A stretch of DNA of 64,000 nucleotides from Methanococcoides methylutens (GTDB lineage Archaea > Halobacteriota > Methanosarcinia > Methanosarcinales > Methanosarcinaceae). The stretch covers positions 248,001 through 312,000 of the forward strand of contig NZ_JRHO01000009.1 in the NCBI RefSeq assembly GCF_000765475.1, given 5' to 3'. Shown one piece after another: positions 1 to 64,000 of the stretch. The notes under the pieces are model-generated. The model saw only the letters and a list, made by a program, of their open reading frames with translations, had not been told where the DNA came from and did no database searches. Positions within the stretch are counted from its first letter, which is position 1. Each line of letters opens with the position of its first letter. The position numbers were made by a program, and so were the translations under genes.

Positions 1-417
1 CTTCTTGTGGACTCAGCTTCTGAGCTTGCAAATGAGCTTAAGGATTCCGAGATGCCTGTGCGCCTGTTGATCGTGGACTCTCTCACGGCCCACTTCAGGG
101 CGGAGTATATCGGCAGGGGTACGCTTGCCGACAGGCAGCAGAAGCTTAACAAGCACCTTCATGGCATTCAGCGCTTTGGTGACCTGTTCAACTCCTGCGT
201 GGTTGTTACCAACCAGGTCATGTCCAAGCCGGATGCATTCTTTGGGGACCCCACCAAACCTATCGGCGGTCACATCCTGGGCCACACAGCCACCTTCAGG
301 CTGTACATCAGGAAGTCCAAGGGAGACAAGAGGATCGTCAAACTGGTGGACTCACCCAACCTTCCGGACGGGGAGGCCATCATGTCCATCACCACGGATG
401 GACTTGGTGATGCTTGA
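1..417 (+). CDS. radA: DNA repair and recombination protein RadA, C-terminal part
   Basis: Partial gene: the reading frame is already open at base 1 and ends with TGA at 415-417, leaving about 138 residues. The protein shows the end of the RecA/Rad51 ATPase core: the Walker B strand [12 protein letters not shown], the loop with [13 protein letters not shown], the VVVTNQV strand, the PIGGHILGH loop-2 region and the C-terminal RIVKLVDSP strand. RadA is the archaeal strand-exchange recombinase that forms filaments on single-stranded DNA in homologous recombination. The N-terminal helix-hairpin-helix and Walker A parts lie upstream of the window. Family assignment is secure. Confidence 0.95.
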
Positions 418-517
418 GATGAACTGATATTGAAGCTGGAACTTAAGTTGAATTTAATCTCATCTTAAGACAACCCTCAAGAATAAGTTTAAGATACCTT
501 CCGTCATATTTGAATAC

Positions 518-1201
518 ATGGTCTTCAAAGCCCTTGTAGTTGATATTGACGGAACTATAACCAATCACGACAGGACACTGGACCTTCGGGTCGCAAAGAA
601 ATTCCGTGAGCTCAGGGTTCCTGTCATCCTGTCCACAGGTAATCCTCTTTGTTACGTCCACGCTGTAGCCCGGCTCATCGGCATCAGCGGTATGGTCATT
701 GCAGAGAACGGTGGTGTTGTATCCACCGGTTTTGATAGTTCCTCCATCATAGCCGATGGCATGGAAGAATGTGAAGAGGCGTATGAACTGCTCTCTCGGT
801 ATTTTGATCTTGTAAAGCTCGATGCCACATATCGCAAGACCGAGGTCGTACTGCGCAGGGGCATGGATGTCTCACAGCTTCGCGAGATCGTTGAGGACAA
901 CGGCATGGGTGTGGAGATAATCGATACCGGCTATGCCGTTCATATCAAGAACAGTAATATGAACAAGGGTACAGGGCTTCACACAGTGGCCGAACTGATG
1001 GGTATTCAAGCCTCTGATTTCCTGGCAATAGGGGATTCCTGCAACGATGCTGAGATGATGCGTGAGGCAGGCCTTGGCATAGCTGTTGGCAATGCTGATG
1101 ATGAGGCCAGGCAGGCCGCATCCATGATAACGAAAGCCTCATTTGGTGAGGGTACGCTGGAGGCGATCGAATATGCTCTTTCCAATGGCCTGCTTGAATA
1201 A
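518..1201 (+). CDS. Phosphoglycolate phosphatase, archaeal HAD type
   Basis: A 227-residue HAD-superfamily hydrolase. Motif I is the N-terminal VVDIDGT, with the nucleophile Asp and the general acid Asp; motif II is ILSTGN near residue 39; the Lys of motif III lies in MNKGTG; motif IV is AIGDSCNDAEM near residue 172. Between them is a C2-type cap. Length and order match the archaeal phosphoglycolate phosphatase family, which dephosphorylates 2-phosphoglycolate; related sugar-phosphate or mannosyl-phosphate substrates cannot be excluded. It stands alone between radA and a convergent PRC-barrel gene, with the two stops 19 bases apart. Confidence 0.85.
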   Translation: MVFKALVVDIDGTITNHDRTLDLRVAKKFRELRVPVILSTGNPLCYVHAVARLIGISGMVIAENGGVVSTGFDSSSIIADGMEECEEAYELLSRYFDLVKLDATYRKTEVVLRRGMDVSQLREIVEDNGMGVEIIDTGYAVHIKNSNMNKGTGLHTVAELMGIQASDFLAIGDSCNDAEMMREAGLGIAVGNADDEARQAASMITKASFGEGTLEAIEYALSNGLLE

Positions 1202-1220
1202 AAGAAAAAAGTAAAGGACC

Positions 1221-1490
1221 TTACTGACGATCGTATGGGAGTCCCTTTGCCAGGACCTTGTCCACTACGATATAGTCCTTTATCGCGCTAACGGACTCAA
1301 AAGGTACAATAATGTACTGACCGTCCTTCTGGTACTTGGAAGTGTCAAGACCGATATCAGGCTTAACGATAAGGTCTTCCAGTTCTCCGGTCTTTCCATC
1401 CATTACGATGTTGTTCAATATGCCAAGCTCGGTTCCGTCAGTAGCCATTACCTGTTTGTTGGACAGGTTCTTTGCAAACACTTTTGCCAT
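1221..1490 (-). CDS. PRC-barrel domain protein
   Basis: An 89-residue single-domain protein. The pattern KQVMATDGTELGILNNIVMD followed by LIVKPD and IIVPFESV is the typical six-strand PRC-barrel, a small beta-barrel named after the photosynthetic reaction centre H subunit and RimM. Stand-alone archaeal PRC-barrel proteins are thought to mediate protein or RNA contacts, but no function is established. The gene reads convergently to the phosphatase gene and lies 32 bases downstream of the cdc48 stop, so it may be a separate unit or a read-through product of cdc48. Confidence 0.8.
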   Translation of the reverse strand: MAKVFAKNLSNKQVMATDGTELGILNNIVMDGKTGELEDLIVKPDIGLDTSKYQKDGQYIIVPFESVSAIKDYIVVDKVLAKGLPYDRQ

Positions 1491-1521
1491 CTTTCGTCTC
1501 CCTAAGTAATTAACAGATTAT

Positions 1522-3738
1522 TTACATATATCCCATATAAGAACTTGTTTCTTGTTTATGGGTGCTTCCCTTTAGCTTTTCCTGCATCTTGCCGTAGAAT
1601 TCAGCCATATCCTCGGTGATAGTAGGTTTGACCTTGCCCATTGCTGAAAGGAAATGACTCTTTTTCACAGACTCCGTTTCGAAGTTCTCACGCAGTGCAA
1701 GCATCACAGCTTCCCTGCATACGGCCTCGATATCAGCTCCCACATATCCTTCGGTCATTGCGGCAAGCTCTGTTATGCTGACCTCGCTGTCCAGTGGTAT
1801 ATTACGTGTGTGTATGTTGAATATGTTCTCCCTTCCTTCCATTGTGGAGTTGCCCACAAGGACGAGCCTGTCGAACCTTCCTGAGCGCATAAGTGCAGGG
1901 TCTATCATGTCCGGCCTGTTAGTGGCTGCAATTACCACTACCTCTTTCAGTGCTTCCAGTCCGTCCAGTTCGGTCAACAGTTGGTTCACGACCTGCTGTG
2001 AAGCCCTTCCGGTCTCGCTGTCTGCCATACGGGTGGTTGCAATGGAGTCTATCTCATCGAAGAATATGATGCATGGTGAGACCTGCCTTGCCTTTTTGAA
2101 TGTCTCACGGATCGCCTTTTCGGACTCTCCCACGAACTTGGAGATCATCTGTGGTCCCTTGATACTGATGAAGTTCGCATTGGACTCGTTGGCAACGGCC
2201 TGTGCAATAAGCGTCTTTCCGGTTCCCGGCGGGCCATAAAGGAGTATTCCCTTTGGTGCCTTGATGCCCATCTCCATTATCCTGTCAGGACGCTTGAGAG
2301 GCCATTCCACAGCCTCCACGATCTCCTGCTTTGCCTCATCAAGACCTCCGACATCATCCCATTTAATGGATGGGATCTCTACCAGCACTTCTCTCATTGC
2401 AGATGGTTCGACCTCTGTAAGTGCATCCTCCATGTCCTCTGTGGTGACTATAAGTTTCTCCAGGACCTCATCGGGTATCTCTTCCTCGTCCAGGTTGATC
2501 TCCGGTATGATCCTTCTTAAGGATCTCATGGAAGCTTCCTGTACAAGTGAAAGAAGGTCTGCACCCACGAATCCCTGGGTGTGGTCGGCCAGGTACTCAA
2601 GGTCAACATCCTCTGAAAGAGGCATTCCACGGGTGTGGATCTGCAAGATCTCCAGACGGTCATCGCTGTCAGGAACACCGATCTCGATCTCCCTGTCGAA
2701 CCTTCCAGGGCGTCGCAAAGCAGGATCAATGGAATCCACACGGTTGGTGGCACCGATAACTACGATCTGTCCCCTCTCTTCCATACCGTCCATAAGTGTG
2801 AGCAGCTGGGCAACCACCCTGCGCTCCACTTCCCCGGTTACGTTCTCACGTTTTGGTGCGATGGAGTCGATCTCATCTATGAATATAATAGAAGGTGCAT
2901 TCTCTGCAGCTTCTTCGAATATCTTTCTCAGGCGTTCCTCACTTTCTCCGTAGAACCTTCCCATGATCTCCGGTCCCGCAATGTAGAGGAAATTTGCCCT
3001 TGATTCGCCTGCAACAGCTTTCGCAATAAGCGTCTTTCCGGTACCCGGCGGGCCGTACAGTATTACTCCTTTTGGAGGCTCGATATTAAGACGCTGGAAT
3101 ATTTCATGATGCTTGAGGGGCAGCTCGATCATCTCGCGTACCCTCTGTATCTCATCACCAAGTCCGCCAATATCCTCATAGGCGATACCGCGGGCAGCGT
3201 CTTCATAACCCTTTGCAGGTTTCTGGCGCAGTTCGATCTCCGTATTTTCAGTAATGATAAGTATTCCCTCTTCAGGCGTTGTCTCAATAGCAACAAGAGG
3301 AATTGCCTGGTTACCCGGTGTTGGCTGTGTCATCGAACTTGTGATTGGAATGACATCACCTGCAACAAAGGGTTGTTTCAGGATATTATGTTTGATAATG
3401 GCCTGGATGTTTGTCCCGAATTCCATTGTAATTCCTTCGGGAGGTGCAAGTACTACCTTCTCCGCAGGGGTGACTTCTGCCCTTTTGATAAAGGCCCTTT
3501 CCCCTATTCCAACGCCGGCATTCTGCCGGGTGAACCCGTCAATGCGACCAATTCCCTGTCCCCAGTCCTGTCTGTCTGCACGCCAGACTTTTGCAGCCGT
3601 TGTTTTCTTGCCTTCTATCTTAACGATATCCCCTGGCGAAAGCTGCAAGCTGAGTAAAGTGCTCGGATCAAGCCTTATGATTCCACGCCCGAAATCGATC
3701 GGATGTGCTTTTTCTACTTTGATCTGTAGTTCTTCCAT
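1522..3738 (-). CDS. CDC48/VCP-type AAA+ unfoldase
   Basis: About 738 residues from the chosen ATG: a CDC48 N-domain (residues 1-180) and two AAA modules. The Walker A motif GPPGTGKT occurs twice (about 229-236 and 275 residues later), with Walker B IIFIDEID and IIFFDEID and second-region-of-homology arginines in both modules. CDC48 is the archaeal p97 homologue, which unfolds and extracts proteins, in archaea probably feeding the 20S proteasome. The C-terminus is YMGYM; the last three residues are close to, but not a strict match for, the HbYX proteasome-docking motif because the first position is Gly. The frame is open 30 codons further upstream, but homology starts at MEELQ; an ATG 9 bases upstream is an alternative. 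Confidence 0.95.
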
Positions 3739-3905
3739 TGGTCTCATCCTTAATTGTTTTACTATTTTATTCTGTCCAAGGCATAAATAATATCTGGTTC
3801 TATGCCATGCTTTTGCATTCCAATACATCCGTTTATGGGTATTGGTATGCCAGCAATATGAAACTAAAAAAGACCTTGATACGTTTCCCCGTGTTCAGTC
3901 TCTGA

Positions 3906-4805
3906 TTAAATCTTAAGGAACTCTTCAAGCCCCTGCTTAAGGTCCACCTTCGGTACAAAACCAAGTTCCTGTGCCTTTGAAATATCTGCAACACTGTGGC
4001 GGATGTCTCCTGCCAGTGGTTCTTTGTGCTCGACCTCAACATCTTTTTTAAAGAGTTCTATAATGATGCTCGCAAGCTCATTGATCGTGGTACTCTTGCC
4101 GGTCGCTGCGTTGAACACTTCCCCAACAGCCTCTTCTTTGTCAATGACAAGTTCCACCATGTTGACAATATCATGCACTGAGATAAAGTCCCTTGTCTGC
4201 TTCCCATCGCCAAAAGCCATCGGGTTCTGACTGTTTCTTACTCTCTCCATGAACTTTGAGATGACTCCAGAATAGGGATTTGAAGGGTCCTGCCGGGGGC
4301 TGTATATGTTGAATGGTCGTATGCATGTAGTGGGTAACCCGTATGCCCTGTTGTACATGAGGCAATATTTTTCACCTGAGAGCTTGCTGGCACCATATGG
4401 TGAAAGAGGGTCTTGCGGGTGCTCCTCGCTGATCGGCACTTCTACAGGGTTTCCATATACTGCAGCTGAACTGAAATATACGAACCTCTCAAGATCTGCA
4501 TCCCTTGACGCCTCGAGCAGGTTAAGTGTGCCTATTACATTGTTCTGTGCATCGAAAAAAGGTTCCTCCATAGACCTTGCAACGCTGATCTGAGCAGCGG
4601 TGTGTATAAGTATGTCGGAATTCTTCACAAGATCCGAAACATCGTCCTGGATGTCGATCTTTACCACTTCCACATTTTCAGGCACATCTTCCCGTGTGGT
4701 GGATGAATGATTGTCCACTACAACAACTTCATTGTCTTCATGGAATCGATCAACAAGGTAGCTTCCGACCTGTCCCAGGCCTCCTGTTATGAGGATCCTT
4801 TGCAT
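3906..4805 (-). CDS. NAD-dependent sugar epimerase/dehydratase (UDP-glucose 4-epimerase-like)
   Basis: A 299-residue extended short-chain dehydrogenase. The N-terminal Rossmann motif ITGGLGQVGSYL binds NAD, followed by DIQD and HTAAQ; the catalytic YxxxK is in SPYGASKLSGEKYC near residue 145, preceded by YFSSAAVYG. The downstream RPFNIYSPRQDPSNPYSGV and FISVHDIV segments are typical of GalE and WbpP-like enzymes acting on UDP-hexoses. The likely role is surface glycan or lipid sugar synthesis; the exact substrate cannot be read from sequence. It stands alone, upstream of cdc48 on the same strand with a gap of about 165 bases. Confidence 0.85.
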   Translation of the reverse strand: MQRILITGGLGQVGSYLVDRFHEDNEVVVVDNHSSTTREDVPENVEVVKIDIQDDVSDLVKNSDILIHTAAQISVARSMEEPFFDAQNNVIGTLNLLEASRDADLERFVYFSSAAVYGNPVEVPISEEHPQDPLSPYGASKLSGEKYCLMYNRAYGLPTTCIRPFNIYSPRQDPSNPYSGVISKFMERVRNSQNPMAFGDGKQTRDFISVHDIVNMVELVIDKEEAVGEVFNAATGKSTTINELASIIIELFKKDVEVEHKEPLAGDIRHSVADISKAQELGFVPKVDLKQGLEEFLKI

Positions 4806-5386
4806 AATATGTACAACGGGTGCTTCATTTATAATTATTTGGGATGTGTGGTCTCTTATGGTGTATAATCATGATAAAAATGAGTACATTAAAAATTCAT
4901 TCGCAATGTCCATATGCTATTATTTTATTATTATATATTATAAAAGATGCTTCAATTTCGCGATAAAATCTGTGTTTCTTAAAAAAAAGGTTGTGGTGGT
5001 ACGACTTTGGTGGCATGGGAGGAGCAGAATGTGCGAACGGTGGGACTATGGGGGTGTTCCACCTATCCCCTATTCTTTGTTTCATGTTGTTTCATCTATT
5101 TTCTTCATTTTATTAAAATCGGTTAGATGTCATAATTATCATAATAGTCACATACAAAAAACATTCGACACGCTAATATACTATTGCTATGTAGTGGGGG
5201 CTAGCGTACGATCAATGCTATTGCGTTGTACAGTGGTATTATCGTACGAGAAAAACGTTCTTTGTTTCGTCATTTATATGACCGAATCGGGGGACATATC
5301 CAGTCCCCCTTCATCCCCTCTATTTTTGAGAACTTTGACTCAGGTCATTAGTTTATGAATTATAAAAGAAAAAAGTGAAAAGAGCT
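4806..5386. other. Intergenic region of 581 bases with three inverted repeats, no convincing gene
   Basis: An AT-rich stretch between the epimerase and nikR. It holds three stem-forming repeats: GGTGGGAC with GTTCCACC near 5039-5063, CGTACGAT at 5205-5212 with ATCGTACG at 5241-5248, and a perfect seven-base GGGGGAC/GTCCCCC stem with a seven-base loop at 5289-5309. A plus-strand reading frame runs through most of it, but its protein is low-complexity, without recognisable motifs, and unlike the neighbouring genes in codon use. A small RNA is possible but unproven. Confidence 0.5.
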
Positions 5387-5809
5387 TCAGATCTTTTCTG
5401 CCGGTGGTGCTGTATTGAGCTTAACGTATTTGACACCTTTAAGCGCCATGAGCCTCTCATCCATATCCTTTACATGCTCCCCTTCCCCATCAAATATTAT
5501 TACTTCAAGGCAATTGTCATGGTCAAGGTGGATGTGTACGGAGGATTTTATAAGTTCTGAATAATCGTGCTGGATATCTGCAATAGCATTGGAAAGTCCT
5601 CTTTTTGTATGGTCATATATCACTGTGATGGTGCCAACACGGCGTCCCCTTATGTCGCTCATCCATTCGTACTGGTTTATGTAGTTCCGAATGGCATCTC
5701 TGATCCCCTCGGAGCGGGATGAATATCCTCTGCGTTCAATGATCGAGTCAAATTTGGTCAGAAGGTTGTCTGGAAGTGACACCCCTATTCTCATAAGTTC
5801 CTGTTCCAT
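5387..5809 (-). CDS. nikR: Nickel-responsive transcriptional regulator NikR family
   Basis: A 140-residue protein with an N-terminal ribbon-helix-helix ([18 protein letters not shown], then [14 protein letters not shown]) and a C-terminal ACT-like nickel-binding domain. The segment [11 protein letters not shown] keeps the two histidines and the cysteine that form the square-planar nickel site of E. coli NikR; the fourth ligand is the His in YDHTKRG. NikR normally represses nickel uptake when nickel is plentiful, which makes sense in a methanogen needing F430 and hydrogenase or CODH nickel. Start at ATG 5809 is chosen because GGTGA lies 6 bases upstream; the frame is open further. It is divergent from purC. 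Confidence 0.9.
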
Positions 5810-5962
5810 TTTTTCACCTAATCGCGTAATTGGCATAAAAGGTAATAACATTATGTATCATTTTTCTTATGTTTGTTGCGTTTCTGTCCTAAAAATTACA
5901 CATGGCACACGTATTTATATTCAGCATTCCTATATAGTAGTTAAAATCCGGAGATGAATTTC

Positions 5963-6673
5963 ATGAAAACGGAAGAACTTTACTCAGGCAAAGCTAAGAC
6001 CATCTACAAGACTGACAACCCCTCTGAGCTTATTTCAGAGTTCAGAGACAGTCTCACCGCTTTTGACGGAAAGAAGAAGAGCGAGGCAGCAAAGAAAGGC
6101 TATTACAACGCCCAGATCTCAAGGAAGATCTTCGAGATGCTTGAGGAAGAAGGTATCAAGACTCACTATCTTGGCATGGTATCCGACACAGAGATGCTCG
6201 TGAAGAAAGTGGAGATCGTTCTCATAGAAGTAATTCCAAGGAACATTGCAGCAGGTTCTATCACACGCAAGTATCCAATAGAAGAGGGTACTGTTTTCAA
6301 GGAACCGGTGCTGGTATTTGATTACAAGAGTGACGAGTATGCCGATCCGATGATCAACGATGATATTGCTGTCGCAATGGGCATTGCAACCCGCGAAGAG
6401 ATCGACTACATACGCAGTATGGCATTCAAGATCAACGACATCCTTAAGAGTTACTTCGAAAGCAAAGGTTTCCTGCTTCCTGACTTCAAACTGGAGTTCG
6501 GAAGGGTGGATGGAGAGATCGTACTTGCAGACGAGATCTCATGTGACACCTGCAGGTTCTGGGATGTCGAGACCGGAGCGTCCATGGATAAGGATATATT
6601 CAGGTTTGACAAGGGTGACCTTTCAAAAGCATATGAAGAGGTTGCACGTCGCCTTGTCCCTGAGATCTTCTGA
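5963..6673 (+). CDS. purC: Phosphoribosylaminoimidazole-succinocarboxamide synthase
   Basis: A 236-residue SAICAR synthase, which joins CAIR and aspartate with ATP in purine synthesis. Visible family features are the start [50 protein letters not shown], and the C-terminal [14 protein letters not shown]. An ATG nine bases upstream is immediately preceded by GGAG with no spacing, whereas the second ATG at 5963 has that GGAG at a proper nine-base distance, so 5963 is the likely start. A TATATAG-like element near 5932 may be the promoter. The downstream FAD gene begins seven bases after the stop and is probably cotranscribed. Confidence 0.93.
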
Positions 6674-6680
6674 GGGGTAA

Positions 6681-8114
6681 ATGGTAAAATATGATGTCAT
6701 CGTGGTCGGAGCCGGCGCAAGCGGGCTGCTGACCGCACTTACATTATCCAAGCATGGCAAGAAAGTGCTCGTGCTTGAAAAGATGCATGATGTGGGGGGA
6801 AACTGCAACAGCTATACGGTAGATGGTTATCAGGTGGACACCGGTCCTCATGCTATCACTCATCTTGTAGAGGGGCCGCTCAGGCGCCTGATGGATAATT
6901 ATTTTGATTACCAGCCGGTCTTTGAGAACTATGGTCACTATTATGTGAGGACAGAGGACCGTTTCCTTAAGGTTCCATCCACTATCCGTGACTTCGTGAC
7001 CTTTGATGTGTTCCCAAGGCTTGATCGCCTTGCTATCACTCAGTCCATCACAAAGGCCCTTACTCTTTCCTCGTTCGGTGTCGATCTCTCAAGACAGTCT
7101 GTTTCTGACTCCCTTCCGGCAAATCTCTCAAAGGAGACCTATGAGTTTGCAGATGCGATCTCCTATTTCCTTTCAGGTCGCTCCATGAGTGAGACCTCTG
7201 CTCAGAGAGTACTTGCAGGCAGCAGTTTTGTCAGGGATAGTGTAACACAGGAGCAATTCGAGGAATTCATAAAAGAAGAGAAAGTACCACGCCCGGAGTC
7301 AATTCTCCAGTCCGTCCTGCCTTCGAATTTGCACACATCCCTTCATTCAAGGATCAACAATGTTTCCAGTCTTGGGAGGCTTGCGACCAACAAGGTCCAT
7401 GTATCCCAGGGCTATCCTCGTAAAGGGCTAAAGGCACTGCTTAATGCGATCCTTTATTCGCTTCCTTCATCTGTGGAGATCAAGACGGGGTGCAAGGTGG
7501 AGCGCATACTTACAAAGGAAGGGAAAGCATATGGTGTTGAAGCGGATACGATCTATGAGAGCGATCTTGTGATATACACAGGCTTTGCATCATCTTTACC
7601 ATCCCTTATGGAGGATCTGCCTTCATCATATCTGGAACTTCTGGATGGCATCGTTCATAGCAAAAGCCTTACTGTATGGCTGGGTCTTGACAGGGTCATG
7701 GATGAGTTCAATTACATGGGCTCAGAGATCTGGTTCAAGGACACCCCGTATTGGGCCATGCCAATCAGTAATTATGATGCATCTCTTGCTCCAAAGGACA
7801 AACAACTTGTTGGTTTTGCTTTCTTCCTTGATGAGAAAGAGGACATAAAAAAAGGAATAAAAAATGCTTATGAGACCATCTACAGTGCGATCCCTTCTAT
7901 ACAGGACCGCGTGGAAATGAACCACGATCAGTTACTTGTGCCCGAAAAGGCAGCAGTGACAATTGATGGTAAATTTGCTGATATCCGCTCCCCTGTTAAG
8001 AACCTGTACATTGCAGGAACGGATACTGACAAGCGCAGCATGGGTGTTACCCGAGCTGCTTATTCTGTCATTGAATTATTGAAAGTACTGAACGAGGACG
8101 GTAATCTTCACTGA
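6681..8114 (+). CDS. Phytoene desaturase-like FAD/NAD(P) oxidoreductase
   Basis: A 477-residue flavoprotein with an N-terminal dinucleotide-binding motif GAGASGLLTALTLSKHG, the GDxxG-like ending KMHDVGGNCNSY and VDTGPHAI, and a C-terminal ADIRSPVKNLYIAGTDTD FAD motif. This layout is that of the CrtI/amine-oxidase family (phytoene desaturase, carotenoid isomerase). Methanogens of this group have several such proteins, some proposed to act on isoprenoid lipids; the substrate is unknown. The gene starts seven bases after purC and ends immediately beside the convergent DUF47 gene. Confidence 0.75.
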   Translation: MVKYDVIVVGAGASGLLTALTLSKHGKKVLVLEKMHDVGGNCNSYTVDGYQVDTGPHAITHLVEGPLRRLMDNYFDYQPVFENYGHYYVRTEDRFLKVPSTIRDFVTFDVFPRLDRLAITQSITKALTLSSFGVDLSRQSVSDSLPANLSKETYEFADAISYFLSGRSMSETSAQRVLAGSSFVRDSVTQEQFEEFIKEEKVPRPESILQSVLPSNLHTSLHSRINNVSSLGRLATNKVHVSQGYPRKGLKALLNAILYSLPSSVEIKTGCKVERILTKEGKAYGVEADTIYESDLVIYTGFASSLPSLMEDLPSSYLELLDGIVHSKSLTVWLGLDRVMDEFNYMGSEIWFKDTPYWAMPISNYDASLAPKDKQLVGFAFFLDEKEDIKKGIKNAYETIYSAIPSIQDRVEMNHDQLLVPEKAAVTIDGKFADIRSPVKNLYIAGTDTDKRSMGVTRAAYSVIELLKVLNEDGNLH

Positions 8115-8804
8115 TTACCGTCTGAGTATCATTGTCCTTAGCCTGTCGGCTGCATGCTCTGCCTTGTCTGCGATATCTGCAATAGTACGCACAAGTTCTA
8201 CAAGGTGGAACACTCCCACAGCACCCAGCTCTTCTTCATGTGAGTATATCTCTTTGAGGAGATCTTTCTCGATGAGGTCTACTCTGTGCTCCATTTCTTC
8301 AATAGTAGGTACCAGTATCAGGGATTCTTCCACCTCACGTTTACTGAAGGACGTCTCCAGGAGCTCGCTTAATGAATCCACCAGCTTCTCGTATGCTTCG
8401 ACTGTCTCAAGTGTAAGTGCTGATAGCTCACAGAGTTTTGTTTTAATTGGGGCCGGCATATCGCAGGGTCTCAATGTCAATATAAATGCAGCTTCCTGTG
8501 CCACATCTGCAATGGAGTCCTGCGGCTTAAGGAAATTGAGCAGATCTTCTGCTTTTACAGGCAGCATAATGGAAGATGATAGCTGTCCCCTGATGGTCTG
8601 CTTAATGATGTCTGCCTCATGTTCGATACCGTCTATCTGATGGCTTAGCTCTTCCACAAGTGGCATGTTACTACAGTATGCATTGACTGCCTGGTCCAGT
8701 ATCCTTACGGTTTCCACTCCCTTGGATGCATGCAGGTAGAGTGGTTTGAATGGTGATCTTGCGAACACGTCAAGTACAGAACGTATGTATTCCATTTTCT
8801 TCAT
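8115..8804 (-). CDS. DUF47 phosphate-transport accessory protein (PhoU-like)
   Basis: About 229 residues, almost all helical, with PhoU-like metal-binding patterns: [22 protein letters not shown] near residue 50 and [19 protein letters not shown] in the second half. DUF47 proteins partner PiT phosphate transporters and are thought to regulate them. The start is ATG 8804, which overlaps the TGA of the upstream PiT gene as ATGA, with a G-rich ribosome-binding site just upstream; this overlap supports translational coupling. The coupled transporter is strong context for the assignment. Confidence 0.88.
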
Positions 8805-9841
8805 AATCCAACCCCCAATAATGCCACGAAGACAAGTGCCGATGTAAGTGCTGCAACAGGCACTGTGATGATCCATGACATAACGATCTTTCCTATAACA
8901 CTAAGATCAACAGCAGCAAGACCTCCTGCGAGTCCGACACCAATTACTGAGCCCACAAGGGTGTGGGTGGTGGAGATGGGCAGGGAACTATAGCTGTGAA
9001 GAACGACAACGGATGCAGTTGCAAATTCTGCTGAGAATCCCCTTGTAGGGGTAAGTTCGGTTATCTTTGTACCAATGGTCTCGATCACACGGTATCCCCA
9101 TGTTGCAAGTCCGATCACCATTCCTATAGCACCAACAATAAGTACCCATATAGGCACCGCTGCTTCTGCTAAGTTAAGTGCATTAAGACCTGCATAGAGT
9201 GGTCCAACAGCATTTGCAACATCGTTAGAACCATGTGCGAACGCAATGAAACAGGCGGTTCCGACCTGCAGAAATACGAACTTCTTCTCGATGTGGTACG
9301 GGTTCTCCGCTTTTTGCAGTAGTAGTACTCGGATAACTGAGAATATCAGATATGCCAATACAGCTCCCAGAACAGGAGATACCAGCCAGCTGCCTACGAT
9401 TTTCATCAGCACTGCCCAGTTGATGTCTGAGAGTAAAATAATGTCCTGGTATACTGCAACAATTCCAAATCCAAGGACAGCTCCTACGATAGAATGTGTT
9501 GTCGATACCGGCAGATTATAAAATGTAGCAAATGTGATCCAGAATCCTGCTGCAAGAATTGCTGCAAGCATCCCGATCGCCACAAGGTTCGGATCGATCG
9601 CCTTTATGGCATCAATGGGCACAATTCCTTTTGCAATGGTGGATGTGACCCTCTTTCCGAAGAAAACAGCTCCGACAAACTCAAAGACACCAGCTACTAT
9701 AATTACCTGTTTGAGTGAGAGCGCTCCGCTTCCAACCGATGTTCCCATAGCATTAGCAAGGTCATTGGCCCCTATGTTCCAGGCCATATAAAGACCTGCG
9801 AGCACTAATAAAACCACAATTGGGTTGAATAATTCTATCAT
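8801..9841 (-). CDS. PiT-family inorganic phosphate transporter
   Basis: About 346 residues with around ten hydrophobic segments. The two duplicated PiT signatures are visible: [23 protein letters not shown] near the N-terminus and [20 protein letters not shown] in the second half, plus the paired [16 protein letters not shown] and [16 protein letters not shown] repeats. PiT carriers import phosphate, often as metal-phosphate, with a cation. ATG 9841 is chosen since AGGAAG lies a few bases upstream; an ATG nine codons earlier is in frame. It forms a two-gene unit with the DUF47 gene. Confidence 0.95.
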
Positions 9842-9916
9842 ACTACTCTTCCTGATCTTAGTCTTCACGCCGTTAAGGTTACATCTGTTATAAATGTATC
9901 AATACTCATTTTTTAC

Positions 9917-10852
9917 TCATGCAATGGATGCGATCTCTTCCCTTGCTTTTTTGGCTTCCTCATTATCAGGTTCAAGCTCAAGCAGGAGTTCATAGGTTTT
10001 CAGTGCATCAGCGATGTTGTCTTCCTGTACGCAAAGTTCAGCGGCATTGGCAAGTATCTCCTTTGCTTCTTCTTTGTGGCCAAGCTTGTATAGCAATTTC
10101 CCTCTCTGTCTCCAGAGGTCCACGTTGGTAACATCTATTTCAATGGCGCTCTCGATCGCATTCAGTGCATCCATGTATGCATCCGGACTATTGGTAACGA
10201 GTGCTTTCATCTCCCATATCTCGGCAGCTGTAAGGAAACACTCCAGTGCATCCTTTGTTTGTCCGAGTCTTCGATGTGCCACTCCTTTTATGAATATAGG
10301 TTCAGTAGCATCTTCCATCAGATCTATTGCAGAATCCAGTGCGCTGATTGCTGCGCCATATCTTTCTAAGTTGAAAAAGACCATTGCCTTGTTGTACCAT
10401 GTATGTCCCATATCAGGCTTAAGCTCTATGGCATGATCAAAGTTTGCGATCGCCTCATCCGCATTTCCCATTTCCGCAAGAATGCTGCCTCTTAAGAAGT
10501 AAGCATCAGCATCATCGGCAGCGATCTCGGCAAGTTTGTTGAATGTCTCAAGTGCACTTGCAAGGTCTCCCTTTGTAGCAAGGATATTGCCTTTGAGTTT
10601 AAGCACTTCTGCGTCGTCACCCAGTTTAAGCGCCTCTTCGGTAGCTTCAATGGCTTCATCAAGAAGGTGAAGTCCAAAGAGGATCTGTCCTTTAATGAGC
10701 CATGCTACTGTGGGGTCCGGGGCGTGTTGGATAGCCTGTTCCACAACATCCAGCGCCTGCTCATGCTGGCTTTCCCTGCACAGAAGACGTACTTTGTTAA
10801 GCAGGAAATCTGCTAGTTCCTGTGGTGACATATTGTCTTGGTTCTCAGACAT
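9917..10852 (-). CDS. Tetratricopeptide repeat protein
   Basis: About 311 residues built of at least seven 34-residue TPR units, recognisable by repeated patterns such as WLIKGQILFGLHLLDEAIEATEEAL, YFLRGSILAEMGNADEAIANFDHAIEL and WYNKAMVFFNLERYGAAISALDSAIDL. There is no signal peptide or membrane segment, so it should be cytoplasmic. TPR proteins are protein-binding scaffolds; no partner is evident. Start is ATG 10852; a TTG three codons upstream is possible. It is followed by the PiT gene on the same strand after 75 bases. Confidence 0.85.
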   Translation of the reverse strand: MSENQDNMSPQELADFLLNKVRLLCRESQHEQALDVVEQAIQHAPDPTVAWLIKGQILFGLHLLDEAIEATEEALKLGDDAEVLKLKGNILATKGDLASALETFNKLAEIAADDADAYFLRGSILAEMGNADEAIANFDHAIELKPDMGHTWYNKAMVFFNLERYGAAISALDSAIDLMEDATEPIFIKGVAHRRLGQTKDALECFLTAAEIWEMKALVTNSPDAYMDALNAIESAIEIDVTNVDLWRQRGKLLYKLGHKEEAKEILANAAELCVQEDNIADALKTYELLLELEPDNEEAKKAREEIASIA

Positions 10853-10895
10853 AATGCCCAATTGTATCGTACCATTTTAATGTCTTGCGGAAAGC

Positions 10896-12116
10896 TTACA
10901 AAAAAGAGTCCAGTGTTCTCTGGAAACGGACGTCTGAAAGCATTTTGGTCTTAGCTTTCCATTCCGGTGCAGGCGTACGGACACGCTTCGCCATATCATC
11001 AAGCGCCTCCTCGATTGTCTCGAAGGTGCGGGGGATAGAGGACATTGCATTTCGGGCAGCTTCCCTGACTACCCAGACACCAAGTGGTGCCCAGTACTCA
11101 GGTGTGATCTCCCTTATCATGAAAACCGATGCCTGTCTGCAAACGTCTTCCATATATTCTAGGGCAGCGATGCGGGCTGCATAGTAACCACCTGCAAGGT
11201 TCGAGTATCCCTTCTTGCCATTGATGTCTTCCATGTCCTGTCCTATCCAGGAGGATCCTCCTGACCAGACCGACCGTTTCATCCAGATCTCCAGAAGCTC
11301 GAAGGAGTACACTCTTGGAACGAGCATTATCTCAAAATAGTTGCCGAAGCATCCGCCACTGAACACGGATATCTCACTGACCAGTGGCATGTCCCGGACG
11401 CGCTCGATGATATCTTTTCCTGCCATATCATCGGTTGCTGTTATGGCCCATCGTGTGGGTACGAGCTTGCGCTGTTGTCCCAGAAGGCCGATTGAAAGCA
11501 GCCTTGTGATGTGTTCGGTAGGTATGTCGCTCCTGAAAAGTTCGCATATGGCATCCTTTGCAAGTGCATCGGTATCATATGCCAGGTAGTCAACCTTCTT
11601 CGGGACCTTCGGGTTCTCTGCTATATCGAAGTCCTTTACCGCTCCGGATGGTCCCATTGGTGTCAGGACACTGTCAAACTTCAGTTTTTGTTGAAGGGGT
11701 TTCGTGAACCATGCTTCTGTGTCCACCGGTGACCTGGATAGGGCCAGCTCCTGTGATTTTTCCAGCAATTTGTGTGGCTTCATCGCATCTTTTATATTGA
11801 TGGTGGTGTTTGCCCTGACAAGCTGGCAGCGGGCGGAGATCACGTCCTGGATATCCATGGATAACCACTCTTTTGGATCTTCAAGTGCCATGGCGTCCTT
11901 TGCATCCACTTGGGGTGGAATCATCGGACCTGCTTTCACCTGGGGATAGCCGTATCTTCCCACAAAAACAGCTGGTGGGGATGCACCAAAAACAGAACCG
12001 TCGGCCGAGATCGTCGCTGTGGTATTCTCGGCTGACCTGAATTTTTCAAGGATTGGACATAGGGGTCGCCCGCAAAGTCCTTTTCCCTTACATTTAATAC
12101 AAAGGCTTTTGCTCAA
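10896..12116 (-). CDS. Archaeal DNA repair protein NreA family
   Basis: A 406-residue protein. An N-terminal zinc-finger-like CIKCKGKGLCGRPLCP is followed by the conserved PPAVFVGRYGYPQVKAGPM block of the Nre family, and the C-terminus QRTLDSFL fits a PCNA-interacting (PIP) peptide. Nre proteins are linked to repair of damage such as that caused by mitomycin C in haloarchaea, acting with PCNA. The start is a TTG at 12116 that overlaps the TGA of the upstream regulator gene, so translation is probably coupled. Confidence 0.88.
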   Translation of the reverse strand: MSKSLCIKCKGKGLCGRPLCPILEKFRSAENTTATISADGSVFGASPPAVFVGRYGYPQVKAGPMIPPQVDAKDAMALEDPKEWLSMDIQDVISARCQLVRANTTINIKDAMKPHKLLEKSQELALSRSPVDTEAWFTKPLQQKLKFDSVLTPMGPSGAVKDFDIAENPKVPKKVDYLAYDTDALAKDAICELFRSDIPTEHITRLLSIGLLGQQRKLVPTRWAITATDDMAGKDIIERVRDMPLVSEISVFSGGCFGNYFEIMLVPRVYSFELLEIWMKRSVWSGGSSWIGQDMEDINGKKGYSNLAGGYYAARIAALEYMEDVCRQASVFMIREITPEYWAPLGVWVVREAARNAMSSIPRTFETIEEALDDMAKRVRTPAPEWKAKTKMLSDVRFQRTLDSFL

Positions 12117-12475
12117 TCTTCCTCGTCACTTTTGCAAAGGATGCAGTATTCTGCTCCGGGTACATTTTTGTATAGCCAACCTGAACGCTGTACGAACTTG
12201 CATACATTGCACATCCCTTCGGTCAGTACCTTGTCAGAGGATCCATTCACAAGTTTTGTAGCAAATGTTCTTATCTCTTCCAATGTCTCGTCTGAAAAAC
12301 CAACCTCTGCTCCTCTTTTCGCACTGACGTACTGGGAGACGGCTGCTCTTGAAAGGCCTAATATGTCTGCAACTTGTTGTTGGGTGCATCCATGATCGAT
12401 CATCATGGAACGTGCAAGTTCGGCACGTATGGCAGGCAATACTTTCTGTACCATTATCTCGCAGGTAGGTTTCAT
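12113..12475 (-). CDS. XRE-type helix-turn-helix regulator with C-terminal cysteine motif
   Basis: About 120 residues. The N-terminal half contains a clear helix-turn-helix, GCTQQQVADILGLSRAAVSQYV, preceded by LPAIRAELARSMM; the C-terminal part has CNVCKFVQ and CILCKSDEED, two CxxC pairs that probably bind zinc. This matches the archaeal predicted-regulator family of COG2522 type. ATG 12475 is chosen because AAAGGA precedes it; the frame is open 35 codons further up. It is followed directly by nreA with a four-base overlap, which suggests that it is cotranscribed with, and may control, a repair operon. Confidence 0.8.
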   Translation of the reverse strand: MKPTCEIMVQKVLPAIRAELARSMMIDHGCTQQQVADILGLSRAAVSQYVSAKRGAEVGFSDETLEEIRTFATKLVNGSSDKVLTEGMCNVCKFVQRSGWLYKNVPGAEYCILCKSDEED

Positions 12476-12655
12476 AATTATAGTTCCTTTTTTCGTACTA
12501 TATGTTTTTTTTGTCAGGCGTTCAAGTTTGAGCATTTCAGCTTTATGGGTGGATGCCTTCAAATTTAAAAAAGGAAACATGGCAATTTTGTATGGCCATG
12601 TTATGTATTCGAAAAGTTAAATGAGTTGATGATGCACAATGTGCATATTCACTGA

Positions 12656-12964
12656 TCAGTCTTTGATCTGTTCCGGAGAGAAACCTTTCTGGACAAGGAC
12701 TTCCTTCATGCGGGTCAGATGGTTGCCCTGTAGTTCAACGGCACTTCCTTTTACAGTTCCACCACATGCGAACTTTGATTTAAGGTATGTGGATAGCTCA
12801 TGTAGGTCGATCTCGTTCGCATCGAATCCTTCCACAACTGTAACTTCTTTACCGTACCGTCTTCTGTTCACTTTCACTGTAATTCGCTGTTGCTCTTTTG
12901 CCACTTCTTCGCATATACATAGCTCTGATGGCAAACCGCAAACCGGGCACATTTCTGAACTCAT
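12656..12964 (-). CDS. Translation initiation factor aIF1 (SUI1 family)
   Basis: A 102-residue SUI1-fold protein. An N-terminal [13 protein letters not shown] zinc ribbon is followed by [43 protein letters not shown] and the terminal VLVQKGF, all standard eIF1/SUI1 positions. aIF1 binds the small ribosomal subunit and controls start-codon selection. It is divergent from the DUF192 gene, with about 80 bases between them holding promoters for both. Confidence 0.93.
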
Positions 12965-13035
12965 CTTCTGGTATTTCCTCCGATTATTTACTCACCTGTA
13001 TACTACTTATATAAATTATAAACAGATATTGTATC

Positions 13036-13398
13036 TTGTCAACTATGCTATTAAAATCTAATGGTTATACAATCGCATCGGATGTTGAATATGCTAAAAG
13101 CATGTTCAGTCAGTCAAAGGGCCTGATGTTCAGAAGCTCTGTTCCGGATAGCTATGCTATGATCTTTGTTCTCTCTTCTCCAAAGAAGATCTCCCTGCAT
13201 ATGCTTTTTGTTCCTTTTCCTCTTGACGTTCTATTCCTGAATGAAGATAAAATAATAGTGAAGACAACTTATCTTCGACCCTGGGTGGGTATGGGGGACT
13301 CCGGTGAAAAAGTAAAGTACATAATAGAGCTTCCTGCAGGCACAGTTTCCCGTTCGGATCTTTCGGTTGGCGATCAGGTTATGTTCGATGAACTCTGA
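13036..13398 (+). CDS. DUF192 family protein
   Basis: A 120-residue (or 117) protein with the DUF192 signatures SQSKGLMFRSSVPDSYAMIFVL, KKISLHMLFVPFPLDVLFLNED and IIELPAGTVSRSDLSVGDQV. DUF192 proteins are small single-domain proteins of unknown function, often exported in bacteria; this copy has no signal peptide. A TATA-like CTTATATAAATT at about 13008-13019 lies close to 25 bases upstream of a TTG at 13036, which would make that a leaderless start; ATG 13045 is the alternative and no Shine-Dalgarno decides it. Confidence 0.8.
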   Translation: MSTMLLKSNGYTIASDVEYAKSMFSQSKGLMFRSSVPDSYAMIFVLSSPKKISLHMLFVPFPLDVLFLNEDKIIVKTTYLRPWVGMGDSGEKVKYIIELPAGTVSRSDLSVGDQVMFDEL

Positions 13399-13482
13399 AA
13401 CTGTTATTACCGTTGGAAATCTTTATCTAATCTATGGTTTATTTAAGCCTAAATCATACTCCTTATATAATGAGGCGCACAA

Positions 13483-15630
13483 ATGTTACCGGAAAATGAC
13501 CTGAAGATCATAACAGAAGAGATGGGCAGAGAACCAAACCTTGTTGAACAGGGATGCTTTTTGAACCTATGGAGTGAACATTGCTCCTACCGTTCCAGTG
13601 CTCCTTTGCTGAAGACCTTTACAACTGTTGGCGACCGTGTGATAATAGGACCTGGTGATGATGCCGCAATTATCCGTTTTGGTGATGGCTGGGTACTTGC
13701 TATTGGTATGGAAAGCCACAACCATCCTTCATATGTGGACCCTTACAACGGCTCTGCAACTGGTGTTGGTGGTATTGTGCGTGATATCATTTCCATGGGT
13801 GCAAGACCTATCGCACTGATGGATCCTCTTTATTTCGGTTCGCTGGACACTCCTAAGAACCTCTACCTCTTTGAGCATATCGTGGAAGGCATTGCAGGAT
13901 ACGGTAACTGTATCGGTGTTCCTGTCGTCAGGGGAGAAGCATATTTTGACGAGACCTACAGTGGAAATCCACTTGTCAACGTCGTCTGTGTTGGCCTTGC
14001 CCGCGAGGAGAACATCGTTACCGCCTGTGCACAGAAGGCAGGCAACAAACTGGTCCTTGTGGGTTCCACCACAGGACGCGATGGTCTTGGTGGCGCATCG
14101 TTCGCTTCCCGTGACCTCTCTGAAGAAGCAGAGGCAGAAGACCGTCCAAGCATCCAGATTGGCGATCCTTTCACCGAAAAGCTCCTCATCGAGGCAACCC
14201 TTGAGGCAATAGGTACCGGTCATGTGCTTTCATGCAGGGACCTTGGTGCTGCAGGTCTTGCAGGTGCAAGTTCTGAAATGGCATCCAAAGGCGATCTGGG
14301 AATGCGCCTGGTGGCTGACAATGTGGTACTTCGCGAGTCCGGAATGACTCCTTATGAGATCATGATCTCCGAGTCCCAGGAACGTATCCTCTTTGAGGTC
14401 GAGCCTGAGAACGTGGATGAGCTTCTTGATATCGCAAAGAAGTATGACCTTCACGCCAGCATGATCGGTGAGCTTACAGAGCGTCTCTATTACACCGTCG
14501 AGTTCGAAGGTGAGGTCGTTGCAGATATGCCTGTCAAGCTTCTCACAGAAGGTGCACCTACCTTTGAGCGCCCATCAACAGCTCCTCAGGAACGCGATAT
14601 AGGGGACAAGCCGGAACTTCCAGCTGACCTGAAACAGGCAGTAATTGACATTCTTTCATCTCATAACATTGCATCAAAGGACTGGATATACAGGCAGTAC
14701 GACCATGAGGTCCAGATCCGTACCGTTGAAAAACCCGGTTCAGATGCAGGAGTCCTTCGCATTGCAGATGGCAAGGGTCTTGCAATGTCCTGTGGTTGCA
14801 ATCCGGGACACACCCTTCTTGATCCGTATGAAGGCGGAAAAGGAACCCTCATTGAGAACAGCATGAACCTTGCTGTAAAAGGTGCACAGGGTATAGCCCT
14901 TGTGGACTGTCTCAACTTCGGTAACCCTGAAAGACCTGACATCTACTGGCAGTTCAAGCAGGCGATCCTCGGTCTGGGTGACGCTGCAAGGGACCTTTCC
15001 ATACCGGTTGTCGGAGGTAATGTTTCCCTCTACAATGAGAGTGGTGAATACGGTACAGCTATCGTGCCAACACCATCCATCGGTCTTATCGGAATAACCG
15101 ATGACATTGGAAACGTCCCTGGTTCTTTCTTTGAAGAGGAAGGCAGTTCTGTGATCCTCGTGGGAAGCACCTTTGATGAACTGGGCGGTTCGGAATATTA
15201 TAAAATAAAAGGACTCAGGAGCAATGGTCTTGCACCAAAGGTACGTGAAGACGCTCCAAAGATAGTAGACTCCATCATAAATGTCATCAGAAGTGGAAAT
15301 GTCGTAGCAGCTCATGACGTGTCTGCCGGTGGACTTGCAGCAGCTCTTGCTGAAATGTGCAATGAAATTGGTGCAAACATCGACATCACAGATATCTGTG
15401 AAGATCTCAGGCCTGATGATATCCTGTTCTCAGAATCCCATGCAAGGGCTCTTCTTGTGACCTCTGAGAAAGACAAGGTTGTCGAAATGCTTGGTGATAT
15501 CCCATATTCCGTCATCGGTAATGTTGGCGGAGATGACTTACGTATAAAGGGAAGGGAATTTGACATATCTCTTTCCCTGAAAGAGATTGCAGAAGCAAGG
15601 GCAAGTCTCACAAGATTGATGATGGAATAA
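13483..15630 (+). CDS. purL: Phosphoribosylformylglycinamidine synthase subunit PurL
   Basis: A 715-residue synthetase subunit that converts FGAR to FGAM using ATP and ammonia supplied by PurQ. Visible features: [19 protein letters not shown] at the N-terminus, [44 protein letters not shown], the [18 protein letters not shown] motif, a second pseudo-symmetric half with [17 protein letters not shown] and [14 protein letters not shown], and a final [15 protein letters not shown]. Length is that of the small bacterial/archaeal PurL working with separate PurQ and PurS. A TATA element lies about 20 bases upstream and GAGG precedes the ATG. Confidence 0.96.
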
Positions 15631-15789
15631 TCTTCATTATCATCTTTCTCTTTATTTTTCATTTTTTCAAACTCAATTGCTCTATTGTGCCTATATATAC
15701 TACTTCTTGTTACCTTTATTCTTCACAACTCTTTCTATGACAAAAGTTTTATAATTAAAATGACATTAATTTTTGCATGAGGTCTGATC

Positions 15790-17940
15790 GTGCTTCTTCG
15801 GCATAAAACTTTGCTTGTGGTAGGGCTCATGTTTATTTTTCTGATCCTTGCTATTACTGGGGTTTCCCAATTCATTGTAAAGGGAAGTTATATTGAATTG
15901 GAGCAACAGCAGGCACTTAAAGATGCTAACGGGATGAGGGTGCTCATTGAGTCTGATCTGAAGTCATTAGGGGTATTAAATGTTGATTATGCTATCTGGG
16001 ATGATTCCTATGAATTTATTGTATCTCGTGATGAAGAATATGCTAAATCTAATTTGATCACAGAAACTTTTGAGAGCAATCGGCTTGATCTACTTGTTTA
16101 TGTTGATTCTTCCGGGGAGATGGTTTATGGGGCAATGTATGATGAAAATAATGGATTGAATGTATTATCTGGTAGCTTGCCGGAGTTCCTGTCATTTTCA
16201 AATTGTTTGACCGCCCCTACTGATCCAAATTGTATTTCCTCCGGGTTTGTCAATTTGGAGGGGGGACTATTGCTCATCTCTTCGTGTCCAATAAAAAAAA
16301 GTAATGGTGATGGTCCAGTTCGTGGAACTTTGTTCATGGGTCGTTTCTTAGACTCTGATGAACTATACTATCTTTCAGAAGGTACAGGTATTTCAATAGA
16401 TCTGCTATCTCCAAACGATCCACAGCTACCTCCGGGAATTTGGAATGAAGATTCTTCTGGCATTTTCATAGAAACTGTTGATGAAGATATGCTTGCAGGC
16501 TATTATTCCATACATGATGTTTTCGGTACTCCGGCAATGGTTGCCAAAACGAGGACTCCTCGTTCAATTACAAAACAGGGATCTGAAACACTATACTATT
16601 TTATTCTGTTACTTCTCTTTGTGGGGTTTGCACTTGGATTTTATCTTATGTTCTTTTTGGATTCTACCGTGCTTAGGCGTATATCAATTATTAGTGATGA
16701 TGTACAATCCATTGGAAAAAGTAAGGATTTTTCTTCTCGTCTGCATATGGGGGGCAATGATGAACTTTCTCTTTTATCTGATTCCATAAACTTGATGCTG
16801 CAGCAGCTTGAAAGGAAGCACGAATATGTTCTATCGCACAAAGCTAAGGATAGTGCTATCCTGAAAGCTATGCCAGCCATGCTTGTTCAAATGAAGCCTG
16901 ATGGTACTATCATAAGCCGTAATTGTCCACAGTATGGTGATCTGACTTTCCTATCTTCTATGGATATTAACAATATCTATGATATTCTCCCTGAAGATGC
17001 TGCAAAGCTTGCGAGAAGGAGGATACAGGATATTATCAGATCTAAGGAACTCGGATTTGTGGAATACAATTTCCCTTTTGGAGATCGGATACTTAATTTT
17101 GAATCAATACTCCTGGCATATGGTGAAGACGATGTGCTTGCAATAATTATGGATAATTCCCATCGCAAAGATGCGGAATATGCTCTTGTGCAGGCAAAAC
17201 TGCAAGCTGAAGCTGCAAGCCGTACAAAGAGCGAGTTCCTGGCTAATATGAGTCATGAGCTACGCACTCCCTTAAATTCAATTCTTGGCTTTTCAGAGGT
17301 TATGTTGGAGGGCACTTTTGGCGAATTGAATGAAAAACAAAGAAAATATGTGGGGAACATCCATGTTAGTGGTCGCCATCTTCTTGGTATCGTCAATGAT
17401 CTTCTTGACATATCAAAAGTAGAATCCGGAACAATGGACATGTCATATGAAAAAGTTGTTGTATGGGAAGTGATCGGTTATGTCAGGGATCTCATAGATC
17501 CACTTGCAACTAAAAAGAATATTTCTGTTAATGTGAGCGTTGACCCGGAAGACATTTCTATCAATGCTGATAGGGGCAAGCTCATCCAGATTTTAGATAA
17601 CCTCGCGAACAACGCTGTTAAGTTCACACCGGATAACGGGGACATACTATTGAGTGTAAGAATATCTGGTGAATATATTGACTTTTTTGTGAGGGATAAT
17701 GGCATTGGTATTGCTAAGGAAGATATGCGTAGCTTATTTATGCCATTTGTTCAGGTTGATTCATCGACTTCCAGAAAGTTTGGAGGTACTGGTCTTGGTC
17801 TTGCTCTTGTGAAGAAGTTTGCAGAGATGCATAGTGGTTATGTGCAGGTGGAAAGTACGGAAGGGGAAGGAAGCACCTTTACGGTCTCCTTGCCATCCGA
17901 AAGGGAAGTTGGCACATCCTTAAGCAATGAGCAGAAATAA
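15790..17940 (+). CDS. Membrane sensor histidine kinase with CHASE4-like sensor, HAMP and PAS-like regions
   Basis: A 716-residue kinase starting at GTG. One membrane segment at residues 8-28, an extracytoplasmic region to about 260 resembling CHASE4 (ALKDANGMRVL, DYAIWDDSYEFI), a second membrane segment LYYFILLLLFVGFALGFYLMF in two short runs, then HAMP (SIGKSKDFSSRLHMGGNDELSLLSDSIN is the typical end), a PAS-like region, HisKA with the phospho-acceptor His in FLANMSHELRTPLNS, and HATPase with NLANNAVKF (N box), DNGIGI and GGTGLGLALV. No receiver or response regulator is adjacent, so its output is unknown. Confidence 0.9.
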   Translation: MLLRHKTLLVVGLMFIFLILAITGVSQFIVKGSYIELEQQQALKDANGMRVLIESDLKSLGVLNVDYAIWDDSYEFIVSRDEEYAKSNLITETFESNRLDLLVYVDSSGEMVYGAMYDENNGLNVLSGSLPEFLSFSNCLTAPTDPNCISSGFVNLEGGLLLISSCPIKKSNGDGPVRGTLFMGRFLDSDELYYLSEGTGISIDLLSPNDPQLPPGIWNEDSSGIFIETVDEDMLAGYYSIHDVFGTPAMVAKTRTPRSITKQGSETLYYFILLLLFVGFALGFYLMFFLDSTVLRRISIISDDVQSIGKSKDFSSRLHMGGNDELSLLSDSINLMLQQLERKHEYVLSHKAKDSAILKAMPAMLVQMKPDGTIISRNCPQYGDLTFLSSMDINNIYDILPEDAAKLARRRIQDIIRSKELGFVEYNFPFGDRILNFESILLAYGEDDVLAIIMDNSHRKDAEYALVQAKLQAEAASRTKSEFLANMSHELRTPLNSILGFSEVMLEGTFGELNEKQRKYVGNIHVSGRHLLGIVNDLLDISKVESGTMDMSYEKVVVWEVIGYVRDLIDPLATKKNISVNVSVDPEDISINADRGKLIQILDNLANNAVKFTPDNGDILLSVRISGEYIDFFVRDNGIGIAKEDMRSLFMPFVQVDSSTSRKFGGTGLGLALVKKFAEMHSGYVQVESTEGEGSTFTVSLPSEREVGTSLSNEQK

Positions 17941-17945
17941 AAAGC

Positions 17946-19124
17946 TCAGGCGAGCATTGTTATCTGCTCAACACCCTCTATCAGTGAGTCGACTTCTTCT
18001 TCTGTGTTATATAATGCAAAGGATGCCCGAACAGTCCCTTCAACTCCTAGCATGTCAACGGATGGCATTGCACAGTGGTAACCGCTTCGAACACAGATCT
18101 TCCTGGTCTCGTCCAGTATCATGGCAACATCATGCGGGTTCATGCCTTCCACATTGAAAGGGACGACTCCTGTCCTATCCTTTGGTCCGTAAACCTCTAC
18201 GCCTTCGATCTCTGCAAGACGTTTTACAGCATCTGTGGTTAGTTCCTTCTCGTATTTTTCTATATTTTCTACACCTATCTCCTGCACATACTCAACAGCT
18301 CGGCCAAGGCCTATAACTCCCGGGATGTTCGGTGTGCCCGCTTCGAACTTTGAAGGTGAAGGTTCCAGCTCATAACCTTCTGTAGTGACAGCATGGACGG
18401 TGCCTCCGCCAATGTAGGTTGGTTCAAGGGTATCTGGATCCTTGATGCAGAGTATTCCTGTTCCCTGTGGGCCGAGCAGTCCCTTGTGTCCGGGTGTGGC
18501 AAAGAAGTCGCAACCTATCTTTTTGATGTCCACAGGCATATGTCCTGCTGACTGGGACCCGTCCACTAGCACCATTGCACCGTTTTTCTGTGCGACCCGT
18601 GTTATTTTCTCAACATCTCTTATTGAGCCGAATACATTGGATACGTGGTTGACAGAGACGAGCTTTGTCCTGTCAGTAATTGCAGCATCAACATCTTTCG
18701 GGTCCACACATCCTTCTCTGTCGGATCCAACGATGGTGACCTCAACACCTTTTTCTCTTAATCTCATCCAGGGCAGGAGATTGGAATGATGCTCCACAAG
18801 GGTTGTCACAACGTGGTCGCCTGCTTCCCACCGGATACCAAGGGCGACCATGTTGATACTTTCACTTGCATTTTTGGTCAGGACTGTGCTCTCTGGTGTA
18901 GTGTTCAGGAAATCTGCAATTCTGTCCCTTGCATCTTCGTAATTATCAGTAGTTTGCCGGGCTAGCCTGTGAGCTCCACGGCCATGATTTGCTGCGTATT
19001 TGAAGAAGTAATCATTCATGGCATTGACTGCCGGGACAGGCGTCTGGGTTGTAGCGCCATTGTCCAGATAGATCACTTCATCAAGGACGGGGAAATCTTT
19101 GCGTACGGAATGAATGTCATACAT
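17946..19124 (-). CDS. SufS-type cysteine desulfurase
   Basis: A 392-residue class V aminotransferase-fold enzyme. It begins FPVLDEVIYLDNGATTQTP; the PLP lysine is in ATPGHKGLLGPQGTG; the C-terminal active cysteine is in RSGYHCAMP, as in group II (SufS/CsdA) desulfurases, which move sulfur from cysteine onto acceptor proteins. A small CxxC protein gene lies 43 bases upstream on the same strand, and the ycaO-tfuA thioamidation pair is divergent from it. Selenocysteine lyase activity is a possible alternative in this family. Confidence 0.9.
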   Translation of the reverse strand: MYDIHSVRKDFPVLDEVIYLDNGATTQTPVPAVNAMNDYFFKYAANHGRGAHRLARQTTDNYEDARDRIADFLNTTPESTVLTKNASESINMVALGIRWEAGDHVVTTLVEHHSNLLPWMRLREKGVEVTIVGSDREGCVDPKDVDAAITDRTKLVSVNHVSNVFGSIRDVEKITRVAQKNGAMVLVDGSQSAGHMPVDIKKIGCDFFATPGHKGLLGPQGTGILCIKDPDTLEPTYIGGGTVHAVTTEGYELEPSPSKFEAGTPNIPGVIGLGRAVEYVQEIGVENIEKYEKELTTDAVKRLAEIEGVEVYGPKDRTGVVPFNVEGMNPHDVAMILDETRKICVRSGYHCAMPSVDMLGVEGTVRASFALYNTEEEVDSLIEGVEQITMLA

Positions 19125-19167
19125 ACACTTCCTTACGCAAGATAGCTAAAAATATGTTTTGCAGGCG

Positions 19168-19323
19168 TTATTTTGCCAGCATTCCGCCGAGAATGAACTT
19201 GCAAAGTTCCAATTCTTCAGCATTCAGATTTTCAGTGGTTTGGCCACTTACGACTGAATGGTATTTCCCGTTCTCTTCACATCGTCGGCATTCATCACTT
19301 ATTTTCGTGAATTTTCTCATCAT
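19168..19323 (-). CDS. 51-residue CxxC small protein upstream of sufS
   Basis: A short gene with a strong ribosome-binding site: GGAGG lies six bases upstream of tandem ATG codons (19323 and 19320), and the frame ends with TAA at 19168-19170. The product begins MMRKFTKISDECRRCEENG and ends LCKFILGGMLAK; it has a CRRC pair and a third cysteine, suggesting metal or persulfide binding. It precedes the cysteine desulfurase by 43 bases and should be in its operon. I do not recognise the family. A sulfur-acceptor or regulatory role is inference from position only. Confidence 0.7.
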   Translation of the reverse strand: MMRKFTKISDECRRCEENGKYHSVVSGQTTENLNAEELELCKFILGGMLAK

Positions 19324-19481
19324 ATATTTCCTCCTGTCTCTTCAATTGAGTTCTTAAAAATTTAGCCTGTTTGAATTGGCTTAAACATATCATTATGTTT
19401 CTATAATATATAACCATTTTGGATAATGTATTTCTCGGTTTTGTCGCAAGAAATATAAGTTGCAAAAGACTTCCGATTAGC

Positions 19482-20762
19482 ATGTCCCATATCCCAATCG
19501 ATCGATCATTACAGTATATGGATGGTACGCAGCGAGTTTTTGACGAGGAGACAACTCTTGGTAACACCAAACCCCACCTTGAAGATATAGGGGTTACAAG
19601 GATAGCCAGTATCACCGATCTGGACCGGATAGGCATTCCGGTATTCTCTGCCATCAGGCCTTCAGCTGCAGAAGGCGCTATTTCTATCTACTCTGGTAAA
19701 GGGGCAAGCGAGACACAGGCAAGGATCTCGGCTATGATGGAGAGCTTTGAGAGATGTCTTGCGGAGCGTGTAGGCGTAAATGCTGATATTGTCGAGGATG
19801 TGCTCGCAGAAGAGTTCATTGAGTCTGTTGAAAATGCAGCAAAGGAATGTGAACTTCTTGATCCGCATAGCCTTCTTCTGGCTGAGCCTCTGCCTCCTGA
19901 AAGCCTGGTAGAATGGACTCAGGGCTGGGACCTTTTACGCGAGAAGGAGATCTATGTTCCATCAAATGCAGTATATCATCCATATGATTCCCCGGGAATG
20001 TCCGCAAGGCTTTTCAGAAGCAATACCAATGGCCTTGCATCGGGAAATGTCATAGAGGAAGCAATATTGCACGGTCTGCTTGAGGTCATCGAGCGTGATG
20101 CATTGAGTATTGCCGAGTTCAACAGGAATCCGGGCCGGGAAATTGTCCTTACCGAAGAGGATGGTATCAATTATGAGCTGATGAAGAAGTTCGAATCTAA
20201 CGGAGTACAGCTCAAACTATGGCTACTTTCACACGATACAGGCATAACCTCTGTTGTGGCAGCTACAGATGACCTTGACCTGAAAGATCCTGCTTTGCTT
20301 GTAATGGGTGCAGGTTCACATCTGAAACCTGAGATCGCAATACGGAGGGCCATCACCGAGGCTGCCCAGTCAAGGGTAGTGCAGATTCACGGTGCCCGTG
20401 AGGACACTGACAGGGAATCTTTTGTCAGGCAGATCGGTTATGAGCGCATGAAGAGGATGAACAATTTCTGGTATGAAGGGGCAGACTCCGTCACAACCGG
20501 AGAATTGAATGACATTTCCAGGTCAACTCCTGCAGAGAACATCGATGTTGTGCTCGATGAACTGCGTAAGATCACTGACAGTGTCATCGTGGTCGACCTT
20601 TCCCGCAAGAACGTAGGTGTCCCCGTTGTAAGGGTGATAATTCCGGGATTCGAGCAGTACACGCTTGACCGTGAACGTGTAGGCCATCGTGTGAGACAAG
20701 GACGCAAACGATCCACCTCTACCGAGAAACCCTGGAAGAGAAGGTTCGGCAAACAAAAGTGA
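19482..20762 (+). CDS. ycaO: YcaO protein for McrA-glycine thioamidation
   Basis: About 426 residues of the YcaO superfamily. ATP-site elements are visible: SGKGASETQARISAMMESFERCLAER near residue 70, EEAILHGLLEVIERDA near 192, and ITEAAQSRVVQIHGAREDT near 292. In methanogens, YcaO with TfuA installs the thioglycine of the methyl-CoM reductase alpha subunit, activating the amide with ATP and adding sulfide. The tfuA gene follows four bases after the stop. Start ATG 19482 is chosen because homology begins MSHIPIDRSLQYM; an upstream in-frame ATG lies in poorly conserved sequence. Confidence 0.93.
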   Translation: MSHIPIDRSLQYMDGTQRVFDEETTLGNTKPHLEDIGVTRIASITDLDRIGIPVFSAIRPSAAEGAISIYSGKGASETQARISAMMESFERCLAERVGVNADIVEDVLAEEFIESVENAAKECELLDPHSLLLAEPLPPESLVEWTQGWDLLREKEIYVPSNAVYHPYDSPGMSARLFRSNTNGLASGNVIEEAILHGLLEVIERDALSIAEFNRNPGREIVLTEEDGINYELMKKFESNGVQLKLWLLSHDTGITSVVAATDDLDLKDPALLVMGAGSHLKPEIAIRRAITEAAQSRVVQIHGAREDTDRESFVRQIGYERMKRMNNFWYEGADSVTTGELNDISRSTPAENIDVVLDELRKITDSVIVVDLSRKNVGVPVVRVIIPGFEQYTLDRERVGHRVRQGRKRSTSTEKPWKRRFGKQK

Positions 20763-20766
20763 TCCA

Positions 20767-21417
20767 ATGAGAGCAGTTATCTTTGCAGGTACGAGTATCA
20801 GCCATGAAGATTCAAAGGCTATCCTTGATGCAGTTTACCTGCCACCTGTGGCAAGAGGCGACATCGATAAAGTGGCAGGTCAGGGCTATGGTGTAATTGG
20901 TATCATCGATGGTGTTTTCTTTGACAGGGCTGCAGTAGCCCACAAGGAAATAATCCGTGCGATGAAAAAAGGCATCAAGGTCGTTGGCGGATGCAGTATG
21001 GGTGCGTTGCGTGCTTCTGAGCTTGACAGTCATGGCATGATCGGCGTGGGCAAGGTCTATAGCTGGTACAGGGATGGTGTCATCGAGGCGGATGATGAGG
21101 TTGCAGTGACAACCAATCCCGAAACCTTTGAACAGGTCTCAACACCCCTTGTTAACATAAGGGAGACCTTCAGGGAAGCAGTTGCGAAAGGCATTATTGA
21201 TAGTGAGATCTGCGAAAGTCTTATCAGGATAACAAAAAGCATCCACTATCCTCAGAGAAGTTACCTTGGAATAATTAAAAAAGCAGTTGAGGAAGGACTT
21301 CTGGAAGATCGTGAACCTCTTCTGGAATATTGCAGGAACAATGCTTCAGATGTAAAAAGGGAAGATGCAGTATTGGTGCTTCAGAAGGTAAAAGAGATCC
21401 TCGAAGCAGGCAAATAA
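20767..21417 (+). CDS. tfuA: TfuA protein for McrA-glycine thioamidation
   Basis: A 216-residue TfuA-family protein: VIFAGTSISHEDSKAILDAVYLPP at the N-terminus, GVIGIIDGVFFDRAAVAHKEI, the VVGGCSMGALRASELDSHGM block and GVGKVYSWYRDGVIEADDEVAV. TfuA partners YcaO in peptide thioamidation, probably handing over sulfide. It is preceded immediately by ycaO, so the two form an operon. The chromosomal link to a cysteine desulfurase on the other side of ycaO fits a need for sulfur. Confidence 0.93.
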   Translation: MRAVIFAGTSISHEDSKAILDAVYLPPVARGDIDKVAGQGYGVIGIIDGVFFDRAAVAHKEIIRAMKKGIKVVGGCSMGALRASELDSHGMIGVGKVYSWYRDGVIEADDEVAVTTNPETFEQVSTPLVNIRETFREAVAKGIIDSEICESLIRITKSIHYPQRSYLGIIKKAVEEGLLEDREPLLEYCRNNASDVKREDAVLVLQKVKEILEAGK

Positions 21418-21420
21418 ATC

Positions 21421-21870
21421 TCATTCATCTTTTTTTTCATGGTGCTCATGTTTAAGGTTGCAGCTGTCATGTTCGATCCTGCCGCAAACTCCTATGGTTG
21501 GATGTCCCATTGAATCGCAAATGGCATTTATGGCCTTTTTTGACACATAACCTTCAAACCTTGCAACCTCTGCACATGATTCCTCTGCAGTGAGCCCGTA
21601 ATGGTTAAGCATCAGGCTAAGTATCCTGTGCCTTCTCAACAGGAAGTGTGCATAATCCTTTCCTTTCTCCGTAAGACTGAAACCCCGGTATGGAACATGG
21701 TTCACATATCCTGATGAAGCAAGCTCATTGATAGCTTTGGTAATGGTGGAAGGGTCCACGTTCATGTGGTTGGATATCTCGGTGGTGCGTACATTGTCAC
21801 CCCTTTCAAAAAGGTACTTCAGGTATTCGATCTTCCTTGGTGAAAGTTCCAATCCTGTTATATCATCCAT
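21421..21870 (-). CDS. DtxR/MntR-family metal-dependent regulator
   Basis: A 149-residue protein: an N-terminal winged helix (LSPRKIEYLKYLFERGDNVRTTEISNHMNVDPSTITKAINELASSGYV, in two parts) and a dimerisation/metal domain with HFLLRRHRILSLML, CAEVARFEGYVSKKAINAI and MGHP. These are the standard DtxR family positions for iron or manganese sensing. The C-terminus has an extra cysteine- and histidine-rich tail (CGRIEHDSC, KHEHHEKK) that may bind metal. It is convergent with tfuA, four bases apart. Confidence 0.85.
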   Translation of the reverse strand: MDDITGLELSPRKIEYLKYLFERGDNVRTTEISNHMNVDPSTITKAINELASSGYVNHVPYRGFSLTEKGKDYAHFLLRRHRILSLMLNHYGLTAEESCAEVARFEGYVSKKAINAICDSMGHPTIGVCGRIEHDSCNLKHEHHEKKDE

Positions 21871-21929
21871 ATGGAGGATTATACACAGATTTATTTAAAA
21901 TTTGCGTGGGTGCCAAAGATCCATCTGTT

Positions 21930-22778
21930 TTATTTGCAACTTTCGTGTTTGTCTATGAAATGGTCAATGAGGGCACGTGAGATGCTCTTCTTTCCCGGAA
22001 GCTTCGGAATGTCATCCACATGGAACCAGCAGGCATCTTCGATCTCATTAGCATCGACTTTGATCTCTCCTTCTGCAAAGTTCGCTGTAAATCCTAACAT
22101 TAGCGAGGACGGGAAAGGCCAGGGCTGGCTTGCAAAATAGTTCAGTTCCTTTATTGAAACGCCAACTTCCTCCTTTATTTCCCTGTGAGCTGCGTGCTCG
22201 ATGGTTTCCCCGGCTTCTACAAAGCCTGCCACGAGCCCATAGACTCCATCCGGGAAATTCTTTGAGCGGGCCATAAGAAGGTGATCTTCCCTCTCTATAA
22301 GTACTATGACTGCAGGGCTTATCCGCGGGTACGTTATGTGGTCACAATTATGGCATTTCATTCCGGTTTCTTCCGGGACGTAGTGGGCAGCTCCTCCACA
22401 CAGCCCGCAATATCGGTGAGTGCGATAGAAGTCAGCCATTTGGACTGCCCTGGAAGCAATACCGAGCATTTCCTCATCGATTACACCATAGAGGTCGTGC
22501 AGGCCAAAGTACTGCATATTTCCTTCTTCCAGTTCTTCTTCCAGTTCAAAACAGTAACATGGTACACCATCAAGTGTTCCGATGTAGATCACTTCGGTGC
22601 CGTCGGAGATATGCTTTTTTTGATAGCATGAAAAATAGTCATCGGGGTGTCTTTCAGCATCTATCAATATCTTTCTTTGATGTACAGGGAAATAGAGTGC
22701 TTTTCCTTCTGTATTGCTCTCATCGCCATGGAACACCAGTTCTTCAGTTGCAAAAGAAGGTCGGTACTGTGTATTCAT
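21930..22778 (-). CDS. nudC: NudC-type NADH pyrophosphatase
   Basis: About 282 residues. A zinc ribbon with CGLCG and CHNCD is followed by the Nudix box GFVEAGETIEHAAHREIKEEVGV (described in two parts) near residue 190 and the NudC signature SQPWPFPSSLMLGF just after it. NudC hydrolyses NAD(H), and in bacteria also removes NAD caps from RNA. ATG 22778 is chosen because GTGAT lies just upstream; a GTG or ATG 13 codons earlier is possible. It is downstream of, and on the same strand as, the MgtC-like gene, 30 bases from its stop to the upstream frame. Confidence 0.9.
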   Translation of the reverse strand: MNTQYRPSFATEELVFHGDESNTEGKALYFPVHQRKILIDAERHPDDYFSCYQKKHISDGTEVIYIGTLDGVPCYCFELEEELEEGNMQYFGLHDLYGVIDEEMLGIASRAVQMADFYRTHRYCGLCGGAAHYVPEETGMKCHNCDHITYPRISPAVIVLIEREDHLLMARSKNFPDGVYGLVAGFVEAGETIEHAAHREIKEEVGVSIKELNYFASQPWPFPSSLMLGFTANFAEGEIKVDANEIEDACWFHVDDIPKLPGKKSISRALIDHFIDKHESCK

Positions 22779-22847
22779 TGATATCACTTCATAAGGGATG
22801 TTTTGAAAGGTGTTCACATCTAATGCATATAGTCTTTCCCTTGATCT

Positions 22848-24140
22848 TTAGAATCCGATATTGCTGATGTAGCTGCTCCAAAGGTACAATGTGGATATTC
22901 CTACAATAGCTATCAGTAACATTGTATTCCTTGAGCGGTAGTAGAGCTCCTTTGATCCGGATATCCTTACAAGGACCAGCTTGTTGAGCGTACTGATGAT
23001 CCCTGCTATCACTGCGGTCTGTGCAGCCACACTATATGATACGTTCCCACTGAAAGCCAGTGCGGCAACGGATGCAGTTACAGCCGAGCTGCTGACAAGT
23101 CCGCCAAGTGCCGATGCATATACTCCGGCAGTACCGAGGAATTCGCTTGAAATGCTGGTGATGACAAGAAGTACTGTGAAGATCGCACCGAACTTGAAAG
23201 CAGGTTTCAGTGCAAATGGTGAACCGATCTCCAGCGGCTCGGTCATAATATCATTTTCTTTTCTCCTTATTATGACTATCCCGATCGTCACGATGAGCAT
23301 TGCCAGCTGCGGCGGTAGCATCATGAGCATTGTACTTGCACTGGGATCTACTATCAATGCGATCAGTGTGTTGCTGATTATCATTGAGATGTTTGACATC
23401 AGTATCCCGATGTACAGTGCATCCATCAGGCTGGATCTGCTCTTTGACATGTTTGCAAGTGCAGCGGTGGTTGCCTCGCTGCTTATGAACCCTCCAAATA
23501 GTCCCGAATATGTTATTCCTCCACGGGTTCCGAATCTTTTGAGGGAGATGTAACTGACAAAACCGATGAACATGACAAGTACCACGATAAGGATTGACGA
23601 TTTCAGGTTCAGAACTCCCATTACAGGTTCTTCCGGCATCAGTGGATAAAGAATGAAAGCGACCACAAGGAACTGGACCGCATTGAGTATTTCCTCATCT
23701 GAGAGATGTTGTGCAAAGGAGTGAAGCGGTTTTTTCTCAATTAGCAGTAAAGTAATGAGCACAGCTATAATAATGGCAAACAGGTAACGTCCTGTAGCTA
23801 CCAGCACACCAAGCAGGTAAGTTGAGAACAGGGCGATGGAACTTGTCATCCCAAGCTTTCCGCTGGCTGTGTATATCCTGTACACGAGCACAAAACAGGA
23901 GGCTGCAACCAGTGCCGTGGTGATCTGCAGTATGGCGATATGCATCACCTCTGAAACATAGCTTGCAAGCATGCCGCTAAGGCATACTATTGCAAACGTG
24001 CGTACTCCTGCGAACACTTCCTGATCCTTGCGTCGGTGCTCCCTTTCTATACCTATCAGTATTCCTATCAAAAGGGAAAGGATCGCTTTTGTCAGAAAAT
24101 CATATAATTCAGGGTCCAACCCAAGGTCAAATGTTAACAC
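22848..24140 (-). CDS. MgtC/DUF4010 family membrane protein
   Basis: A 430-residue protein with about a dozen hydrophobic segments. The N-terminus has the MgtC signature ILSLLIGILIGIEREHRRKDQEVFAGVRTFAIV; the second half has the DUF4010 pattern GLFGGFISSEATTAALANMSK and GLVSSSAVTASVAALA. Proteins of this fused type are widespread in archaea; the function is not established, though MgtC proteins are linked to magnesium limitation. It starts divergently to the MBL-rhodanese gene. Confidence 0.85.
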   Translation of the reverse strand: MLTFDLGLDPELYDFLTKAILSLLIGILIGIEREHRRKDQEVFAGVRTFAIVCLSGMLASYVSEVMHIAILQITTALVAASCFVLVYRIYTASGKLGMTSSIALFSTYLLGVLVATGRYLFAIIIAVLITLLLIEKKPLHSFAQHLSDEEILNAVQFLVVAFILYPLMPEEPVMGVLNLKSSILIVVLVMFIGFVSYISLKRFGTRGGITYSGLFGGFISSEATTAALANMSKSRSSLMDALYIGILMSNISMIISNTLIALIVDPSASTMLMMLPPQLAMLIVTIGIVIIRRKENDIMTEPLEIGSPFALKPAFKFGAIFTVLLVITSISSEFLGTAGVYASALGGLVSSSAVTASVAALAFSGNVSYSVAAQTAVIAGIISTLNKLVLVRISGSKELYYRSRNTMLLIAIVGISTLYLWSSYISNIGF

Positions 24141-24335
24141 AACGCACCCTCAAAGTTGTAAAAGAATCTTGTTTTCGATCACTTTATATTAATAATATAT
24201 ATCTCATGAACCCTTATAGTATTTTTGAAGTCTTTACGATATTGCCATCAGTTCTTGCATTCATAATTCAATATTTAGCATTTAGAATTACCATTTGCTT
24301 AATAGATGGCTCAAACAGGGTGGGAGGTCCTTAAT

Positions 24336-25763
24336 TTGATCGTTCAGCAGATATTTACAAGTGGAATAGCTCATAGTTCATACCTTCTTGGTGGTAACAA
24401 TACTTGTGCAGTGATCGATCCCGGTCGCGACATCGATGTTTATATGGATGCTGCGGCTCAGATGGGTTGGAAGATTACACATGTCCTTGAAACGCATCTG
24501 CATGCGGATTTCATCTCCGGTCATATGGAAATTCAGAATAAGACCGGCGCATCGATAGTATTTCCACGTTCTGCAAATTGCAAATTCGATGCAATGGAAG
24601 TATCAGAAGGTGATTCCTTTGAGATCGAGGACATGATCATAGAGGTTCTGGAAACTCCGGGACATACGCCTGAACATGTCTCCTATGTGGTGACCGATAG
24701 TTCACGCGGTGAGGTTCCGGTATGTGTCTTCTGTGGTGACACCCTTTTCGTAGGTGATATTGGCAGGCCTGATCTTTTCCCGGGAAAAGCGGAAGAACTG
24801 GCTTCGAAACTCTATGACACCCTCCACGGGAAACTGCTGGATCTGCCTGATTTTTGTGAGGTATATCCTGCACATGGTGCCGGCTCCTTATGTGGCAGGT
24901 CAATGGCTGCAAAGCGCAGTACGACCATCGGCTATGAAAGACTTTACAATTATGCATTGAACATAGGTGATCGGAAAAGTTTCATCCGTTCACTTACGGA
25001 GGATATGCCTGCAACTCCAGCTCATTTCAACAGGTGTAGCGATGTTAACAGGGCTGGACCGGAATTGGTCGAGGATCTTCCTCCATTGAAGGCCATACCT
25101 TCGGAGGAGTTCCTGGAGCTGCTGGATGATCCTGATAATATAGTACTTGATATCCGGTGCTATGAGGCATTTGGCGGTCGTCACATACCTGGTGCTTATA
25201 GCATTGATCTTAATAGCAACTTTGCCACGTTCTCAGGCTGGCTGCTACCGCCTGACAAGAATATACTGTTGATTGTAGATTCGCCCGAAAGGGCTACAGA
25301 GGCAGCGATCTGGCTTCACAGGGTTGGTCTTGACAGAATAGTCGGATTTCTTGATGGGGGAATGCACTCCTGGTCCATGGCAGGCCTTCCTACAGAACAT
25401 CTCTGTCAGGTATCGAGCTTAGAGCTTGACAATATGGTGAGGGACGACGAGGATTTCGTTCTTGTGGATGTAAGGGCAGTTTCTGAGTTCAGTGGCGGGC
25501 ATATACAACATGCCATCAACATTCCGGTACACGAGCTCAGGGATTCTTATAAGGAACTTGACCCCGATGCAAAGACAGTTGTCATCTGTGGAAGCGGACA
25601 GCGTTCAAGTATGGGTGCAAGTATCCTGCAACAGAAAGGTTTCAGTGATGTACACAATGTTTCCGGTGGGATGACCGGTTACAATGTTGCTGGTTTCGGC
25701 CCCGATTGTCCGCTGTGTGCACTTCCATGGCTGTCTTCCGGGAAAGAAAAGAAAGATGGATGA
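24336..25763 (+). CDS. Metallo-beta-lactamase fold protein with two rhodanese domains
   Basis: About 475 residues. An N-terminal MBL domain with the metal motif THLHADFISGH and later HTPEHVSYV, FCGDTLFVGDIGRPDL and YPAHGAGSLCG matches persulfide dioxygenase/glyoxalase II-like enzymes. Two rhodanese domains follow: the first (about 265-365) lacks the active cysteine, having VDSPERATEA there, while the second has the intact loop VICGSGQRSS. It probably oxidises or transfers persulfide sulfur. A TTG at 24336 is preferred as start because GGAGGT lies seven bases upstream; an ATG at 24306 is in frame without a ribosome-binding site. Confidence 0.85.
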   Translation: MIVQQIFTSGIAHSSYLLGGNNTCAVIDPGRDIDVYMDAAAQMGWKITHVLETHLHADFISGHMEIQNKTGASIVFPRSANCKFDAMEVSEGDSFEIEDMIIEVLETPGHTPEHVSYVVTDSSRGEVPVCVFCGDTLFVGDIGRPDLFPGKAEELASKLYDTLHGKLLDLPDFCEVYPAHGAGSLCGRSMAAKRSTTIGYERLYNYALNIGDRKSFIRSLTEDMPATPAHFNRCSDVNRAGPELVEDLPPLKAIPSEEFLELLDDPDNIVLDIRCYEAFGGRHIPGAYSIDLNSNFATFSGWLLPPDKNILLIVDSPERATEAAIWLHRVGLDRIVGFLDGGMHSWSMAGLPTEHLCQVSSLELDNMVRDDEDFVLVDVRAVSEFSGGHIQHAINIPVHELRDSYKELDPDAKTVVICGSGQRSSMGASILQQKGFSDVHNVSGGMTGYNVAGFGPDCPLCALPWLSSGKEKKDG

Positions 25764-25827
25764 ACTATACGTCCGAGTTTTCTAAAGTACCAGTTTATGG
25801 TCAAATATTTGAAGAGAAAGTGAAGTA

Positions 25828-28827
25828 TCAGCTTCGCTTTCTCAATGCCAGATAAGCACATCCTAATATTGTCATCAATATACCATTTGACAGTAGTGGA
25901 AGAGACATGCTTTCAGATGCTGTTTCTGTGTTTGATTCCACTGTGTTGTTTCTCACCGTTACATCCGTTAATTCCGAACTTGGATCTGTAACTTCTGCTT
26001 GCTGTGCAGAGCCAACAATGGCAAAAGGTGAAAATCCGGGGGTTGTGGCTTCAAAGTAGATATATTCCATATCTTCGTTGAGTATCGTGGTAGAAAGCTG
26101 TGTCCATTTTCCATCATGATTCCTGCATAATGTTATTGTTGTTTCATTAATATCATTTTCAACGATCCATGACTTGCTGACCCTGAACCCAATGACCGGG
26201 TCCACAATATTGGTCTCTGTTGCAAAACCTGCTTTCCCAACCCAAATATTCATGTGCTGATAGGCTATGCCTGGTGGATTTTCGGTAACAAGTGTTGATT
26301 TTCCGTTAAGAACTTCGATAGTTGCTGATATTCTTCCTGAGTTCTTCAATGAATAGAACCCAATGTACTCTATCTTGTCATCTTCCTCTTCGAAGTGATA
26401 GATAATCTTTGAATCTTTATTGTTAAATATGGTCTTCACTTCTTTCAGTGCAATATTCCCGAAGGCTTCACCGGTGTTGCCTGAACCTCCTCCGGATGAG
26501 GATGAGCTGGTTTTACGTGGGTTAGGGAGGTCTATTGTGAAATTTGTATGTGCAAATCCCACATTGTCTACTGTATCGTTGGCGAACACGGTGACAGTAT
26601 GTTTACCTTCTGGCAAAGTTAGTGTAATGTTTGGGGTAAATGTATGATTGCCTGTGGAATTGATGTTGTACATCCATGTATGTACATCCTCATCAGCAGA
26701 TACGTTCAGGTTGACTGTATTTGAGGTGTATGTTGTGTTTTGAGGACGTTCTATAGTTACAATAGGTGCTGTCGTATCAATACTGAAATTAGCCATCACT
26801 GATGCCATATTGCCGATTGTATCTTTAGCAATAACTGTCAGGTTATGTTCACCATCAGGAAGAGATAATGTGGTGTTGGGATCAAACGGTTGAATGCCTG
26901 TGGCATTGATGTTATATGTCCATATTGCCACATCTAAATTTGCAGATACGTTCAGACATATTGAATCTGTACTATAGTTGTAACCTTCCTGTGGTTCATC
27001 CATTTCTATGGTAAATAAGGGTCTTTCAAGGACAGTAATATTCGTTGAGTTTGTCACACTACCATTGGTCACTGATATTGTGGTGTTTCCCGCAGTGTTT
27101 GCAGTGAACAGTCCTGAGATTGCATCGATGGTGCCAACAGTCTCATTCTGAGAACTCCAGACAACATTAGCATCAATTGGACTATTGTACTGGTCGAATG
27201 CTTCCTCGTTGAAATGTAGATTTTCTCCTGCATATGTGGTATCATTTACCGGATCAAGTATGATCTCATCAACATGTGGATCATCAGTAAATGCTTTGAT
27301 GCAGATGCTTGTATTTTCATAATCAGTTGTTATGTCGGCCCATGAAGTTCCATTTGGACTGATGTAACCTTCACCGGGATTGGCGGTTGCTTTGCTGCTG
27401 TGGCCATCAATTGGACGTTCTATTGCAACAAGATACGCATAATCCGGATCCGTAAATTTAATTACAACAGAAAAGTCCTGACCTTGTTCTAATTTTATAG
27501 GATTACTTAAGTCGATTGTATGGTATCCTGCGTACTCAATGGTGCCTGATGTGGAATATACATGGCCGGTGGAGTTAATAGGTCTCTGATCTGGATTCTT
27601 ATGTATGTATAGTCCATAGTCTGTCATCTCATCCGGTGTGTAGAAACTGACAGCATTCAGATATTGATCTGAGTCTGCTGTGAAAATATTTGCAGCCCAT
27701 GAAACATTAGTTGTAGTATTTAGATACCCGAAATTACGTACATGTCCCAAGGGGTCATATTGGTAGATATTATCGTAATTATCCACCTCCTCCGCACCTA
27801 CAAAGACTGCTCTGGGCTCAAATGATGTTTCATAATATGATATGTAGAAATACCCTTCATCACCAACACTGGTGCCCCAACTGTTCTTACATATAAAAGC
27901 ACCGTCTTCAGGAGGCGTGATGTTAAATTTTTCCTTTGGATAGGAATCGTTCCAACCCACCAGGGCAACAGCGTGACCTCCTATATAATTCGTGTCATTA
28001 TAATAGTAAGTCAGAGAGTTGTCATCAAATCCAGTCCAATTGACACGGAAAGGAGAGTATATTGCCCCATATTCCATGATTGCATTTTTCAAAAAATCAT
28101 CATCATGTGAAGTTTCATAATCCCTCTCCGGAAGAAATATGGCTTCCTGGACATGTCTTCTCTCAGGGATATTGGTATCAGAATAAATTGATGTATCATC
28201 ATACGGATCATCAGATTCATTGACTGGTCCGGTCCAGCGGGACAGATATGCAACTGCCATCCCAGCAGTTCCACCCTCTTCATAGTCAAAACCTTCGGGG
28301 TAATTATTTGACATTAGATTCTTCATATGATTTTCGGAAAAATCATGAACCCCGTTATTAGGGATCATGCATGATTCAAGGGATGCGTATACTGCATGTG
28401 CCCAGCAACTTCCTGATTGTCCCTGGTCTCGTACAGGAGTTACTCTGCTCTCATTGCGAAGATCGTAATATGAAAGTAAGGTTTCTTCAGATGCTGATAA
28501 AAAGAAAATATCATTTGCATCGGATGAATAGGTTCTGTCTATATGTGAATTGCCAACCGGTGATGGGATCAGGCCATTTACGGGATATCTTTCCTCTGTT
28601 GATCCGTTTGTGCTTAGCGAGGATGATGTTATGAAGTCCTGATTATCCTTATTTTCTTCCAGTTTTTCCATATACTCAATGAATGCCGGATTAAGTGGAG
28701 CCAACTCTGGTGCTGGACTTATAGTTTCATTTATTGGAGGTGAATCATTGATCTCAGATGCAGCAAGTGCAACATTAGCTATACAAAATATTAATATTGT
28801 CAGTGTAATTATTGTAACAGGTCGCAT
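25828..28827 (-). CDS. Secreted papain-family (C1A) protease with Big and PGF-pre-PGF domains
   Basis: A 999-residue surface protein. Signal peptide in residues 1-23 (TIITLTILIFCIANVALA). The C1A protease domain has the active cysteine in GQSGSCWAHAVYAS, the histidine in YIGGHAVALVGWND and the asparagine in ICKNSWGTSVGDEGY. A lectin-like region follows (YLNAVSFYTPDEMTDYGLYIH), then a Big2-like domain, two related Ig-like repeats (YNINATG and YNINSTG with APIVTIERPQN), a PGF-pre-PGF domain (HFEEEDDKIEYIGFYSLKNSG) and a C-terminal membrane helix ending ALRKRS. It is probably anchored outside the cell membrane and degrades proteins there. Confidence 0.9.
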   Translation of the reverse strand: MRPVTIITLTILIFCIANVALAASEINDSPPINETISPAPELAPLNPAFIEYMEKLEENKDNQDFITSSSLSTNGSTEERYPVNGLIPSPVGNSHIDRTYSSDANDIFFLSASEETLLSYYDLRNESRVTPVRDQGQSGSCWAHAVYASLESCMIPNNGVHDFSENHMKNLMSNNYPEGFDYEEGGTAGMAVAYLSRWTGPVNESDDPYDDTSIYSDTNIPERRHVQEAIFLPERDYETSHDDDFLKNAIMEYGAIYSPFRVNWTGFDDNSLTYYYNDTNYIGGHAVALVGWNDSYPKEKFNITPPEDGAFICKNSWGTSVGDEGYFYISYYETSFEPRAVFVGAEEVDNYDNIYQYDPLGHVRNFGYLNTTTNVSWAANIFTADSDQYLNAVSFYTPDEMTDYGLYIHKNPDQRPINSTGHVYSTSGTIEYAGYHTIDLSNPIKLEQGQDFSVVIKFTDPDYAYLVAIERPIDGHSSKATANPGEGYISPNGTSWADITTDYENTSICIKAFTDDPHVDEIILDPVNDTTYAGENLHFNEEAFDQYNSPIDANVVWSSQNETVGTIDAISGLFTANTAGNTTISVTNGSVTNSTNITVLERPLFTIEMDEPQEGYNYSTDSICLNVSANLDVAIWTYNINATGIQPFDPNTTLSLPDGEHNLTVIAKDTIGNMASVMANFSIDTTAPIVTIERPQNTTYTSNTVNLNVSADEDVHTWMYNINSTGNHTFTPNITLTLPEGKHTVTVFANDTVDNVGFAHTNFTIDLPNPRKTSSSSSGGGSGNTGEAFGNIALKEVKTIFNNKDSKIIYHFEEEDDKIEYIGFYSLKNSGRISATIEVLNGKSTLVTENPPGIAYQHMNIWVGKAGFATETNIVDPVIGFRVSKSWIVENDINETTITLCRNHDGKWTQLSTTILNEDMEYIYFEATTPGFSPFAIVGSAQQAEVTDPSSELTDVTVRNNTVESNTETASESMSLPLLSNGILMTILGCAYLALRKRS

Positions 28828-29091
28828 AAGAACAAATCCTGATTGTTCCCGATTGTTGGAAAATTCAAAGGGAACATATATTGTTGGCTAATTCCGAACT
28901 TGGTAATATAATATTATTAAAATATAATTAATCAAATCGTTAGCAACACATAATAAAAATAATAGTATTTATATATTATTGTGTGTGTTTATAAAGTTTA
29001 GAACGCGTATATAGAAAAAATACAAAAGAGTTACATTTACTTGTGTTTTCTCTTTCATGGATATTTTTCTGGTCAAACGTTGTTCTTCCTC

Positions 29092-29472
29092 TCAAAGGCT
29101 ATGCTGTGTCAGCCCGAATCCGCGATCCTTGCTCAGGTTTATGCTCTTTGGTCGGTAGAGATCCCCTGCTTTCCAGGAATTAATGGCTTCTTGTACCGTA
29201 CCATCAGCACCCACGAAAATGTCAATGTCCTTCTTGTTCAGCAGGTCAACGATCTTCTGACCGACCCCGGAACACAGGACGATATCAACTCCATTCTTGA
29301 CCAGCAGTTCATGTGGAAGCCCCTTCCCGCCCACGTGGACACTCGTGTTCTCAATGATCTCAACTTCCTCTGTTTCGCTGTCGTAGATCGTATATGTTGC
29401 AGCCTTTCCGAAATGGAGTTCGATGTCATCATCCAATCCGCCTTTTTCCGTGCTGGGTATAGCAATTTTCAT
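29092..29472 (-). CDS. NifX/NifB-type iron-molybdenum cofactor family protein (distal copy)
   Basis: A 126-residue protein of the dinitrogenase FeMo-cofactor biosynthesis family (NifX/NafY fold). It shows the family features IAIPSTEKGGLDDDIELHFGKAATYTIYD, VHVGGKGLPHELL, VLCSGVGQKIVDLL and VGADGTVQEAINSW. Such stand-alone proteins are common in methanogens and probably bind iron-sulfur or molybdenum clusters rather than serve nitrogenase alone. A paralogue lies at the head of the same operon (32569-32946). Confidence 0.85.
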   Translation of the reverse strand: MKIAIPSTEKGGLDDDIELHFGKAATYTIYDSETEEVEIIENTSVHVGGKGLPHELLVKNGVDIVLCSGVGQKIVDLLNKKDIDIFVGADGTVQEAINSWKAGDLYRPKSINLSKDRGFGLTQHSL

Positions 29473-29569
29473 ATTCTCACCTTTTCTCTGAAAGAATATG
29501 TTCTCACTGTTTGATATACTTCTGCATCATGTAAGCTTTCAGTCATCTGGATGTGCACGATCGGGCAAT

Positions 29570-30226
29570 TCAGAGCTTGAAACGGGACCCTGCTGCAATA
29601 GGCACAAAAGCATTCGGGAATCTTGTTCTGATGGTATCAATATTCGATGTGCAATGTCCGGCACCTATGAATTTCAGTCCATTCAGCATATTGTATTCCT
29701 GGCTATCATGCAATCCTCCGATGATGCCATGGACATCCCCTTCTGCTGCTGCTGCTCCTACGATAGCTTCCAGTCCCGGGTGTGCACAGCCTGTAATAGC
29801 ATATATCCCGGTATCCGTTTTGAGGATCAGTGACTGCTCCTTCGGCCCATTCCCGAGTTCACCTGTAGAAAAGACGTTGTTGCATATCCTGCATTTTTCG
29901 GTGATCTCGTGTAAGGTTGAATGAGCTGACATCTCATTTTTAAGTTTCTCTGAAAATGATGCAGGGGCATAAATATCGAGGTCAGGGTTAGCATCCAGTA
30001 TTTCCGGAACACCTCCGATATGGTCCCAGTGCTGGTGGGAAAGTACAAGGATGTCGATATCCTCGATCGGGATGTTAAGTGTTGAAAGATTGTTCCTTAA
30101 AGCACAACCGTTCCATCCGGTGTCAAAGAGTATTTTCCGGTCTTCGGTTTCGATATAACAAGAAAATCCCCAGCCCTTTTTGAGACCAGTCTTTGCTTCA
30201 TTGTCATAGACAATGGTAATTTCCAT
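29570..30226 (-). CDS. Metallo-beta-lactamase-fold hydrolase
   Basis: A 218-residue MBL protein with the metal motif LSHQHWDHIGG, an N-terminal FDTGWNG, and ITGCAHPGLEAIV and IGGLHDSQEYN later on. The arrangement matches the DHPPP synthase-like subgroup (7,8-dihydropterin-6-methyl-aminobenzene phosphate synthase and relatives), common in methanogens. The ATG at 30226 overlaps the TGA of the DUF1847 gene by one base, so the two are coupled. The substrate is unknown. Confidence 0.8.
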   Translation of the reverse strand: MEITIVYDNEAKTGLKKGWGFSCYIETEDRKILFDTGWNGCALRNNLSTLNIPIEDIDILVLSHQHWDHIGGVPEILDANPDLDIYAPASFSEKLKNEMSAHSTLHEITEKCRICNNVFSTGELGNGPKEQSLILKTDTGIYAITGCAHPGLEAIVGAAAAEGDVHGIIGGLHDSQEYNMLNGLKFIGAGHCTSNIDTIRTRFPNAFVPIAAGSRFKL

Positions 30227-30798
30227 CAAATTTTCTCCAAGCCGAAACGTTTCTTCAGGTAATATCCGGAATAAAGTGCTCCTGCAGGATTATGTGTGAG
30301 TATCCGGTCCTTTACAATGAATGTAGTAACAGGTGCTTCAGAATGCTTGTTAAACAATATGTCATGACCCATACAGAGTCCTACGATGATGTTAAGTTCG
30401 GTACCTGCACGGTTGAGCATCATTGCCTGTGCAATGGGGTTGCAGGTAGTTTCCCTGCCTTCTCTTATCTTGTCCAGTCCGTATTCTTCCTTGTCTACGC
30501 CACATATCTTGCAGCAGACGGATTCAACAATGAAGTCCTTTTCAAGTATCTTACAAAAGGTTCTGGCCTCGTTCTCAAGCCCCACGCAAAAAGCGACCCC
30601 AAGCTTACGATATCCCATTTCTTTTGCAAAAAGGACCAGCTCTTCAAGCCTTGTTTTCTCCATGTAGAAGTTCGCCTCTATCTTTGAAGCTGCTTTCATC
30701 ATCTCAAGGTCTTCTGAAGCATATTCCGGTTGTACTTCTCTTGGAGTGCAATCTTTTCCCTGTCTGCATCTTCTTGTATCACAGGACGCACATTTCAT
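30226..30798 (-). CDS. DUF1847 cysteine-rich protein
   Basis: A 190-residue protein starting MKCASCDTRRCRQGKDC, a cluster of cysteines likely to bind a metal centre, with further cysteines in VAFCVGLENEARTFC and SVCCKICG, and the block GLCMGHDILFNKHSEAPVTTFIVKDRILTHNP. This is the DUF1847 family, found in anaerobes, with no known function. It lies between two Fe-S ATPase genes upstream and the MBL gene downstream, so it belongs to a metal- or Fe-S-related operon. Confidence 0.82.
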   Translation of the reverse strand: MKCASCDTRRCRQGKDCTPREVQPEYASEDLEMMKAASKIEANFYMEKTRLEELVLFAKEMGYRKLGVAFCVGLENEARTFCKILEKDFIVESVCCKICGVDKEEYGLDKIREGRETTCNPIAQAMMLNRAGTELNIIVGLCMGHDILFNKHSEAPVTTFIVKDRILTHNPAGALYSGYYLKKRFGLEKI

Positions 30799-30836
30799 GA
30801 CCTGTTCACCTCTTAAAAGTTAATCTGTTTTCCGGA

Positions 30837-31706
30837 TCATTGACCTTCACAGAGCTCTGACCTTACCGTTCTCCAGATGTTCCGGAGTTTTTCTGAGAAC
30901 TCATTGTCTTCATATTCAATGATGGTCTTTTTACCGATCATCGCTTTGTTCGGAACTGTATCATATGGAAGTTTTCCTGCTACCATTATGCCATTTTCCT
31001 CACAGGAACTTTCGATCTGCTTTGTGTTCCCTTCATTGATGTTATATTTATTAATACAGACGATTGCCGGTATCCTGAAGTGGTCAGTTACCTGTATGAT
31101 CCTTTCCAGATCGTGTATTCCGGATAAGCTCGGTTCTGTGACAATAAGAGCAAGGTCTGCACCGGTAATGGCTGCTATTACGGGGCATCCGGTTCCGGGT
31201 GGTCCGTCACATATTATAAGCTCGGCCTCCTTCTCATTGGCAAGTGATACTGCATGTTCTTTTACTGCAGTTACCAATTTTCCGCTTGCTTCTTCCCCGA
31301 TCATGAGCTCTGCATGTACCATTGGACCATATCTGGTCATGGAATCAAAAACACTTCCGGATGGGTTATTTATCATCTTGATAGCATTTTCAGGGCAAAC
31401 ATATTCACAGACCCCGCAACCTTCGCATTTGCAACTGTTTATGGAATGGTCTGTATGGATAGCATCAAAATTGCAATTCTCGATACACACGTTGCAGCCG
31501 GTACACTTTTCAGTATCGATATGTGCAATGTCCATTCCGTAGAAATCGGAGGTCTCAATTATCTCAGGCTCCAGGACCAGGTGCAGGTTCGGAGCATCAA
31601 CATCACAGTCCGCAATTATGGCATTCTCTGCCATTGATGCAATTGCAGCGGTGATCGTGGTCTTCCCTGTTCCTCCTTTGCCGCTGATGATCACAAGTTG
31701 CTTCAT
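30837..31706 (-). CDS. MinD/Mrp-family ATPase with inserted 2[4Fe-4S] ferredoxin domain (second)
   Basis: About 289 residues. The deviant Walker A IISGKGGTGKTTITAAIA is at the N-terminus; two ferredoxin clusters are inserted at about residues 60-110 (CTGCNVCIENCNFDAI and CEGCGVCEYVCPENAI), then CDGPPGTGCPV Walker B. This is the COG1149-type P-loop ATPase family. The ATG at 31706 overlaps the TGA of the paired upstream gene as ATGA. Such paired proteins may form a heterodimer handling Fe-S clusters or cluster-loaded partners such as the NifX proteins; this role is inferred. Confidence 0.88.
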   Translation of the reverse strand: MKQLVIISGKGGTGKTTITAAIASMAENAIIADCDVDAPNLHLVLEPEIIETSDFYGMDIAHIDTEKCTGCNVCIENCNFDAIHTDHSINSCKCEGCGVCEYVCPENAIKMINNPSGSVFDSMTRYGPMVHAELMIGEEASGKLVTAVKEHAVSLANEKEAELIICDGPPGTGCPVIAAITGADLALIVTEPSLSGIHDLERIIQVTDHFRIPAIVCINKYNINEGNTKQIESSCEENGIMVAGKLPYDTVPNKAMIGKKTIIEYEDNEFSEKLRNIWRTVRSELCEGQ

Positions 31707-32560
31707 GCTTCTATCTCCCTGCCATATCTGTCCTGTATCGAGCTGTAGAGTTGTATGAACTTTTCTTTCCAATGTTCCATTTCCTGCACAAATGGTATCC
31801 CTTCCGAATACAATTGCGCTATCTTTGTGTCATGTGGTATCTTCATCAGTATCTCTACATTTTCGCTCATGCAAAAATCTTCAACACTATTATCACCGCT
31901 ACCACTTCTGTTGATGATTATCCCGTGTGGGATCTCAAGTGTTCGAACTACTTCCACTGCCAGCTTCAGGTCATGCAATCCAAAAGGAGTGGGTTCTGTA
32001 ACAAGGATGCAGTAGTCAACATCCTCAAGTGTTGTCAGGACCGGACATGCGGTTCCTGGCGGTGCATCAATGATGGCTGTCTTGTCAGGATCGATGTTCT
32101 TCTTAAGCTCACTGATCACAGGTGATGCCATAGTTTGTCCGATGTCCAGTAAACCTTCGTAGAGTTCAGGGCTTTTTTTATCATCTCCGGAAGTTTTCCT
32201 TATGATCCCTGTGACTATCTCATGTTCCTGTATGGCTCCTTCAGGACAGACCATAATGCATCCTCCGCAGCTGTGGCATAATGTCGGGAACGTCAGGATC
32301 TTGTTCGGGAGGGTTGCGATCGCGTTGAAACGACAGAAGTCAGAACATTTCTTACAATATGTGCAGTTCTCTTCCACAATTTCAGGGATCATGGATGTTA
32401 CTTCTGTGAGCTGATCCAGTTCCTTATTGAGGAACAGGTTGCAGTTTGGTTCTTCAACGTCACAGTCTATTAACTGAGCGTCCTGAAGCGAAAGGGCAAG
32501 GTTCACAGCTACGGTAGTTTTGCCGGTACCGCCTTTTCCGCTTGCTATGGCAATCTTCAT
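31703..32560 (-). CDS. MinD/Mrp-family ATPase with inserted 2[4Fe-4S] ferredoxin domain (first)
   Basis: A 285-residue paralogue of the next gene with IASGKGGTGKTTVAVNLALSL at the start, ferredoxin-like cysteines in CTYCKKCSDFCRFNAI and CHSCGGCIMVCPEGAI, and IDAPPGTACPV as Walker B. It starts eight bases downstream of the NifX-type gene and its stop overlaps the next start, so the three are cotranscribed. Two non-identical ATPases with ferredoxin inserts side by side suggest a heteromeric complex. Confidence 0.88.
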   Translation of the reverse strand: MKIAIASGKGGTGKTTVAVNLALSLQDAQLIDCDVEEPNCNLFLNKELDQLTEVTSMIPEIVEENCTYCKKCSDFCRFNAIATLPNKILTFPTLCHSCGGCIMVCPEGAIQEHEIVTGIIRKTSGDDKKSPELYEGLLDIGQTMASPVISELKKNIDPDKTAIIDAPPGTACPVLTTLEDVDYCILVTEPTPFGLHDLKLAVEVVRTLEIPHGIIINRSGSGDNSVEDFCMSENVEILMKIPHDTKIAQLYSEGIPFVQEMEHWKEKFIQLYSSIQDRYGREIEA

Positions 32561-32568
32561 GATATCAT

Positions 32569-32946
32569 TCAGTGTTGGTGATCATGGTCGTGATCGTGTC
32601 CCTGGCAGACATTCTCACTGTTTGGACTTGCAAGGTTGCCTTCTTTCCAATCGCCGATCGCTGTTTCTACAGTTCCCTGTGCTCCAACGAAGACCTCGAT
32701 CCCAAATTCCGAGAACATGTTAACAGCTTTTGTTCCAAGTCCTCCACAAAGCATTACATGGACACCTGCTTCTGATAGTAGTTCCGGTGGCAGTCCAACG
32801 CCTCCGTTGTGCTGGCTTGTGTTCTCTACGATCTGGACCTCATCTGTTTCTGTATCCAGTACAGTATAGACCGGAACCATTCCAAAGTGCTGTCCGACAT
32901 TATCTTCCAATCCACCAGTTTTTGCAGAAGGTACGCATACTTTCAT
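32569..32946 (-). CDS. NifX/NifB-type cofactor-binding protein (proximal copy) with His-rich tail
   Basis: A 125-residue NifX-fold protein: VCVPSAKTGGLEDNVGQHFGMVPVYTVLD, SQHNGGVGLPPELL, VMLCGGLGTKAV and VGAQGTVETAIGDW. It ends with a histidine- and aspartate-rich tail (GHDHDHDHQH) likely to bind metal, absent from the distal copy at 29092-29472. It is the first gene of the minus-strand operon that runs down to 29092, and a promoter should lie in the 32947-33000 region. Confidence 0.85.
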   Translation of the reverse strand: MKVCVPSAKTGGLEDNVGQHFGMVPVYTVLDTETDEVQIVENTSQHNGGVGLPPELLSEAGVHVMLCGGLGTKAVNMFSEFGIEVFVGAQGTVETAIGDWKEGNLASPNSENVCQGHDHDHDHQH

Positions 32947-33342
32947 CTTTTTACCTCGTATATTTTTAATTTTGATGTATTATGCTCATATACGATGAAG
33001 TATTTAAAGTTGATGGGAAACATTGATATATTTACTCTCATCTGTACATTTCCATCTTTTAAAAAACACTTTCTGATGTATTCCTGTTTCTATAGGGCTG
33101 GATCTGGATCTCTGAAATCCTGTGTATCCGAATGGATCCTGATGATAGTCAATTTTTGATTTTGAAGGATGCCGATAAAAATGTAATGAATATGGATAAG
33201 CTAAGGGTGAAGCTCAGAATAGAATAAAACCAAATAAAAAGTTCAAACAGAATTAATTTGCAGAAGATATACTACGGACAAAATAAAGTTCAAATACTTA
33301 ACGAATTAAAAAAAGAAATTAAAGAAAAAAAGAATTGGACAA
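32947..33342. other. Intergenic region of 396 bases
   Basis: An AT-rich stretch between the mtbA-type gene's stop and the head of the NifX/MinD operon. It must carry the promoter of the NifX operon near its left edge (AATTTTGATGTATTATGC region, 32969-32988) and the transcription end of the methyltransferase gene near its right edge, where A-rich sequence at 33300-33335 reads as a U-rich tract on the minus strand. I see no convincing gene or RNA. Confidence 0.4.
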
Positions 33343-34374
33343 TTAGTATGTCCAAGTCTTTGCTACTTCGATCATTGCCTGGAGGTTCTCGGTTGGGGTC
33401 TGGCTTACGATACCACAGCCAGGTGCGAGAAGTCCCTTGCCATCGAGTTCCTTGAGTACTCTCTCGGACTCTGCTTTGACGTTTGCGACGTCTGTGTTCC
33501 AGAGGCAGTTGACTGGGTCGAGGTTACCTACGATGAGTGCCTTCTCGACTTTGCTGACTGCTGTTGCTGCGTTAACGTTCTGGTCAACACTGATTGCGTC
33601 TACACCACAGGTTTCCATGAGTGCAAGACCTTCGGTTGTGTCACCGCAGATGTGGAGTACAGCTGGTACACCACGCTCGTGGAGTGCGTCAATGAGCTTC
33701 TGGTGGAATGGTACTACGAACTTTGCGTAGAAGTCTGCACCGATAAGCTGGTAGCTTGCTGTTGGGTCAATGATGGAGAATACGCTTGCGCCGTTGTCGA
33801 CCTGTGCGAGTGCGTACTTGATTGCGAAGTCGGTTGTGAACTCCATGATCTCAAGACCGTATGCTTCCTTTGTCATGATGTCCATAAACCAGGAGTCACC
33901 GGTGATGTGCTGTGCAAGTGAGAAAGGACCGATCATACTTCCGATGATTGGGACTTCTTCTCCATACTTGTCAGCGAGGATCTTGATTGACTCGAGGACT
34001 ACGGATGTTCTCTTGCTTGTGTCTGTAACATCGTATCCTTCGAACTGCTTGAGGTCGTCGAGGCTGTTTACAACGTGGGTGATGACGGATGGCTGCTGTA
34101 CCTTTGTACCGTCCTTGATTCCACTGCCGAAGAACTCTGCTTCTGCGGTGATGTCGAATGGGACACGGATTGCTTCGAAACCGATTTCTGTGTGACCTGC
34201 TTCTGCGAGTGCAGCAAGCTGTGCCGCATCATAGTTTGCTTCTGGCCAGAAAACACCGATTTTTTCCATCTGGTCTACTGTTCCGGTCTGTGTGACACAG
34301 ATAGCTGGCATTCTGTCAACTTTCTCTCCATTCAGTACGCGGATTAATCTTTCCTTCTGTGTGTATTCGGACAT
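33343..34374 (-). CDS. mtbA: Methylcobamide:coenzyme M methyltransferase, MtbA/MtaA type
   Basis: A 343-residue zinc methyltransferase of the uroporphyrinogen decarboxylase fold. The zinc ligands fit HICGDTTEGLALMETCG and the later LAPGCGIVSQTP (His-x-Cys and Cys). It starts EYTQKERLIRVLNGEKVDRMPA. These enzymes transfer the methyl group from a methylated corrinoid protein to coenzyme M. MtbA (methylamines) and MtaA (methanol) are close paralogues; I choose MtbA because it lies beside the pyl operon, but this is inference. AAGGAGA is six bases upstream of the ATG. Confidence 0.82.
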   Translation of the reverse strand: MSEYTQKERLIRVLNGEKVDRMPAICVTQTGTVDQMEKIGVFWPEANYDAAQLAALAEAGHTEIGFEAIRVPFDITAEAEFFGSGIKDGTKVQQPSVITHVVNSLDDLKQFEGYDVTDTSKRTSVVLESIKILADKYGEEVPIIGSMIGPFSLAQHITGDSWFMDIMTKEAYGLEIMEFTTDFAIKYALAQVDNGASVFSIIDPTASYQLIGADFYAKFVVPFHQKLIDALHERGVPAVLHICGDTTEGLALMETCGVDAISVDQNVNAATAVSKVEKALIVGNLDPVNCLWNTDVANVKAESERVLKELDGKGLLAPGCGIVSQTPTENLQAMIEVAKTWTY

Positions 34375-34437
34375 TTACATTCTCCTTACTTTAAATCCTT
34401 TATAATCGCTAGAAAGGTACATACGCTATGTATTTGC

Positions 34438-34453
34438 CATATATATACCTTTT
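34438..34453 (-). promoter_or_regulatory. Promoter of the mtbA-type gene
   Basis: On the minus strand, AAAGGTATATATATGG combines a purine-rich BRE with a strong TATA box. It lies about 65 bases upstream of the ATG, so transcription would start near 34415 and leave a leader of about 40 bases with a good Shine-Dalgarno. It is not shared with pylD, which reads toward it. Confidence 0.6.
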
Positions 34454-34580
34454 TGTTTGGAAAAAATCAACTGCAATAGTCGCATTAGACAAGTATTATG
34501 GATTTATTATGTTGATTTCAGGCATGTTTTTAGCAGGCATTTTTTTCCTGCCAAAGCATAACGCCTATTTTAGTAACTTC

Positions 34581-35360
34581 TTAGAAAACTGAATAGAGCA
34601 TTGCTGCTACTCCAATTACCAGTGGTTCCATTACAAGGTCGATATCATACTTTTCAACAAGTTCATCCGGTAGGGCGCATGGGATCCCGGGCGTTGATAC
34701 AAGACAGCGTTCTGCGATCATTCCTTCTGATATGGTATTTGCATTTGGTGTTGCCTCAAAGACCATTGAGAACTTCCTTGGTTTGTCAACATCATATGCC
34801 TTCACGCCAAGCTCTTCAATTGCCTTGTTCATGAAATCGGTGTTCGGATCACAAGCATATACGTTGAATCCCTTTTCTACAAGATGTGACGCGCCGGCAT
34901 AACCCACACGTCCAAGACCTATGACCAGTACATCCTTTGAATCAGTGTGCTTGTATCTTGAAGCTATTTCCGAGTAGATCACGCCGGTGCATACATGGTT
35001 GGTTGCTATCTTACCGTTCCTAAGGTTATGGGCAATGAAAATGTGGTCATCTGCCATTAGTATGATGTCTGCACCACCTGCTACTGCCTGATGGTATCCT
35101 GTTATGTCAGGATGTTCGGTAATAAAACCTTCAAGACCGAAATATTCGGTTATTGCAAGCAGGGATGCTGAGAAATTCCCGATTATGCCGTTTCCGGAAG
35201 TTATGGGTACGATCCCTACTTTCTGGGAGCTGGGGGTCGTACCATAGACGGCTTCACACATCTGTGCAATATCCATTCCGGTGGCTTCTTTGATGATGTT
35301 ATTGTTCATGTTGAGCTTGTTCAACAGGTCTTCCAGGTCTTCAGGTGTCAATAGTGCCAT
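34581..35360 (-). CDS. pylD: Pyrrolysine biosynthesis protein PylD
   Basis: A 259-residue enzyme. The C-terminal half has a Rossmann-type NAD site, DVLVIGLGRVGYAGASHLVEKGFNVYACD, near residue 143-170; the N-terminal half has KEATGMDIAQMCEAVYG and PITSGNGIIGNFSASLLAI. PylD oxidises the terminal amine of 3-methylornithyl-lysine and closes the ring to give pyrrolysine. It is the last gene of pylSBCD, 12 bases after pylC. Confidence 0.95.
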   Translation of the reverse strand: MALLTPEDLEDLLNKLNMNNNIIKEATGMDIAQMCEAVYGTTPSSQKVGIVPITSGNGIIGNFSASLLAITEYFGLEGFITEHPDITGYHQAVAGGADIILMADDHIFIAHNLRNGKIATNHVCTGVIYSEIASRYKHTDSKDVLVIGLGRVGYAGASHLVEKGFNVYACDPNTDFMNKAIEELGVKAYDVDKPRKFSMVFEATPNANTISEGMIAERCLVSTPGIPCALPDELVEKYDIDLVMEPLVIGVAAMLYSVF

Positions 35361-35372
35361 AGTGATTACCTC

Positions 35373-36455
35373 TTAAAATCCATAATGTTGTCCGATATAT
35401 GCAATTCCTCTGTTACGTACGACTTGTACTTCCTCTTCATCGATGCCTTTCGAGATGAGGGTGAATACAGTATCCTTCCCGTCAGACCTGAATATTTCAA
35501 GTTCGTTCTCCTCATGGAATAGGTCATAGCTGTTTCCCATGGACAGGACGTGTTCTCCAACGGGTATGAGTTCCCCCTCTTTCAGTAATAAGTGCTCAAA
35601 GATACAGTATCCTTTTTCAGGTGCTTTTTCTATCTCAGTTACGCCATCAGTAAATGCCTGCATCAGCATCTCTACAAGGTTGATGCCACTTGAATGGTAT
35701 ACGGCCGTTGGTGTCTGGCTTGGGAAACGGGCATCGATCTCGAGAACTTTAAGTCCCCTGTCGGAAGCTATCGCCTCTACATCCATGATACCTTTCAGGT
35801 TGAGGTTGGCAGCAAGCTGGTATGATATCTGCCTGAATTCAGGGTCGTGGTCGATAGGCGTAATCATATGACAATCGTAGGTATCATCGATATGTACCTT
35901 TGTTTCCTTCACCACTGCAAAATGCTTGCCATCACCGATGATCTCCAGTGATACAACATCGCCTTCCAGATATTCCTCGATCATCATGGAAGGGTCGATC
36001 CCTTCAAGTTCACTATCGTCGTAGATTATCTTGGTTCCGATGCTGCTGCTTTCACAGGGAGGTTTTACAAAATATGGTGGTTGGGATGGTTTGTCATCCG
36101 GAGTTGGTACTCCTATTGATACAAAATATTCCTTGGACCTGTTCTTGTCCATACTGATGTGGTATGCATCAAAATCAAAAAGAATGGGACAATCCAGCTT
36201 GCTGCTGATATCCCTTATGAAGTTCAGGGTATTAAGGTTCTCATTTACCGGTATTATGGCATCGACTTCCCTTGAGATGTCGATGAACTTTTCCGGTTCC
36301 TCAATTATGTCAAAACAGTAGAATTCGTCAACAACATTGCTGATAAGGGGCTTCTCGTTCCGGTCTATCAGAACAACATTCATCCCCGCTTTCCTGGCAA
36401 GGTAGTTCACTTCGAATCCCTGTAGCTTGCCTCCTATTAAACAGATCGTCGTCAT
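35373..36455 (-). CDS. pylC: Pyrrolysine biosynthesis protein PylC
   Basis: A 360-residue ATP-grasp ligase. It begins with a dinucleotide-like ICLIGGKLQGFEVNYLARKAG; ATP-grasp features include PPYFVKPPCESSSIGTKIIYDD, MMIEEYLEGDVVSLEIIGDG and GLKVLEIDARFPSQTPTAVY. PylC joins 3-methylornithine to the side-chain amine of lysine. Its ATG begins one base after the TAG stop of pylB, so translation is probably coupled. Confidence 0.95.
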   Translation of the reverse strand: MTTICLIGGKLQGFEVNYLARKAGMNVVLIDRNEKPLISNVVDEFYCFDIIEEPEKFIDISREVDAIIPVNENLNTLNFIRDISSKLDCPILFDFDAYHISMDKNRSKEYFVSIGVPTPDDKPSQPPYFVKPPCESSSIGTKIIYDDSELEGIDPSMMIEEYLEGDVVSLEIIGDGKHFAVVKETKVHIDDTYDCHMITPIDHDPEFRQISYQLAANLNLKGIMDVEAIASDRGLKVLEIDARFPSQTPTAVYHSSGINLVEMLMQAFTDGVTEIEKAPEKGYCIFEHLLLKEGELIPVGEHVLSMGNSYDLFHEENELEIFRSDGKDTVFTLISKGIDEEEVQVVRNRGIAYIGQHYGF

Positions 36456-36456
36456 C

Positions 36457-37509
36457 CTATCGCCCCAACAACTTCTCGAACTCGCTTTGTTCGGCGGGCT
36501 CCATGCCCATTGTCTTCAGTCTGGCGATTACGCTCTTGACATCCCTGTCCCTCTCGGCATGTTCCCTGTCGTAGTTCACGACACCTTCGAGGGATGAGTT
36601 GGAAGATATTATGGATGTGACCACGTTTGCTCCTGCGTTGAGCCTGTGAACCATTCCATCGATCCCTTCAAGGTCAAGTGATGCTGGAATAAGCTTGTCC
36701 GGGTAGAGCAGGCGGAGTATTGAGATGATCTTCAGCTCTGATGAGCTGTCCCTTATTTCCTTTCCTTCCAGTGGTGTTCCCTGCTGTGGGAGGAATGTCA
36801 TCACACGCACCATGTCTGGATTGGATGTTGCCAGTCCCCTTAATGATATGATCGTGGATTCAATGTCTGGCTCGACCTCTGTCAGGATGCCGTCCTCAAC
36901 ACAATAGCCGATCCTTTTAGCATGGTTCCTTGAATTGATCCTGCCTTCAAATGATTGCTCGACCCTTAGTTGCTTGTACAGTTCCATGTCATATGTTTCC
37001 TGATACAAGGCAAGGAAATTAGCACCGTTGTCCCTGAGCATTTCAAGGGTATCGTTGTCAACAACTCCGGGGGATATCATGATCGGCTTTCCGACCTCTT
37101 CCCTCACGGTCCTGACAAACTCTGCCAGTCGTTCAGGTTTGTTGTGGAAGTATGGGTCTTCTCCCATTGTGAGGTCGACCATGTGCACATCTTCTGTCTT
37201 GATCACCTGGCAGATCTTCCTGATATCTTCTACGCTAAGACGGTATCTGTCAATTTCATTTGCATTCCGATAATAACAGAATGTGCATTTGTTCTTGCAG
37301 TATGTAGAGAAGTACACAAAGCTGTACATGAACACCTTATTTCCGAAGAAATGGTCCCTGATACGTCGTGCCACATAGTGCAGCTTTTCAATTTCATCAG
37401 GGCTTTGTGTTTCAAGAAGTCTCCTGATATCATCATCGGACAACTCTGACCCGTCTATGATCTGCTCTGCATAGTTGTCAAGGTCTTCGTTATCCATGTT
37501 ATTAAACAA
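36457..37509 (-). CDS. pylB: Pyrrolysine biosynthesis protein PylB (3-methylornithine synthase)
   Basis: About 350 residues of the radical SAM superfamily; the cluster motif is CKNKCTFCYY. PylB rearranges lysine to 3-methylornithine. A TTG start at 37509 is proposed: AGGTGA lies five bases upstream, and the extra four residues match the length I recall for the M. barkeri enzyme, which starts four residues before the equivalent Met. ATG 37497 is the alternative but has no Shine-Dalgarno nearby. The stop is TAG, the codon this cassette decodes as pyrrolysine; read-through would give a frame unlike protein, so TAG should terminate here. Confidence 0.93.
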   Translation of the reverse strand: MFNNMDNEDLDNYAEQIIDGSELSDDDIRRLLETQSPDEIEKLHYVARRIRDHFFGNKVFMYSFVYFSTYCKNKCTFCYYRNANEIDRYRLSVEDIRKICQVIKTEDVHMVDLTMGEDPYFHNKPERLAEFVRTVREEVGKPIMISPGVVDNDTLEMLRDNGANFLALYQETYDMELYKQLRVEQSFEGRINSRNHAKRIGYCVEDGILTEVEPDIESTIISLRGLATSNPDMVRVMTFLPQQGTPLEGKEIRDSSSELKIISILRLLYPDKLIPASLDLEGIDGMVHRLNAGANVVTSIISSNSSLEGVVNYDREHAERDRDVKSVIARLKTMGMEPAEQSEFEKLLGR

Positions 37510-37519
37510 GATGTTCACC

Positions 37520-38773
<1,254 letters not shown>

Positions 38774-38870
38774 CTATTGCGAAGTACTTCATATTATCAT
38801 CATCCTTTACTTACGCACGATGTTTGTCACATCATGGCGCTATATGTTTTAATGGAAAGCCATGTCCATC

Positions 38871-38942
38871 TGGCGGAAACTCCGGGAATCTAACCCGGCT
38901 GAACGGATTTAGAGTCCGTTCGATCTACATGATCAAGTCTCC
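38871..38942 (-). tRNA. pylT: tRNA-Pyl (CUA anticodon)
   Basis: Read on the minus strand, the gene folds into the unusual pyrrolysine tRNA: seven-base acceptor GGAGACT/AGTTTCC, a single base between acceptor and D stems, D stem GATC/GATC with a five-base loop, a six-base anticodon stem AACGGA/TCCGTT with loop CTCTAAA (anticodon CTA), a three-base variable loop, and T stem CCGGG/CCCGG. The CCA end is encoded (38871-38873). This amber-decoding tRNA is read at in-frame UAG codons of methylamine methyltransferases. Confidence 0.97.
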
Positions 38943-39263
38943 ATATTGTGTATGCTAAATGGTTATGGATACTCTGGCTTTCCTTACATATTCGTGGTAG
39001 TCATTTGGTGGATATAATACCCAATGAAACCACTGATACACTCTCATTGCTGGGTTCCATATTTAACAATTTCGGATTAATTGTTTTTTATGCAATTCAT
39101 ATCTGTGAACATTTGCAGTTGTCCAATTTTAGTAATTGTATGGTATGTTTGCTATAGATGCCGTTTCTTCGAAAAAAACTGTTCGGAAATACAATGTCGG
39201 AGTTTCTAAAGAAAAGTTTACATAAATTAATATAGCTTTTGTTCATATCATAGCACGATTAAT
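38943..39263. other. Intergenic region between pylT and cobD
   Basis: A 321-base stretch with the divergent promoters of pylT (minus) and the cobamide cluster (plus). TTACATAAATTAATATAG at 39217-39234 could serve the cobD copy. No clear TATA box is seen at the expected distance upstream of the tRNA gene (the best is a weak CATTTAG), so the pylT promoter remains unlocated. No coding signal is convincing. Confidence 0.4.
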
Positions 39264-40766
39264 GTGACGATGAATCTGGAAGATGAAAGAAGTTTACCTC
39301 TCAAAAAACATATCGTGGGTCTTGTGCCTGCATCGCATGGTGGTCTTGTGCGAAAGGCATCACAGGAATACGGGATATCTGAGTCGGATATCATAGATAT
39401 GAGCGCAAGCCTGAACCCCTTAGACAGCCCATTCGATCATCCGGAATATGGTCTTGACCTGTCTTCTCTCTTTGCCGCTTCGAAGCCGGGGATGTATCAC
39501 TATCCTGATAACCGTTATCTCCAGTACAAGGAGGCTGCAGCATCCTTTTTGGGTGATGGGGTAAGTGCTGTGAACATTATTCCCGGTAATGGTTCATGCG
39601 AGACCATTCGCCTTGTTGCAGAGTGTATGCTTGATACGAACGATACTGTGGGGATACCACAGCCAACATTTGATGAGTATGAGCAGCAGTGCAGGATAAT
39701 GGGTGCGAACATCCGTTACTTTGAGCACGAAGGGCTGATGGATATCTCAGATGAGGCACTGGATGATGTAAAGATCCTCTTTGTCTGTAATCCTAACAAT
39801 CCTACGGGCAAATTAATACCAAGGGATGATATCCTTGACCTTGCAAAGCGGTGTGAGGCAAACGGTACTCTTCTGTTCGTCGACGAAGCTTTCATCGAAC
39901 TTGCTGACCCTTTGCAGAGCGTGGCTGATATGGCTGCGACAAATGATCATATTTTTGTACTTCGTTCTCTAACCAAGAACTTTGCAATCCCTGGCATACG
40001 TCTGGGATTTGGTGTTGCATCTGAGAAGATGGCGGTTGCATTGAACACTGCAAGACTTTCCTGGAACCTTGGTTCTGTTCCTGATGTTGTAGGTACTGCC
40101 CTTCTGGAGATGGAAGGTGGGTGTTACAGCAAATACCTTGCAGAGTCCCGCAGTTTCATTGAGCAGGAGAGGGACTATCTTGTAGAGCGGCTTTCTGGCA
40201 TCTATGGCTTTAAACCCCTTCCAAGCACTGTGAACTATGTTCTTGTTGACATCAGTGAACTTCTGATGGATTCAGTGGAACTTACAGAACGGCTTGCATC
40301 CCACGGTATCCTTGTAAGGGATTGTAGTTCTTTCTATTTGCTGGATAATGATTTCATAAGGATCGCAGTTCGCACCCGGGACGAGACCGATCATCTGATC
40401 CGGGCGATTGGGGATGTTCTGACCGAATCCGGAAAGGATTATGCCGAGGAGAAATTAAAGCAGACCATTGAGTGTGCAGCATCCGGTGAACCTGCATCCA
40501 GAAATACCTGTGAATACTATCCATGCCACTTCCAATGTCAGGACTGTACTTTCTGTTTCTGTCCGTTCTATCCATGTGAGGATCCTCGCACAGGGGGTAG
40601 CTGGATAGAAAGTACCACTGGCAGCAAGGTCTGGAGTTGTGAGGGTTGTACTATAATCCACAGAAAAGAAATTGTACAGGATGTTCTGAAGATCCTCATG
40701 CGTGACATTGAGACCGAGGATAACCTGAAAGTAGCCTGGGATAAAATAATGGTTCCCAATCTTTGA
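39264..40766 (+). CDS. cobD: CobD-type threonine-phosphate decarboxylase with C-terminal metal-binding domain, copy 1
   Basis: A 500-residue PLP enzyme. The aminotransferase-like part (to about 390) has SASLNPLDSPFDHPEYGLD, the VCNPNNPTGKL motif and the PLP lysine in LRSLTKNFAIPG. The C-terminal 90 residues are cysteine-rich (CEYYPCHFQCQDCTFCFCPFYPC and WSCEGC). Methanosarcina CobD of this architecture is reported to be bifunctional, with a threonine kinase activity tied to the C-terminal metal centre, making aminopropanol phosphate for the cobamide lower loop. A GTG (39264) or ATG (39270) may start it. A second copy lies at 41609. Confidence 0.88.
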   Translation: MTMNLEDERSLPLKKHIVGLVPASHGGLVRKASQEYGISESDIIDMSASLNPLDSPFDHPEYGLDLSSLFAASKPGMYHYPDNRYLQYKEAAASFLGDGVSAVNIIPGNGSCETIRLVAECMLDTNDTVGIPQPTFDEYEQQCRIMGANIRYFEHEGLMDISDEALDDVKILFVCNPNNPTGKLIPRDDILDLAKRCEANGTLLFVDEAFIELADPLQSVADMAATNDHIFVLRSLTKNFAIPGIRLGFGVASEKMAVALNTARLSWNLGSVPDVVGTALLEMEGGCYSKYLAESRSFIEQERDYLVERLSGIYGFKPLPSTVNYVLVDISELLMDSVELTERLASHGILVRDCSSFYLLDNDFIRIAVRTRDETDHLIRAIGDVLTESGKDYAEEKLKQTIECAASGEPASRNTCEYYPCHFQCQDCTFCFCPFYPCEDPRTGGSWIESTTGSKVWSCEGCTIIHRKEIVQDVLKILMRDIETEDNLKVAWDKIMVPNL

Positions 40767-40828
40767 TCGGTTTTTCAGGCTCTAAATTTGGGCGTGTTTT
40801 CCGATCTTCTGTAATCTGGAGAATTTAA

Positions 40829-41434
40829 ATGGATGCTATCATTATGGCAGGTGGCCTGACGCAGAGGTTGGGTATGGAGGAGAAAGCATGTGTCATGCTC
40901 ATGGATAGGCCACTTATCAATTATCTTCTTGATTCACTTCTTGGTTCAATGCATATCGACCGGGTATTTGTTCAGGTGTCCCCTTATTCTCCGGACACTG
41001 AACAATGTGTGAAAGAAACTTATCGGGACAGGGTTTCAATTCTCAGGACCTCGGGTGACAATTATGTGGGTGATATGGTAAATGCCGTAAAGGATTCCGG
41101 GATCGCCGGTCCCGTGATGGTGTTGATGCCGGATCTCCCGCTGGTAACATCGGAACATATTGATATGATGGTAAAAGCCTATGATAAAGTTGGTTTCCCT
41201 GCCATGTCTGTCTACGCTCCCATTGGTCTGTATCGTGAACTTGGGTTGAGGCCGGGTACCGTTTTCAATAAAAAGGGTGAAATGCTTGTACCTGTGGGGA
41301 TAAATATCCTTGATTCAGTAACTATAGATGTAGAACAAAAAGATACTGATTACCTTGTTGCTATTCCTGAGGTTGCTATCAGTGTCGATTCGGTGGAAAG
41401 TCTTCACAAATGTGAGGAAATGTTGTTGAGATGA
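40829..41434 (+). CDS. cobY: CobY-type adenosylcobinamide-phosphate guanylyltransferase, copy 1
   Basis: A 201-residue nucleotidyltransferase with the GTP-binding start IIMAGGLTQRLGMEEK and VMLMPDLPLVTSEHID as metal motif. Archaeal CobY activates adenosylcobinamide phosphate with GTP before lower-loop assembly. Compared with the second copy (45504-46112), the conserved EKPCV loop reads EKACV here, and the sequence is more diverged in the middle; both seem intact. It starts 62 bases after cobD copy 1. Confidence 0.88.
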   Translation: MDAIIMAGGLTQRLGMEEKACVMLMDRPLINYLLDSLLGSMHIDRVFVQVSPYSPDTEQCVKETYRDRVSILRTSGDNYVGDMVNAVKDSGIAGPVMVLMPDLPLVTSEHIDMMVKAYDKVGFPAMSVYAPIGLYRELGLRPGTVFNKKGEMLVPVGINILDSVTIDVEQKDTDYLVAIPEVAISVDSVESLHKCEEMLLR

Positions 41435-41608
41435 ATGCTTGTTGTGGTTGAATCAAACCAAACTGATTAGCTTTCTCTTTATTTTCCTTGTTTTACTTCA
41501 GAAATTTGTTGGTTGCAGCATCTGTTTTAATTCAATCTCATATTCCTTTAAAGAAACCTAAATTGAATAACTTAATATATTTGCTGTTCTTTACATTATT
41601 CGATAAGC

Positions 41609-43105
41609 GTGTCGCACAAAAAACAAATCCCCCTTAAAGATCATGTTGTAGAACTAGCCTGTCCCGCTCACGGAGGCCTTATTCGTGAGATGGCTGACCG
41701 TTATGGTATTCCTGAATCGGATATGCTGGACCTGAGCGCCAGCCTCAATCCTCTGGGAAGTCCCTTTGATCATCCTTCGGGCGGTCTTGACCTCGATGAT
41801 GTCATGGAGCGGGCAGCGCAGAGATTTGCCCAGTATCCGGATAATCGCTATCTGGAATATCGTTCTGCAGCGGTAAATTTCCTTGGAAACGGACTTTCTG
41901 TTGATAATATCGTTCCGGGCAATGGTTCCTGCGAGATCATAAGGCTCGTAGCAGAAGCAGTTCTGGAGCGTGGTGATATTGTTCTCATACCTCACCCCAC
42001 TTTCGCAGAATATGAGCAGCAATGCAAAGTTGCCGGGGCAGATGTACGCTACATAAAGCAGGAGGAGGTCATGGGACTTTCGGATGAGATCCTTGAAAGT
42101 GCAAAGCTCCTCTTTGTGTGCAATCCAAATAACCCATCCGGTAAATTACGTAAGAGGGAAGATCTTCTTGACCTTGCGAGAAGGTGCGAACTGAATCACA
42201 CCCTTCTTTTCGTTGATGAGGCTTTCATTGAACTTGCCGATGATCCGTCCCAGAGCATTGCTGATATGGTCGATGACAATGATCATCTATTCATACTTCG
42301 CTCGTTGACCAAGGATTTTGCAATTCCCGGGGTCCGCATTGGTTTTGGTGTAGCTTCAAAAAGAATGGCAGAAGCACTTAATACTTCAAGGCTTTCCTGG
42401 AACCTTGGTTCTATCCCTGAGGAGATCGGTGTTGCATTGATGAACATGGAAGGTGGATGTAACAGTCCTTATCTTGTTCAGTCCCGTGAAGCCATAAAGA
42501 AGGACCGGGAATATCTCATAGAACGTATCTCAAGGATACGCAAGTTCATCCCGATAGATACAACGATCAATTACATTCTTGTAGACATAAGCAATTCTTC
42601 ATTTGATTCGACCGAACTGACCGAACGTCTTGCTTCCCATGGGGTGCTTATCAGGGATTGCAGTTCCTTCCCGTTCATGGGCAAGGATTACGTCAGGATA
42701 GCTGTCAGGCCTAAGGAAGAGACTGATCGGCTTTCACGAGCTATCGGAAAGGTTGTCGTTGAAAAAGCACGAGAGAGTGCAAGATCCGATCTTATCTGTA
42801 TGCTTGAAAGCGGGGATGCAAAGCCACAGGGTCCGAATACTGATTGCCCGTACTATCCATGTCATCATTTCCCTGGTCAGGATTGTACATTCTGTTTCTG
42901 TCCATTCTACAAGTGTGAGGATGAACGAACCGGGGGCAAATGGGTAGACCGCTCAAGTGGCGGCAAGGTCTGGAGCTGTGAGGACTGTGTTGTGGTTCAT
43001 CAAAAGGATGTTGTGGAAAAGATCCTCAATGAACTCTCCGGCGAAGGTCAGATGGATGATAAACTGAAAAAAGCATGGACTAAGGTCGTGGAGCCTCTTC
43101 TATGA
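41609..43105 (+). CDS. cobD: CobD-type threonine-phosphate decarboxylase with C-terminal metal-binding domain, copy 2
   Basis: A 498-residue paralogue of the gene at 39264 with the same two parts: SASLNPLGSPFDHPSGGLD, VCNPNNPSGKL and PLP lysine LRSLTKDFAIPG, then CPYYPCHHFPGQDCTFCFCPFYKC and WSCEDC. GTG start at 41609. It heads a tightly packed cluster: its TGA overlaps the cbiB start as ATGA. Because the complete cluster follows it, this is probably the main cobamide copy; copy 1 may be specialised or recently duplicated. Confidence 0.9.
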   Translation: MSHKKQIPLKDHVVELACPAHGGLIREMADRYGIPESDMLDLSASLNPLGSPFDHPSGGLDLDDVMERAAQRFAQYPDNRYLEYRSAAVNFLGNGLSVDNIVPGNGSCEIIRLVAEAVLERGDIVLIPHPTFAEYEQQCKVAGADVRYIKQEEVMGLSDEILESAKLLFVCNPNNPSGKLRKREDLLDLARRCELNHTLLFVDEAFIELADDPSQSIADMVDDNDHLFILRSLTKDFAIPGVRIGFGVASKRMAEALNTSRLSWNLGSIPEEIGVALMNMEGGCNSPYLVQSREAIKKDREYLIERISRIRKFIPIDTTINYILVDISNSSFDSTELTERLASHGVLIRDCSSFPFMGKDYVRIAVRPKEETDRLSRAIGKVVVEKARESARSDLICMLESGDAKPQGPNTDCPYYPCHHFPGQDCTFCFCPFYKCEDERTGGKWVDRSSGGKVWSCEDCVVVHQKDVVEKILNELSGEGQMDDKLKKAWTKVVEPLL

Positions 43106-44097
43106 TCGAACCATTCCTTCCTGGTACTGACCATCTCATATCGGTACTTCTTCTTGCAACTGCATTTGATCTGTTAATAGGAGAACCTCCAACAGCTCTG
43201 CATCCGGTGGTCTGGATAGGCAATCTGATCGGTTTCTTCAAAAGATCAGCCCCTGCCACACACAGGAAGCTTTATGGTGTGCTGTTCGCCCTTGTCGTTA
43301 TATTGTTCGCATCATCGATCGGATACGCTGTACTTCTGGTTGCAAATCTCTCTATACTGCCTGGCTTTGTGGTACTTCTCATCGAAGCTTATTTCCTCAA
43401 GTCCACCTTTGCCATACGCCGCCTTATAGAGGCTGGTATCGAGGTCAATACTGAGTTAGTAAAAGGTGATCTTCCTTCTGCACGTCAGAAGTTGTCCATG
43501 TACGTCAGCAGGGACACTTCGCAGCTAAGCGAAGGTCAGGTATCTTCCTCTGTGATTGAGACCTGCTCGGAGAATTTCGTGGATGGCATTTTAAGCCCTC
43601 TGTTCTATTATGCGATCCTTGGGCCTTATGGTCTGATAGGGGCATACGCGTTCAAGGCAGTGAGCACCCTCGATTCAATGGTGGGCTACATGGATGAGAA
43701 ACACAGGGACCTTGGATACTTCTCGGCAAAGACTGATGATGTCCTCAACTGGATCCCTGCACGTATCTGTGTTATTTACATAACTCTTGGATCTGTCCTT
43801 GCGGGAATGGTCTCGCAAGGGAAGAAACTTGACCATGGTGGTGCGATAAAGTGTGCTACCAGTGACTGTCGTTCATGCTCTTCGCCAAATTCCGGTTATC
43901 CGATGGCTTCTGTGGCCGGTGTGCTCGGTGTGCGTCTGGAGAAGCCGAATACCTATGTGATCGGTAAGGACTTTTCCATGCCTGTGGCAGAAGATATAAA
44001 ACAAGCATCGTTGGTAATTGCTGCAGCCTCGATACTTGCAGTGATCTCGTTTGCAGTGTTAATCTATATAATTTCAGTTATAATCAACTACATCTAA
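43102..44097 (+). CDS. cbiB: Adenosylcobinamide-phosphate synthase CbiB
   Basis: A 331-residue membrane enzyme with about five hydrophobic segments. Recognisable parts are AFDLLIGEPPTALHPVVWIGNLI, LPSARQKLSMYVSRDTSQLSE, SSVIETCSENFVDGILSPLFYY and CATSDCRSCSSPNSGYPMASVAGVLGVRLEK, in two parts. It attaches aminopropanol phosphate made by CobD to cobyric acid. It overlaps cobD copy 2 by four bases. It is also called CobD in some nomenclatures, which should not be confused with the decarboxylase. Confidence 0.93.
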   Translation: MIEPFLPGTDHLISVLLLATAFDLLIGEPPTALHPVVWIGNLIGFFKRSAPATHRKLYGVLFALVVILFASSIGYAVLLVANLSILPGFVVLLIEAYFLKSTFAIRRLIEAGIEVNTELVKGDLPSARQKLSMYVSRDTSQLSEGQVSSSVIETCSENFVDGILSPLFYYAILGPYGLIGAYAFKAVSTLDSMVGYMDEKHRDLGYFSAKTDDVLNWIPARICVIYITLGSVLAGMVSQGKKLDHGGAIKCATSDCRSCSSPNSGYPMASVAGVLGVRLEKPNTYVIGKDFSMPVAEDIKQASLVIAAASILAVISFAVLIYIISVIINYI

Positions 44098-44119
44098 TCA
44101 TACCATGTGAGTGATCATT

Positions 44120-44707
44120 ATGAAACTTTCAGATATAGACTCTCAGGACCTGAAAAAGGACCAGCCAAAAGAGCTGGAAGGTGAGATCACCTCCGATATC
44201 ATCGATATACTGGAGGAGGAAGGTATAACCGTGAAGATGCTTGTGGATACTGCTCTTGAGCTTTATGCTCCGCATCCCGGTCTGGAGACTCGGGAGATCG
44301 CAGAAGAGCGTTTCAGGAAGGAGTTTGATATCGCCATATCTGATGCCAACCTTTGCCTTCTGATCTATTCCGGCATCCTTCTGGAAAGGGATGGTGAGAA
44401 AGGTAAGCTGCCAAATATAAGTAAGAGTTCTTATGAGAAAGACCTTACATTCATCATCGCAGATGAGGTAATCGGAATGAGCATTGCCAAGTATATCAGT
44501 GGTGATAAAGGCATGTTCGAGTTCGTGCGTTTCGACAAACAAAAACCCGGCATCCTCTCTAAGTTAGGTCCGTTCATGGACGATGTCATCGGTGGTCTTA
44601 TTGGCGGGGTTTCCGCGAATATGTATACAAGGGGTATGGCTGAAGCTGCTGAAAATGAAAAAAAGTCACGTAAAAATAAAGATGTAAGTGGTGTGATAGC
44701 AGCATGA
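44120..44707 (+). CDS. cobZ: CobZ-type alpha-ribazole phosphatase (PgpA fold)
   Basis: About 195 residues. The C-terminal half (LTFIIADEVIGMSIAKYISG, FDKQKPGILSKLGPFMDDVIGGLIGG) matches the phosphatidylglycerophosphatase A-like family to which archaeal CobZ belongs; CobZ dephosphorylates alpha-ribazole phosphate, replacing bacterial CobC. The gene sits between cbiB and cobS, the position expected for this step. ATG 44120 is preferred over a GTG nine bases upstream. Its stop overlaps the cobS start as ATGA. Confidence 0.85.
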   Translation: MKLSDIDSQDLKKDQPKELEGEITSDIIDILEEEGITVKMLVDTALELYAPHPGLETREIAEERFRKEFDIAISDANLCLLIYSGILLERDGEKGKLPNISKSSYEKDLTFIIADEVIGMSIAKYISGDKGMFEFVRFDKQKPGILSKLGPFMDDVIGGLIGGVSANMYTRGMAEAAENEKKSRKNKDVSGVIAA

Positions 44708-45519
44708 ACAATTTTTTGCTTGCTCTTAAGACAAGTTTTGGTTTCCTTTCCACTATACCTGTGGGTATGACGATGGAAGGGTTTGATGAGCTGGTAAAGC
44801 GTAGCTATCTACAGACATTCGCAGGTGTGGTCCTGGGTCTTATGATCGGGGTCTTTGCTTTTATTACTGAGACTGTGATGCCGGACCAGATCAGTGCAAT
44901 TCTTATCATGGTATTTATCTACTATCTTATGGGGTTGAACCATCTTGATGGCCTGGGAGATTTCGGTGATGGGGCTACTGCTCACGGTTCACTTGAAAAG
45001 AAGATAAAAGCTCTCAAGGATGTTGCCCTCGGTATCGGGGGAGTGGGTTATGCAGTTCTTGCATTGCTTGCTCTGTATGCGTCAATTTCTGCTCTTCAGG
45101 CTGAACTCATATTCTTCTCTGATAATGCTGCGTTAATGCTTGCAGTCTCGTTGCTTGTGGCCGAGATCGGTGCCAAGCAGGCGATGCTTACGGTTGCTGC
45201 ATTTGGAAAACCCATCCATGAAGGGCTTGGTTCCATGATAATCAACAGCACGACCTTCCCGAGATATGTAGTATCCTTCATACTTGGTATTGTAGCAAGC
45301 GTACTGGCTTTCGGTTCCATTGGTATTATCGGATATCTGGCAGCCATAATTTCCGCATTTGTTATAATTAACATATCCAACCGCCATTTCAAAGGTGTGA
45401 ACGGGGATTGTATCGGAACTGCAAACGAGATCGCACGTATCATTGTACTGATCGCAATAACTCTCATGGTGATCGCTATCAATAATGGAAATGGAGGATT
45501 GCTTTGGACGCTGTTATAA
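44704..45519 (+). CDS. cobS: Cobalamin synthase CobS
   Basis: A 271-residue membrane protein with about seven hydrophobic segments and the CobS metal motif LNHLDGLGDFGDGATAHGSLEKK near residue 80, and FKGVNGDCIGTANEIARI near the C-terminus. CobS joins the lower-loop alpha-ribazole (phosphate) to GDP-cobinamide. It overlaps cobZ by four bases upstream and cobY copy 2 by 16 bases downstream, so the cluster is a coupled operon. Confidence 0.93.
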   Translation: MNNFLLALKTSFGFLSTIPVGMTMEGFDELVKRSYLQTFAGVVLGLMIGVFAFITETVMPDQISAILIMVFIYYLMGLNHLDGLGDFGDGATAHGSLEKKIKALKDVALGIGGVGYAVLALLALYASISALQAELIFFSDNAALMLAVSLLVAEIGAKQAMLTVAAFGKPIHEGLGSMIINSTTFPRYVVSFILGIVASVLAFGSIGIIGYLAAIISAFVIINISNRHFKGVNGDCIGTANEIARIIVLIAITLMVIAINNGNGGLLWTLL

Positions 45520-46112
45520 TGGCAGGCGGGCAGGGGCTTCGACTTGGAATGGGTGAAAAACCATGTGTCGAACTTCTTGGTAAACCTCTTATAAGTTACG
45601 TTATCGATTCTCTGGAAAAGTCTTCACACATCGAACGCATATTCGTAGCAGTGTCTCCTTCAACGCCCGCTACTGAAGAGCTTGTGAGGGAGAAATATGG
45701 TGACCATATACAGGAGATCAATACGGCAGGTGACAACTATGTAGGGGATATGGTCTATGCCGTGGAGAGTTCAGGTATAAAGGGTCCTGTGATGATAATA
45801 ATGTCTGACCTTCCTCTTGTGACGCCGGAATTATTGGATTCTATTATTGATGCTTATGAAGAATGTGCGGAAGAATCCATGTCAGTTTTTATCCCTCTTT
45901 CTCTTTGCAGTGAGGTGGGGATAAGGCCGGACACGGTCTTCAATTGGAGTGGGAAGCTAATTGTGCCTGCTGGGATCAATATTCTTGATGGAAAACATAT
46001 CAATGAGGAGCAGAAATATCATAATTATATGCTTGAAGACCCTGAGATCGCTTTGAACATAAATACGGCGGAAGATCTGAAACGCTGTAAAGATATTCTT
46101 AAAAATAGATGA
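45504..46112 (+). CDS. cobY: CobY-type adenosylcobinamide-phosphate guanylyltransferase, copy 2
   Basis: A 202-residue enzyme with VIMAGGQGLRLGMGEKPCVELLGKPLI and IIMSDLPLVTPELLD. It starts with a TTG at 45504 that lies inside the end of cobS; GGAGG seven bases upstream supports this rare start, and the first residues DAVIMAGG are the family's normal beginning. It keeps the full EKPCVEL motif that copy 1 has altered. Confidence 0.9.
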   Translation: MDAVIMAGGQGLRLGMGEKPCVELLGKPLISYVIDSLEKSSHIERIFVAVSPSTPATEELVREKYGDHIQEINTAGDNYVGDMVYAVESSGIKGPVMIIMSDLPLVTPELLDSIIDAYEECAEESMSVFIPLSLCSEVGIRPDTVFNWSGKLIVPAGINILDGKHINEEQKYHNYMLEDPEIALNINTAEDLKRCKDILKNR

Positions 46113-46137
46113 TCTTTAATATTCAAGGAGATTAAAT

Positions 46138-46506
46138 ATGGTTGAATTCGCAATTCTGGATGATAAAAAATATTCCATGCAAACAGTAAGGCTGGTTACG
46201 GGGAATGTCGCTGCTGGTACTGATATTCACAATATTCCTGAAGAGCAACTTCTTCTTTGTGAGGCAATAGATGACCCATACCTTCTCCCCTTCCTTCTGG
46301 AAAAGTTCTATATGATGGAGATCAAGGATGCAGAACAGTTCAGGCTGTGCCTTATAAGGGTGCAGGTCGATTCGGATATGCGCCTTAATGAAGATATTCA
46401 AAAACATCAGCACCGTGGATATGTTGCCCGAACGATAGAGAAATTGATGTATCGTGATATTTTCCTTGAGATCGTAAGGGAGGAGGATGTCGGTGTTGAG
46501 GCTTGA
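46138..46506 (+). CDS. Small conserved-looking protein after the cobamide operon, unknown function
   Basis: A 122-residue protein that I do not recognise. It starts 25 bases after cobY with AAGGAG upstream of the ATG and may be the last gene of the operon. It is acidic in the first part, with EEQLLLCEAIDDPYLLPFLLEKFYMMEI, and a positively charged helical second half (HQHRGYVARTIEKLMYRD). No membrane segment, signal or obvious metal motif. Codon use is like its neighbours, so it is likely a real gene. Confidence 0.6.
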   Translation: MVEFAILDDKKYSMQTVRLVTGNVAAGTDIHNIPEEQLLLCEAIDDPYLLPFLLEKFYMMEIKDAEQFRLCLIRVQVDSDMRLNEDIQKHQHRGYVARTIEKLMYRDIFLEIVREEDVGVEA

Positions 46507-46732
46507 ACTGATTGCTGGATCGATGGTCGAATTGATGGTTCAATTCTGATCATCTGTGTGGAAATAAATCATTTTTTATATCATAACAAGGCATACTGGT
46601 ATAGATAACACAGATACTAATGGGTGCTTGTCTATATGAGTAGTGGGAAAAAGTATTCATTATGTCTGTCAGGATCTCATGATTCTATTTTAAAAATATC
46701 GACATGATCTAACTATATTATCAGGTGTAAAG

Positions 46733-47464
46733 ATGGCTGATGAAGTAATTCAAGAAAGGGTTAGCACGGGAATTCGTGGATTGGATGAAATGTTACGTGG
46801 GGGATTTTTCAAAGGGACTGCTAATGTTGTCTCCGGAAAGTCCGGTACAGGTAAAACTATCTTTGGAACCCAATTCCTGATGGAAGGTATTGAAAAAGGC
46901 GAAACCGTGATGTGCATCATCACATCTGAGGAATCTAAATCTCTCGTACGTGAAATGCAAGCATCCTTCGGATGGGATCTCGATTCCATGGTCGCAGAAG
47001 GCAAACTGGTATTTGTAGACATCACAGACCCAAGCCTTCGTCTCCAGAAGAGTGTGGAGATCGCTCCGACAGAGCTTATCAAGAGCTTCAAGAAACTGGT
47101 GGAAAGCAAGATCGAGGAAACAAAACCTGATCGTGTGTTCATCGATTCCATTGAAGCAATGTTCCTCGCAATTGAGTCCAACTACAAGCTGCGCACATTG
47201 ATCGATGATATCTTTGGTATCTTCAGGAAACGTGATGTTACAGCTCTTGTAACCGTTGGTGTTATGTTCGGACTGGATGAGATGGTTGAATATGGTGCAG
47301 ATGCTGTTGTCAAACTTGGTCGCGAGATCATAGGAAGCAACCTCCAGCGTACCATTTATGTAATGAAGCTCAGAGGTTCAGGCACCATCAACGAGGTTAG
47401 GGTGCTCAATATTTCTGATAGTGGTATGGCTGTACTTGCTCAGTCGCCATATCTTGAGAAATGA
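46733..47464 (+). CDS. KaiC/RecA-superfamily ATPase, single domain
   Basis: A 243-residue protein: RVSTGIRGLDEMLRGGFFKGTANVVSGKSGTGKTIFG is the KaiC N-terminus with Walker A SGKSGTGKT; DRVFIDSIEAMF is Walker B; ELIK and the central FRKRDVTALVTVG are typical. Stand-alone archaeal KaiC-like ATPases are thought to act in signalling, with no defined partner. AGGTG lies just upstream of the ATG. The gene stands alone, with 226 bases upstream and 150 bases downstream. Confidence 0.88.
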   Translation: MADEVIQERVSTGIRGLDEMLRGGFFKGTANVVSGKSGTGKTIFGTQFLMEGIEKGETVMCIITSEESKSLVREMQASFGWDLDSMVAEGKLVFVDITDPSLRLQKSVEIAPTELIKSFKKLVESKIEETKPDRVFIDSIEAMFLAIESNYKLRTLIDDIFGIFRKRDVTALVTVGVMFGLDEMVEYGADAVVKLGREIIGSNLQRTIYVMKLRGSGTINEVRVLNISDSGMAVLAQSPYLEK

Positions 47465-47617
47465 TATTAACGTATAAATGAAAAGGTGCTTCTCAGGTAC
47501 CTTCCTTTTTTACTTTAAGTATAATTCAGCTGTTTTTTGTTTGCATTACCACTTTAATTATTTACTTACATTTATTAATTATTTACACATGTGGTCTGCT
47601 TTATTTACTGGAAGTAT

Positions 47618-48301
47618 TTACAAAAGATACCAGTCCATATCGTTAGTTGAGTGGTCATCATGAACTCCCACGGTACGTTCCGGGATATTCAGTATACTTG
47701 TGATGGAGTCTGAAAAGTCCTGAAGATACTGGCGCTGGCTGAGGCTTCCATACTTAAAGCGCTTATTCGGGTTAGCAACCTCTTCCATCGTCTTCCTGTC
47801 AGGCACAATGACAACGTCAATGTTGGTCATTTCAACTGCCTTTTCCATGGCCGTCCTGAAGTCGCCGATGCAATATGCAATTCGATGCTTGTAGTTATCG
47901 CGTGTTCTTTCCAGATACTTTGCAAGTCTCTCACTTTCCATCTTGATGAAATCACGTTTTATCTTGGCGACATTGCACTTCCCCATCATGAACTTATAAT
48001 CAGTGAAAGGGTATTCGTTATCTATCTCCCGTGGCGTGATTCCGCAGGTGCCAAATACTACAACATGTGCATCCTCTTGTTCGAGTATGCCGAAGATAAT
48101 GCGGTCATACATCTTGTGTGAGGGGCTGGTGTGATATGGCTTCCTCATGGCACAGGGTACAAAAATGCAAAAATCCTTCGTGGGGGGCTGGTATTCCGTA
48201 AGTACCCACTCATTTGCACGTATCATATCGGGGTGGTATATCAGTCGCTCTGTGTCCAGTGGTTCACTTGAACGTTCATTTTCAGGAATTATGGTTGTCA
48301 A
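47618..48301 (-). CDS. Archaeosine-synthase-related DUF5591 protein
   Basis: About 227 residues resembling the core of archaeosine synthase ArcS/DUF5591: FCIFVPCAMRKPYHTSPSHKMY, VVFGTCGITPREIDNEYPF and a C-terminal IAYCIGDFRTAMEKAV. The protein lacks the PUA domain of full ArcS, so it may be a partial or separate tRNA-modification protein. A strong TATATATA element at about 48324-48332 lies 26 bases upstream of a TTG at 48301, where homology begins (TTIIPENER), which suggests a leaderless TTG start; the frame is open up to an ATG at 48373 without support. Confidence 0.75.
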   Translation of the reverse strand: MTTIIPENERSSEPLDTERLIYHPDMIRANEWVLTEYQPPTKDFCIFVPCAMRKPYHTSPSHKMYDRIIFGILEQEDAHVVVFGTCGITPREIDNEYPFTDYKFMMGKCNVAKIKRDFIKMESERLAKYLERTRDNYKHRIAYCIGDFRTAMEKAVEMTNIDVVIVPDRKTMEEVANPNKRFKYGSLSQRQYLQDFSDSITSILNIPERTVGVHDDHSTNDMDWYLL

Positions 48302-48413
48302 GGTGTGAGGATTCTGATAAACTATATATATAATTAACGACGTGAATATTATGGTTTTGTATAAACTGTACAAGAGTGCTTTCTAAGTATCAGTAAATAA
48401 TAAGTGGTGAATA

Positions 48414-48791
48414 ATGACAGCATCAATTCGGGAAATGTTAAGGGCTAACTGTGAATGTGACGATGTGGCAAAGTGTATCTTAGGCTTAAAAGCACTTGAT
48501 ATGGATGCCTACAAATGCTTACTTGCCAATGGACCTATGACTGCTGAAAGTCTGGGTGAACATCTCAACAGGGAACGAAGTACTGCATACCGCTCATTAC
48601 AGAACCTGATATCATGTGGACTTGTCTATCGTGAGACCAAGACCATCGATATTGGTGGCTATTTTTATGAATATGTGGCTGTTGATCCTAAGAGGGTCAA
48701 GGAAATGCTCAAGGAAAATATCGACCAGTGGTATGAGAAGGTCAGTGGCCTGGTCGAGAATATTGATAAAGAGCTCCTTGGGACTAAATGA
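48414..48791 (+). CDS. TrmB-like helix-turn-helix regulator
   Basis: A 125-residue protein with an N-terminal winged helix: LGLKALDMDAYKCLLANGPMTAESLGEHLNRERSTAYRSLQNLISCGLVYRET (described in parts), which is the TrmB-type DNA-binding domain, and a helical C-terminus. It has no sugar-binding domain. Divergent from the ArcS-related gene, with about 110 bases between the two starts. Target unknown; it may control its divergent neighbour. Confidence 0.75.
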   Translation: MTASIREMLRANCECDDVAKCILGLKALDMDAYKCLLANGPMTAESLGEHLNRERSTAYRSLQNLISCGLVYRETKTIDIGGYFYEYVAVDPKRVKEMLKENIDQWYEKVSGLVENIDKELLGTK

Positions 48792-48834
48792 TCCAACTGT
48801 TTTTCTTATAATATTTAAAAAAGATGGATTATTT

Positions 48835-49203
48835 TCATAATCCGTCTACAAATATGCCTATTCTGTCAATAGCTTCCTTAATATCTTCCCTTGATGCTGC
48901 ATAGGCACAGCGAAGGAATCCTGCTCCGGTATCGCCGAAGATATCTCCTGGAATTGTTACAACGTTCTGCTCTTGAAGCAGCCTTTCTGCAAATTCGTCA
49001 GATGTCAGCCCTGTGCTCTTGATGGATGGGAATGCATAGAATGCTCCTTTTGGGTTGAAGCAATCCAGTCCTATATCGTTCAATCCTCCAACGATGAGCT
49101 TCCTGCGCCTGTCGTACTCCCGGACCATTTTGCTAACTTCTTCCTCTCCGTTGCGAAGTGCTTCGATAGCACCAACCTGTGCTGTGATAAGGAATTTAAT
49201 GCT
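48835..49203 (-). pseudogene. Aminotransferase class I, C-terminal remnant cut by the integrated element
   Basis: The minus-strand frame is open from a TAA at 49204 to the TGA at 48835. The product ends like alanine/aspartate aminotransferases: ITAQVGAIEALRNGEEEVSKM, YDRRRKLIVGGLNDIG, NPKGAFYAFPSIK, FAERLLQEQNVVTIPGDIFGD and FLRCAYA with the conserved substrate-binding Arg. About three quarters of the usual 380-400 residues, including the PLP lysine, are missing. Homology stops at about 49190, where the sequence becomes AT-rich, and the integrase gene follows. The missing 5' part should lie at the other end of the element, outside the window. Confidence 0.85.
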
Positions 49204-49241
49204 TTATTTTGTCTATTAAAGGTAGTTAATGCTTTATTTTG
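49196..49241. repeat. Two 16-base direct repeats at the left element boundary (attL candidate)
   Basis: TTAATGCTTTATTTTG occurs at 49196-49211 and again at 49226-49241, 30 bases apart. They sit exactly between the cut aminotransferase gene and the integrase gene, where core and arm sites of a tyrosine recombinase are expected. They could be integrase arm-binding sites or the core plus a target duplicate; the other end of the element is needed to tell. Confidence 0.6.
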
Positions 49242-49278
49242 GGTTTTAATCGCCTTACAATATCTATGAGGTGAAATT

Positions 49279-50127
49279 ATGCCTTCAAATCCAATGAGAA
49301 ATCTAAGTGAGTATGTGAAGTATGATGATTATTTGAAAATGGAGAAAGCTGCCAAGGATTTTGAGAATAATGGGAGATTGAAGAAAGTGATGAGAGGTTC
49401 TTATCAGTTGTTAATTAGACTTTTATTCTTTACTGGGGCGAGAATATCTGAAATTGTTGGAACACCAGGTGGACTTGTCACAAAGTGCATGTATCCACCA
49501 TTTGACCAGAAAAAACGTATGTGTCCTAAATGGGGTAAGGTTGGGGATGATAGTGCTTGTATTGATAGCGAATGCAAATATTTCCGAACTCATGTCTTAA
49601 AGGCACATCATGGAATCCGTGTGAAAGATGTTCTGTTCGAAGACCGTTTGATTGCAATTTATGGAAAGAATGTAAAATCCAAAGAACTGAAGCCAAGAAC
49701 AGTAGTTATTGATGAAGAAACATTGAATTTGATAAAGGTGCACATTGAAAAATATTCCTTAAAATCGAATGATAAAATCATTAACACAAATACTGAAGGC
49801 ACTAAAGCTTTCATATCAAGGATTGGAAAAAAGATAGGTTTACCTTGGATTTCTGCTCACAAGTTCAGACATGGGCATGCAATTTTTTGCATCCAGAACG
49901 GTATGGACATAAGAACTTTGCAGCAACAACTTGGACATTCAAATTTAGGTACTACAGCAATATATCTACAGTTTGCTATTGACGATAGAAAGAAGGTTTA
50001 CGATAAAGTTTTCAATCCAAAACCAAATCGGGTAAAGGTTCAATGTCCCAGTTGTGGATTCACTTTCAAATTAAAGAAAAACAGAGATATCGAATTTGAG
50101 GACAAGCTGAGAACAATTTTTGATTGA
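49279..50127 (+). CDS. Tyrosine recombinase (integrase) of the integrated element
   Basis: A 282-residue tyrosine recombinase. The catalytic set is visible: Arg in FTGARISEIVG near residue 52, HKFRHGHAI (His-x-x-Arg) near 195, the GHSN histidine and the nucleophile Tyr in TTAIYLQFA near 235. A cysteine-containing insert (CMYPPFDQKKRMCPKW, CIDSECKYF) follows the first Arg, and the C-terminus has CPSCGFTFKLK, suggesting zinc binding. It is the boundary gene of the element; GAGGTGA precedes the ATG. It probably catalyses integration and excision at the adjacent repeats. Confidence 0.92.
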   Translation: MPSNPMRNLSEYVKYDDYLKMEKAAKDFENNGRLKKVMRGSYQLLIRLLFFTGARISEIVGTPGGLVTKCMYPPFDQKKRMCPKWGKVGDDSACIDSECKYFRTHVLKAHHGIRVKDVLFEDRLIAIYGKNVKSKELKPRTVVIDEETLNLIKVHIEKYSLKSNDKIINTNTEGTKAFISRIGKKIGLPWISAHKFRHGHAIFCIQNGMDIRTLQQQLGHSNLGTTAIYLQFAIDDRKKVYDKVFNPKPNRVKVQCPSCGFTFKLKKNRDIEFEDKLRTIFD

Positions 50128-50249
50128 TATTGTATGATGTTGATGTCATAAAAGAAGAATCGGCTGACAACACACTCAATCTTATATATTAGCATTTTAA
50201 TTTTGTATTCACAGTATTCAGCGCAAGCCTGTTTACAGGGAGAATCAGT

Positions 50250-50390
50250 ATGACCAAAGAAACTACAAGAATTAGTCTGACAATCAGAACCGATGTGCTC
50301 AAAAACATCGATGAAAGCAGAGGACTCATTTCAAGGAGTAGGTATATTACTGAATTCCTGAATGCAGGTTTTGAATACGAAATATTATAA
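50250..50390 (+). CDS. 46-residue ribbon-helix-helix protein
   Basis: A short gene with GGGAGA seven bases before the ATG and a TAA stop. The product MTKETTRISLTIRTDVLKN continues with DESRGLISRSRYITEFLNAGFEYEIL, a compact ribbon-helix-helix (CopG/MetJ-type) fold: a beta-strand, a helix, a turn and a second helix. Such proteins in archaeal plasmids and viruses control copy number or other element genes. It sits directly after the integrase and probably is the first regulatory gene of the element. Confidence 0.75.
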   Translation: MTKETTRISLTIRTDVLKNIDESRGLISRSRYITEFLNAGFEYEIL

Positions 50391-50504
50391 AACAGCGTTA
50401 CAAATAGCCGAAGGCATGTTCTTACACACGCCATCGACTTATATATTGGAAATTGAGCTTATCTCTGCAAAATTTCCCCATTCAGCAAATGGGATTTATG
50501 ATGA

Positions 50505-50663
50505 GACCTTATTAAAGCGTTTCCATATAATGTCCGGCTTTTTTGTGATGCTACAGGTGTAGTATATGATATCGAAAAATTTCGAAAAGAATTTAGTAAA
50601 GAACTTGAACCTTCTCTCAATATGGAGAAGAAGTCCGGTACATCAGAAGTGTGTCCTTGCTGA
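50505..50663 (+). pseudogene. Gene remnant lacking a start codon
   Basis: The frame that follows two in-line TGA codons at 50499-50504 encodes about 52 residues with a natural composition (DATGVVYDIEKFRKEFSKEL) and ends at TGA 50661-50663 after CPC. No ATG, GTG or TTG lies in the first 30 codons. It might be the tail of a gene shifted by an indel near 50500, or a gene starting at an unusual codon. I do not recognise it. Confidence 0.3.
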
Positions 50664-50695
50664 AGCTGCAATAGGAGACATAGCCTGAAATGAAA

Positions 50696-50735
50696 AGGAT
50701 GGCGAGAATCCCTTAAATCCTCACCAATAACATTC
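50696..50735. repeat. AGGATGGC motif, copy A
   Basis: AGGATGGCGAGA followed by CCTTAAATCCTCA and then ACATTC; AGGAT can pair with ATCCT. A longer version lies at 53796-53845 (AGGATGGCAAGA, CCTTGAAATCCTCA, ACATTC). The two may be diverged copies of a small structured RNA or regulatory element. Similarity is partial. Confidence 0.35.
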
Positions 50736-50861
50736 ATCTATACATTGTAGATGGAATATTGTTCGTAACCATTCGAACATAGTTCCTACTGTATATATTT
50801 CTGTTGGTTATGGTTTTTGGGAATTGCTTTCCGTTTCAGAATTTAATAAGGAGTAATTCCA

Positions 50862-50987
50862 ATGAATACTCATTATGAAAAATTTGGTATTGAGAATAAC
50901 CATTTCATGAATGTATTTTTCCACAAGATAGCACACAGTATTACATTTCCTTGTGCCATTTCAGTTGTAGCCCGTAGAACACCATAG
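50862..50987 (+). CDS. 41-residue protein ending in UAG; read-through would reach the helicase start
   Basis: A small gene with GGAGT eight bases before the ATG. The product is MNTHYEKFGIENNHFMNV continuing to VARRTP and the frame meets TAG at 50985-50987. If the amber codon is decoded as pyrrolysine, the frame continues 13 more codons (LTMHLGKGMEMIS) and stops at TGA 51027-51029, which overlaps the ATG of the helicase gene as ATGA. The exact coupling is notable. I do not recognise the family; it may be short and non-functional. Confidence 0.5.
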   Translation: MNTHYEKFGIENNHFMNVFFHKIAHSITFPCAISVVARRTP

Positions 50988-51025
50988 TTGACCATGCACC
51001 TTGGTAAAGGAATGGAGATGATTTC

Positions 51026-52903
51026 ATGATTTCAGAAACAGTTGATAAAAATTTTGTAGTACTGACACATGATGAAAATCCAACCTGTATAAATCATCTT
51101 TACGGTTGTCAACCTGGGACTGGGAAAACTGAAATGGTTGTAGATGAAATTGCATCAAACCCTGATAAAAAATATCTCTACCTTGGAGATAATCATCAAT
51201 TGATACAGGAAACATATAACCGCATCAATGAAAAAAACCCTGAAGTTGAATCTGATATCCTCGAAGGATTCAAAAGAAGTTGTGAAATTCTTCAAGATGA
51301 ACAGCATCCTGAATATAAGAGAGTTTTAAAATTGTATGATAATGAAGTCCCACCTGCAAATATTTGTATACGTGTGGATTGTTTTAATGAAGAATGCAAA
51401 TACAGGCGGCAATGGCAAGATATAAGAGGTGAAAACGGTGAAATCTGCAAAACGGTCTTAGCACCTATAAATTACACGAGAATTTTTAATTTCAATGATT
51501 TTGAAAAAGTGTTCATTGATGAAGGCATTAATTCAAATGGAAGACCCCGTTTTTCATATAAAAAAACAGAAGTTTTTGATGTATTGGACAGAAAATTAAA
51601 AAAACAAATTTCTGAAACAGTTTTTGGAAGGACTGTAAAAAACATAATATGTGAAGATGGTGAACAATTATTACATGATGCCGAAGAACTTGATGAAGCA
51701 ATCTTCAATTACAATAAAATGATGTGTGAATTGAATAAAAGCAAAAGTGACAGACAATTCATCAATTCACTAATCAAAATTAAATTTAGCCAAATTGGAA
51801 TGTTTTTTGCATTTAAGAAAGCCAAACTTGAAGAAAAGTATGAAGAAGAAATGTATTTAAAGCAAATGTTGGAAGGAAGCAAGCAAAATCATGAAAAAAG
51901 GAAAACACGACTGATTGATAATTGCACTAATGAAATGGCGTGTAATAATCGATTGGTTGAAGGTTCAAAATATGAACTTGAATTTGGATTAATTACAGTA
52001 GAAATGTTTGAAGAGCGCAAAAAGGAAGGAGAAATAAGAAATATTGCGCTTGAAACAAAGTTGAAAAATGATTTAGAAATAGTCAATAAACTTTCAGAAA
52101 AAGTCGATAAATCTATTAAAAATAGTAATAAAAAATTAGAAAATTTGGATATATCTTCACTTTCAATGTCATGGCATGAACTGATTATGTTCAAACAAAT
52201 GGGGTTTGACGGTGAAATCATATTCACTGATACAAAATTGCAATTCACCTGTGAATCATTCATCAAAGAAATTGAAAAATTCCAGAAAATGTTCCCACGA
52301 TATAAACACAAAACAATCTATCATTACACAGATGAGACAAACAAAAATAGTCTTATCATAATGAAAGAAAAGAAGAATGGGTATTACAAATCTTATATTA
52401 ATAAAGATGTGAAAAAAGCAATACAAAAAATAAATAAAATCAAATATAACAACAAACAACGTCATCCAGATAAAAAAATCTGTATATTAACCTACAAGCA
52501 CTTAATTACAGATGATGAACATGCAGACCCTAACAAAATGTACAAGTATCTTGGTCTCGATGCATTTTGGTGGCATGGTAGTGGTGGAGTTAACAAATTT
52601 GCACATTATGACATATTGATTGTACTTGGAACCCCAATGCCGCCTGAAGGATGGTATGAAGAACAATGGGAAGCTTTGTATGGTGATGAACCAATGCCTG
52701 AACTTGTTTTCGATGATAGTGGAACAAGTATGCTTCCAATTGATGAAAAATTGCGTGAAATGTTTGAATCACATTGGTTTGGAGCTATTTACAATTCAGT
52801 TCACAGGGTAAGACCATTGCAATATGACACACAAATTTATTGGTTTGGTAAGAACTTACCTAAACAGCTTGAAAGGGAGCTTTCAATTAAAATGGAATTT
52901 TGA
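51026..52903 (+). CDS. Superfamily 2 helicase-like P-loop protein of the element
   Basis: A 625-residue protein. Walker A GCQPGTGKT at 27-35, an Ia-like YLYLGDNHQLIQETY, Walker B KVFIDEG with DE at 165-166, and near the C-terminus LTYKH, YDILIVLGTPMPP and the motif VI-like VHRVRP with two arginines. Between Walker A and B are cysteines at about 86, 114, 119, 124 and 141 (CIRVDCFNEECKYRRQW), a place where XPD/DinG helicases hold an iron-sulfur cluster. A long coiled-coil region (about 230-370) follows. GGAGATG precedes the ATG. As the only helicase here it is a candidate replication protein, an inference. Confidence 0.7.
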   Translation: MISETVDKNFVVLTHDENPTCINHLYGCQPGTGKTEMVVDEIASNPDKKYLYLGDNHQLIQETYNRINEKNPEVESDILEGFKRSCEILQDEQHPEYKRVLKLYDNEVPPANICIRVDCFNEECKYRRQWQDIRGENGEICKTVLAPINYTRIFNFNDFEKVFIDEGINSNGRPRFSYKKTEVFDVLDRKLKKQISETVFGRTVKNIICEDGEQLLHDAEELDEAIFNYNKMMCELNKSKSDRQFINSLIKIKFSQIGMFFAFKKAKLEEKYEEEMYLKQMLEGSKQNHEKRKTRLIDNCTNEMACNNRLVEGSKYELEFGLITVEMFEERKKEGEIRNIALETKLKNDLEIVNKLSEKVDKSIKNSNKKLENLDISSLSMSWHELIMFKQMGFDGEIIFTDTKLQFTCESFIKEIEKFQKMFPRYKHKTIYHYTDETNKNSLIIMKEKKNGYYKSYINKDVKKAIQKINKIKYNNKQRHPDKKICILTYKHLITDDEHADPNKMYKYLGLDAFWWHGSGGVNKFAHYDILIVLGTPMPPEGWYEEQWEALYGDEPMPELVFDDSGTSMLPIDEKLREMFESHWFGAIYNSVHRVRPLQYDTQIYWFGKNLPKQLERELSIKMEF

Positions 52904-53030
52904 CACTTTTCTTTTTTTTGTAACAAAGGAATTATGAATGGTTCCTTTGTTCGGTAAACATGGTGTTAGATTTCCACTATCATTTATTTTTAGTTGAATT
53001 ATCAAGTTGATATCATAATTTTACTTATCT

Positions 53031-53092
53031 TCGCTATCAGTGGACGCATAAATAAAAAATTGCACATTTTTGAAATTGCAATCGCTATCAGT
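53031..53092. repeat. Direct repeats TCGCTATCAGT (iteron-like)
   Basis: Two exact 11-base copies at 53031-53041 and 53082-53092, 51 bases apart. The octamer CGCTATCA or its complement core AGCGATAG also occurs at 53815-53824. They lie just left of the long hairpin. Iterons at such spacing are typical of binding sites for initiator proteins, but only two exact copies are seen. Confidence 0.5.
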
Positions 53093-53163
53093 CAGAGTAT
53101 CGATGCAAATTTTCTTTTATTTTTCGTCATTTTTTTTAATTTTTTTAATTTTTCCACTATCGG

Positions 53164-53248
53164 GTACAACTGTGTAAAGGTGAGTAAAAGATACATAGGG
53201 TACAAAGGTATATTTTACTCACCTTTAGACAGTTTTACACAGTTGTAC
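53164..53248. repeat. Long imperfect hairpin next to the helicase gene
   Basis: The left arm GTACAACTGTGTAAA plus GGTGAGTAAAA (53164-53189) pairs with TTTTACTCACC (53213-53223) and TTTACACAGTTGTAC (53234-53248): 26 paired bases with a ten-base bulge on the right arm and a 23-base loop. Complementarity of 15 plus 11 perfect bases is far beyond chance in a short stretch. It could be a replication structure, a transcription terminator or a small RNA. Confidence 0.85.
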
Positions 53249-53250
53249 TA

Positions 53251-53322
53251 GATGCGTTTTTTTTGAAGGAAATATAGCGATTTTGGACAAAAAAATGAAA
53301 TGGCAAAATTAAAAAACGCATC
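53251..53322. repeat. 12-base inverted repeat flanking an AT-rich segment
   Basis: GATGCGTTTTTT at 53251-53262 pairs exactly with AAAAAACGCATC at 53311-53322, spaced by 48 bases. It starts three bases after the long hairpin, so the two together form a compact palindromic block, as expected for an origin or a recombination site. Confidence 0.75.
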
Positions 53323-53795
53323 GGGTAAAGGTGCTATTTTCACATATAATATATTATATTTTGGAATAGCTGGTGTTCATATTAGGTTGGATTTCTAAAC
53401 AATATTAAAAAAGTCTGTATGTAAATAGAAGCCACATAACAGCTTTCATAGCATGAAACATACCATACACCCTATTGCTCATAAAAGTTTAATTTCAATT
53501 GAATATGAGCTTTTGAAAGCCATTCCTTATCAGCGACTGAGCCTTGGATACAACACCATTTTCACATATTACAAACAAGAGTGAAATTGACAATTTCTTT
53601 ATAGTAAATATGTGTGAATTTGTCAAATGCGGCGTTAAATGTGGGAAATGAGTGCCATTTTCTATTAGATTTGGTAAAATCTTCCTTCATGTAACAATAA
53701 CAATCAATCTTATATATTCAAAAACTATGCTATTTCTGTTGAGATATCCTGACTGGGAATGAATATTTCCATATCATGGGATATTTCCCTTCTGT

Positions 53796-53845
53796 AGGAT
53801 GGCAAGAGCAACTAATAGCGATAGCCTTGAAATCCTCAGACATTC
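53796..53845. repeat. AGGATGGC motif, copy B
   Basis: The longer version of the motif at 50696. It has an insertion between the GGCAAGA and CCTTGAAATCC blocks and lies about 65 bases upstream of the 156-residue protein gene at 53912. Preceded by a GGGAA/TTCCC stem (53756-53790). Confidence 0.35.
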
Positions 53846-53911
53846 GTACTTCTTGCATGAAGTTGTTAAAATTAAAAATTAAAGAATTGAAAATTTGGAA
53901 AATTGATTATA

Positions 53912-54382
53912 ATGACGATAAATTATGATGAAGCTTTACACAAGCATTGGGATGAAAAAAACAAAATGATAGTTGAACAGATACAATTGCACAAAGCTAA
54001 AATGGATGCGCTAAGATATGACTTGGTAAAGGGTGTTTATAACTACCATTATTACGACAAGATAACTCATGATACTTTCTGGGAGGATTTTCATGAACAA
54101 TCTCTGTTACCACCCCATCTTTTCATAATGGAAAAGCTGGAGAAAATATTCCCCAAACCATATACTATCGATGAATGCGATGATATATTTGAAGGTCAGC
54201 TGACCATATCGGATATAAAGGACTTGTTGCGTGCAGTAGATTTGAGGGAGATGCTTGCGGGAAAAATTAGCGATATGGTGAATCCACCCATACCTTTACA
54301 GGATTTTATCGATGATTCTACGTATTCATACTATCTACGCAGGAAAACTCATTTTAGCGAATATAGAAAAGAGATGGCATGA
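53912..54382 (+). CDS. Element protein of unknown function, 156 residues
   Basis: A protein I do not recognise. It is rich in aromatic and charged residues in its first half (HKHWDEKNKMIVEQIQLHK, NYHYYDKITHDTFWEDFHEQ) and shows a conserved-looking PPHLFIMEKLEKIFPKPYTIDECDDIF. It has no signal peptide or membrane segment. ATG 53912 is chosen; a TTG three codons earlier is in frame. It follows the origin-like region and precedes a convergent AbrB-type gene. Confidence 0.6.
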   Translation: MTINYDEALHKHWDEKNKMIVEQIQLHKAKMDALRYDLVKGVYNYHYYDKITHDTFWEDFHEQSLLPPHLFIMEKLEKIFPKPYTIDECDDIFEGQLTISDIKDLLRAVDLREMLAGKISDMVNPPIPLQDFIDDSTYSYYLRRKTHFSEYRKEMA

Positions 54383-54476
54383 AATGTGATATGACATATT
54401 CATCCTGAACAGATGAGTCTATGGATGCAGGAAGGTTAAGGTTGTACTATCATCACCTTCCTTTCAACTTCATCTT

Positions 54477-54638
54477 TCAATCCTTGACCTCTTCCAGGTA
54501 TATAGTCCCCATGTTTTCTTTAAATTCCAGCTTCGTTCCCTTTTTCCATCCCTTCAAGGACATTATCATTGACGGAATCGTAATCGTATTCCTTCCTGTT
54601 GCCTTATCTTCCTGAATAGTATAACTCTTCTTTTTCAT
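54477..54638 (-). CDS. AbrB/SpoVT-type DNA-binding protein (antitoxin-like), 53 residues
   Basis: A small gene with GAGTGAT upstream of the ATG. The product MKKKSYTIQEDKATGRNT continues ITIPSMIMSLKGWKKGTKLEF and ends YLEEVKD, a classic swapped-hairpin AbrB fold with the GRNTITIP strand, the GWKKGTKL turn and the final strand. Such proteins are transcription regulators or antitoxins. No toxin gene is beside it, so it may act alone or pair with a distant partner. Direct repeats TTATAGTACT lie just upstream at 54667-54676 and 54691-54700. Confidence 0.8.
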   Translation of the reverse strand: MKKKSYTIQEDKATGRNTITIPSMIMSLKGWKKGTKLEFKENMGTIYLEEVKD

Positions 54639-54983
54639 AAAATCACTCACATTAACATAGTTCTAATTATAGTACTATATTTAGGGTTATTTATAGTACT
54701 GCCCTTTATATGCTAAAGCCACAAAAACAACTGTCAAAATAAAAGTCTTTTTTAAACAGTAAAATGGTAGAATTCTTTGAACTACACAGAAATCTTTGAT
54801 TTTTTATAATGTATGTTTGACCTTAATTATGGAAATGGCAGTTTGTTCGCACCATTTCTATTTTATTATTATAGATAATAAAACGGTGCTATGTTCCTTT
54901 TTTACAAAATGTTGCCAAACACCAGAAAATATATTATTACTATTAATAATATTTATATGCAGTTACTATTATAGTGGTAACTG
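54639..54983. other. Intergenic region with divergent promoters and operator-like repeats
   Basis: It holds the promoter of the AbrB-like gene (ATATAGTACTATAATTAG region, 54663-54681) with the decamer TTATAGTACT twice, at 54667-54676 and 54691-54700, a likely operator. On the right, TTTATATG (about 54950-54957) lies 27 bases before the ATG of the winged-helix gene and AGTTAC at 54961-54966 pairs with GTAACT at 54977-54982, an operator-like palindrome against the start. Confidence 0.55.
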
Positions 54984-56321
54984 ATGGTTCAAAATGAAAT
55001 TATTGAGGATTTTGCGTTGGCTATGAAAGACCATATAGTTGACAATTGCGAACTTGTTGAACCTGTGGTAACTAAAACAGGTAAAAAGCAGTCAGAGCAA
55101 ACGATAAAACGTCGATTTGATTGTTCCTTGAAATATGCAATTCTTAATACCGTGCTTGAAAATAATGGTTTAAAACTTCCAGAGTTATATAAACGCTCAA
55201 AATGGGATAATTATCCTTCCTTCAAAAAAGGTCTTAGTAATCTTTGTACGAAAGGCTACATTGATAAAAGCGGAACTCGAATGAATTACCGTTATTACAT
55301 AACGGAAACTGGGAAATTTCATGCTGAAAAGCCTACATTTGAATTAGATACTTATTTTGCTAAGTTGAAAAGTCGTGTTGATAAAATAACATTTGATTCC
55401 CTTAAACGCATTGTTCAGGATATGGATGATGATGCAATGGTTCGGTTTGCACAATCCGTTGTTGGTGGCATTGACATTGAATCCTATCTTGGTGAAGCTA
55501 TGCGGGATGAATATAATAACATTAAATCTCAAAATGCTTCATTGCAGAGTAGCAATTCTTCGTTGCAAAGTACTGTTTCTTCATTGCGGAATGAAGTTGG
55601 TGGGATTAAATCGAATGTTTTTGATTTGGATAAACATGTGGCTGATGGTCGTTCCATAACTTGTCATGAGGCTGATGAGAATGAGCTGTATGGAAAGAAA
55701 TATGATAATATGGATGATTATGTCAGTGACATTGAAAACTCCTTAGAATCAGCTTATATGAAGATTTCTGAATTAAAAGATGGCATTATTTCTGATGAAG
55801 AAAAGCAGGATATTATTGATGAAAAAAAACGGAAACTTGTTATTGTTCCTGGTAGTAATAAAAAACCTGCTGGAGGAAACAAGGCAAAATCTGTTGGGAA
55901 ATCTAAGATTCCTACAGACGAATCCCTTAATAGAACGCTTTTGATTAAAGATAATTTGGGTGAACGGTGCAGTTATTTGTGTTATAAGAAATTAAAATAT
56001 TATTTTCCATATACTACTGAAAAACAAACAATTGTTGATAGATTAACACTAAATAAGGGCGATATTGCCGTTATGGCGGTGTCATCTGCTACTGCCGTCA
56101 ATAAGCATTTGAAGGCTCTTAAACGCCTTACTAAATCTCAAATAGATAATGGATATGAAAGTTATATTTTGTTAGATGGTCGAGAACGTGAATATGTAAT
56201 AAGATTTAATGTTCATGGTAATGATTTTGAAACTATAACATTGCAATCTCAAAAGGAATATGCTGATAATATTGAACATTTGATAGAAACGGGGAGAATA
56301 CAACCGGATGCATGGCGTTAA
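54984..56321 (+). CDS. Winged-helix, coiled-coil protein of the element
   Basis: A 445-residue protein. An N-terminal winged-helix-like domain (about 45-120: KYAILNTVLENNGLKLPELYKRSKWDNYPSFKKGLSNLCTKGYI, in parts) is followed by a Ser/Gln-rich coiled coil (about 170-210: QNASLQSSNSSLQSTVSSLRNEV), a low-complexity lysine- and glycine-rich linker near 290-315 and an unrecognised C-terminal domain. Such proteins in archaeal elements may act in regulation or partition. A TATA element 27 bases upstream and the lack of a Shine-Dalgarno suggest a leaderless mRNA. Confidence 0.6.
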   Translation: MVQNEIIEDFALAMKDHIVDNCELVEPVVTKTGKKQSEQTIKRRFDCSLKYAILNTVLENNGLKLPELYKRSKWDNYPSFKKGLSNLCTKGYIDKSGTRMNYRYYITETGKFHAEKPTFELDTYFAKLKSRVDKITFDSLKRIVQDMDDDAMVRFAQSVVGGIDIESYLGEAMRDEYNNIKSQNASLQSSNSSLQSTVSSLRNEVGGIKSNVFDLDKHVADGRSITCHEADENELYGKKYDNMDDYVSDIENSLESAYMKISELKDGIISDEEKQDIIDEKKRKLVIVPGSNKKPAGGNKAKSVGKSKIPTDESLNRTLLIKDNLGERCSYLCYKKLKYYFPYTTEKQTIVDRLTLNKGDIAVMAVSSATAVNKHLKALKRLTKSQIDNGYESYILLDGREREYVIRFNVHGNDFETITLQSQKEYADNIEHLIETGRIQPDAWR

Positions 56322-56700
56322 AAACAGTGATGATACTCCATTGGCTATGTATGTGGCAATGTTGGGATGGGAACTATTGAGATTTATTAATATGTATGAA
56401 CATATTTAAAATCGAGAAGTGCCAAAATCCCATTCTTTGCACAAATATCAATATCTCACCTACTTCAAATAATTTTTATATTTTATTTAAAATTAATAGG
56501 AATGTATTACTTGCAATAGAGATATAAATAACGCATCAACACAATCCACATTACTTTGAAGTTTTTAAAAAAAAATATATAGTATTGATTAATATGTACA
56601 AGCTGTATTATACATGTGTGGGATTTCTGCATCATTGAGTAGGCACCTTAAAATTGCTTATGCAATGAAAGAGAAACAGTAAATGTAATTGAGTGATTTA
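56322..56700. other. Intergenic region of 379 bases
   Basis: AT-rich, no supported gene. GTGCCAAAATCCCA at about 56419-56432 and GTGTGGGATTTCTGCA at about 56616-56631 resemble the core GTGGGATTTTGCAC of the 53-base repeated promoter element found at 58120 and 63073, and may be diverged copies. Promoter signals for the lipoprotein gene should lie near 56660. Confidence 0.35.
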
Positions 56701-57177
56701 ATGAACACGAAAATATTTATTATAGCAATACTTCTTGTCACGATTTTATTTGCGGGTTGCACTGGGAATTCAAATTCAAATTCAAATGTGGATAGATTTT
56801 GTATTGAATGTGATGGTTCTGGTTTGGACCCTTTCCCTACAGAAATATTCTCTTTCAATCATGAGATGGACGTAGAGGAAACTGATGATGGATATATAAT
56901 AATTGTGACAAATCTAGACCCTGTTGGGGGAATGTTTGAAGTGGATTTTGAAGTAGGGTATGATGAAGTAGTGTCTGAATATGGGGATACAACATGGTAT
57001 GAAACCAAATCGTTGTTCGAAGGTCAACAGGTATCATACATAGGTCCTGGCGACACACATACTTTCAAATTTAAGGCGAACAATTGGAATTGGCAAGAAA
57101 CAACTGCTTATAGTTGCGGTCTAAGAAAAACAGTACAAGAAAAATGCTGGGCATGTCGTGGTACTGGGCTTCGTTAA
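56701..57177 (+). CDS. Lipoprotein with two DnaJ-type CxxCxGxG motifs
   Basis: A 158-residue protein. The N-terminal signal FIIAILLVTILFAGC is a lipobox, so the mature protein should be anchored by the Cys outside the membrane. A CIECDGSG motif follows an Asn/Ser-rich linker, and CWACRGTG lies at the very C-terminus, with another Cys in YSCGL; the DnaJ-like motifs may form one zinc site joining the ends. The middle is an acidic beta-rich domain (GMFEVDFEVGYDEV, YIGPGDTHTFKFKANN). GAGTGA precedes the ATG. Function unknown. Confidence 0.7.
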   Translation: MNTKIFIIAILLVTILFAGCTGNSNSNSNVDRFCIECDGSGLDPFPTEIFSFNHEMDVEETDDGYIIIVTNLDPVGGMFEVDFEVGYDEVVSEYGDTTWYETKSLFEGQQVSYIGPGDTHTFKFKANNWNWQETTAYSCGLRKTVQEKCWACRGTGLR

Positions 57178-57594
57178 AAAGGTGGCTCTGTAGAAAACCT
57201 TATCCAAACAAAATATATATCCTTGACATACTGTTCAAGGTTATATATTCTATTTTTTCGAATATTATTCTCACTTATTATGAAATTTTAGTTCTCCTTC
57301 GGAAATGGTGTGTGTGGTTTCGTTATCTTATGGGATAATATAAAAATGTGTGTCAATTCTAATAATAGGTATCAATGGAACGATTTCTTAATTTAATGAA
57401 GGTGTAAATGCTTTTGCATCGGAAGTAAAAACTATATTTCACATGAATCTACCAAATGCAATAATATGTTTATTTGCAACACTTCATTTTACAGAGGAAA
57501 TGAAGTCTAAATGCATTGCAGTAAACGTAAAAAATAAGATTATAGCCACATACCATTTCCTCTGTAAAATGAATGGTACTTTATGAATATTTCA
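57178..57594. other. Gene-poor region with inverted-repeat elements
   Basis: No supported gene. It starts with GGCTCTGTAGAAAACCT (57184-57200), a copy of the terminal sequence of the small insertion at 59676-59808. CCTTGA/TCAAGG form a short hairpin at 57221-57240. The right third is the first 91-base inverted-repeat element (57483-57573). Confidence 0.4.
57483..57573. repeat. 91-base palindromic element, copy 1
   Basis: Two perfect 20-base inverted arms (CATTTTACAGAGGAAATG core at the left, CATTTCCTCTGTAAAATG at the right) enclose a 51-base AT-rich centre. A diverged copy lies at 58289-58379 with the same length and conserved blocks inside (AAGTCTAAA, AAACGT, ATTATA, CACAT). It could be a tiny MITE-type element or a structured RNA; a coding reading (HFTEEMKSK) exists in both copies but is short. 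Confidence 0.7.
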
Positions 57595-57822
57595 TCATTC
57601 CAATCCATATAGTTCAGCAAAATCATCCATATCACCGATATGAATGAAATTTCCTTTTCTAATCTCATTGAGTCTTTCTAAAAATTCCTTTTTTGCTGGT
57701 TTTTCAATCATACTTTCCATGAATAATTGTATTTGTTCATCCATATTTATTTTGTGAGATTCACAGAAGGTAGAAAACTATTCATATATGGCTTCATCCA
57801 CATCAAATGTCTTCAGTACCAT
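57595..57822 (-). CDS. Antitoxin-like protein with in-frame UAG at codon 15 (candidate pyrrolysine)
   Basis: The minus-strand frame from ATG 57822 to TGA 57595 encodes 75 residues with one interruption, a TAG at 57778-57780. Before it is MVLKTFDVDEAIYE; after it FSTFCESHKINMDEQIQLF, then EKPAKKEFLERLNEIRKGN and DMDDFAELYGLE. This matches small antitoxin-like proteins that begin VKTFxVDExxYxxFS, so homology runs across the TAG. GGAGTGA precedes the ATG, while the later internal ATG (57747) has no ribosome-binding site. A host with pylT/pylS can read UAG as pyrrolysine. A disabling mutation is the alternative. Confidence 0.65.
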
Positions 57823-57910
57823 TATGTTCACTCCAATTAATTTACATTCTTAACATTAGGAATTGTATAATATACGGTCACAATCAAACCTTTGCCAAGC
57901 AATCAAAAAG

Positions 57911-58087
57911 CTACTTGTGTTCCTCATAAATCTCTTTGATTGATTTTTGAAGTTTCTCTTTATGCTCTTTCCTGTTTTCCTTGATGTACCTGACCTTACC
58001 ACCACCATATAGCACTGGTGTGAAAATGTATTCATCATCATCTTCAGGTTCATCTACCATAACACGTTCTTCAATATCTTCTGGCAT
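57911..58087 (-). CDS. 58-residue acidic protein, probably leaderless, ending in UAG
   Basis: The frame from ATG 58087 to TAG 57911 encodes MPEDIEERVMVDEPEDDDEY, FTPVLYGGGKVRYIKENRK and a lysine-rich helix ending EIYEEHK. CATATATC near 58112-58119 lies about 28 bases upstream, so the mRNA is probably leaderless, and the 53-base repeated element ends right above that TATA box. Read-through of the UAG would add eight residues only. I do not recognise the family. Confidence 0.6.
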   Translation of the reverse strand: MPEDIEERVMVDEPEDDDEYIFTPVLYGGGKVRYIKENRKEHKEKLQKSIKEIYEEHK

Positions 58088-58119
58088 TATAATGAAGCAT
58101 TAATTTTTGTTGATATATG

Positions 58120-58172
58120 CCTTGTGGGATTTTGCACTTTTATGAAAACGACCCCTTCACGAAAGTGCAAAA
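58120..58172. promoter_or_regulatory. 53-base repeated promoter element, copy 1
   Basis: A 53-base sequence identical to 63073-63125. It contains the 11-base inverted repeat TTTTGCACTTT/AAAGTGCAAAA around CCCCTTCACG. On the minus strand it sits just upstream of the TATA box of the 58-residue gene. This placement before two different minus-strand genes suggests a shared operator or a mobile regulatory element. Confidence 0.75.
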
Positions 58173-58197
58173 TGGATTAGAAAAATGGAGTGTTGTT

Positions 58198-58238
58198 GTT
58201 TTGCACTTTTATGACATATACCCCTTCGCGAAAGTGCA
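58198..58238. repeat. Diverged copy of the TTTTGCACTTT hairpin
   Basis: Resembles the centre of the 53-base element: TTTTGCACTTTTATGA, then ACCCCTTCGCGAAAGTGCA. The inverted arms are kept while the loop is altered, which fits selection for the hairpin or operator. A partial third unit (CTTTGTGAAAGTGCAGAA) follows at about 58250-58268. Confidence 0.6.
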
Positions 58239-58288
58239 GATTGTAGACCACCTTTGTGAAAGTGCAGAATGGACAATTCTGGTAACGC

Positions 58289-58379
58289 TTCATTTTACAG
58301 AGGAAATGAAGTCTAAAACAATAGCATTAAACGTGAAAAATGAAATTATATGCACATATCATTTCCTCTGTAATAAAAA
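58289..58379. repeat. 91-base palindromic element, copy 2
   Basis: Same length as copy 1 (57483-57573), with a perfect left arm and a right arm intact for 14 bases (CATTTCCTCTGTAA) before it degenerates. The centre is about three-quarters identical to copy 1. Confidence 0.65.
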
Positions 58380-58500
58380 GTAGAATTTATGGTATTGGCA
58401 AGAAAGAAAGGAAGTATTTGAAATATTAATGGGGTTGAAAAAATGAATTTGAAAGGATTTTTGTGATAATCTTATATATCATTCATTTCCCATAGTCCGT

Positions 58501-59052
58501 TCAAAAATACCCATCAAGTGAAGGAGTCGGAGGTAGCTCTTCACGCCAATATTCAACTGGATAACCTGATGAGCCTTGACACTTTACATACATGTTTAAA
58601 CATAACGTAGTAGGTGTCAACGTAATAGAAAAAGAACCATCATAATCAAGATTAGCCATAGAAGTATCATTCACACTAGTAAATGTTACTAACCCAAGCG
58701 ATTCCAAATGGCGTATTATACGGTCTGTTTCTTGCACATGCACATCTTCAAATCCAGAAATTGTTTGTAAAATATTCATATCAATGTCAATACTATACGC
58801 GTAAATCAAACTGTCCTTTTCCCAACCTTTCTTTGTGTGATTAAATAGATAATTAACTAAGGCAACCTCAGAAGAGGTCAATTTCGACAATAAATCGATG
58901 TATATCAGATTGCTCTCATCCTTTCCATCTGGTGTACAACTCGAAGCTAAAAGACCTGCCCACATTTTTTGAACGTCTTTATCATCAATAAATGAACCTT
59001 CTTCCAGAATCTTATATACAAGATGTGGTGGTGCTGATAAACCGTCTATAGC
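58501..59052 (-). pseudogene. DUF4393 (Abi-alpha-like) protein, N-terminally truncated
   Basis: The open frame after a TGA at 59053-59055 encodes AIDGLSAPPHLVYKILEEG, then DVQKMWAGLLASSCTPDGK, NLIYIDLLSKLTSSEVALVNYL and a C-terminal domain ending PTPSLDGYF. This matches the C-terminal two thirds of DUF4393 proteins, related to abortive-infection factors. The usual N-terminal 100 or so residues are missing and no start codon lies before the Met of MWAGLL (58965). It may be a remnant or may start at that internal ATG. Confidence 0.6.
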
Positions 59053-59182
59053 TCAAGGACATTTCGTACAGTGGACACAGTCAGAGGCAATATCTACACT
59101 TATCTGGCGGCAAGAATTCTGTCCTTGCAAATAGCAGCTGCTGATTAGTTTGCAAATATTTAATGTGAAAATTGAGTTATCG

Positions 59183-59632
59183 TTACGGAAAATGACGTTT
59201 GTACGTTTCCCTAAACAAATACCAAACGGAATCAACATTCCTTTCAGATTTCGCTTTATTTTTGATTTCCTTGTCATGTTCAAATTTATCATACACCCAT
59301 AACCAAGCTTGTTTATATGTGGAATGGCTGGCAGGGTGATGATTAAACTTCAACAAATCGTTGATGTCTGGCAATTTTGTATCTGATAAAAACGCAGTAA
59401 GCCACTCGAACTTATGCTCTTCATATATCTCCATCCGTTCTGCTTCCCAACGTTTCCTTGCTTTTCCCTGATGGTATGCCGATGTACCAGGGGGATACAT
59501 CCGAATACCATTGTTTTCTATCCGATACAGTGCTCCTCGCTGCAATGCCCCATCGGGAACGTATCCAACTGGATAGGCTCCAAGTATATCGGGCAACATT
59601 TCATCTTTTTTTTCTTCGCTCATTAGATTCAT
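59183..59632 (-). CDS. 149-residue element protein, unknown
   Basis: A protein I do not recognise: IENNGIRMYPPGTSAYHQGKARKRWEAER, then LTAFLSDTKLPDINDLLKFNHHPASHSTYKQAWLWVYDKF. It is charged and aromatic, without membrane segments. GGATAAATATG on the minus strand about 27 bases before the ATG suggests a leaderless transcript. It lies between the truncated DUF4393 gene and a small insertion. It could be a DNA-binding or defence protein, but nothing shows it. Confidence 0.55.
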   Translation of the reverse strand: MNLMSEEKKDEMLPDILGAYPVGYVPDGALQRGALYRIENNGIRMYPPGTSAYHQGKARKRWEAERMEIYEEHKFEWLTAFLSDTKLPDINDLLKFNHHPASHSTYKQAWLWVYDKFEHDKEIKNKAKSERNVDSVWYLFRETYKRHFP

Positions 59633-59675
59633 CTACTTTTATTCATAATTTCATATTTATCCTTTTTGATATCTT

Positions 59676-59807
59676 GGCTCTGTAGAAATCCTCAATATCC
59701 AAGCACAAATTAAGAAATATAATAATTCAAGAAGTACTTTCCGTTACTGAATATATTTGTCATTTTCAACCTATAGATAGCGATTTTAATAGGTTTTCTA
59801 CAGACCC
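59676..59807. mobile_element. Small insertion with terminal inverted repeats (MITE-like)
   Basis: GGCTCTGTAGAAATCCT at 59676-59692 and AGGTTTTCTACAGACCC at 59791-59807 are inverted repeats (about 15 of 17 matching). A third copy, GGCTCTGTAGAAAACCT, lies at 57184-57200. ATCT occurs one base outside each end, a possible target duplicate. It contains no transposase gene. It has cut the gene to its right, whose homology stops at its end. Confidence 0.55.
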
Positions 59808-59957
59808 CATCTTTTTTTCTCTTGAATCAAAAGAAAGACGCATTCCAACTGCATCACCAAGAATGTCAATGTTATCGGCAAGCCATGGTGTAAATTTTGA
59901 TGCTTCATTTTCCCACATATCTCTGAGTGGTACTGTTTCAATTTTGCCAATTTTCAT
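59766..59957 (-). pseudogene. DUF4268-type nuclease, truncated by the small insertion
   Basis: The 63-residue frame starts MKIGKIETVPLRDMW, KFTPWLADNIDILGDAVGMRLSF, the usual N-terminus of stand-alone DUF4268-type predicted endonucleases. It then runs into the inverted-repeat element (GSVENLLKSLSIG) instead of the usual nuclease core. AAGGAAATGAT precedes the ATG and the gene follows ORF108 in the operon, so it was probably the last operon gene before being cut. It is likely non-functional. Confidence 0.55.
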
Positions 59958-59985
59958 ATCATTTCCTTCTTTTAAATCTCAGTAG

Positions 59986-60312
59986 TTATTGGATAATAAA
60001 TTCGATAGTCCCTCTCTTGCTTCCTTTGGCAGCATATTCTTCATCAACCAATATGGCACCAACATATGATGCGATTGCAGTTTTTGTGACATTTTCTTGC
60101 AACCATTTACCGACACTGCCTTTAGGGGCTTTGTCTCTTGAAGTTCCAATGTTTACAGATTTGCCTTTAAAATGATGAAGCAATTGAGAAAATTGCTCAG
60201 AAGATACTTTAATGATTCCAGGTTTCTTACCATAGTAAATGGTAGTCCCATCCGCAACTGAACCTTCATATTTAAAATTGCTTATTCCACCCCAAGTTTT
60301 TAATGATTTCAT
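59986..60312 (-). CDS. 108-residue protein of the RNase III-like operon, unknown
   Basis: A protein with MKSLKTWGGISNFKYEGSV, YYGKKPGIIKVSSEQFSQLLHHFKGK, TSRDKAPKGSVGKWLQENVTKTAIASYVGAILVDEEY and a final GTIEFIIQ. I recall similar hypothetical proteins in bacteria, but I cannot name the family. GAGGATG precedes the ATG. It is the third gene of a four-gene minus-strand operon and may belong to a nuclease-type system. Confidence 0.6.
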   Translation of the reverse strand: MKSLKTWGGISNFKYEGSVADGTTIYYGKKPGIIKVSSEQFSQLLHHFKGKSVNIGTSRDKAPKGSVGKWLQENVTKTAIASYVGAILVDEEYAAKGSKRGTIEFIIQ

Positions 60313-60330
60313 GTCATCCTCACTGTAAAA

Positions 60331-60747
60331 TTAAAAATCACACTCAAATTCGCCAATAACCTTTCCTTCCTTGCGAATGGAACTACGAGTAACCATCATT
60401 GTAGTACGTGAAGCTCTTTCATTGGCTCTTGATGGTTTCATATGTTCCTTGTACCAATTGAAAGAAACTCTATAGATTGTGTAGTGATGAAGATTTTGCG
60501 ATGATTTGTTTTTATCCTCAAATGTTGCAATGATTGCTTGAACGGTCTCAAGTACGTTAATGGTAACTCCGATGGAAGATGTATTTTTATGAGCAGATTT
60601 CAGAATGACCCTTTCTCCATCATATATTGCTTCATTACTTCCGGTTCCCGTCTCTAACAACTGTGTACCCAAACGTTTTGCAACATGTTCCCCCATACGA
60701 TGTCCAAAATTATTCCCTGCTTGACCAGTTTCAGGCGTTTGTCCCAT
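60331..60747 (-). CDS. 138-residue protein of the RNase III-like operon, possible nuclease
   Basis: It begins MGQTPETGQAGNNFGHRMGEH and contains RLGTQLLETGTGSNEAIYDG, ERVILKSAHKNTSSIGVT and IYRVSFNWYKEHMKP, ending EGKVIGEFECDF. The GERVILKSA strand is reminiscent of restriction-endonuclease folds, but I see no clear D-(D/E)xK triad, so this is only a suggestion. GAGGTGG lies six bases before the ATG and ten bases after the RNase III-like gene, so they are one operon. Confidence 0.5.
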   Translation of the reverse strand: MGQTPETGQAGNNFGHRMGEHVAKRLGTQLLETGTGSNEAIYDGERVILKSAHKNTSSIGVTINVLETVQAIIATFEDKNKSSQNLHHYTIYRVSFNWYKEHMKPSRANERASRTTMMVTRSSIRKEGKVIGEFECDF

Positions 60748-60756
60748 GATGCCACC

Positions 60757-61212
60757 TCATTCCTTTAAAACGTACATTTTTGCCAGACGCTTTGCTTCAC
60801 CAAGACCCCTTGTAAGATAAACAGCACCGAATAGGGCTTCAAATGCTTCAGCATTAGGTGTTATGTCATCCACTTCAAATGTTTGATTCTGAATGTCCAT
60901 ATATTCGAGAACTTTTAATTCTATGGCAATTGGTGCAAAGTTCTCATCCTGTTCAATGCCAAGTTTTGTTTCTGTGCCTTTTGCCTTATCAGAGAGCTGA
61001 CCTTTTGCCCAATCAGGATGTTGTTCATAGAGATGTTCACGGATTATCAAACGAAGGACAGAATCACCTATAAATGCAAGTCTCTGATTGTGATTTACTA
61101 ATGAACCGTTGCTGCTGTGAGTAAGTGCAAGCTTGTATGTTTCCAATTCTTTATCTGTGAATTCGGAATCATCACCCAAGAATTTGTGCATAAATTTGAT
61201 AATTTGTTCCAT
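60757..61212 (-). CDS. RNase III-fold protein with altered catalytic residues
   Basis: A 151-residue protein with only an RNase III domain and no double-stranded-RNA-binding domain. The signature helix reads NQRLAFIGDSVLRLIIREHL; the second motif is EAFEALFGAVYLTRG. Compared with bacterial RNase III (NxRLEFLGD and D-x-x-E), the first Glu is Ala (residue 46), Asp50 and Glu125 are kept and the second Asp is Glu122. That is a changed metal site. ATG 61212 is chosen; the frame is open 23 codons further up. It heads a four-gene operon. RNase III is uncommon in archaea. Confidence 0.7.
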   Translation of the reverse strand: MEQIIKFMHKFLGDDSEFTDKELETYKLALTHSSNGSLVNHNQRLAFIGDSVLRLIIREHLYEQHPDWAKGQLSDKAKGTETKLGIEQDENFAPIAIELKVLEYMDIQNQTFEVDDITPNAEAFEALFGAVYLTRGLGEAKRLAKMYVLKE

Positions 61213-61328
61213 GAAATCGCTCTCTTTAAATTTGAAAATATTTTCAGAAATAATATATACAATAATAATATTATAACCCATCAGTAATTTAATTTACATA
61301 TAACTAAAATTGGTGTGTGTAGTTAAAA

Positions 61329-61949
61329 ATGAAGATATGCAACAAATGTGAAATAAAATATCCAGATACGAATTTGTTTTGTAACAAATGTCATAGTTTA
61401 CTTCAGCTTCAGAAGGTTGTTACAGACTCAAAATCAAAAAAACAAATTGATGTTGGCACCATCCTTTCTGAAAAAAAGAAAACAAAACTCGATAAACCAA
61501 TATCAAAGGATATTGGCATCTCTGAAATTCCTATTTATGATGATTGGGAACCACCAGCTGCAACTACAGTTTATAGCAAAATGAAAAACATTCCTTATGG
61601 TGTTTTAAAATATAATTTAAGTAAAGGTTTATACACAATTGGGATTGGACAAATTAGGTCTTACCTCGATGACCGTACCTATAGTTGTAAAAGTTGTTCT
61701 TATTATACTAGTTTTGATTATGAATTGTGTTCATTGAAGGAAGCAAAGGTCAAATCTAATGCTATTTGTAAATCATTTGAAGTATCACCAGAGTTTCAAG
61801 TATCCTTAGATTCTACTAATAAAAAAGAGAAAGATAATGAAAATGTAAAAGAAAAGAAGAAGAAGAGGAAAACATTCTATTGTTGTATATGCAATAAGGC
61901 ATTTCATACTGAAGAAGGGAGAAAACGTCATCTAAATGCTAAACACTAA
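61329..61949 (+). CDS. Zinc-ribbon and C2H2 zinc-finger protein
   Basis: A 206-residue protein. An N-terminal zinc ribbon CNKCEIKYPDTNLFCNKC, a middle cysteine cluster CKSCSYYTSFDYELC with a later C, and a C-terminal C2H2 finger YCCICNKAFHTEEGRKRHLNAKH are seen; basic linkers separate them (KEKKKKRKTF). C2H2 fingers of this kind are common in archaeal viruses and plasmids, where they bind DNA. It is divergent from the RNase III-like gene; the 115 bases between carry AT-rich promoter sequences. Confidence 0.75.
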   Translation: MKICNKCEIKYPDTNLFCNKCHSLLQLQKVVTDSKSKKQIDVGTILSEKKKTKLDKPISKDIGISEIPIYDDWEPPAATTVYSKMKNIPYGVLKYNLSKGLYTIGIGQIRSYLDDRTYSCKSCSYYTSFDYELCSLKEAKVKSNAICKSFEVSPEFQVSLDSTNKKEKDNENVKEKKKKRKTFYCCICNKAFHTEEGRKRHLNAKH

Positions 61950-61988
61950 ATATTCACATTTTCTACTTTAGTGTAAATGAAAGATTAA

Positions 61989-63023
61989 TCATTGCTTTCT
62001 TTTTTTTACCAGCATTTCCCCTATGAAGTTGCCAAATTTCAATGAAGAATACATTACAATTGAAACAAGGAATAAAACAACAATAACTGCACTATCAATA
62101 TTCCACTTGTCCACTTCAATTTCTATGGAACTTACGTCTTCATTTGGAACAAATGTGGTGCTGTTCTTATAGAATCCATCCTTCACAGTAACAACATAAC
62201 TACATTCGTCGTAGGAACCTAAATTCAGCTCCAATGTCCCCTGCTCATCAGTTTTATACTTAATATTATTACCAATTACAGGTTTTTTTGTATCATTATA
62301 CAGCAGTTCAACTTCAATGTCAGCATTACTTGATGGAATACCATCTCTTTTTGCATTAACAATTATTTTGCTGGTGTTTTTTACATATGAAGGTGTGCAG
62401 TCAGTGAAGGTTCCATCATCGTTCTTAATAGCGACATGTCCTACCAGATATCCTCTATTCTCGGTAAATTCATACTTGCTGCTTTTTGGTGGATACAGAT
62501 TAAAACCAACATCAGCAATCATCCAACTGTCATTTTCTAACTGAACTTCGGAGAAACGATGATTGTTTCTTCTCATTGATACTGGATTTAACATGTCTTC
62601 GGTTACAATTTGCCTGTATGGTACACTTGTTATATTCGCCATATATTCAAAAACAAGGGCAAGTTCTCCACAATTGGCTCTATTAATATACAGATAATAG
62701 CCAGGTAGGGGAATGTAATCTCGCAGGTAATAGCGGTAATTGTTTGAATTAAAATGATTAGCAGCAGGGAAATTAAATTGTTCTTGTTCCCACTGAATTA
62801 TCATCTCAGCTTTTTCAGAATTGTTAGCTGACTGGTTGATAATAATCACAGATTCATCCATCATTTGAGATTCAATCTTATCATTTTCAGTAACAGAATA
62901 CGCGAAAAGTGGATGGGACACAATCAATGCAAAAAGAACTATTGATGCTAGATATTTCCAATTTGGATATTCTGATATTTTTTGTGTTGACATTAATTTC
63001 CATCTGAAGTATGGCTTTAACAT
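61989..63023 (-). CDS. Transglutaminase-like membrane protein
   Basis: About 344 residues. An N-terminal hydrophobic segment (ASIVLFALIVSHPLFAYS) is followed by an extracellular domain with the transglutaminase triad: Cys in RANCGELALVFEYMANIT, His in NNHRFSEVQLENDSW and Asp in MIADVGFNLYPP. A beta-rich domain and a C-terminal membrane helix (VIVVLFLVSIVMYSSL) end the protein. Several in-frame starts exist: ATG 63023 or ATG 62993, with a TTG at 63062. The 53-base repeat lies just upstream. Function unknown; it might modify or cleave surface proteins. Confidence 0.65.
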   Translation of the reverse strand: MLKPYFRWKLMSTQKISEYPNWKYLASIVLFALIVSHPLFAYSVTENDKIESQMMDESVIIINQSANNSEKAEMIIQWEQEQFNFPAANHFNSNNYRYYLRDYIPLPGYYLYINRANCGELALVFEYMANITSVPYRQIVTEDMLNPVSMRRNNHRFSEVQLENDSWMIADVGFNLYPPKSSKYEFTENRGYLVGHVAIKNDDGTFTDCTPSYVKNTSKIIVNAKRDGIPSSNADIEVELLYNDTKKPVIGNNIKYKTDEQGTLELNLGSYDECSYVVTVKDGFYKNSTTFVPNEDVSSIEIEVDKWNIDSAVIVVLFLVSIVMYSSLKFGNFIGEMLVKKRKQ

Positions 63024-63072
63024 ATAAAATACATTTGATATTATTTGTATTTTGAATTCCAAGTATAATGTT

Positions 63073-63125
63073 CCTTGTGGGATTTTGCACTTTTATGAAA
63101 ACGACCCCTTCACGAAAGTGCAAAA
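63073..63125. promoter_or_regulatory. 53-base repeated promoter element, copy 2
   Basis: Identical over 53 bases to 58120-58172. It lies upstream of the transglutaminase-like gene on the minus strand, with a TATA-like CATTATAC just after it (63064-63071), as at copy 1. The shared arrangement repeat, TATA box, gene suggests coordinated control. Confidence 0.75.
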
Positions 63126-63250
63126 GAAACATTCATAAGCTTAAAAAATGAAAATCAGTTCTCATTCATTTCCAGTACACAAATATGAAATATCTGATGG
63201 GATGGGGAATACTTCGAACAATGGTTTTGAAATAATGAAGAATGAAATTA

Positions 63251-64000
63251 TCACTCTTCATAATCGGGTGTTGGTTTGCTCATTTTTCCAATTTCTTCCA
63301 AGCAAACTTCAAGAGCATGTTTTTCTTTCTTATTTAAAAGGATATAATTTGAAGATTCTTTTATCAGTATTATCCTTTCTTTTATATTATCCAGCCCTGT
63401 AATTTCTTTCAATGCATCAACATTAATCTTATCGGTAACTTCCGATAAATAATTTGTAATAGTATGGCTATAGCTCTTTGTCATCATGCTTGCTATTAGC
63501 TTTGGCAATGCAACGTCATTTGAAACTATGTTTTGCATGAACTCTTCATGTGGATAATCACTATTCCATTGTTTCCACAGGATAAGAATAGTATATATGT
63601 GAGTGGATTCTATTAAAGTTCCATTTTCTGCCCATCTTCGAATTTTATCACAAGCTAACTTTTCCAACCTTTGAAGTTGTTCTAAATTTATCAGTTGTTG
63701 TTCTTCAGGAATATCAGGTTCTTTATAGTCATACTTGCCATGTTTTTCGTTTTGTAAATCAATTTCCCATACAAATGTGTATAGACTATTATGTGTATTA
63801 TTGATGCTCCTTTCTAAAATATTAAATCGTTCTTCTTGAGTTTCAATTTGCTCAAGTAGTGAAGAAATAATCCAATGAATCTTCAACGAAGTCCCATAAA
63901 ATATAGATTCATCTTCAGGGAATGAATCGCCAACTTCCATAATTGCATTAACTAAGCTTTCAATGTTATCAGCAGGTATTTTGTCAGTGTAATCGGGGAA
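63251..64000 (-). CDS. KAP-type P-loop NTPase, C-terminal part
   Basis: The frame is open across the window end and ends at 63251, leaving 249 residues. The segment FYGTSLKIHWIISSLLEQI, LERSINNTHNSLYTFVWEIDLQNEKHG and LEKLACDKIRRWAENGTLIES resembles the C-terminal helical part of KAP-family NTPases, some of which are in bacterial defence islands. The Walker motifs would lie beyond the window. The assignment rests on recall of family sequences and needs confirmation. Confidence 0.6.
   Translation of the reverse strand, partial: FPDYTDKIPADNIESLVNAIMEVGDSFPEDESIFYGTSLKIHWIISSLLEQIETQEERFNILERSINNTHNSLYTFVWEIDLQNEKHGKYDYKEPDIPEEQQLINLEQLQRLEKLACDKIRRWAENGTLIESTHIYTILILWKQWNSDYPHEEFMQNIVSNDVALPKLIASMMTKSYSHTITNYLSEVTDKINVDALKEITGLDNIKERIILIKESSNYILLNKKEKHALEVCLEEIGKMSKPTPDYEE

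What the first reader, a model, noticed from the sequence alone, without database searches (positions are those of the whole stretch)
57595..57822. In-frame UAG in an antitoxin-like gene of an element in a pyrrolysine-using host
The minus-strand frame 57822-57595 has a strong ribosome-binding site (GGAGTGA), a protein-like sequence on both sides of a TAG at codon 15, and a proper TGA end. The sequence before and after together looks like one small antitoxin-type protein. The same window encodes pylT, pylS and pylBCD. If UAG is decoded, this is a pyrrolysine-containing protein outside the methylamine methyltransferases, and in a mobile element whose expression would depend on the host's pyrrolysine supply. 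Decoding is inferred; the frame and the TAG are seen directly.
Basis: partly seen in the sequence, partly recalled or inferred. Interest (0 to 1): 0.78.

Follow-up and report, generated by a model that had tools for sequence, protein, structure and literature searches.

The report
Orphan RelB-type antitoxin read through TAG
A small antitoxin gene on a 20-kb integrated element carries a TAG codon where its relatives have lysine, glutamate, arginine or glutamine; because the host almost never uses TAG as a stop, the codon is most likely read as pyrrolysine, an apparently neutral case of a known phenomenon in a gene that has lost its toxin partner.

Summary
In detail: frame 57822-57595 (-) has a GGAGTGA ribosome-binding site, a TAG at codon 15 (57780-57778) and a TGA end. 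It encodes a RelB/DinJ-type antitoxin. Twelve distinct homologues (eight in Methanolobus-group genomes; bins labelled Altiarchaeales, Micrarchaeota, ainarchaeum and Tenericutes) align across the TAG and have K, E, R or Q there, never TAG. No PylS was found in the four non-Methanosarcinaceae bins. In this genome TAG is almost never a terminator: in 264 kb only 4 of 219 long ORFs end in TAG; three of those lie mid-domain and the fourth is pylB. Methanolobus uses TAG for about 12% of stops (p=9e-5). A chromosomal racemase shows the same pattern (TAG here; K/E/R in genus mates). Reading as pyrrolysine is therefore the best explanation, but as an ordinary consequence of the host's code. Special regulation is unsupported: the cognate YafQ/RelE toxin is absent from the genome, the operator palindrome is broken, and 7 of 25 otherwise invariant residues have changed. 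The gene is an orphan and may be decaying. Pyrrolysine outside methyltransferases, gained neutrally, is already known (Thg1). The element is real: 20.5 kb, absent from two relatives, bounded by 351-bp repeats.

The parts
57595..57822 (-). relB/dinJ-type antitoxin gene, 75 codons read through the TAG, TGA stop
   Evidence: RelB/DinJ profile hits of homologues; DinJ among the best solved chains (E 0.019, weak)
57778..57780 (-). in-frame TAG, codon 15; K/E/R/Q in 12 homologues
   Evidence: codons AAA, AAG, GAA, GAG, CGG, CGT, CAG at this column
57828..57834 (-). ribosome-binding site GGAGTGA
   Evidence: sequence; L006 has GGAGTGA at the same spacing, most other Methanolobus copies have xxAGTGA
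57835..57872 (-). remnant of the operator region: the AATGTTAAATAA-N2-TTATTTAACATT palindrome of homologues lacks its 11 central bases here
   Evidence: alignment
57478..57585 (.). 108-bp repeat copy 1 with inverted ends, 9 bp past the antitoxin stop, where homologues have the toxin gene
   Evidence: (two copies in the genome)
58284..58391 (.). 108-bp repeat copy 2 (81% identical)
49279..50127 (+). tyrosine recombinase (integrase) of the element
   Evidence: Phage_integrase 7e-19
48835..49185 (.). left 351-bp direct repeat (att-like), a copy of the 3' end of an aminotransferase gene; right copy lies beyond the window at 69693-70043
49186..64000 (.). integrated element, continues to about 69692 (5.7 kb past the window end)
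   Evidence: absent from G020 and G024, which are collinear on both sides
38871..38942 (-). pylT, tRNA-Pyl with anticodon CUA
37520..38761 (-). pylS (one-piece PylRS)
   Evidence: sequence; 65% identical C-terminal part in Methanolobus G057
36457..37590 (-). pylB; its terminator is TAG, followed by 42 open codons overlapping pylC

Best explanation
The frame is an orphan RelB/DinJ-type antitoxin gene on a 20.5-kb site-specifically integrated element. A single base change at codon 15, for example AAG or GAG to TAG at a site that tolerates K, E, R and Q, created a TAG that the host reads as pyrrolysine with tRNA-Pyl and PylS encoded 19 kb away, because this genus has largely given up TAG as a stop codon. 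The product would be a 75-residue antitoxin with pyrrolysine in its predicted first helix, tolerated rather than selected. Shown: homology across the TAG; sense codons in relatives; near absence of TAG terminators in the sampled genome; pyl genes; element boundaries; absence of the toxin. Inferred: decoding as pyrrolysine, neutrality, and residual function.
For: Full-length homology across the TAG in 12 homologues with K/E/R/Q at that column. pN/pS about 0.2-0.4 against most homologues both before and after the TAG, indels in multiples of three. TAG ends 4 of 219 ORFs of at least 100 aa in 264 kb; two are inside histidine-kinase ATPase domains, one inside a racemase, one is pylB. Of ORFs of at least 150 aa only pylB truly ends in TAG (1 of 183), against 9/76 in Methanolobus, 4/54 and 9/74 in two other genomes (Fisher p 9e-5 against Methanolobus alone). 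In same-genus G020, two of three TAG-ended ORFs look like MtmB copies (motif recognised from memory). The racemase TAG aligns with GAG, GAA, AAA, AAG or AGG in eight genus mates, the same kind of substitution. Element ORFs of at least 100 aa end in TAA/TGA in 16 of 16 cases.
Against: No peptide or ribosome-profiling evidence. No second genome with TAG in this gene, so the TAG could be recent or have inactivated the gene. The toxin is missing, the operator is disrupted, and 7 of 25 residues invariant in the other 12 homologues have changed, so the gene may be decaying. pN/pS averages the whole branch and cannot date the TAG. Only about 10% of the genome was sampled for stop usage, with a simple ORF caller.
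Confidence: 0.72

Rival explanations
1. A relic: the toxin was lost, the antitoxin is under no selection, and the TAG is one step of decay. It may still be read as pyrrolysine, but the product does nothing. (Overlaps with the best explanation on decoding; differs on function.)
For: No RelE/YafQ toxin in the genome (with positives in G057 and G052; with positives in 4 control genomes); a repeat sits where the toxin should be; broken operator; charge-changing replacements K21E, K29E, S28D at otherwise invariant sites; clear relics of the family exist in G105 and G111.
Against: 75 codons without TAA/TGA, in-frame indels, 18 of 25 invariant residues kept, intact ribosome-binding site and start; L003/L023 and L028 also lack an adjacent toxin yet keep an open antitoxin gene.
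Confidence: 0.35
2. UAG terminates and the real product starts at the internal ATG (57744), giving a 49-residue toxin-binding fragment.
For: An ATG exists at codon 27 and the downstream part contains the region that binds toxin in RelB/DinJ proteins (family knowledge).
Against: No ribosome-binding site before it; every homologue used starts at or just before the first codon; it would cut the ribbon-helix-helix region; TAG terminators are nearly absent here.
Confidence: 0.05
3. Sequencing or assembly error at the TAG.
For: One assembly only; reads not available.
Against: The assembly is 99.87% complete in 15 contigs; the same K/E-to-TAG pattern occurs elsewhere in it.
Confidence: 0.04
4. The TAG is a selected sensor: full antitoxin is made only when pyrrolysine is plentiful, so the element's addiction or control state follows pyrrolysine supply.
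For: The codon lies early, so readthrough would decide whether any antitoxin is made (sequence).
Against: No cognate toxin, no TAG in any full-length homologue including Methanolobus pyl users, no RNA structure after the TAG (z=0.49), TAG generally sense in the host.
Confidence: 0.05

Closest known systems
Thg1 (tRNA-His guanylyltransferase) of Methanosarcina acetivorans with pyrrolysine (Heinemann et al. 2009, cited in PMC2933860)
   Same: A non-methyltransferase gene that gained one in-frame TAG in one organism while relatives have sense codons; translation as pyrrolysine reported there, not essential for activity.
   Different: Thg1 is a chromosomal enzyme whose TAG is reported to be translatable; this is an orphan antitoxin on an integrated element without protein evidence.
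Archaea reported to read all TAG codons as pyrrolysine (Kivenson et al., Science 2025; from memory, paper not held)
   Different: Only one gene is at issue here; whether this strain was analysed there could not be checked.
RelB/DinJ antitoxin with YafQ/RelE toxin (DinJ-YafQ type II toxin-antitoxin)
   Same: Antitoxin size and predicted helices, profile hits of homologues, toxin gene a few bases downstream in most homologues.
   Different: The window copy has no toxin, a broken operator and a TAG.
TAG-containing transposases of Methanosarcina (PMC2933860, PMC3639795)
   Same: Mobile-element genes with in-frame TAG in pyl-using archaea.
   Different: Those have a TAG conserved through the family; here the TAG is found once.

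Membership tests
RelB/DinJ antitoxin family | Profile match to RelB/DinJ | tested here: inconclusive
   Window protein itself: only DUF2683 20.4 bits, below cut-off 27. Its 55%-identical homologue in L024: TIGR02384 4e-5, below cut-off. RelB Pfam matched by 8 of 13 members, best 1.2e-4.
RelB/DinJ antitoxin family | Ribbon-helix-helix N-terminal fold | tested here: inconclusive
   AlphaFold2 gave helices 10-22 and 27-38 as expected but low confidence (pLDDT 61) and no strand for the single chain; best though non-significant fold hit is DinJ-YafQ.
Type II toxin-antitoxin module | Adjacent cognate toxin gene | tested here: not met
   No toxin beside the window gene or anywhere in the genome; present a few bp downstream in most homologues.
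Type II toxin-antitoxin module | Autoregulatory palindrome upstream | tested here: not met
   Palindrome in most homologues, central 11 bp missing in the window copy.
Pyrrolysine protein gained by neutral change (Thg1 kind) | In-frame TAG with sense codons in relatives at that column | tested here: met
Pyrrolysine protein gained by neutral change (Thg1 kind) | Host has pylT, pylS, pylB, pylC, pylD | tested here: met
   pylT by ARAGORN; pylSBCD order recognised from ORFs, pylS and pylB with homologues in the family
Pyrrolysine protein gained by neutral change (Thg1 kind) | Full-length product with pyrrolysine detected | not testable with these tools
   No proteome data
Organism reading TAG generally as sense | TAG nearly absent as gene terminator | tested here: met
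   1 of 183 against 9 of 76 in Methanolobus; sample of about 10% of the genome
Integrative element | Integrase, flanking direct repeats, empty site in relatives | tested here: met

The most novel reading that the evidence does not exclude
A mobile element carries a working antitoxin (for example one that protects against YafQ/RelE toxins of other elements) that can be made only in cells reading TAG as pyrrolysine, so the element is adapted to, and partly locked into, hosts with that code.
Probability: 0.18. Interest if true: 0.6.

Novelty: new member of a known kind. Interest (0 to 1): 0.36.

Why it matters
It shows that a host's altered use of TAG reaches genes of integrated elements, and that gene callers will truncate or miss such genes. 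If the protein works, it makes testable whether a changed code restricts which hosts a mobile element can use. It is not a new category of pyrrolysine use.

Tried and rejected
Pyrrolysine-specific RNA element after the TAG: none. Programmed sensor: rejected for want of toxin and of TAG in relatives. Internal start at codon 27: rejected (no ribosome-binding site; homologues start upstream). Homologues in viral contigs and plasmids: none. Relatives of the integrase in viral contigs: none. Structure prediction gave low confidence, so the fold search is only suggestive. The key 2025 paper on all-TAG pyrrolysine decoding was not in the library, so that comparison rests on memory. The genus name is inferred; no named record of the window's genome was seen.

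Full report
Observation. The minus-strand frame 57822-57595 exists as described: GGAGTGA (57834-57828), ATG, 14 codons before the TAG (57780-57778), 60 codons after it, TGA. The internal ATG is at 57744 (codon 27), not 57747, and has no ribosome-binding site.

One protein across the TAG. Searching the family of the host gave eight full-length homologues in one genus, identified as Methanolobus through named records of the same contigs (Methanolobus bombayensis, M. halotolerans and others). Four more come from bins labelled Altiarchaeales, Micrarchaeota, ainarchaeum and Tenericutes (the last label may be a binning error). All align from the first residue through the TAG column with 46-63% identity. 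The column holds AAA, AAG, GAA, GAG, CGG, CGT or CAG, never TAG. The four non-Methanosarcinaceae bins show no PylS; the one weak 25% match is probably another class II synthetase. pN/pS against most homologues is 0.2-0.4 on both sides of the TAG; dS is mostly saturated, so this shows past constraint, not constraint since the TAG arose.

What the gene is. The homologues match RelB/DinJ models weakly but repeatedly, and DinJ is among the best profile hits to solved structures (E 0.019). In most homologues a YafQ/RelE-type toxin gene begins a few bases downstream. The window copy has none: a 108-bp repeat with inverted ends starts 9 bp after its stop, and no such toxin was found elsewhere in the genome (with positive controls). 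Most homologues carry a palindrome AATGTTAAATAA-N2-TTATTTAACATT upstream, probably the operator; its centre is missing here. Seven of 25 residues invariant in the other homologues are changed. It is therefore an orphan antitoxin, repurposed or decaying.

The host's use of TAG. In 264 kb of the genome (window plus sampled stretches) 219 ORFs of at least 100 aa end in TGA 120, TAA 95, TAG 4. Three of the four TAGs interrupt recognisable domains (two histidine-kinase ATPase domains, one racemase; domains recognised by eye from their motifs); the fourth is pylB. With the same procedure Methanolobus, a genome of genus g13 (probably Methanosarcina) and a genome of another family use TAG for 12, 7 and 12% of stops; the difference is significant (p 9e-5 against Methanolobus). 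The racemase TAG aligns with E, K or R codons in eight genus mates, GAG in the closest. So TAG here behaves as a sense codon replacing charged residues in ordinary genes, and the antitoxin TAG fits that pattern. From memory, Kivenson et al. (Science 2025) described archaea, Methanococcoides among them, that read all TAG as pyrrolysine; the paper could not be opened. Size, G+C and relatives suggest Methanococcoides for this genome (inference).

The element. Two relatives are collinear with the window on both sides but lack everything between 49186 and about 69692. The ends are 351-bp direct repeats, 98% identical, being the 3' end of an aminotransferase gene, and an integrase lies next to the left end. 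The element's 16 ORFs of at least 100 aa all end in TAA or TGA.

Mechanism. Most likely UAG is decoded as pyrrolysine by the host's tRNA-Pyl and PylS, giving a 75-residue antitoxin with pyrrolysine in the first predicted helix (low confidence). Nothing suggests a dedicated signal or a regulatory role. Decoding, neutrality and residual function are inferred.

Comparison and novelty. Thg1 of M. acetivorans is the direct precedent for a non-methyltransferase pyrrolysine protein gained by neutral change (PMC2933860), and TAG-bearing transposases are precedent for mobile genes. This is a new member of a known kind.

A side lead may be more interesting. pylB ends in TAG in all 11 genomes of the genus, followed by exactly 42 open codons overlapping the start of pylC (TAG-G-ATG or TAG-G-GTG) and ending at the same TGA. 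Given the pylC protein, such an open stretch has a chance of about 2-26% per genome, and the genomes are related, so the open frame alone is weak evidence. TAG as the pylB terminator in several species is known (PMC2933860). In a genus that otherwise avoids TAG stops it could give pyrrolysine-dependent feedback: termination and restart at pylC when pyrrolysine is scarce, readthrough when it is plentiful. This is a hypothesis.

Noticed in passing
window 36328-37590 (-): pylB ends in TAG in all 11 genomes of the genus, followed by 42 open codons overlapping the pylC start and ending at the same TGA; in other genera of the family the match often carries one TAG but usually with further stops, except a second genus (g9) where it also looks open. 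Possible pyrrolysine feedback on pylC.
   Followed up: partly
G000 C2:91620-92348 (L045:1620-2351): Aspartate/glutamate-racemase-like gene with TAG at codon 108 where eight genus mates have E, K or R codons.
   Followed up: yes
G000 C2:76282-78915 and C2:93054-94388 (L044/L045): Two histidine kinases with a TAG at the same place inside the ATPase domain, after the motif PENGC(I/V).
   Followed up: partly
window 60757-61281 (-): RNase III-like protein (Ribonucleas_3_3, 1e-18) encoded on the element.
   Followed up: no
window 58501-58965 (-): Abi_alpha (abortive infection) domain protein; matches only part of the profile, possibly truncated at its N-terminus.
   Followed up: no
63251-65422 (-), crosses the window end: Large P-loop NTPase of the element, resembling KAP-type NTPases by eye; no family search was run.
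   Followed up: no
window 58115-58241 and 63068-63125: Repeats of TTTTGCACTTTTATGAAAACGACCCCTTCACGAAAGTGCAAAA within the element: two tandem copies and one distant copy, possibly replication or regulatory sites.
   Followed up: no
L021 1157-1165: In the Altiarchaeales-labelled homologue the antitoxin ends in TAG directly followed in frame by the toxin; readthrough would fuse the two.
   Followed up: no

Follow-up and report, generated by a model that had tools for sequence, protein, structure and literature searches.

An RNase III-like protein without a dsRNA-binding domain and with an altered active site in the cargo of an archaeal mobile element

Introduction

What does an RNase III-like protein with a changed active site do on a mobile element of a methanogenic archaeon, and does it work together with the three genes that follow it? 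An initial annotation of this locus suggested that the four genes form a defence or RNA-processing system of the element, which is possibly decaying. Our analysis concerns a window of 64,000 nucleotides, by which we mean the whole stretch of DNA that was analysed, and the following features in it or next to it.

60757–61212, minus strand: gene 1, RNase III-like protein of 151 aa, first in the operon
60331–60747, minus strand: gene 2, basic protein of 138 aa, no known family
59986–60312, minus strand: gene 3, basic protein of 108 aa, no known family
59766–59957, minus strand: gene 4, 63-aa remnant of a DUF4268-type protein, with a match to PADLOC PDC-S11
49279–50127, plus strand: tyrosine recombinase (integrase), PF00589 at 7.4e-19
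48835–49188, no strand: left 354-bp direct repeat, 98% identical to the right copy
69693–70046 in window coordinates, beyond the window: right 354-bp direct repeat, in the 3′ end of an aminotransferase gene

Results

The operon and the element that carries it

The tight operon described at 59766–61212 is correctly placed. All four genes lie on the same strand, separated by gaps of only 9, 18 and 28 bp (genes 1–2, 2–3 and 3–4). An alternative start of gene 1, an ATG further upstream at 61281, would extend its protein to 174 aa.

The four genes are cargo of an integrated mobile element. The element is about 20.9 kb long and runs from 48835 to the end of the window at 64000 and on to coordinate 70046 (locus L130). 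It is bracketed by the two repeats, which correspond to the 3′ end of an aminotransferase gene (PF00155); the integrase adjoins the left repeat, and the uninterrupted, empty site is found in three relatives (G001, G005 and G004). Within the window, the element has a GC content of 33% and the flank one of 45%. At the right end of the element the host aminotransferase gene was rebuilt by the integrase. Other possible defence cargo lies at 58501–58965 of the window and at 1252–6115 of L130, with matches to Abi_alpha (covering part of the family only), a KAP P-loop NTPase and Hypoth_Ymh (PF09509).

Gene 1 has an RNase III domain with a conserved, altered active site

That the lead protein has an RNase III fold is borne out by profile searches. 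It belongs to the RNase III superfamily (PF00636/PF14622), with matches to PF14622 at 7.8e-19 and PF00636 at 4.5e-14, both above cut-off (68.6 and 53.5 bits against 35 and 27). A profile search of the PDB matched Drosha, Campylobacter jejuni RNase III and others, with a best value of 3.7e-27; the best bacterial match is C. jejuni RNase III (3o2r, 1.7e-22). Single-sequence structure predictions were of unusably low confidence for gene 1 (P0001, pLDDT 40) as well as for gene 2 (P0002, pLDDT 43). As annotated, a dsRNA-binding domain (dsRBD) is absent: a profile scan found none in the 151 residues. With TIGR02191, the equivalog of canonical ribonuclease III, which has a C-terminal dsRBD, the protein scores 75.9 bits, well below the cut-off of 166.25.

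The changes in the active site are also real. Instead of the canonical set E41/D45/D114/E117 (E. coli numbering) the protein, which is acidic (pI 5.0), reads A, D, E, E: A46 replaces E41 and E122 replaces D114, whereas D50 (D45) and E125 (E117) are kept. A pairwise alignment with Drosha, with numbering mapped by hand, additionally places Q43 at E38 and K70 at E65.

How widespread are these changes? We examined the catalytic positions across the open reading frames with an RNase III domain in the retrieved loci and built a tree of 66 proteins with an arbitrary root. Gene 1 falls into a clade of 11 archaeal proteins (support 98/93) from Methanosarcinaceae and other families of the same phylum, and all 11 read A-D-E-E. 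A second clade without E41 has 13 rows (support 100/99), mostly 145–165 aa long, with Q, R, S, C or A in place of E41 and, in most cases, E in place of D114. Wherever there is sequence to compare, both clades keep D45 and E117. In this tree the two clades do not group as sisters, but with its root being arbitrary, a single origin of both is possible.

As far as sequences can tell, the altered site of gene 1 is a maintained state and not a sign of decay, because it is fixed in the 11-protein clade, dN/dS is low (0.17 against G005, 0.23 against G051) and D45 and E117 are kept. A decaying RNase III was rejected on these grounds, dN/dS and conservation across the clade. The suspicion of decay therefore does not hold for the active site, where the Mini-III enzymes have the same Ala; it does hold for the truncated DUF4268 gene.

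Within the genus the gene 1 clade is present in 3 of 11 genomes (the window, G005 and, as a fragment, G009), and with so patchy a distribution gene 1 cannot count as a housekeeping gene. No other RNase III domain was found in its genome; a heterodimer that pairs gene 1 with a canonical RNase III of that cell was rejected for lack of such a partner. Neither the gene 1 protein nor its clade was found in viral contigs, and tblastn in plasmids and phages gave matches of 26–35% identity, the annotated ones being ordinary RNase III.

Reviews describe RNase III as absent from archaea (PMC8708148) or as present in very few of them (PMC5303251), and the initial annotation likewise called it rare. Our count contrasts with these statements, and for this phylum rarity fails: RNase III domains occur in 126 of 393 genomes (E ≤ 1e-5), some of which are fragmented assemblies with possible contamination, while others are single-contig genomes.

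Several individual loci deserve mention. In one clade member the C-terminal part is a DUF7669 domain (G128, L034 9384–10097, 5.4e-8). In G005, RNase III-like genes of both E41-less clades lie about 5 kb apart (L032 7073–7546 and 12194–12628), in an island that also holds PLD/NgoFVII-like, BglII-like and Mrr-type genes. At three further loci (L036 8864–12367, L038 449–2798 and L040 7228–10116) E41-less RNase III-like genes lie upstream of related copies of a cluster of glycosyltransferase–radical-SAM-like type, which in L036 and L040 also includes a small P-loop kinase-like gene; these cluster names were assigned by reading the sequences. The RNase III-like genes there are of two dissimilar types, about 30% identical, and both are present in G112.

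Gene 2 recurs behind different genes

The two middle genes had been called unrecognised, and so they are. For gene 2 there was no match beyond chance in Pfam, NCBIfam, PHROG or PADLOC, nothing significant in a PDB profile search, and no match in plasmids and viral contigs; the sole match in genome contigs (L031) looks like chance. Relatives occur in 10 of 150 relatives and in 7 of 393 genomes across the phylum. Among the genomes searched they are confined to a single family (f1), which we take to be the Methanosarcinaceae. The protein is basic (pI 9.1) and has a dN/dS of 0.33 against G008. Its relatives share an invariant SNE and a later Lys, and we considered a degenerate PD-(D/E)XK nuclease as a candidate identity.

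The gene that precedes gene 2 varies from genome to genome, usually at a gap of about 9–20 bp. It encodes a SIR2-like protein in G045, G084 and G017, a PD-(D/E)XK_4/PDC-S26 protein in G008 and, in G077, a protein whose C-terminal part weakly matches DdmE (5.9e-5). In the window and in G051 it is the RNase III-like gene, with the same 9-bp gap. In G015 the order is HsdM, an RNase III-like gene of the second clade and then, 216 bp on, gene 2. No recognisable effector partner precedes gene 2 in G047 or at the second site in G084.

Gene 2 may be the most unusual part of the operon. It could be an adaptor shared by interchangeable effectors (SIR2, PD-(D/E)XK, DdmE-like and RNase III-like proteins of two clades) in a modular defence of Methanosarcinaceae, in which the Mini-III-type RNase III would be the antiviral effector that senses or cuts dsRNA. 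We regard this idea as doubtful. The pattern offers a testable candidate for an adaptor common to different effectors.

A zinc-ribbon/zinc-finger gene lies beside the operon (61329–61949), and a copy with 80% DNA identity is found near gene 2 in G008 (L055 8638–9282). Its presence at both places suggests a shared site for exchangeable modules.

Genes 3 and 4

Gene 3 likewise has no match beyond chance in Pfam, NCBIfam, PHROG or PADLOC, and none in plasmids or (alignment A4) viral contigs. Its protein has a pI of 9.7, and dN/dS is 0.18 against G009 (dN 0.106, dS 0.595). Two larger proteins of G045 have a C-terminal domain that is related to it. In G009 gene 3 contains an in-frame TAG and lies before an intact DUF4268 gene.

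That intact gene makes clear what gene 4 once was. Its 312-aa product (PF14088, DUF4268, 3.1e-29) is 81% identical to residues 1–52 of gene 4. The truncation reported for gene 4 is evident: it retains only the first 52 or so residues of a protein of about 312 aa, matching PADLOC PDC-S11, a candidate single-gene defence system, at 2.9e-17 over residues 2–52 (profile positions 4–56 of 318). Whereas the homologue in G009 matches PDC-S11 over its entire length, the 63-aa gene 4 product lacks the DUF4268 domain (homologue residues 169–303), and a search of the window for the remainder of the homologue gave no convincing match. The DUF4268 gene is clearly decayed, and it is the only one of the four that is. 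In G009, a gene 2 remnant, gene 3 and the intact DUF4268 gene (L062, about 7461–9188) begin some 100 bp away from a tRNA-Ile gene, a possible integration site.

Neighbourhood and the link to defence

Does the operon as a whole recur? The recurrence of the gene order had been proposed as a check, and the full four-gene set is absent from all relatives searched; only subsets recur. DNA matches to sister species stop close to the borders of genes 1 and 2, so that, with its neighbours reshuffled in this way, the operon resembles a row of interchangeable cassettes. The four-gene operon is not a defined system.

Short relatives of the RNase III gene adjoin HsdM, PLD/NgoFVII-like, VRR-NUC, GmrSD, TPR and AAA defence genes. 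At 7 of 24 E41-less loci the gene directly upstream is a restriction or defence gene, compared with about 3 of 36 loci with a canonical RNase III (one-sided Fisher p = 0.04, or 0.017 with a control count of two); counts were made partly by eye, loci were chosen non-randomly and related loci are not independent, so the modest excess, and with it the link between E41-less RNase III and defence genes, is suggestive only. Among 10 control neighbours that were scanned, one, Cas1, matched PADLOC. In G047 (L063 6611–7682), a C-terminal fragment of Cas1 is immediately followed by an RNase III gene that keeps E41. Several members of the gene 1 clade have no defence neighbour.

Of the proposal that this is a defence or RNA-processing system of the element, two parts stand, the cargo status and the defence or restriction neighbours elsewhere, and the fixed four-gene system does not. 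A defence role of gene 1 is plausible but unproven.

Discussion

How is gene 1 best explained? The reading we favour, though tentatively and with somewhat less than an even chance, is that gene 1 encodes a dsRBD-free RNase III that arrived at the Mini-III layout independently, along its own route. It would be a partner-dependent, homodimeric dsRNA endonuclease, carried by the mobile element as cargo against viruses or competing elements. With Ala at E41 and Glu at D114, its metal site would consist mainly of D45 and E117. We infer a homodimer that cuts dsRNA; that the genome holds a single RNase III domain argues for the homodimer. Substrate choice would be set by partner proteins, and the basic gene 2 protein may help or target gene 1. 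An L3-like role for the gene 2 protein is our guess.

It is also conceivable that gene 1 encodes a pseudo-nuclease that has been conserved: a dimer with the RNase III fold that would bind dsRNA or a partner protein without cutting, like the non-catalytic KREPB subunits of the trypanosome editosome. Proteins whose RNase III domain is not catalytic and which act in regulation or as structural components are known (PMC12936278), and the equivalents of E38, E41 and E65 have all lost their acidic residue; together with a sequence nearer to class I, these replacements make a loss of activity possible. However, D45 and E117 are kept throughout the clade, the replacement at D114 is still acidic, and the active Mini-III family likewise does without Glu at E41. 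Furthermore, the pseudo-subunits of the editosome have a catalytic RNase III as their partner, whereas this genome has no other RNase III domain. Overall, we consider a pseudo-nuclease rather unlikely. Since Mini-III enzymes, with Ala at E41, Thr at D114 and no dsRBD, are active, an active Mini-III-like, dsRBD-free dsRNA endonuclease appears more likely than a dead enzyme.

One could also argue that the four genes have no joint function at all, and that they were acquired independently, are co-transcribed by chance and have partly decayed as a group. In the genomes searched the genes recur singly or in smaller sets and not as the full set, matches to sister-species DNA end near gene borders, and gene 4 is a remnant. 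Yet the gene 1–gene 2 pair recurs in G051 with an identical gap, the gene before gene 2 in G015 is again RNase III-like, albeit from the other clade and 216 bp away, and genes 1–3 are under purifying selection, which makes mere chance assembly unlikely. Improbable, in our view, is an enzyme that processes rRNA or element transcripts in the manner of Mini-III and has no part in defence. Mini-III matures 23S rRNA (PMC8708148), and some clade members lack a defence neighbour, but gene 1 is patchily distributed in the genus and sits on an integrated element.

Whatever its exact role, the phylum harbours two separate dsRBD-free, E41-less clades, some of whose members lie beside restriction or defence genes. 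If these proteins are active, RNase III-type dsRNA cleavage would have been recruited for conflict in archaea, and E41 would have become dispensable more than once.

Comparison with known RNase III proteins

Gene 1 has the same domain as the class I RNases III of E. coli (Rnc) and C. jejuni, but it lacks the dsRBD, E41 and D114 are replaced, and the positions of E38 and E65 are neutral or basic. In the structure of the E. coli enzyme, MgA is bound by E41 and E117 and MgB by D45 and E117, and D114 makes no direct contact with a metal (PMC9291653). E. coli E41A and D114A enzymes are weak in vitro, whereas E117K/A/Q are inactive (PMC8708148). Loss of D45 or E117, the two residues that gene 1 keeps, harms the E. 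coli enzyme most (PMC8708148, PMC3839596).

The bacterial Mini-III/MrnC (class 4 RNase III) is similar to gene 1 in layout. Both are lone RNase III domains without a dsRBD, both have Ala at E41 and retain D45 and E117, and D114 is replaced in both. All four Mini-III sequences in the PDB (1u61, 4oun, 6tnn and 2gsl), which were retrieved with short Mini-III-like peptides as queries, the matches being the PDB's own sequences, carry Ala in place of E41 and Thr in place of D114; in 6tnn, D45 is mutated to Asn. Mini-III enzymes cleave dsRNA. The B. subtilis enzyme loses its activity through the catalytic-centre substitution E106Q, and efficient cleavage of pre-rRNA by Mini-III requires ribosomal protein L3, possibly as a substitute for an RNA-binding domain (PMC5141509).

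In other respects gene 1 departs from Mini-III. It has Glu instead of Thr at D114, carries the class I HSS stretch, and is archaeal and located on a mobile element. Its profile scores class I RNase III and Drosha well above Mini-III: profile A3 reaches 83.4 bits with 3o2r versus 26.7 bits with the Mini-III structure 2gsl. Because its overall sequence is nearer to class I than to Mini-III, we do not class gene 1 as a Mini-III, even though it has the Mini-III layout.
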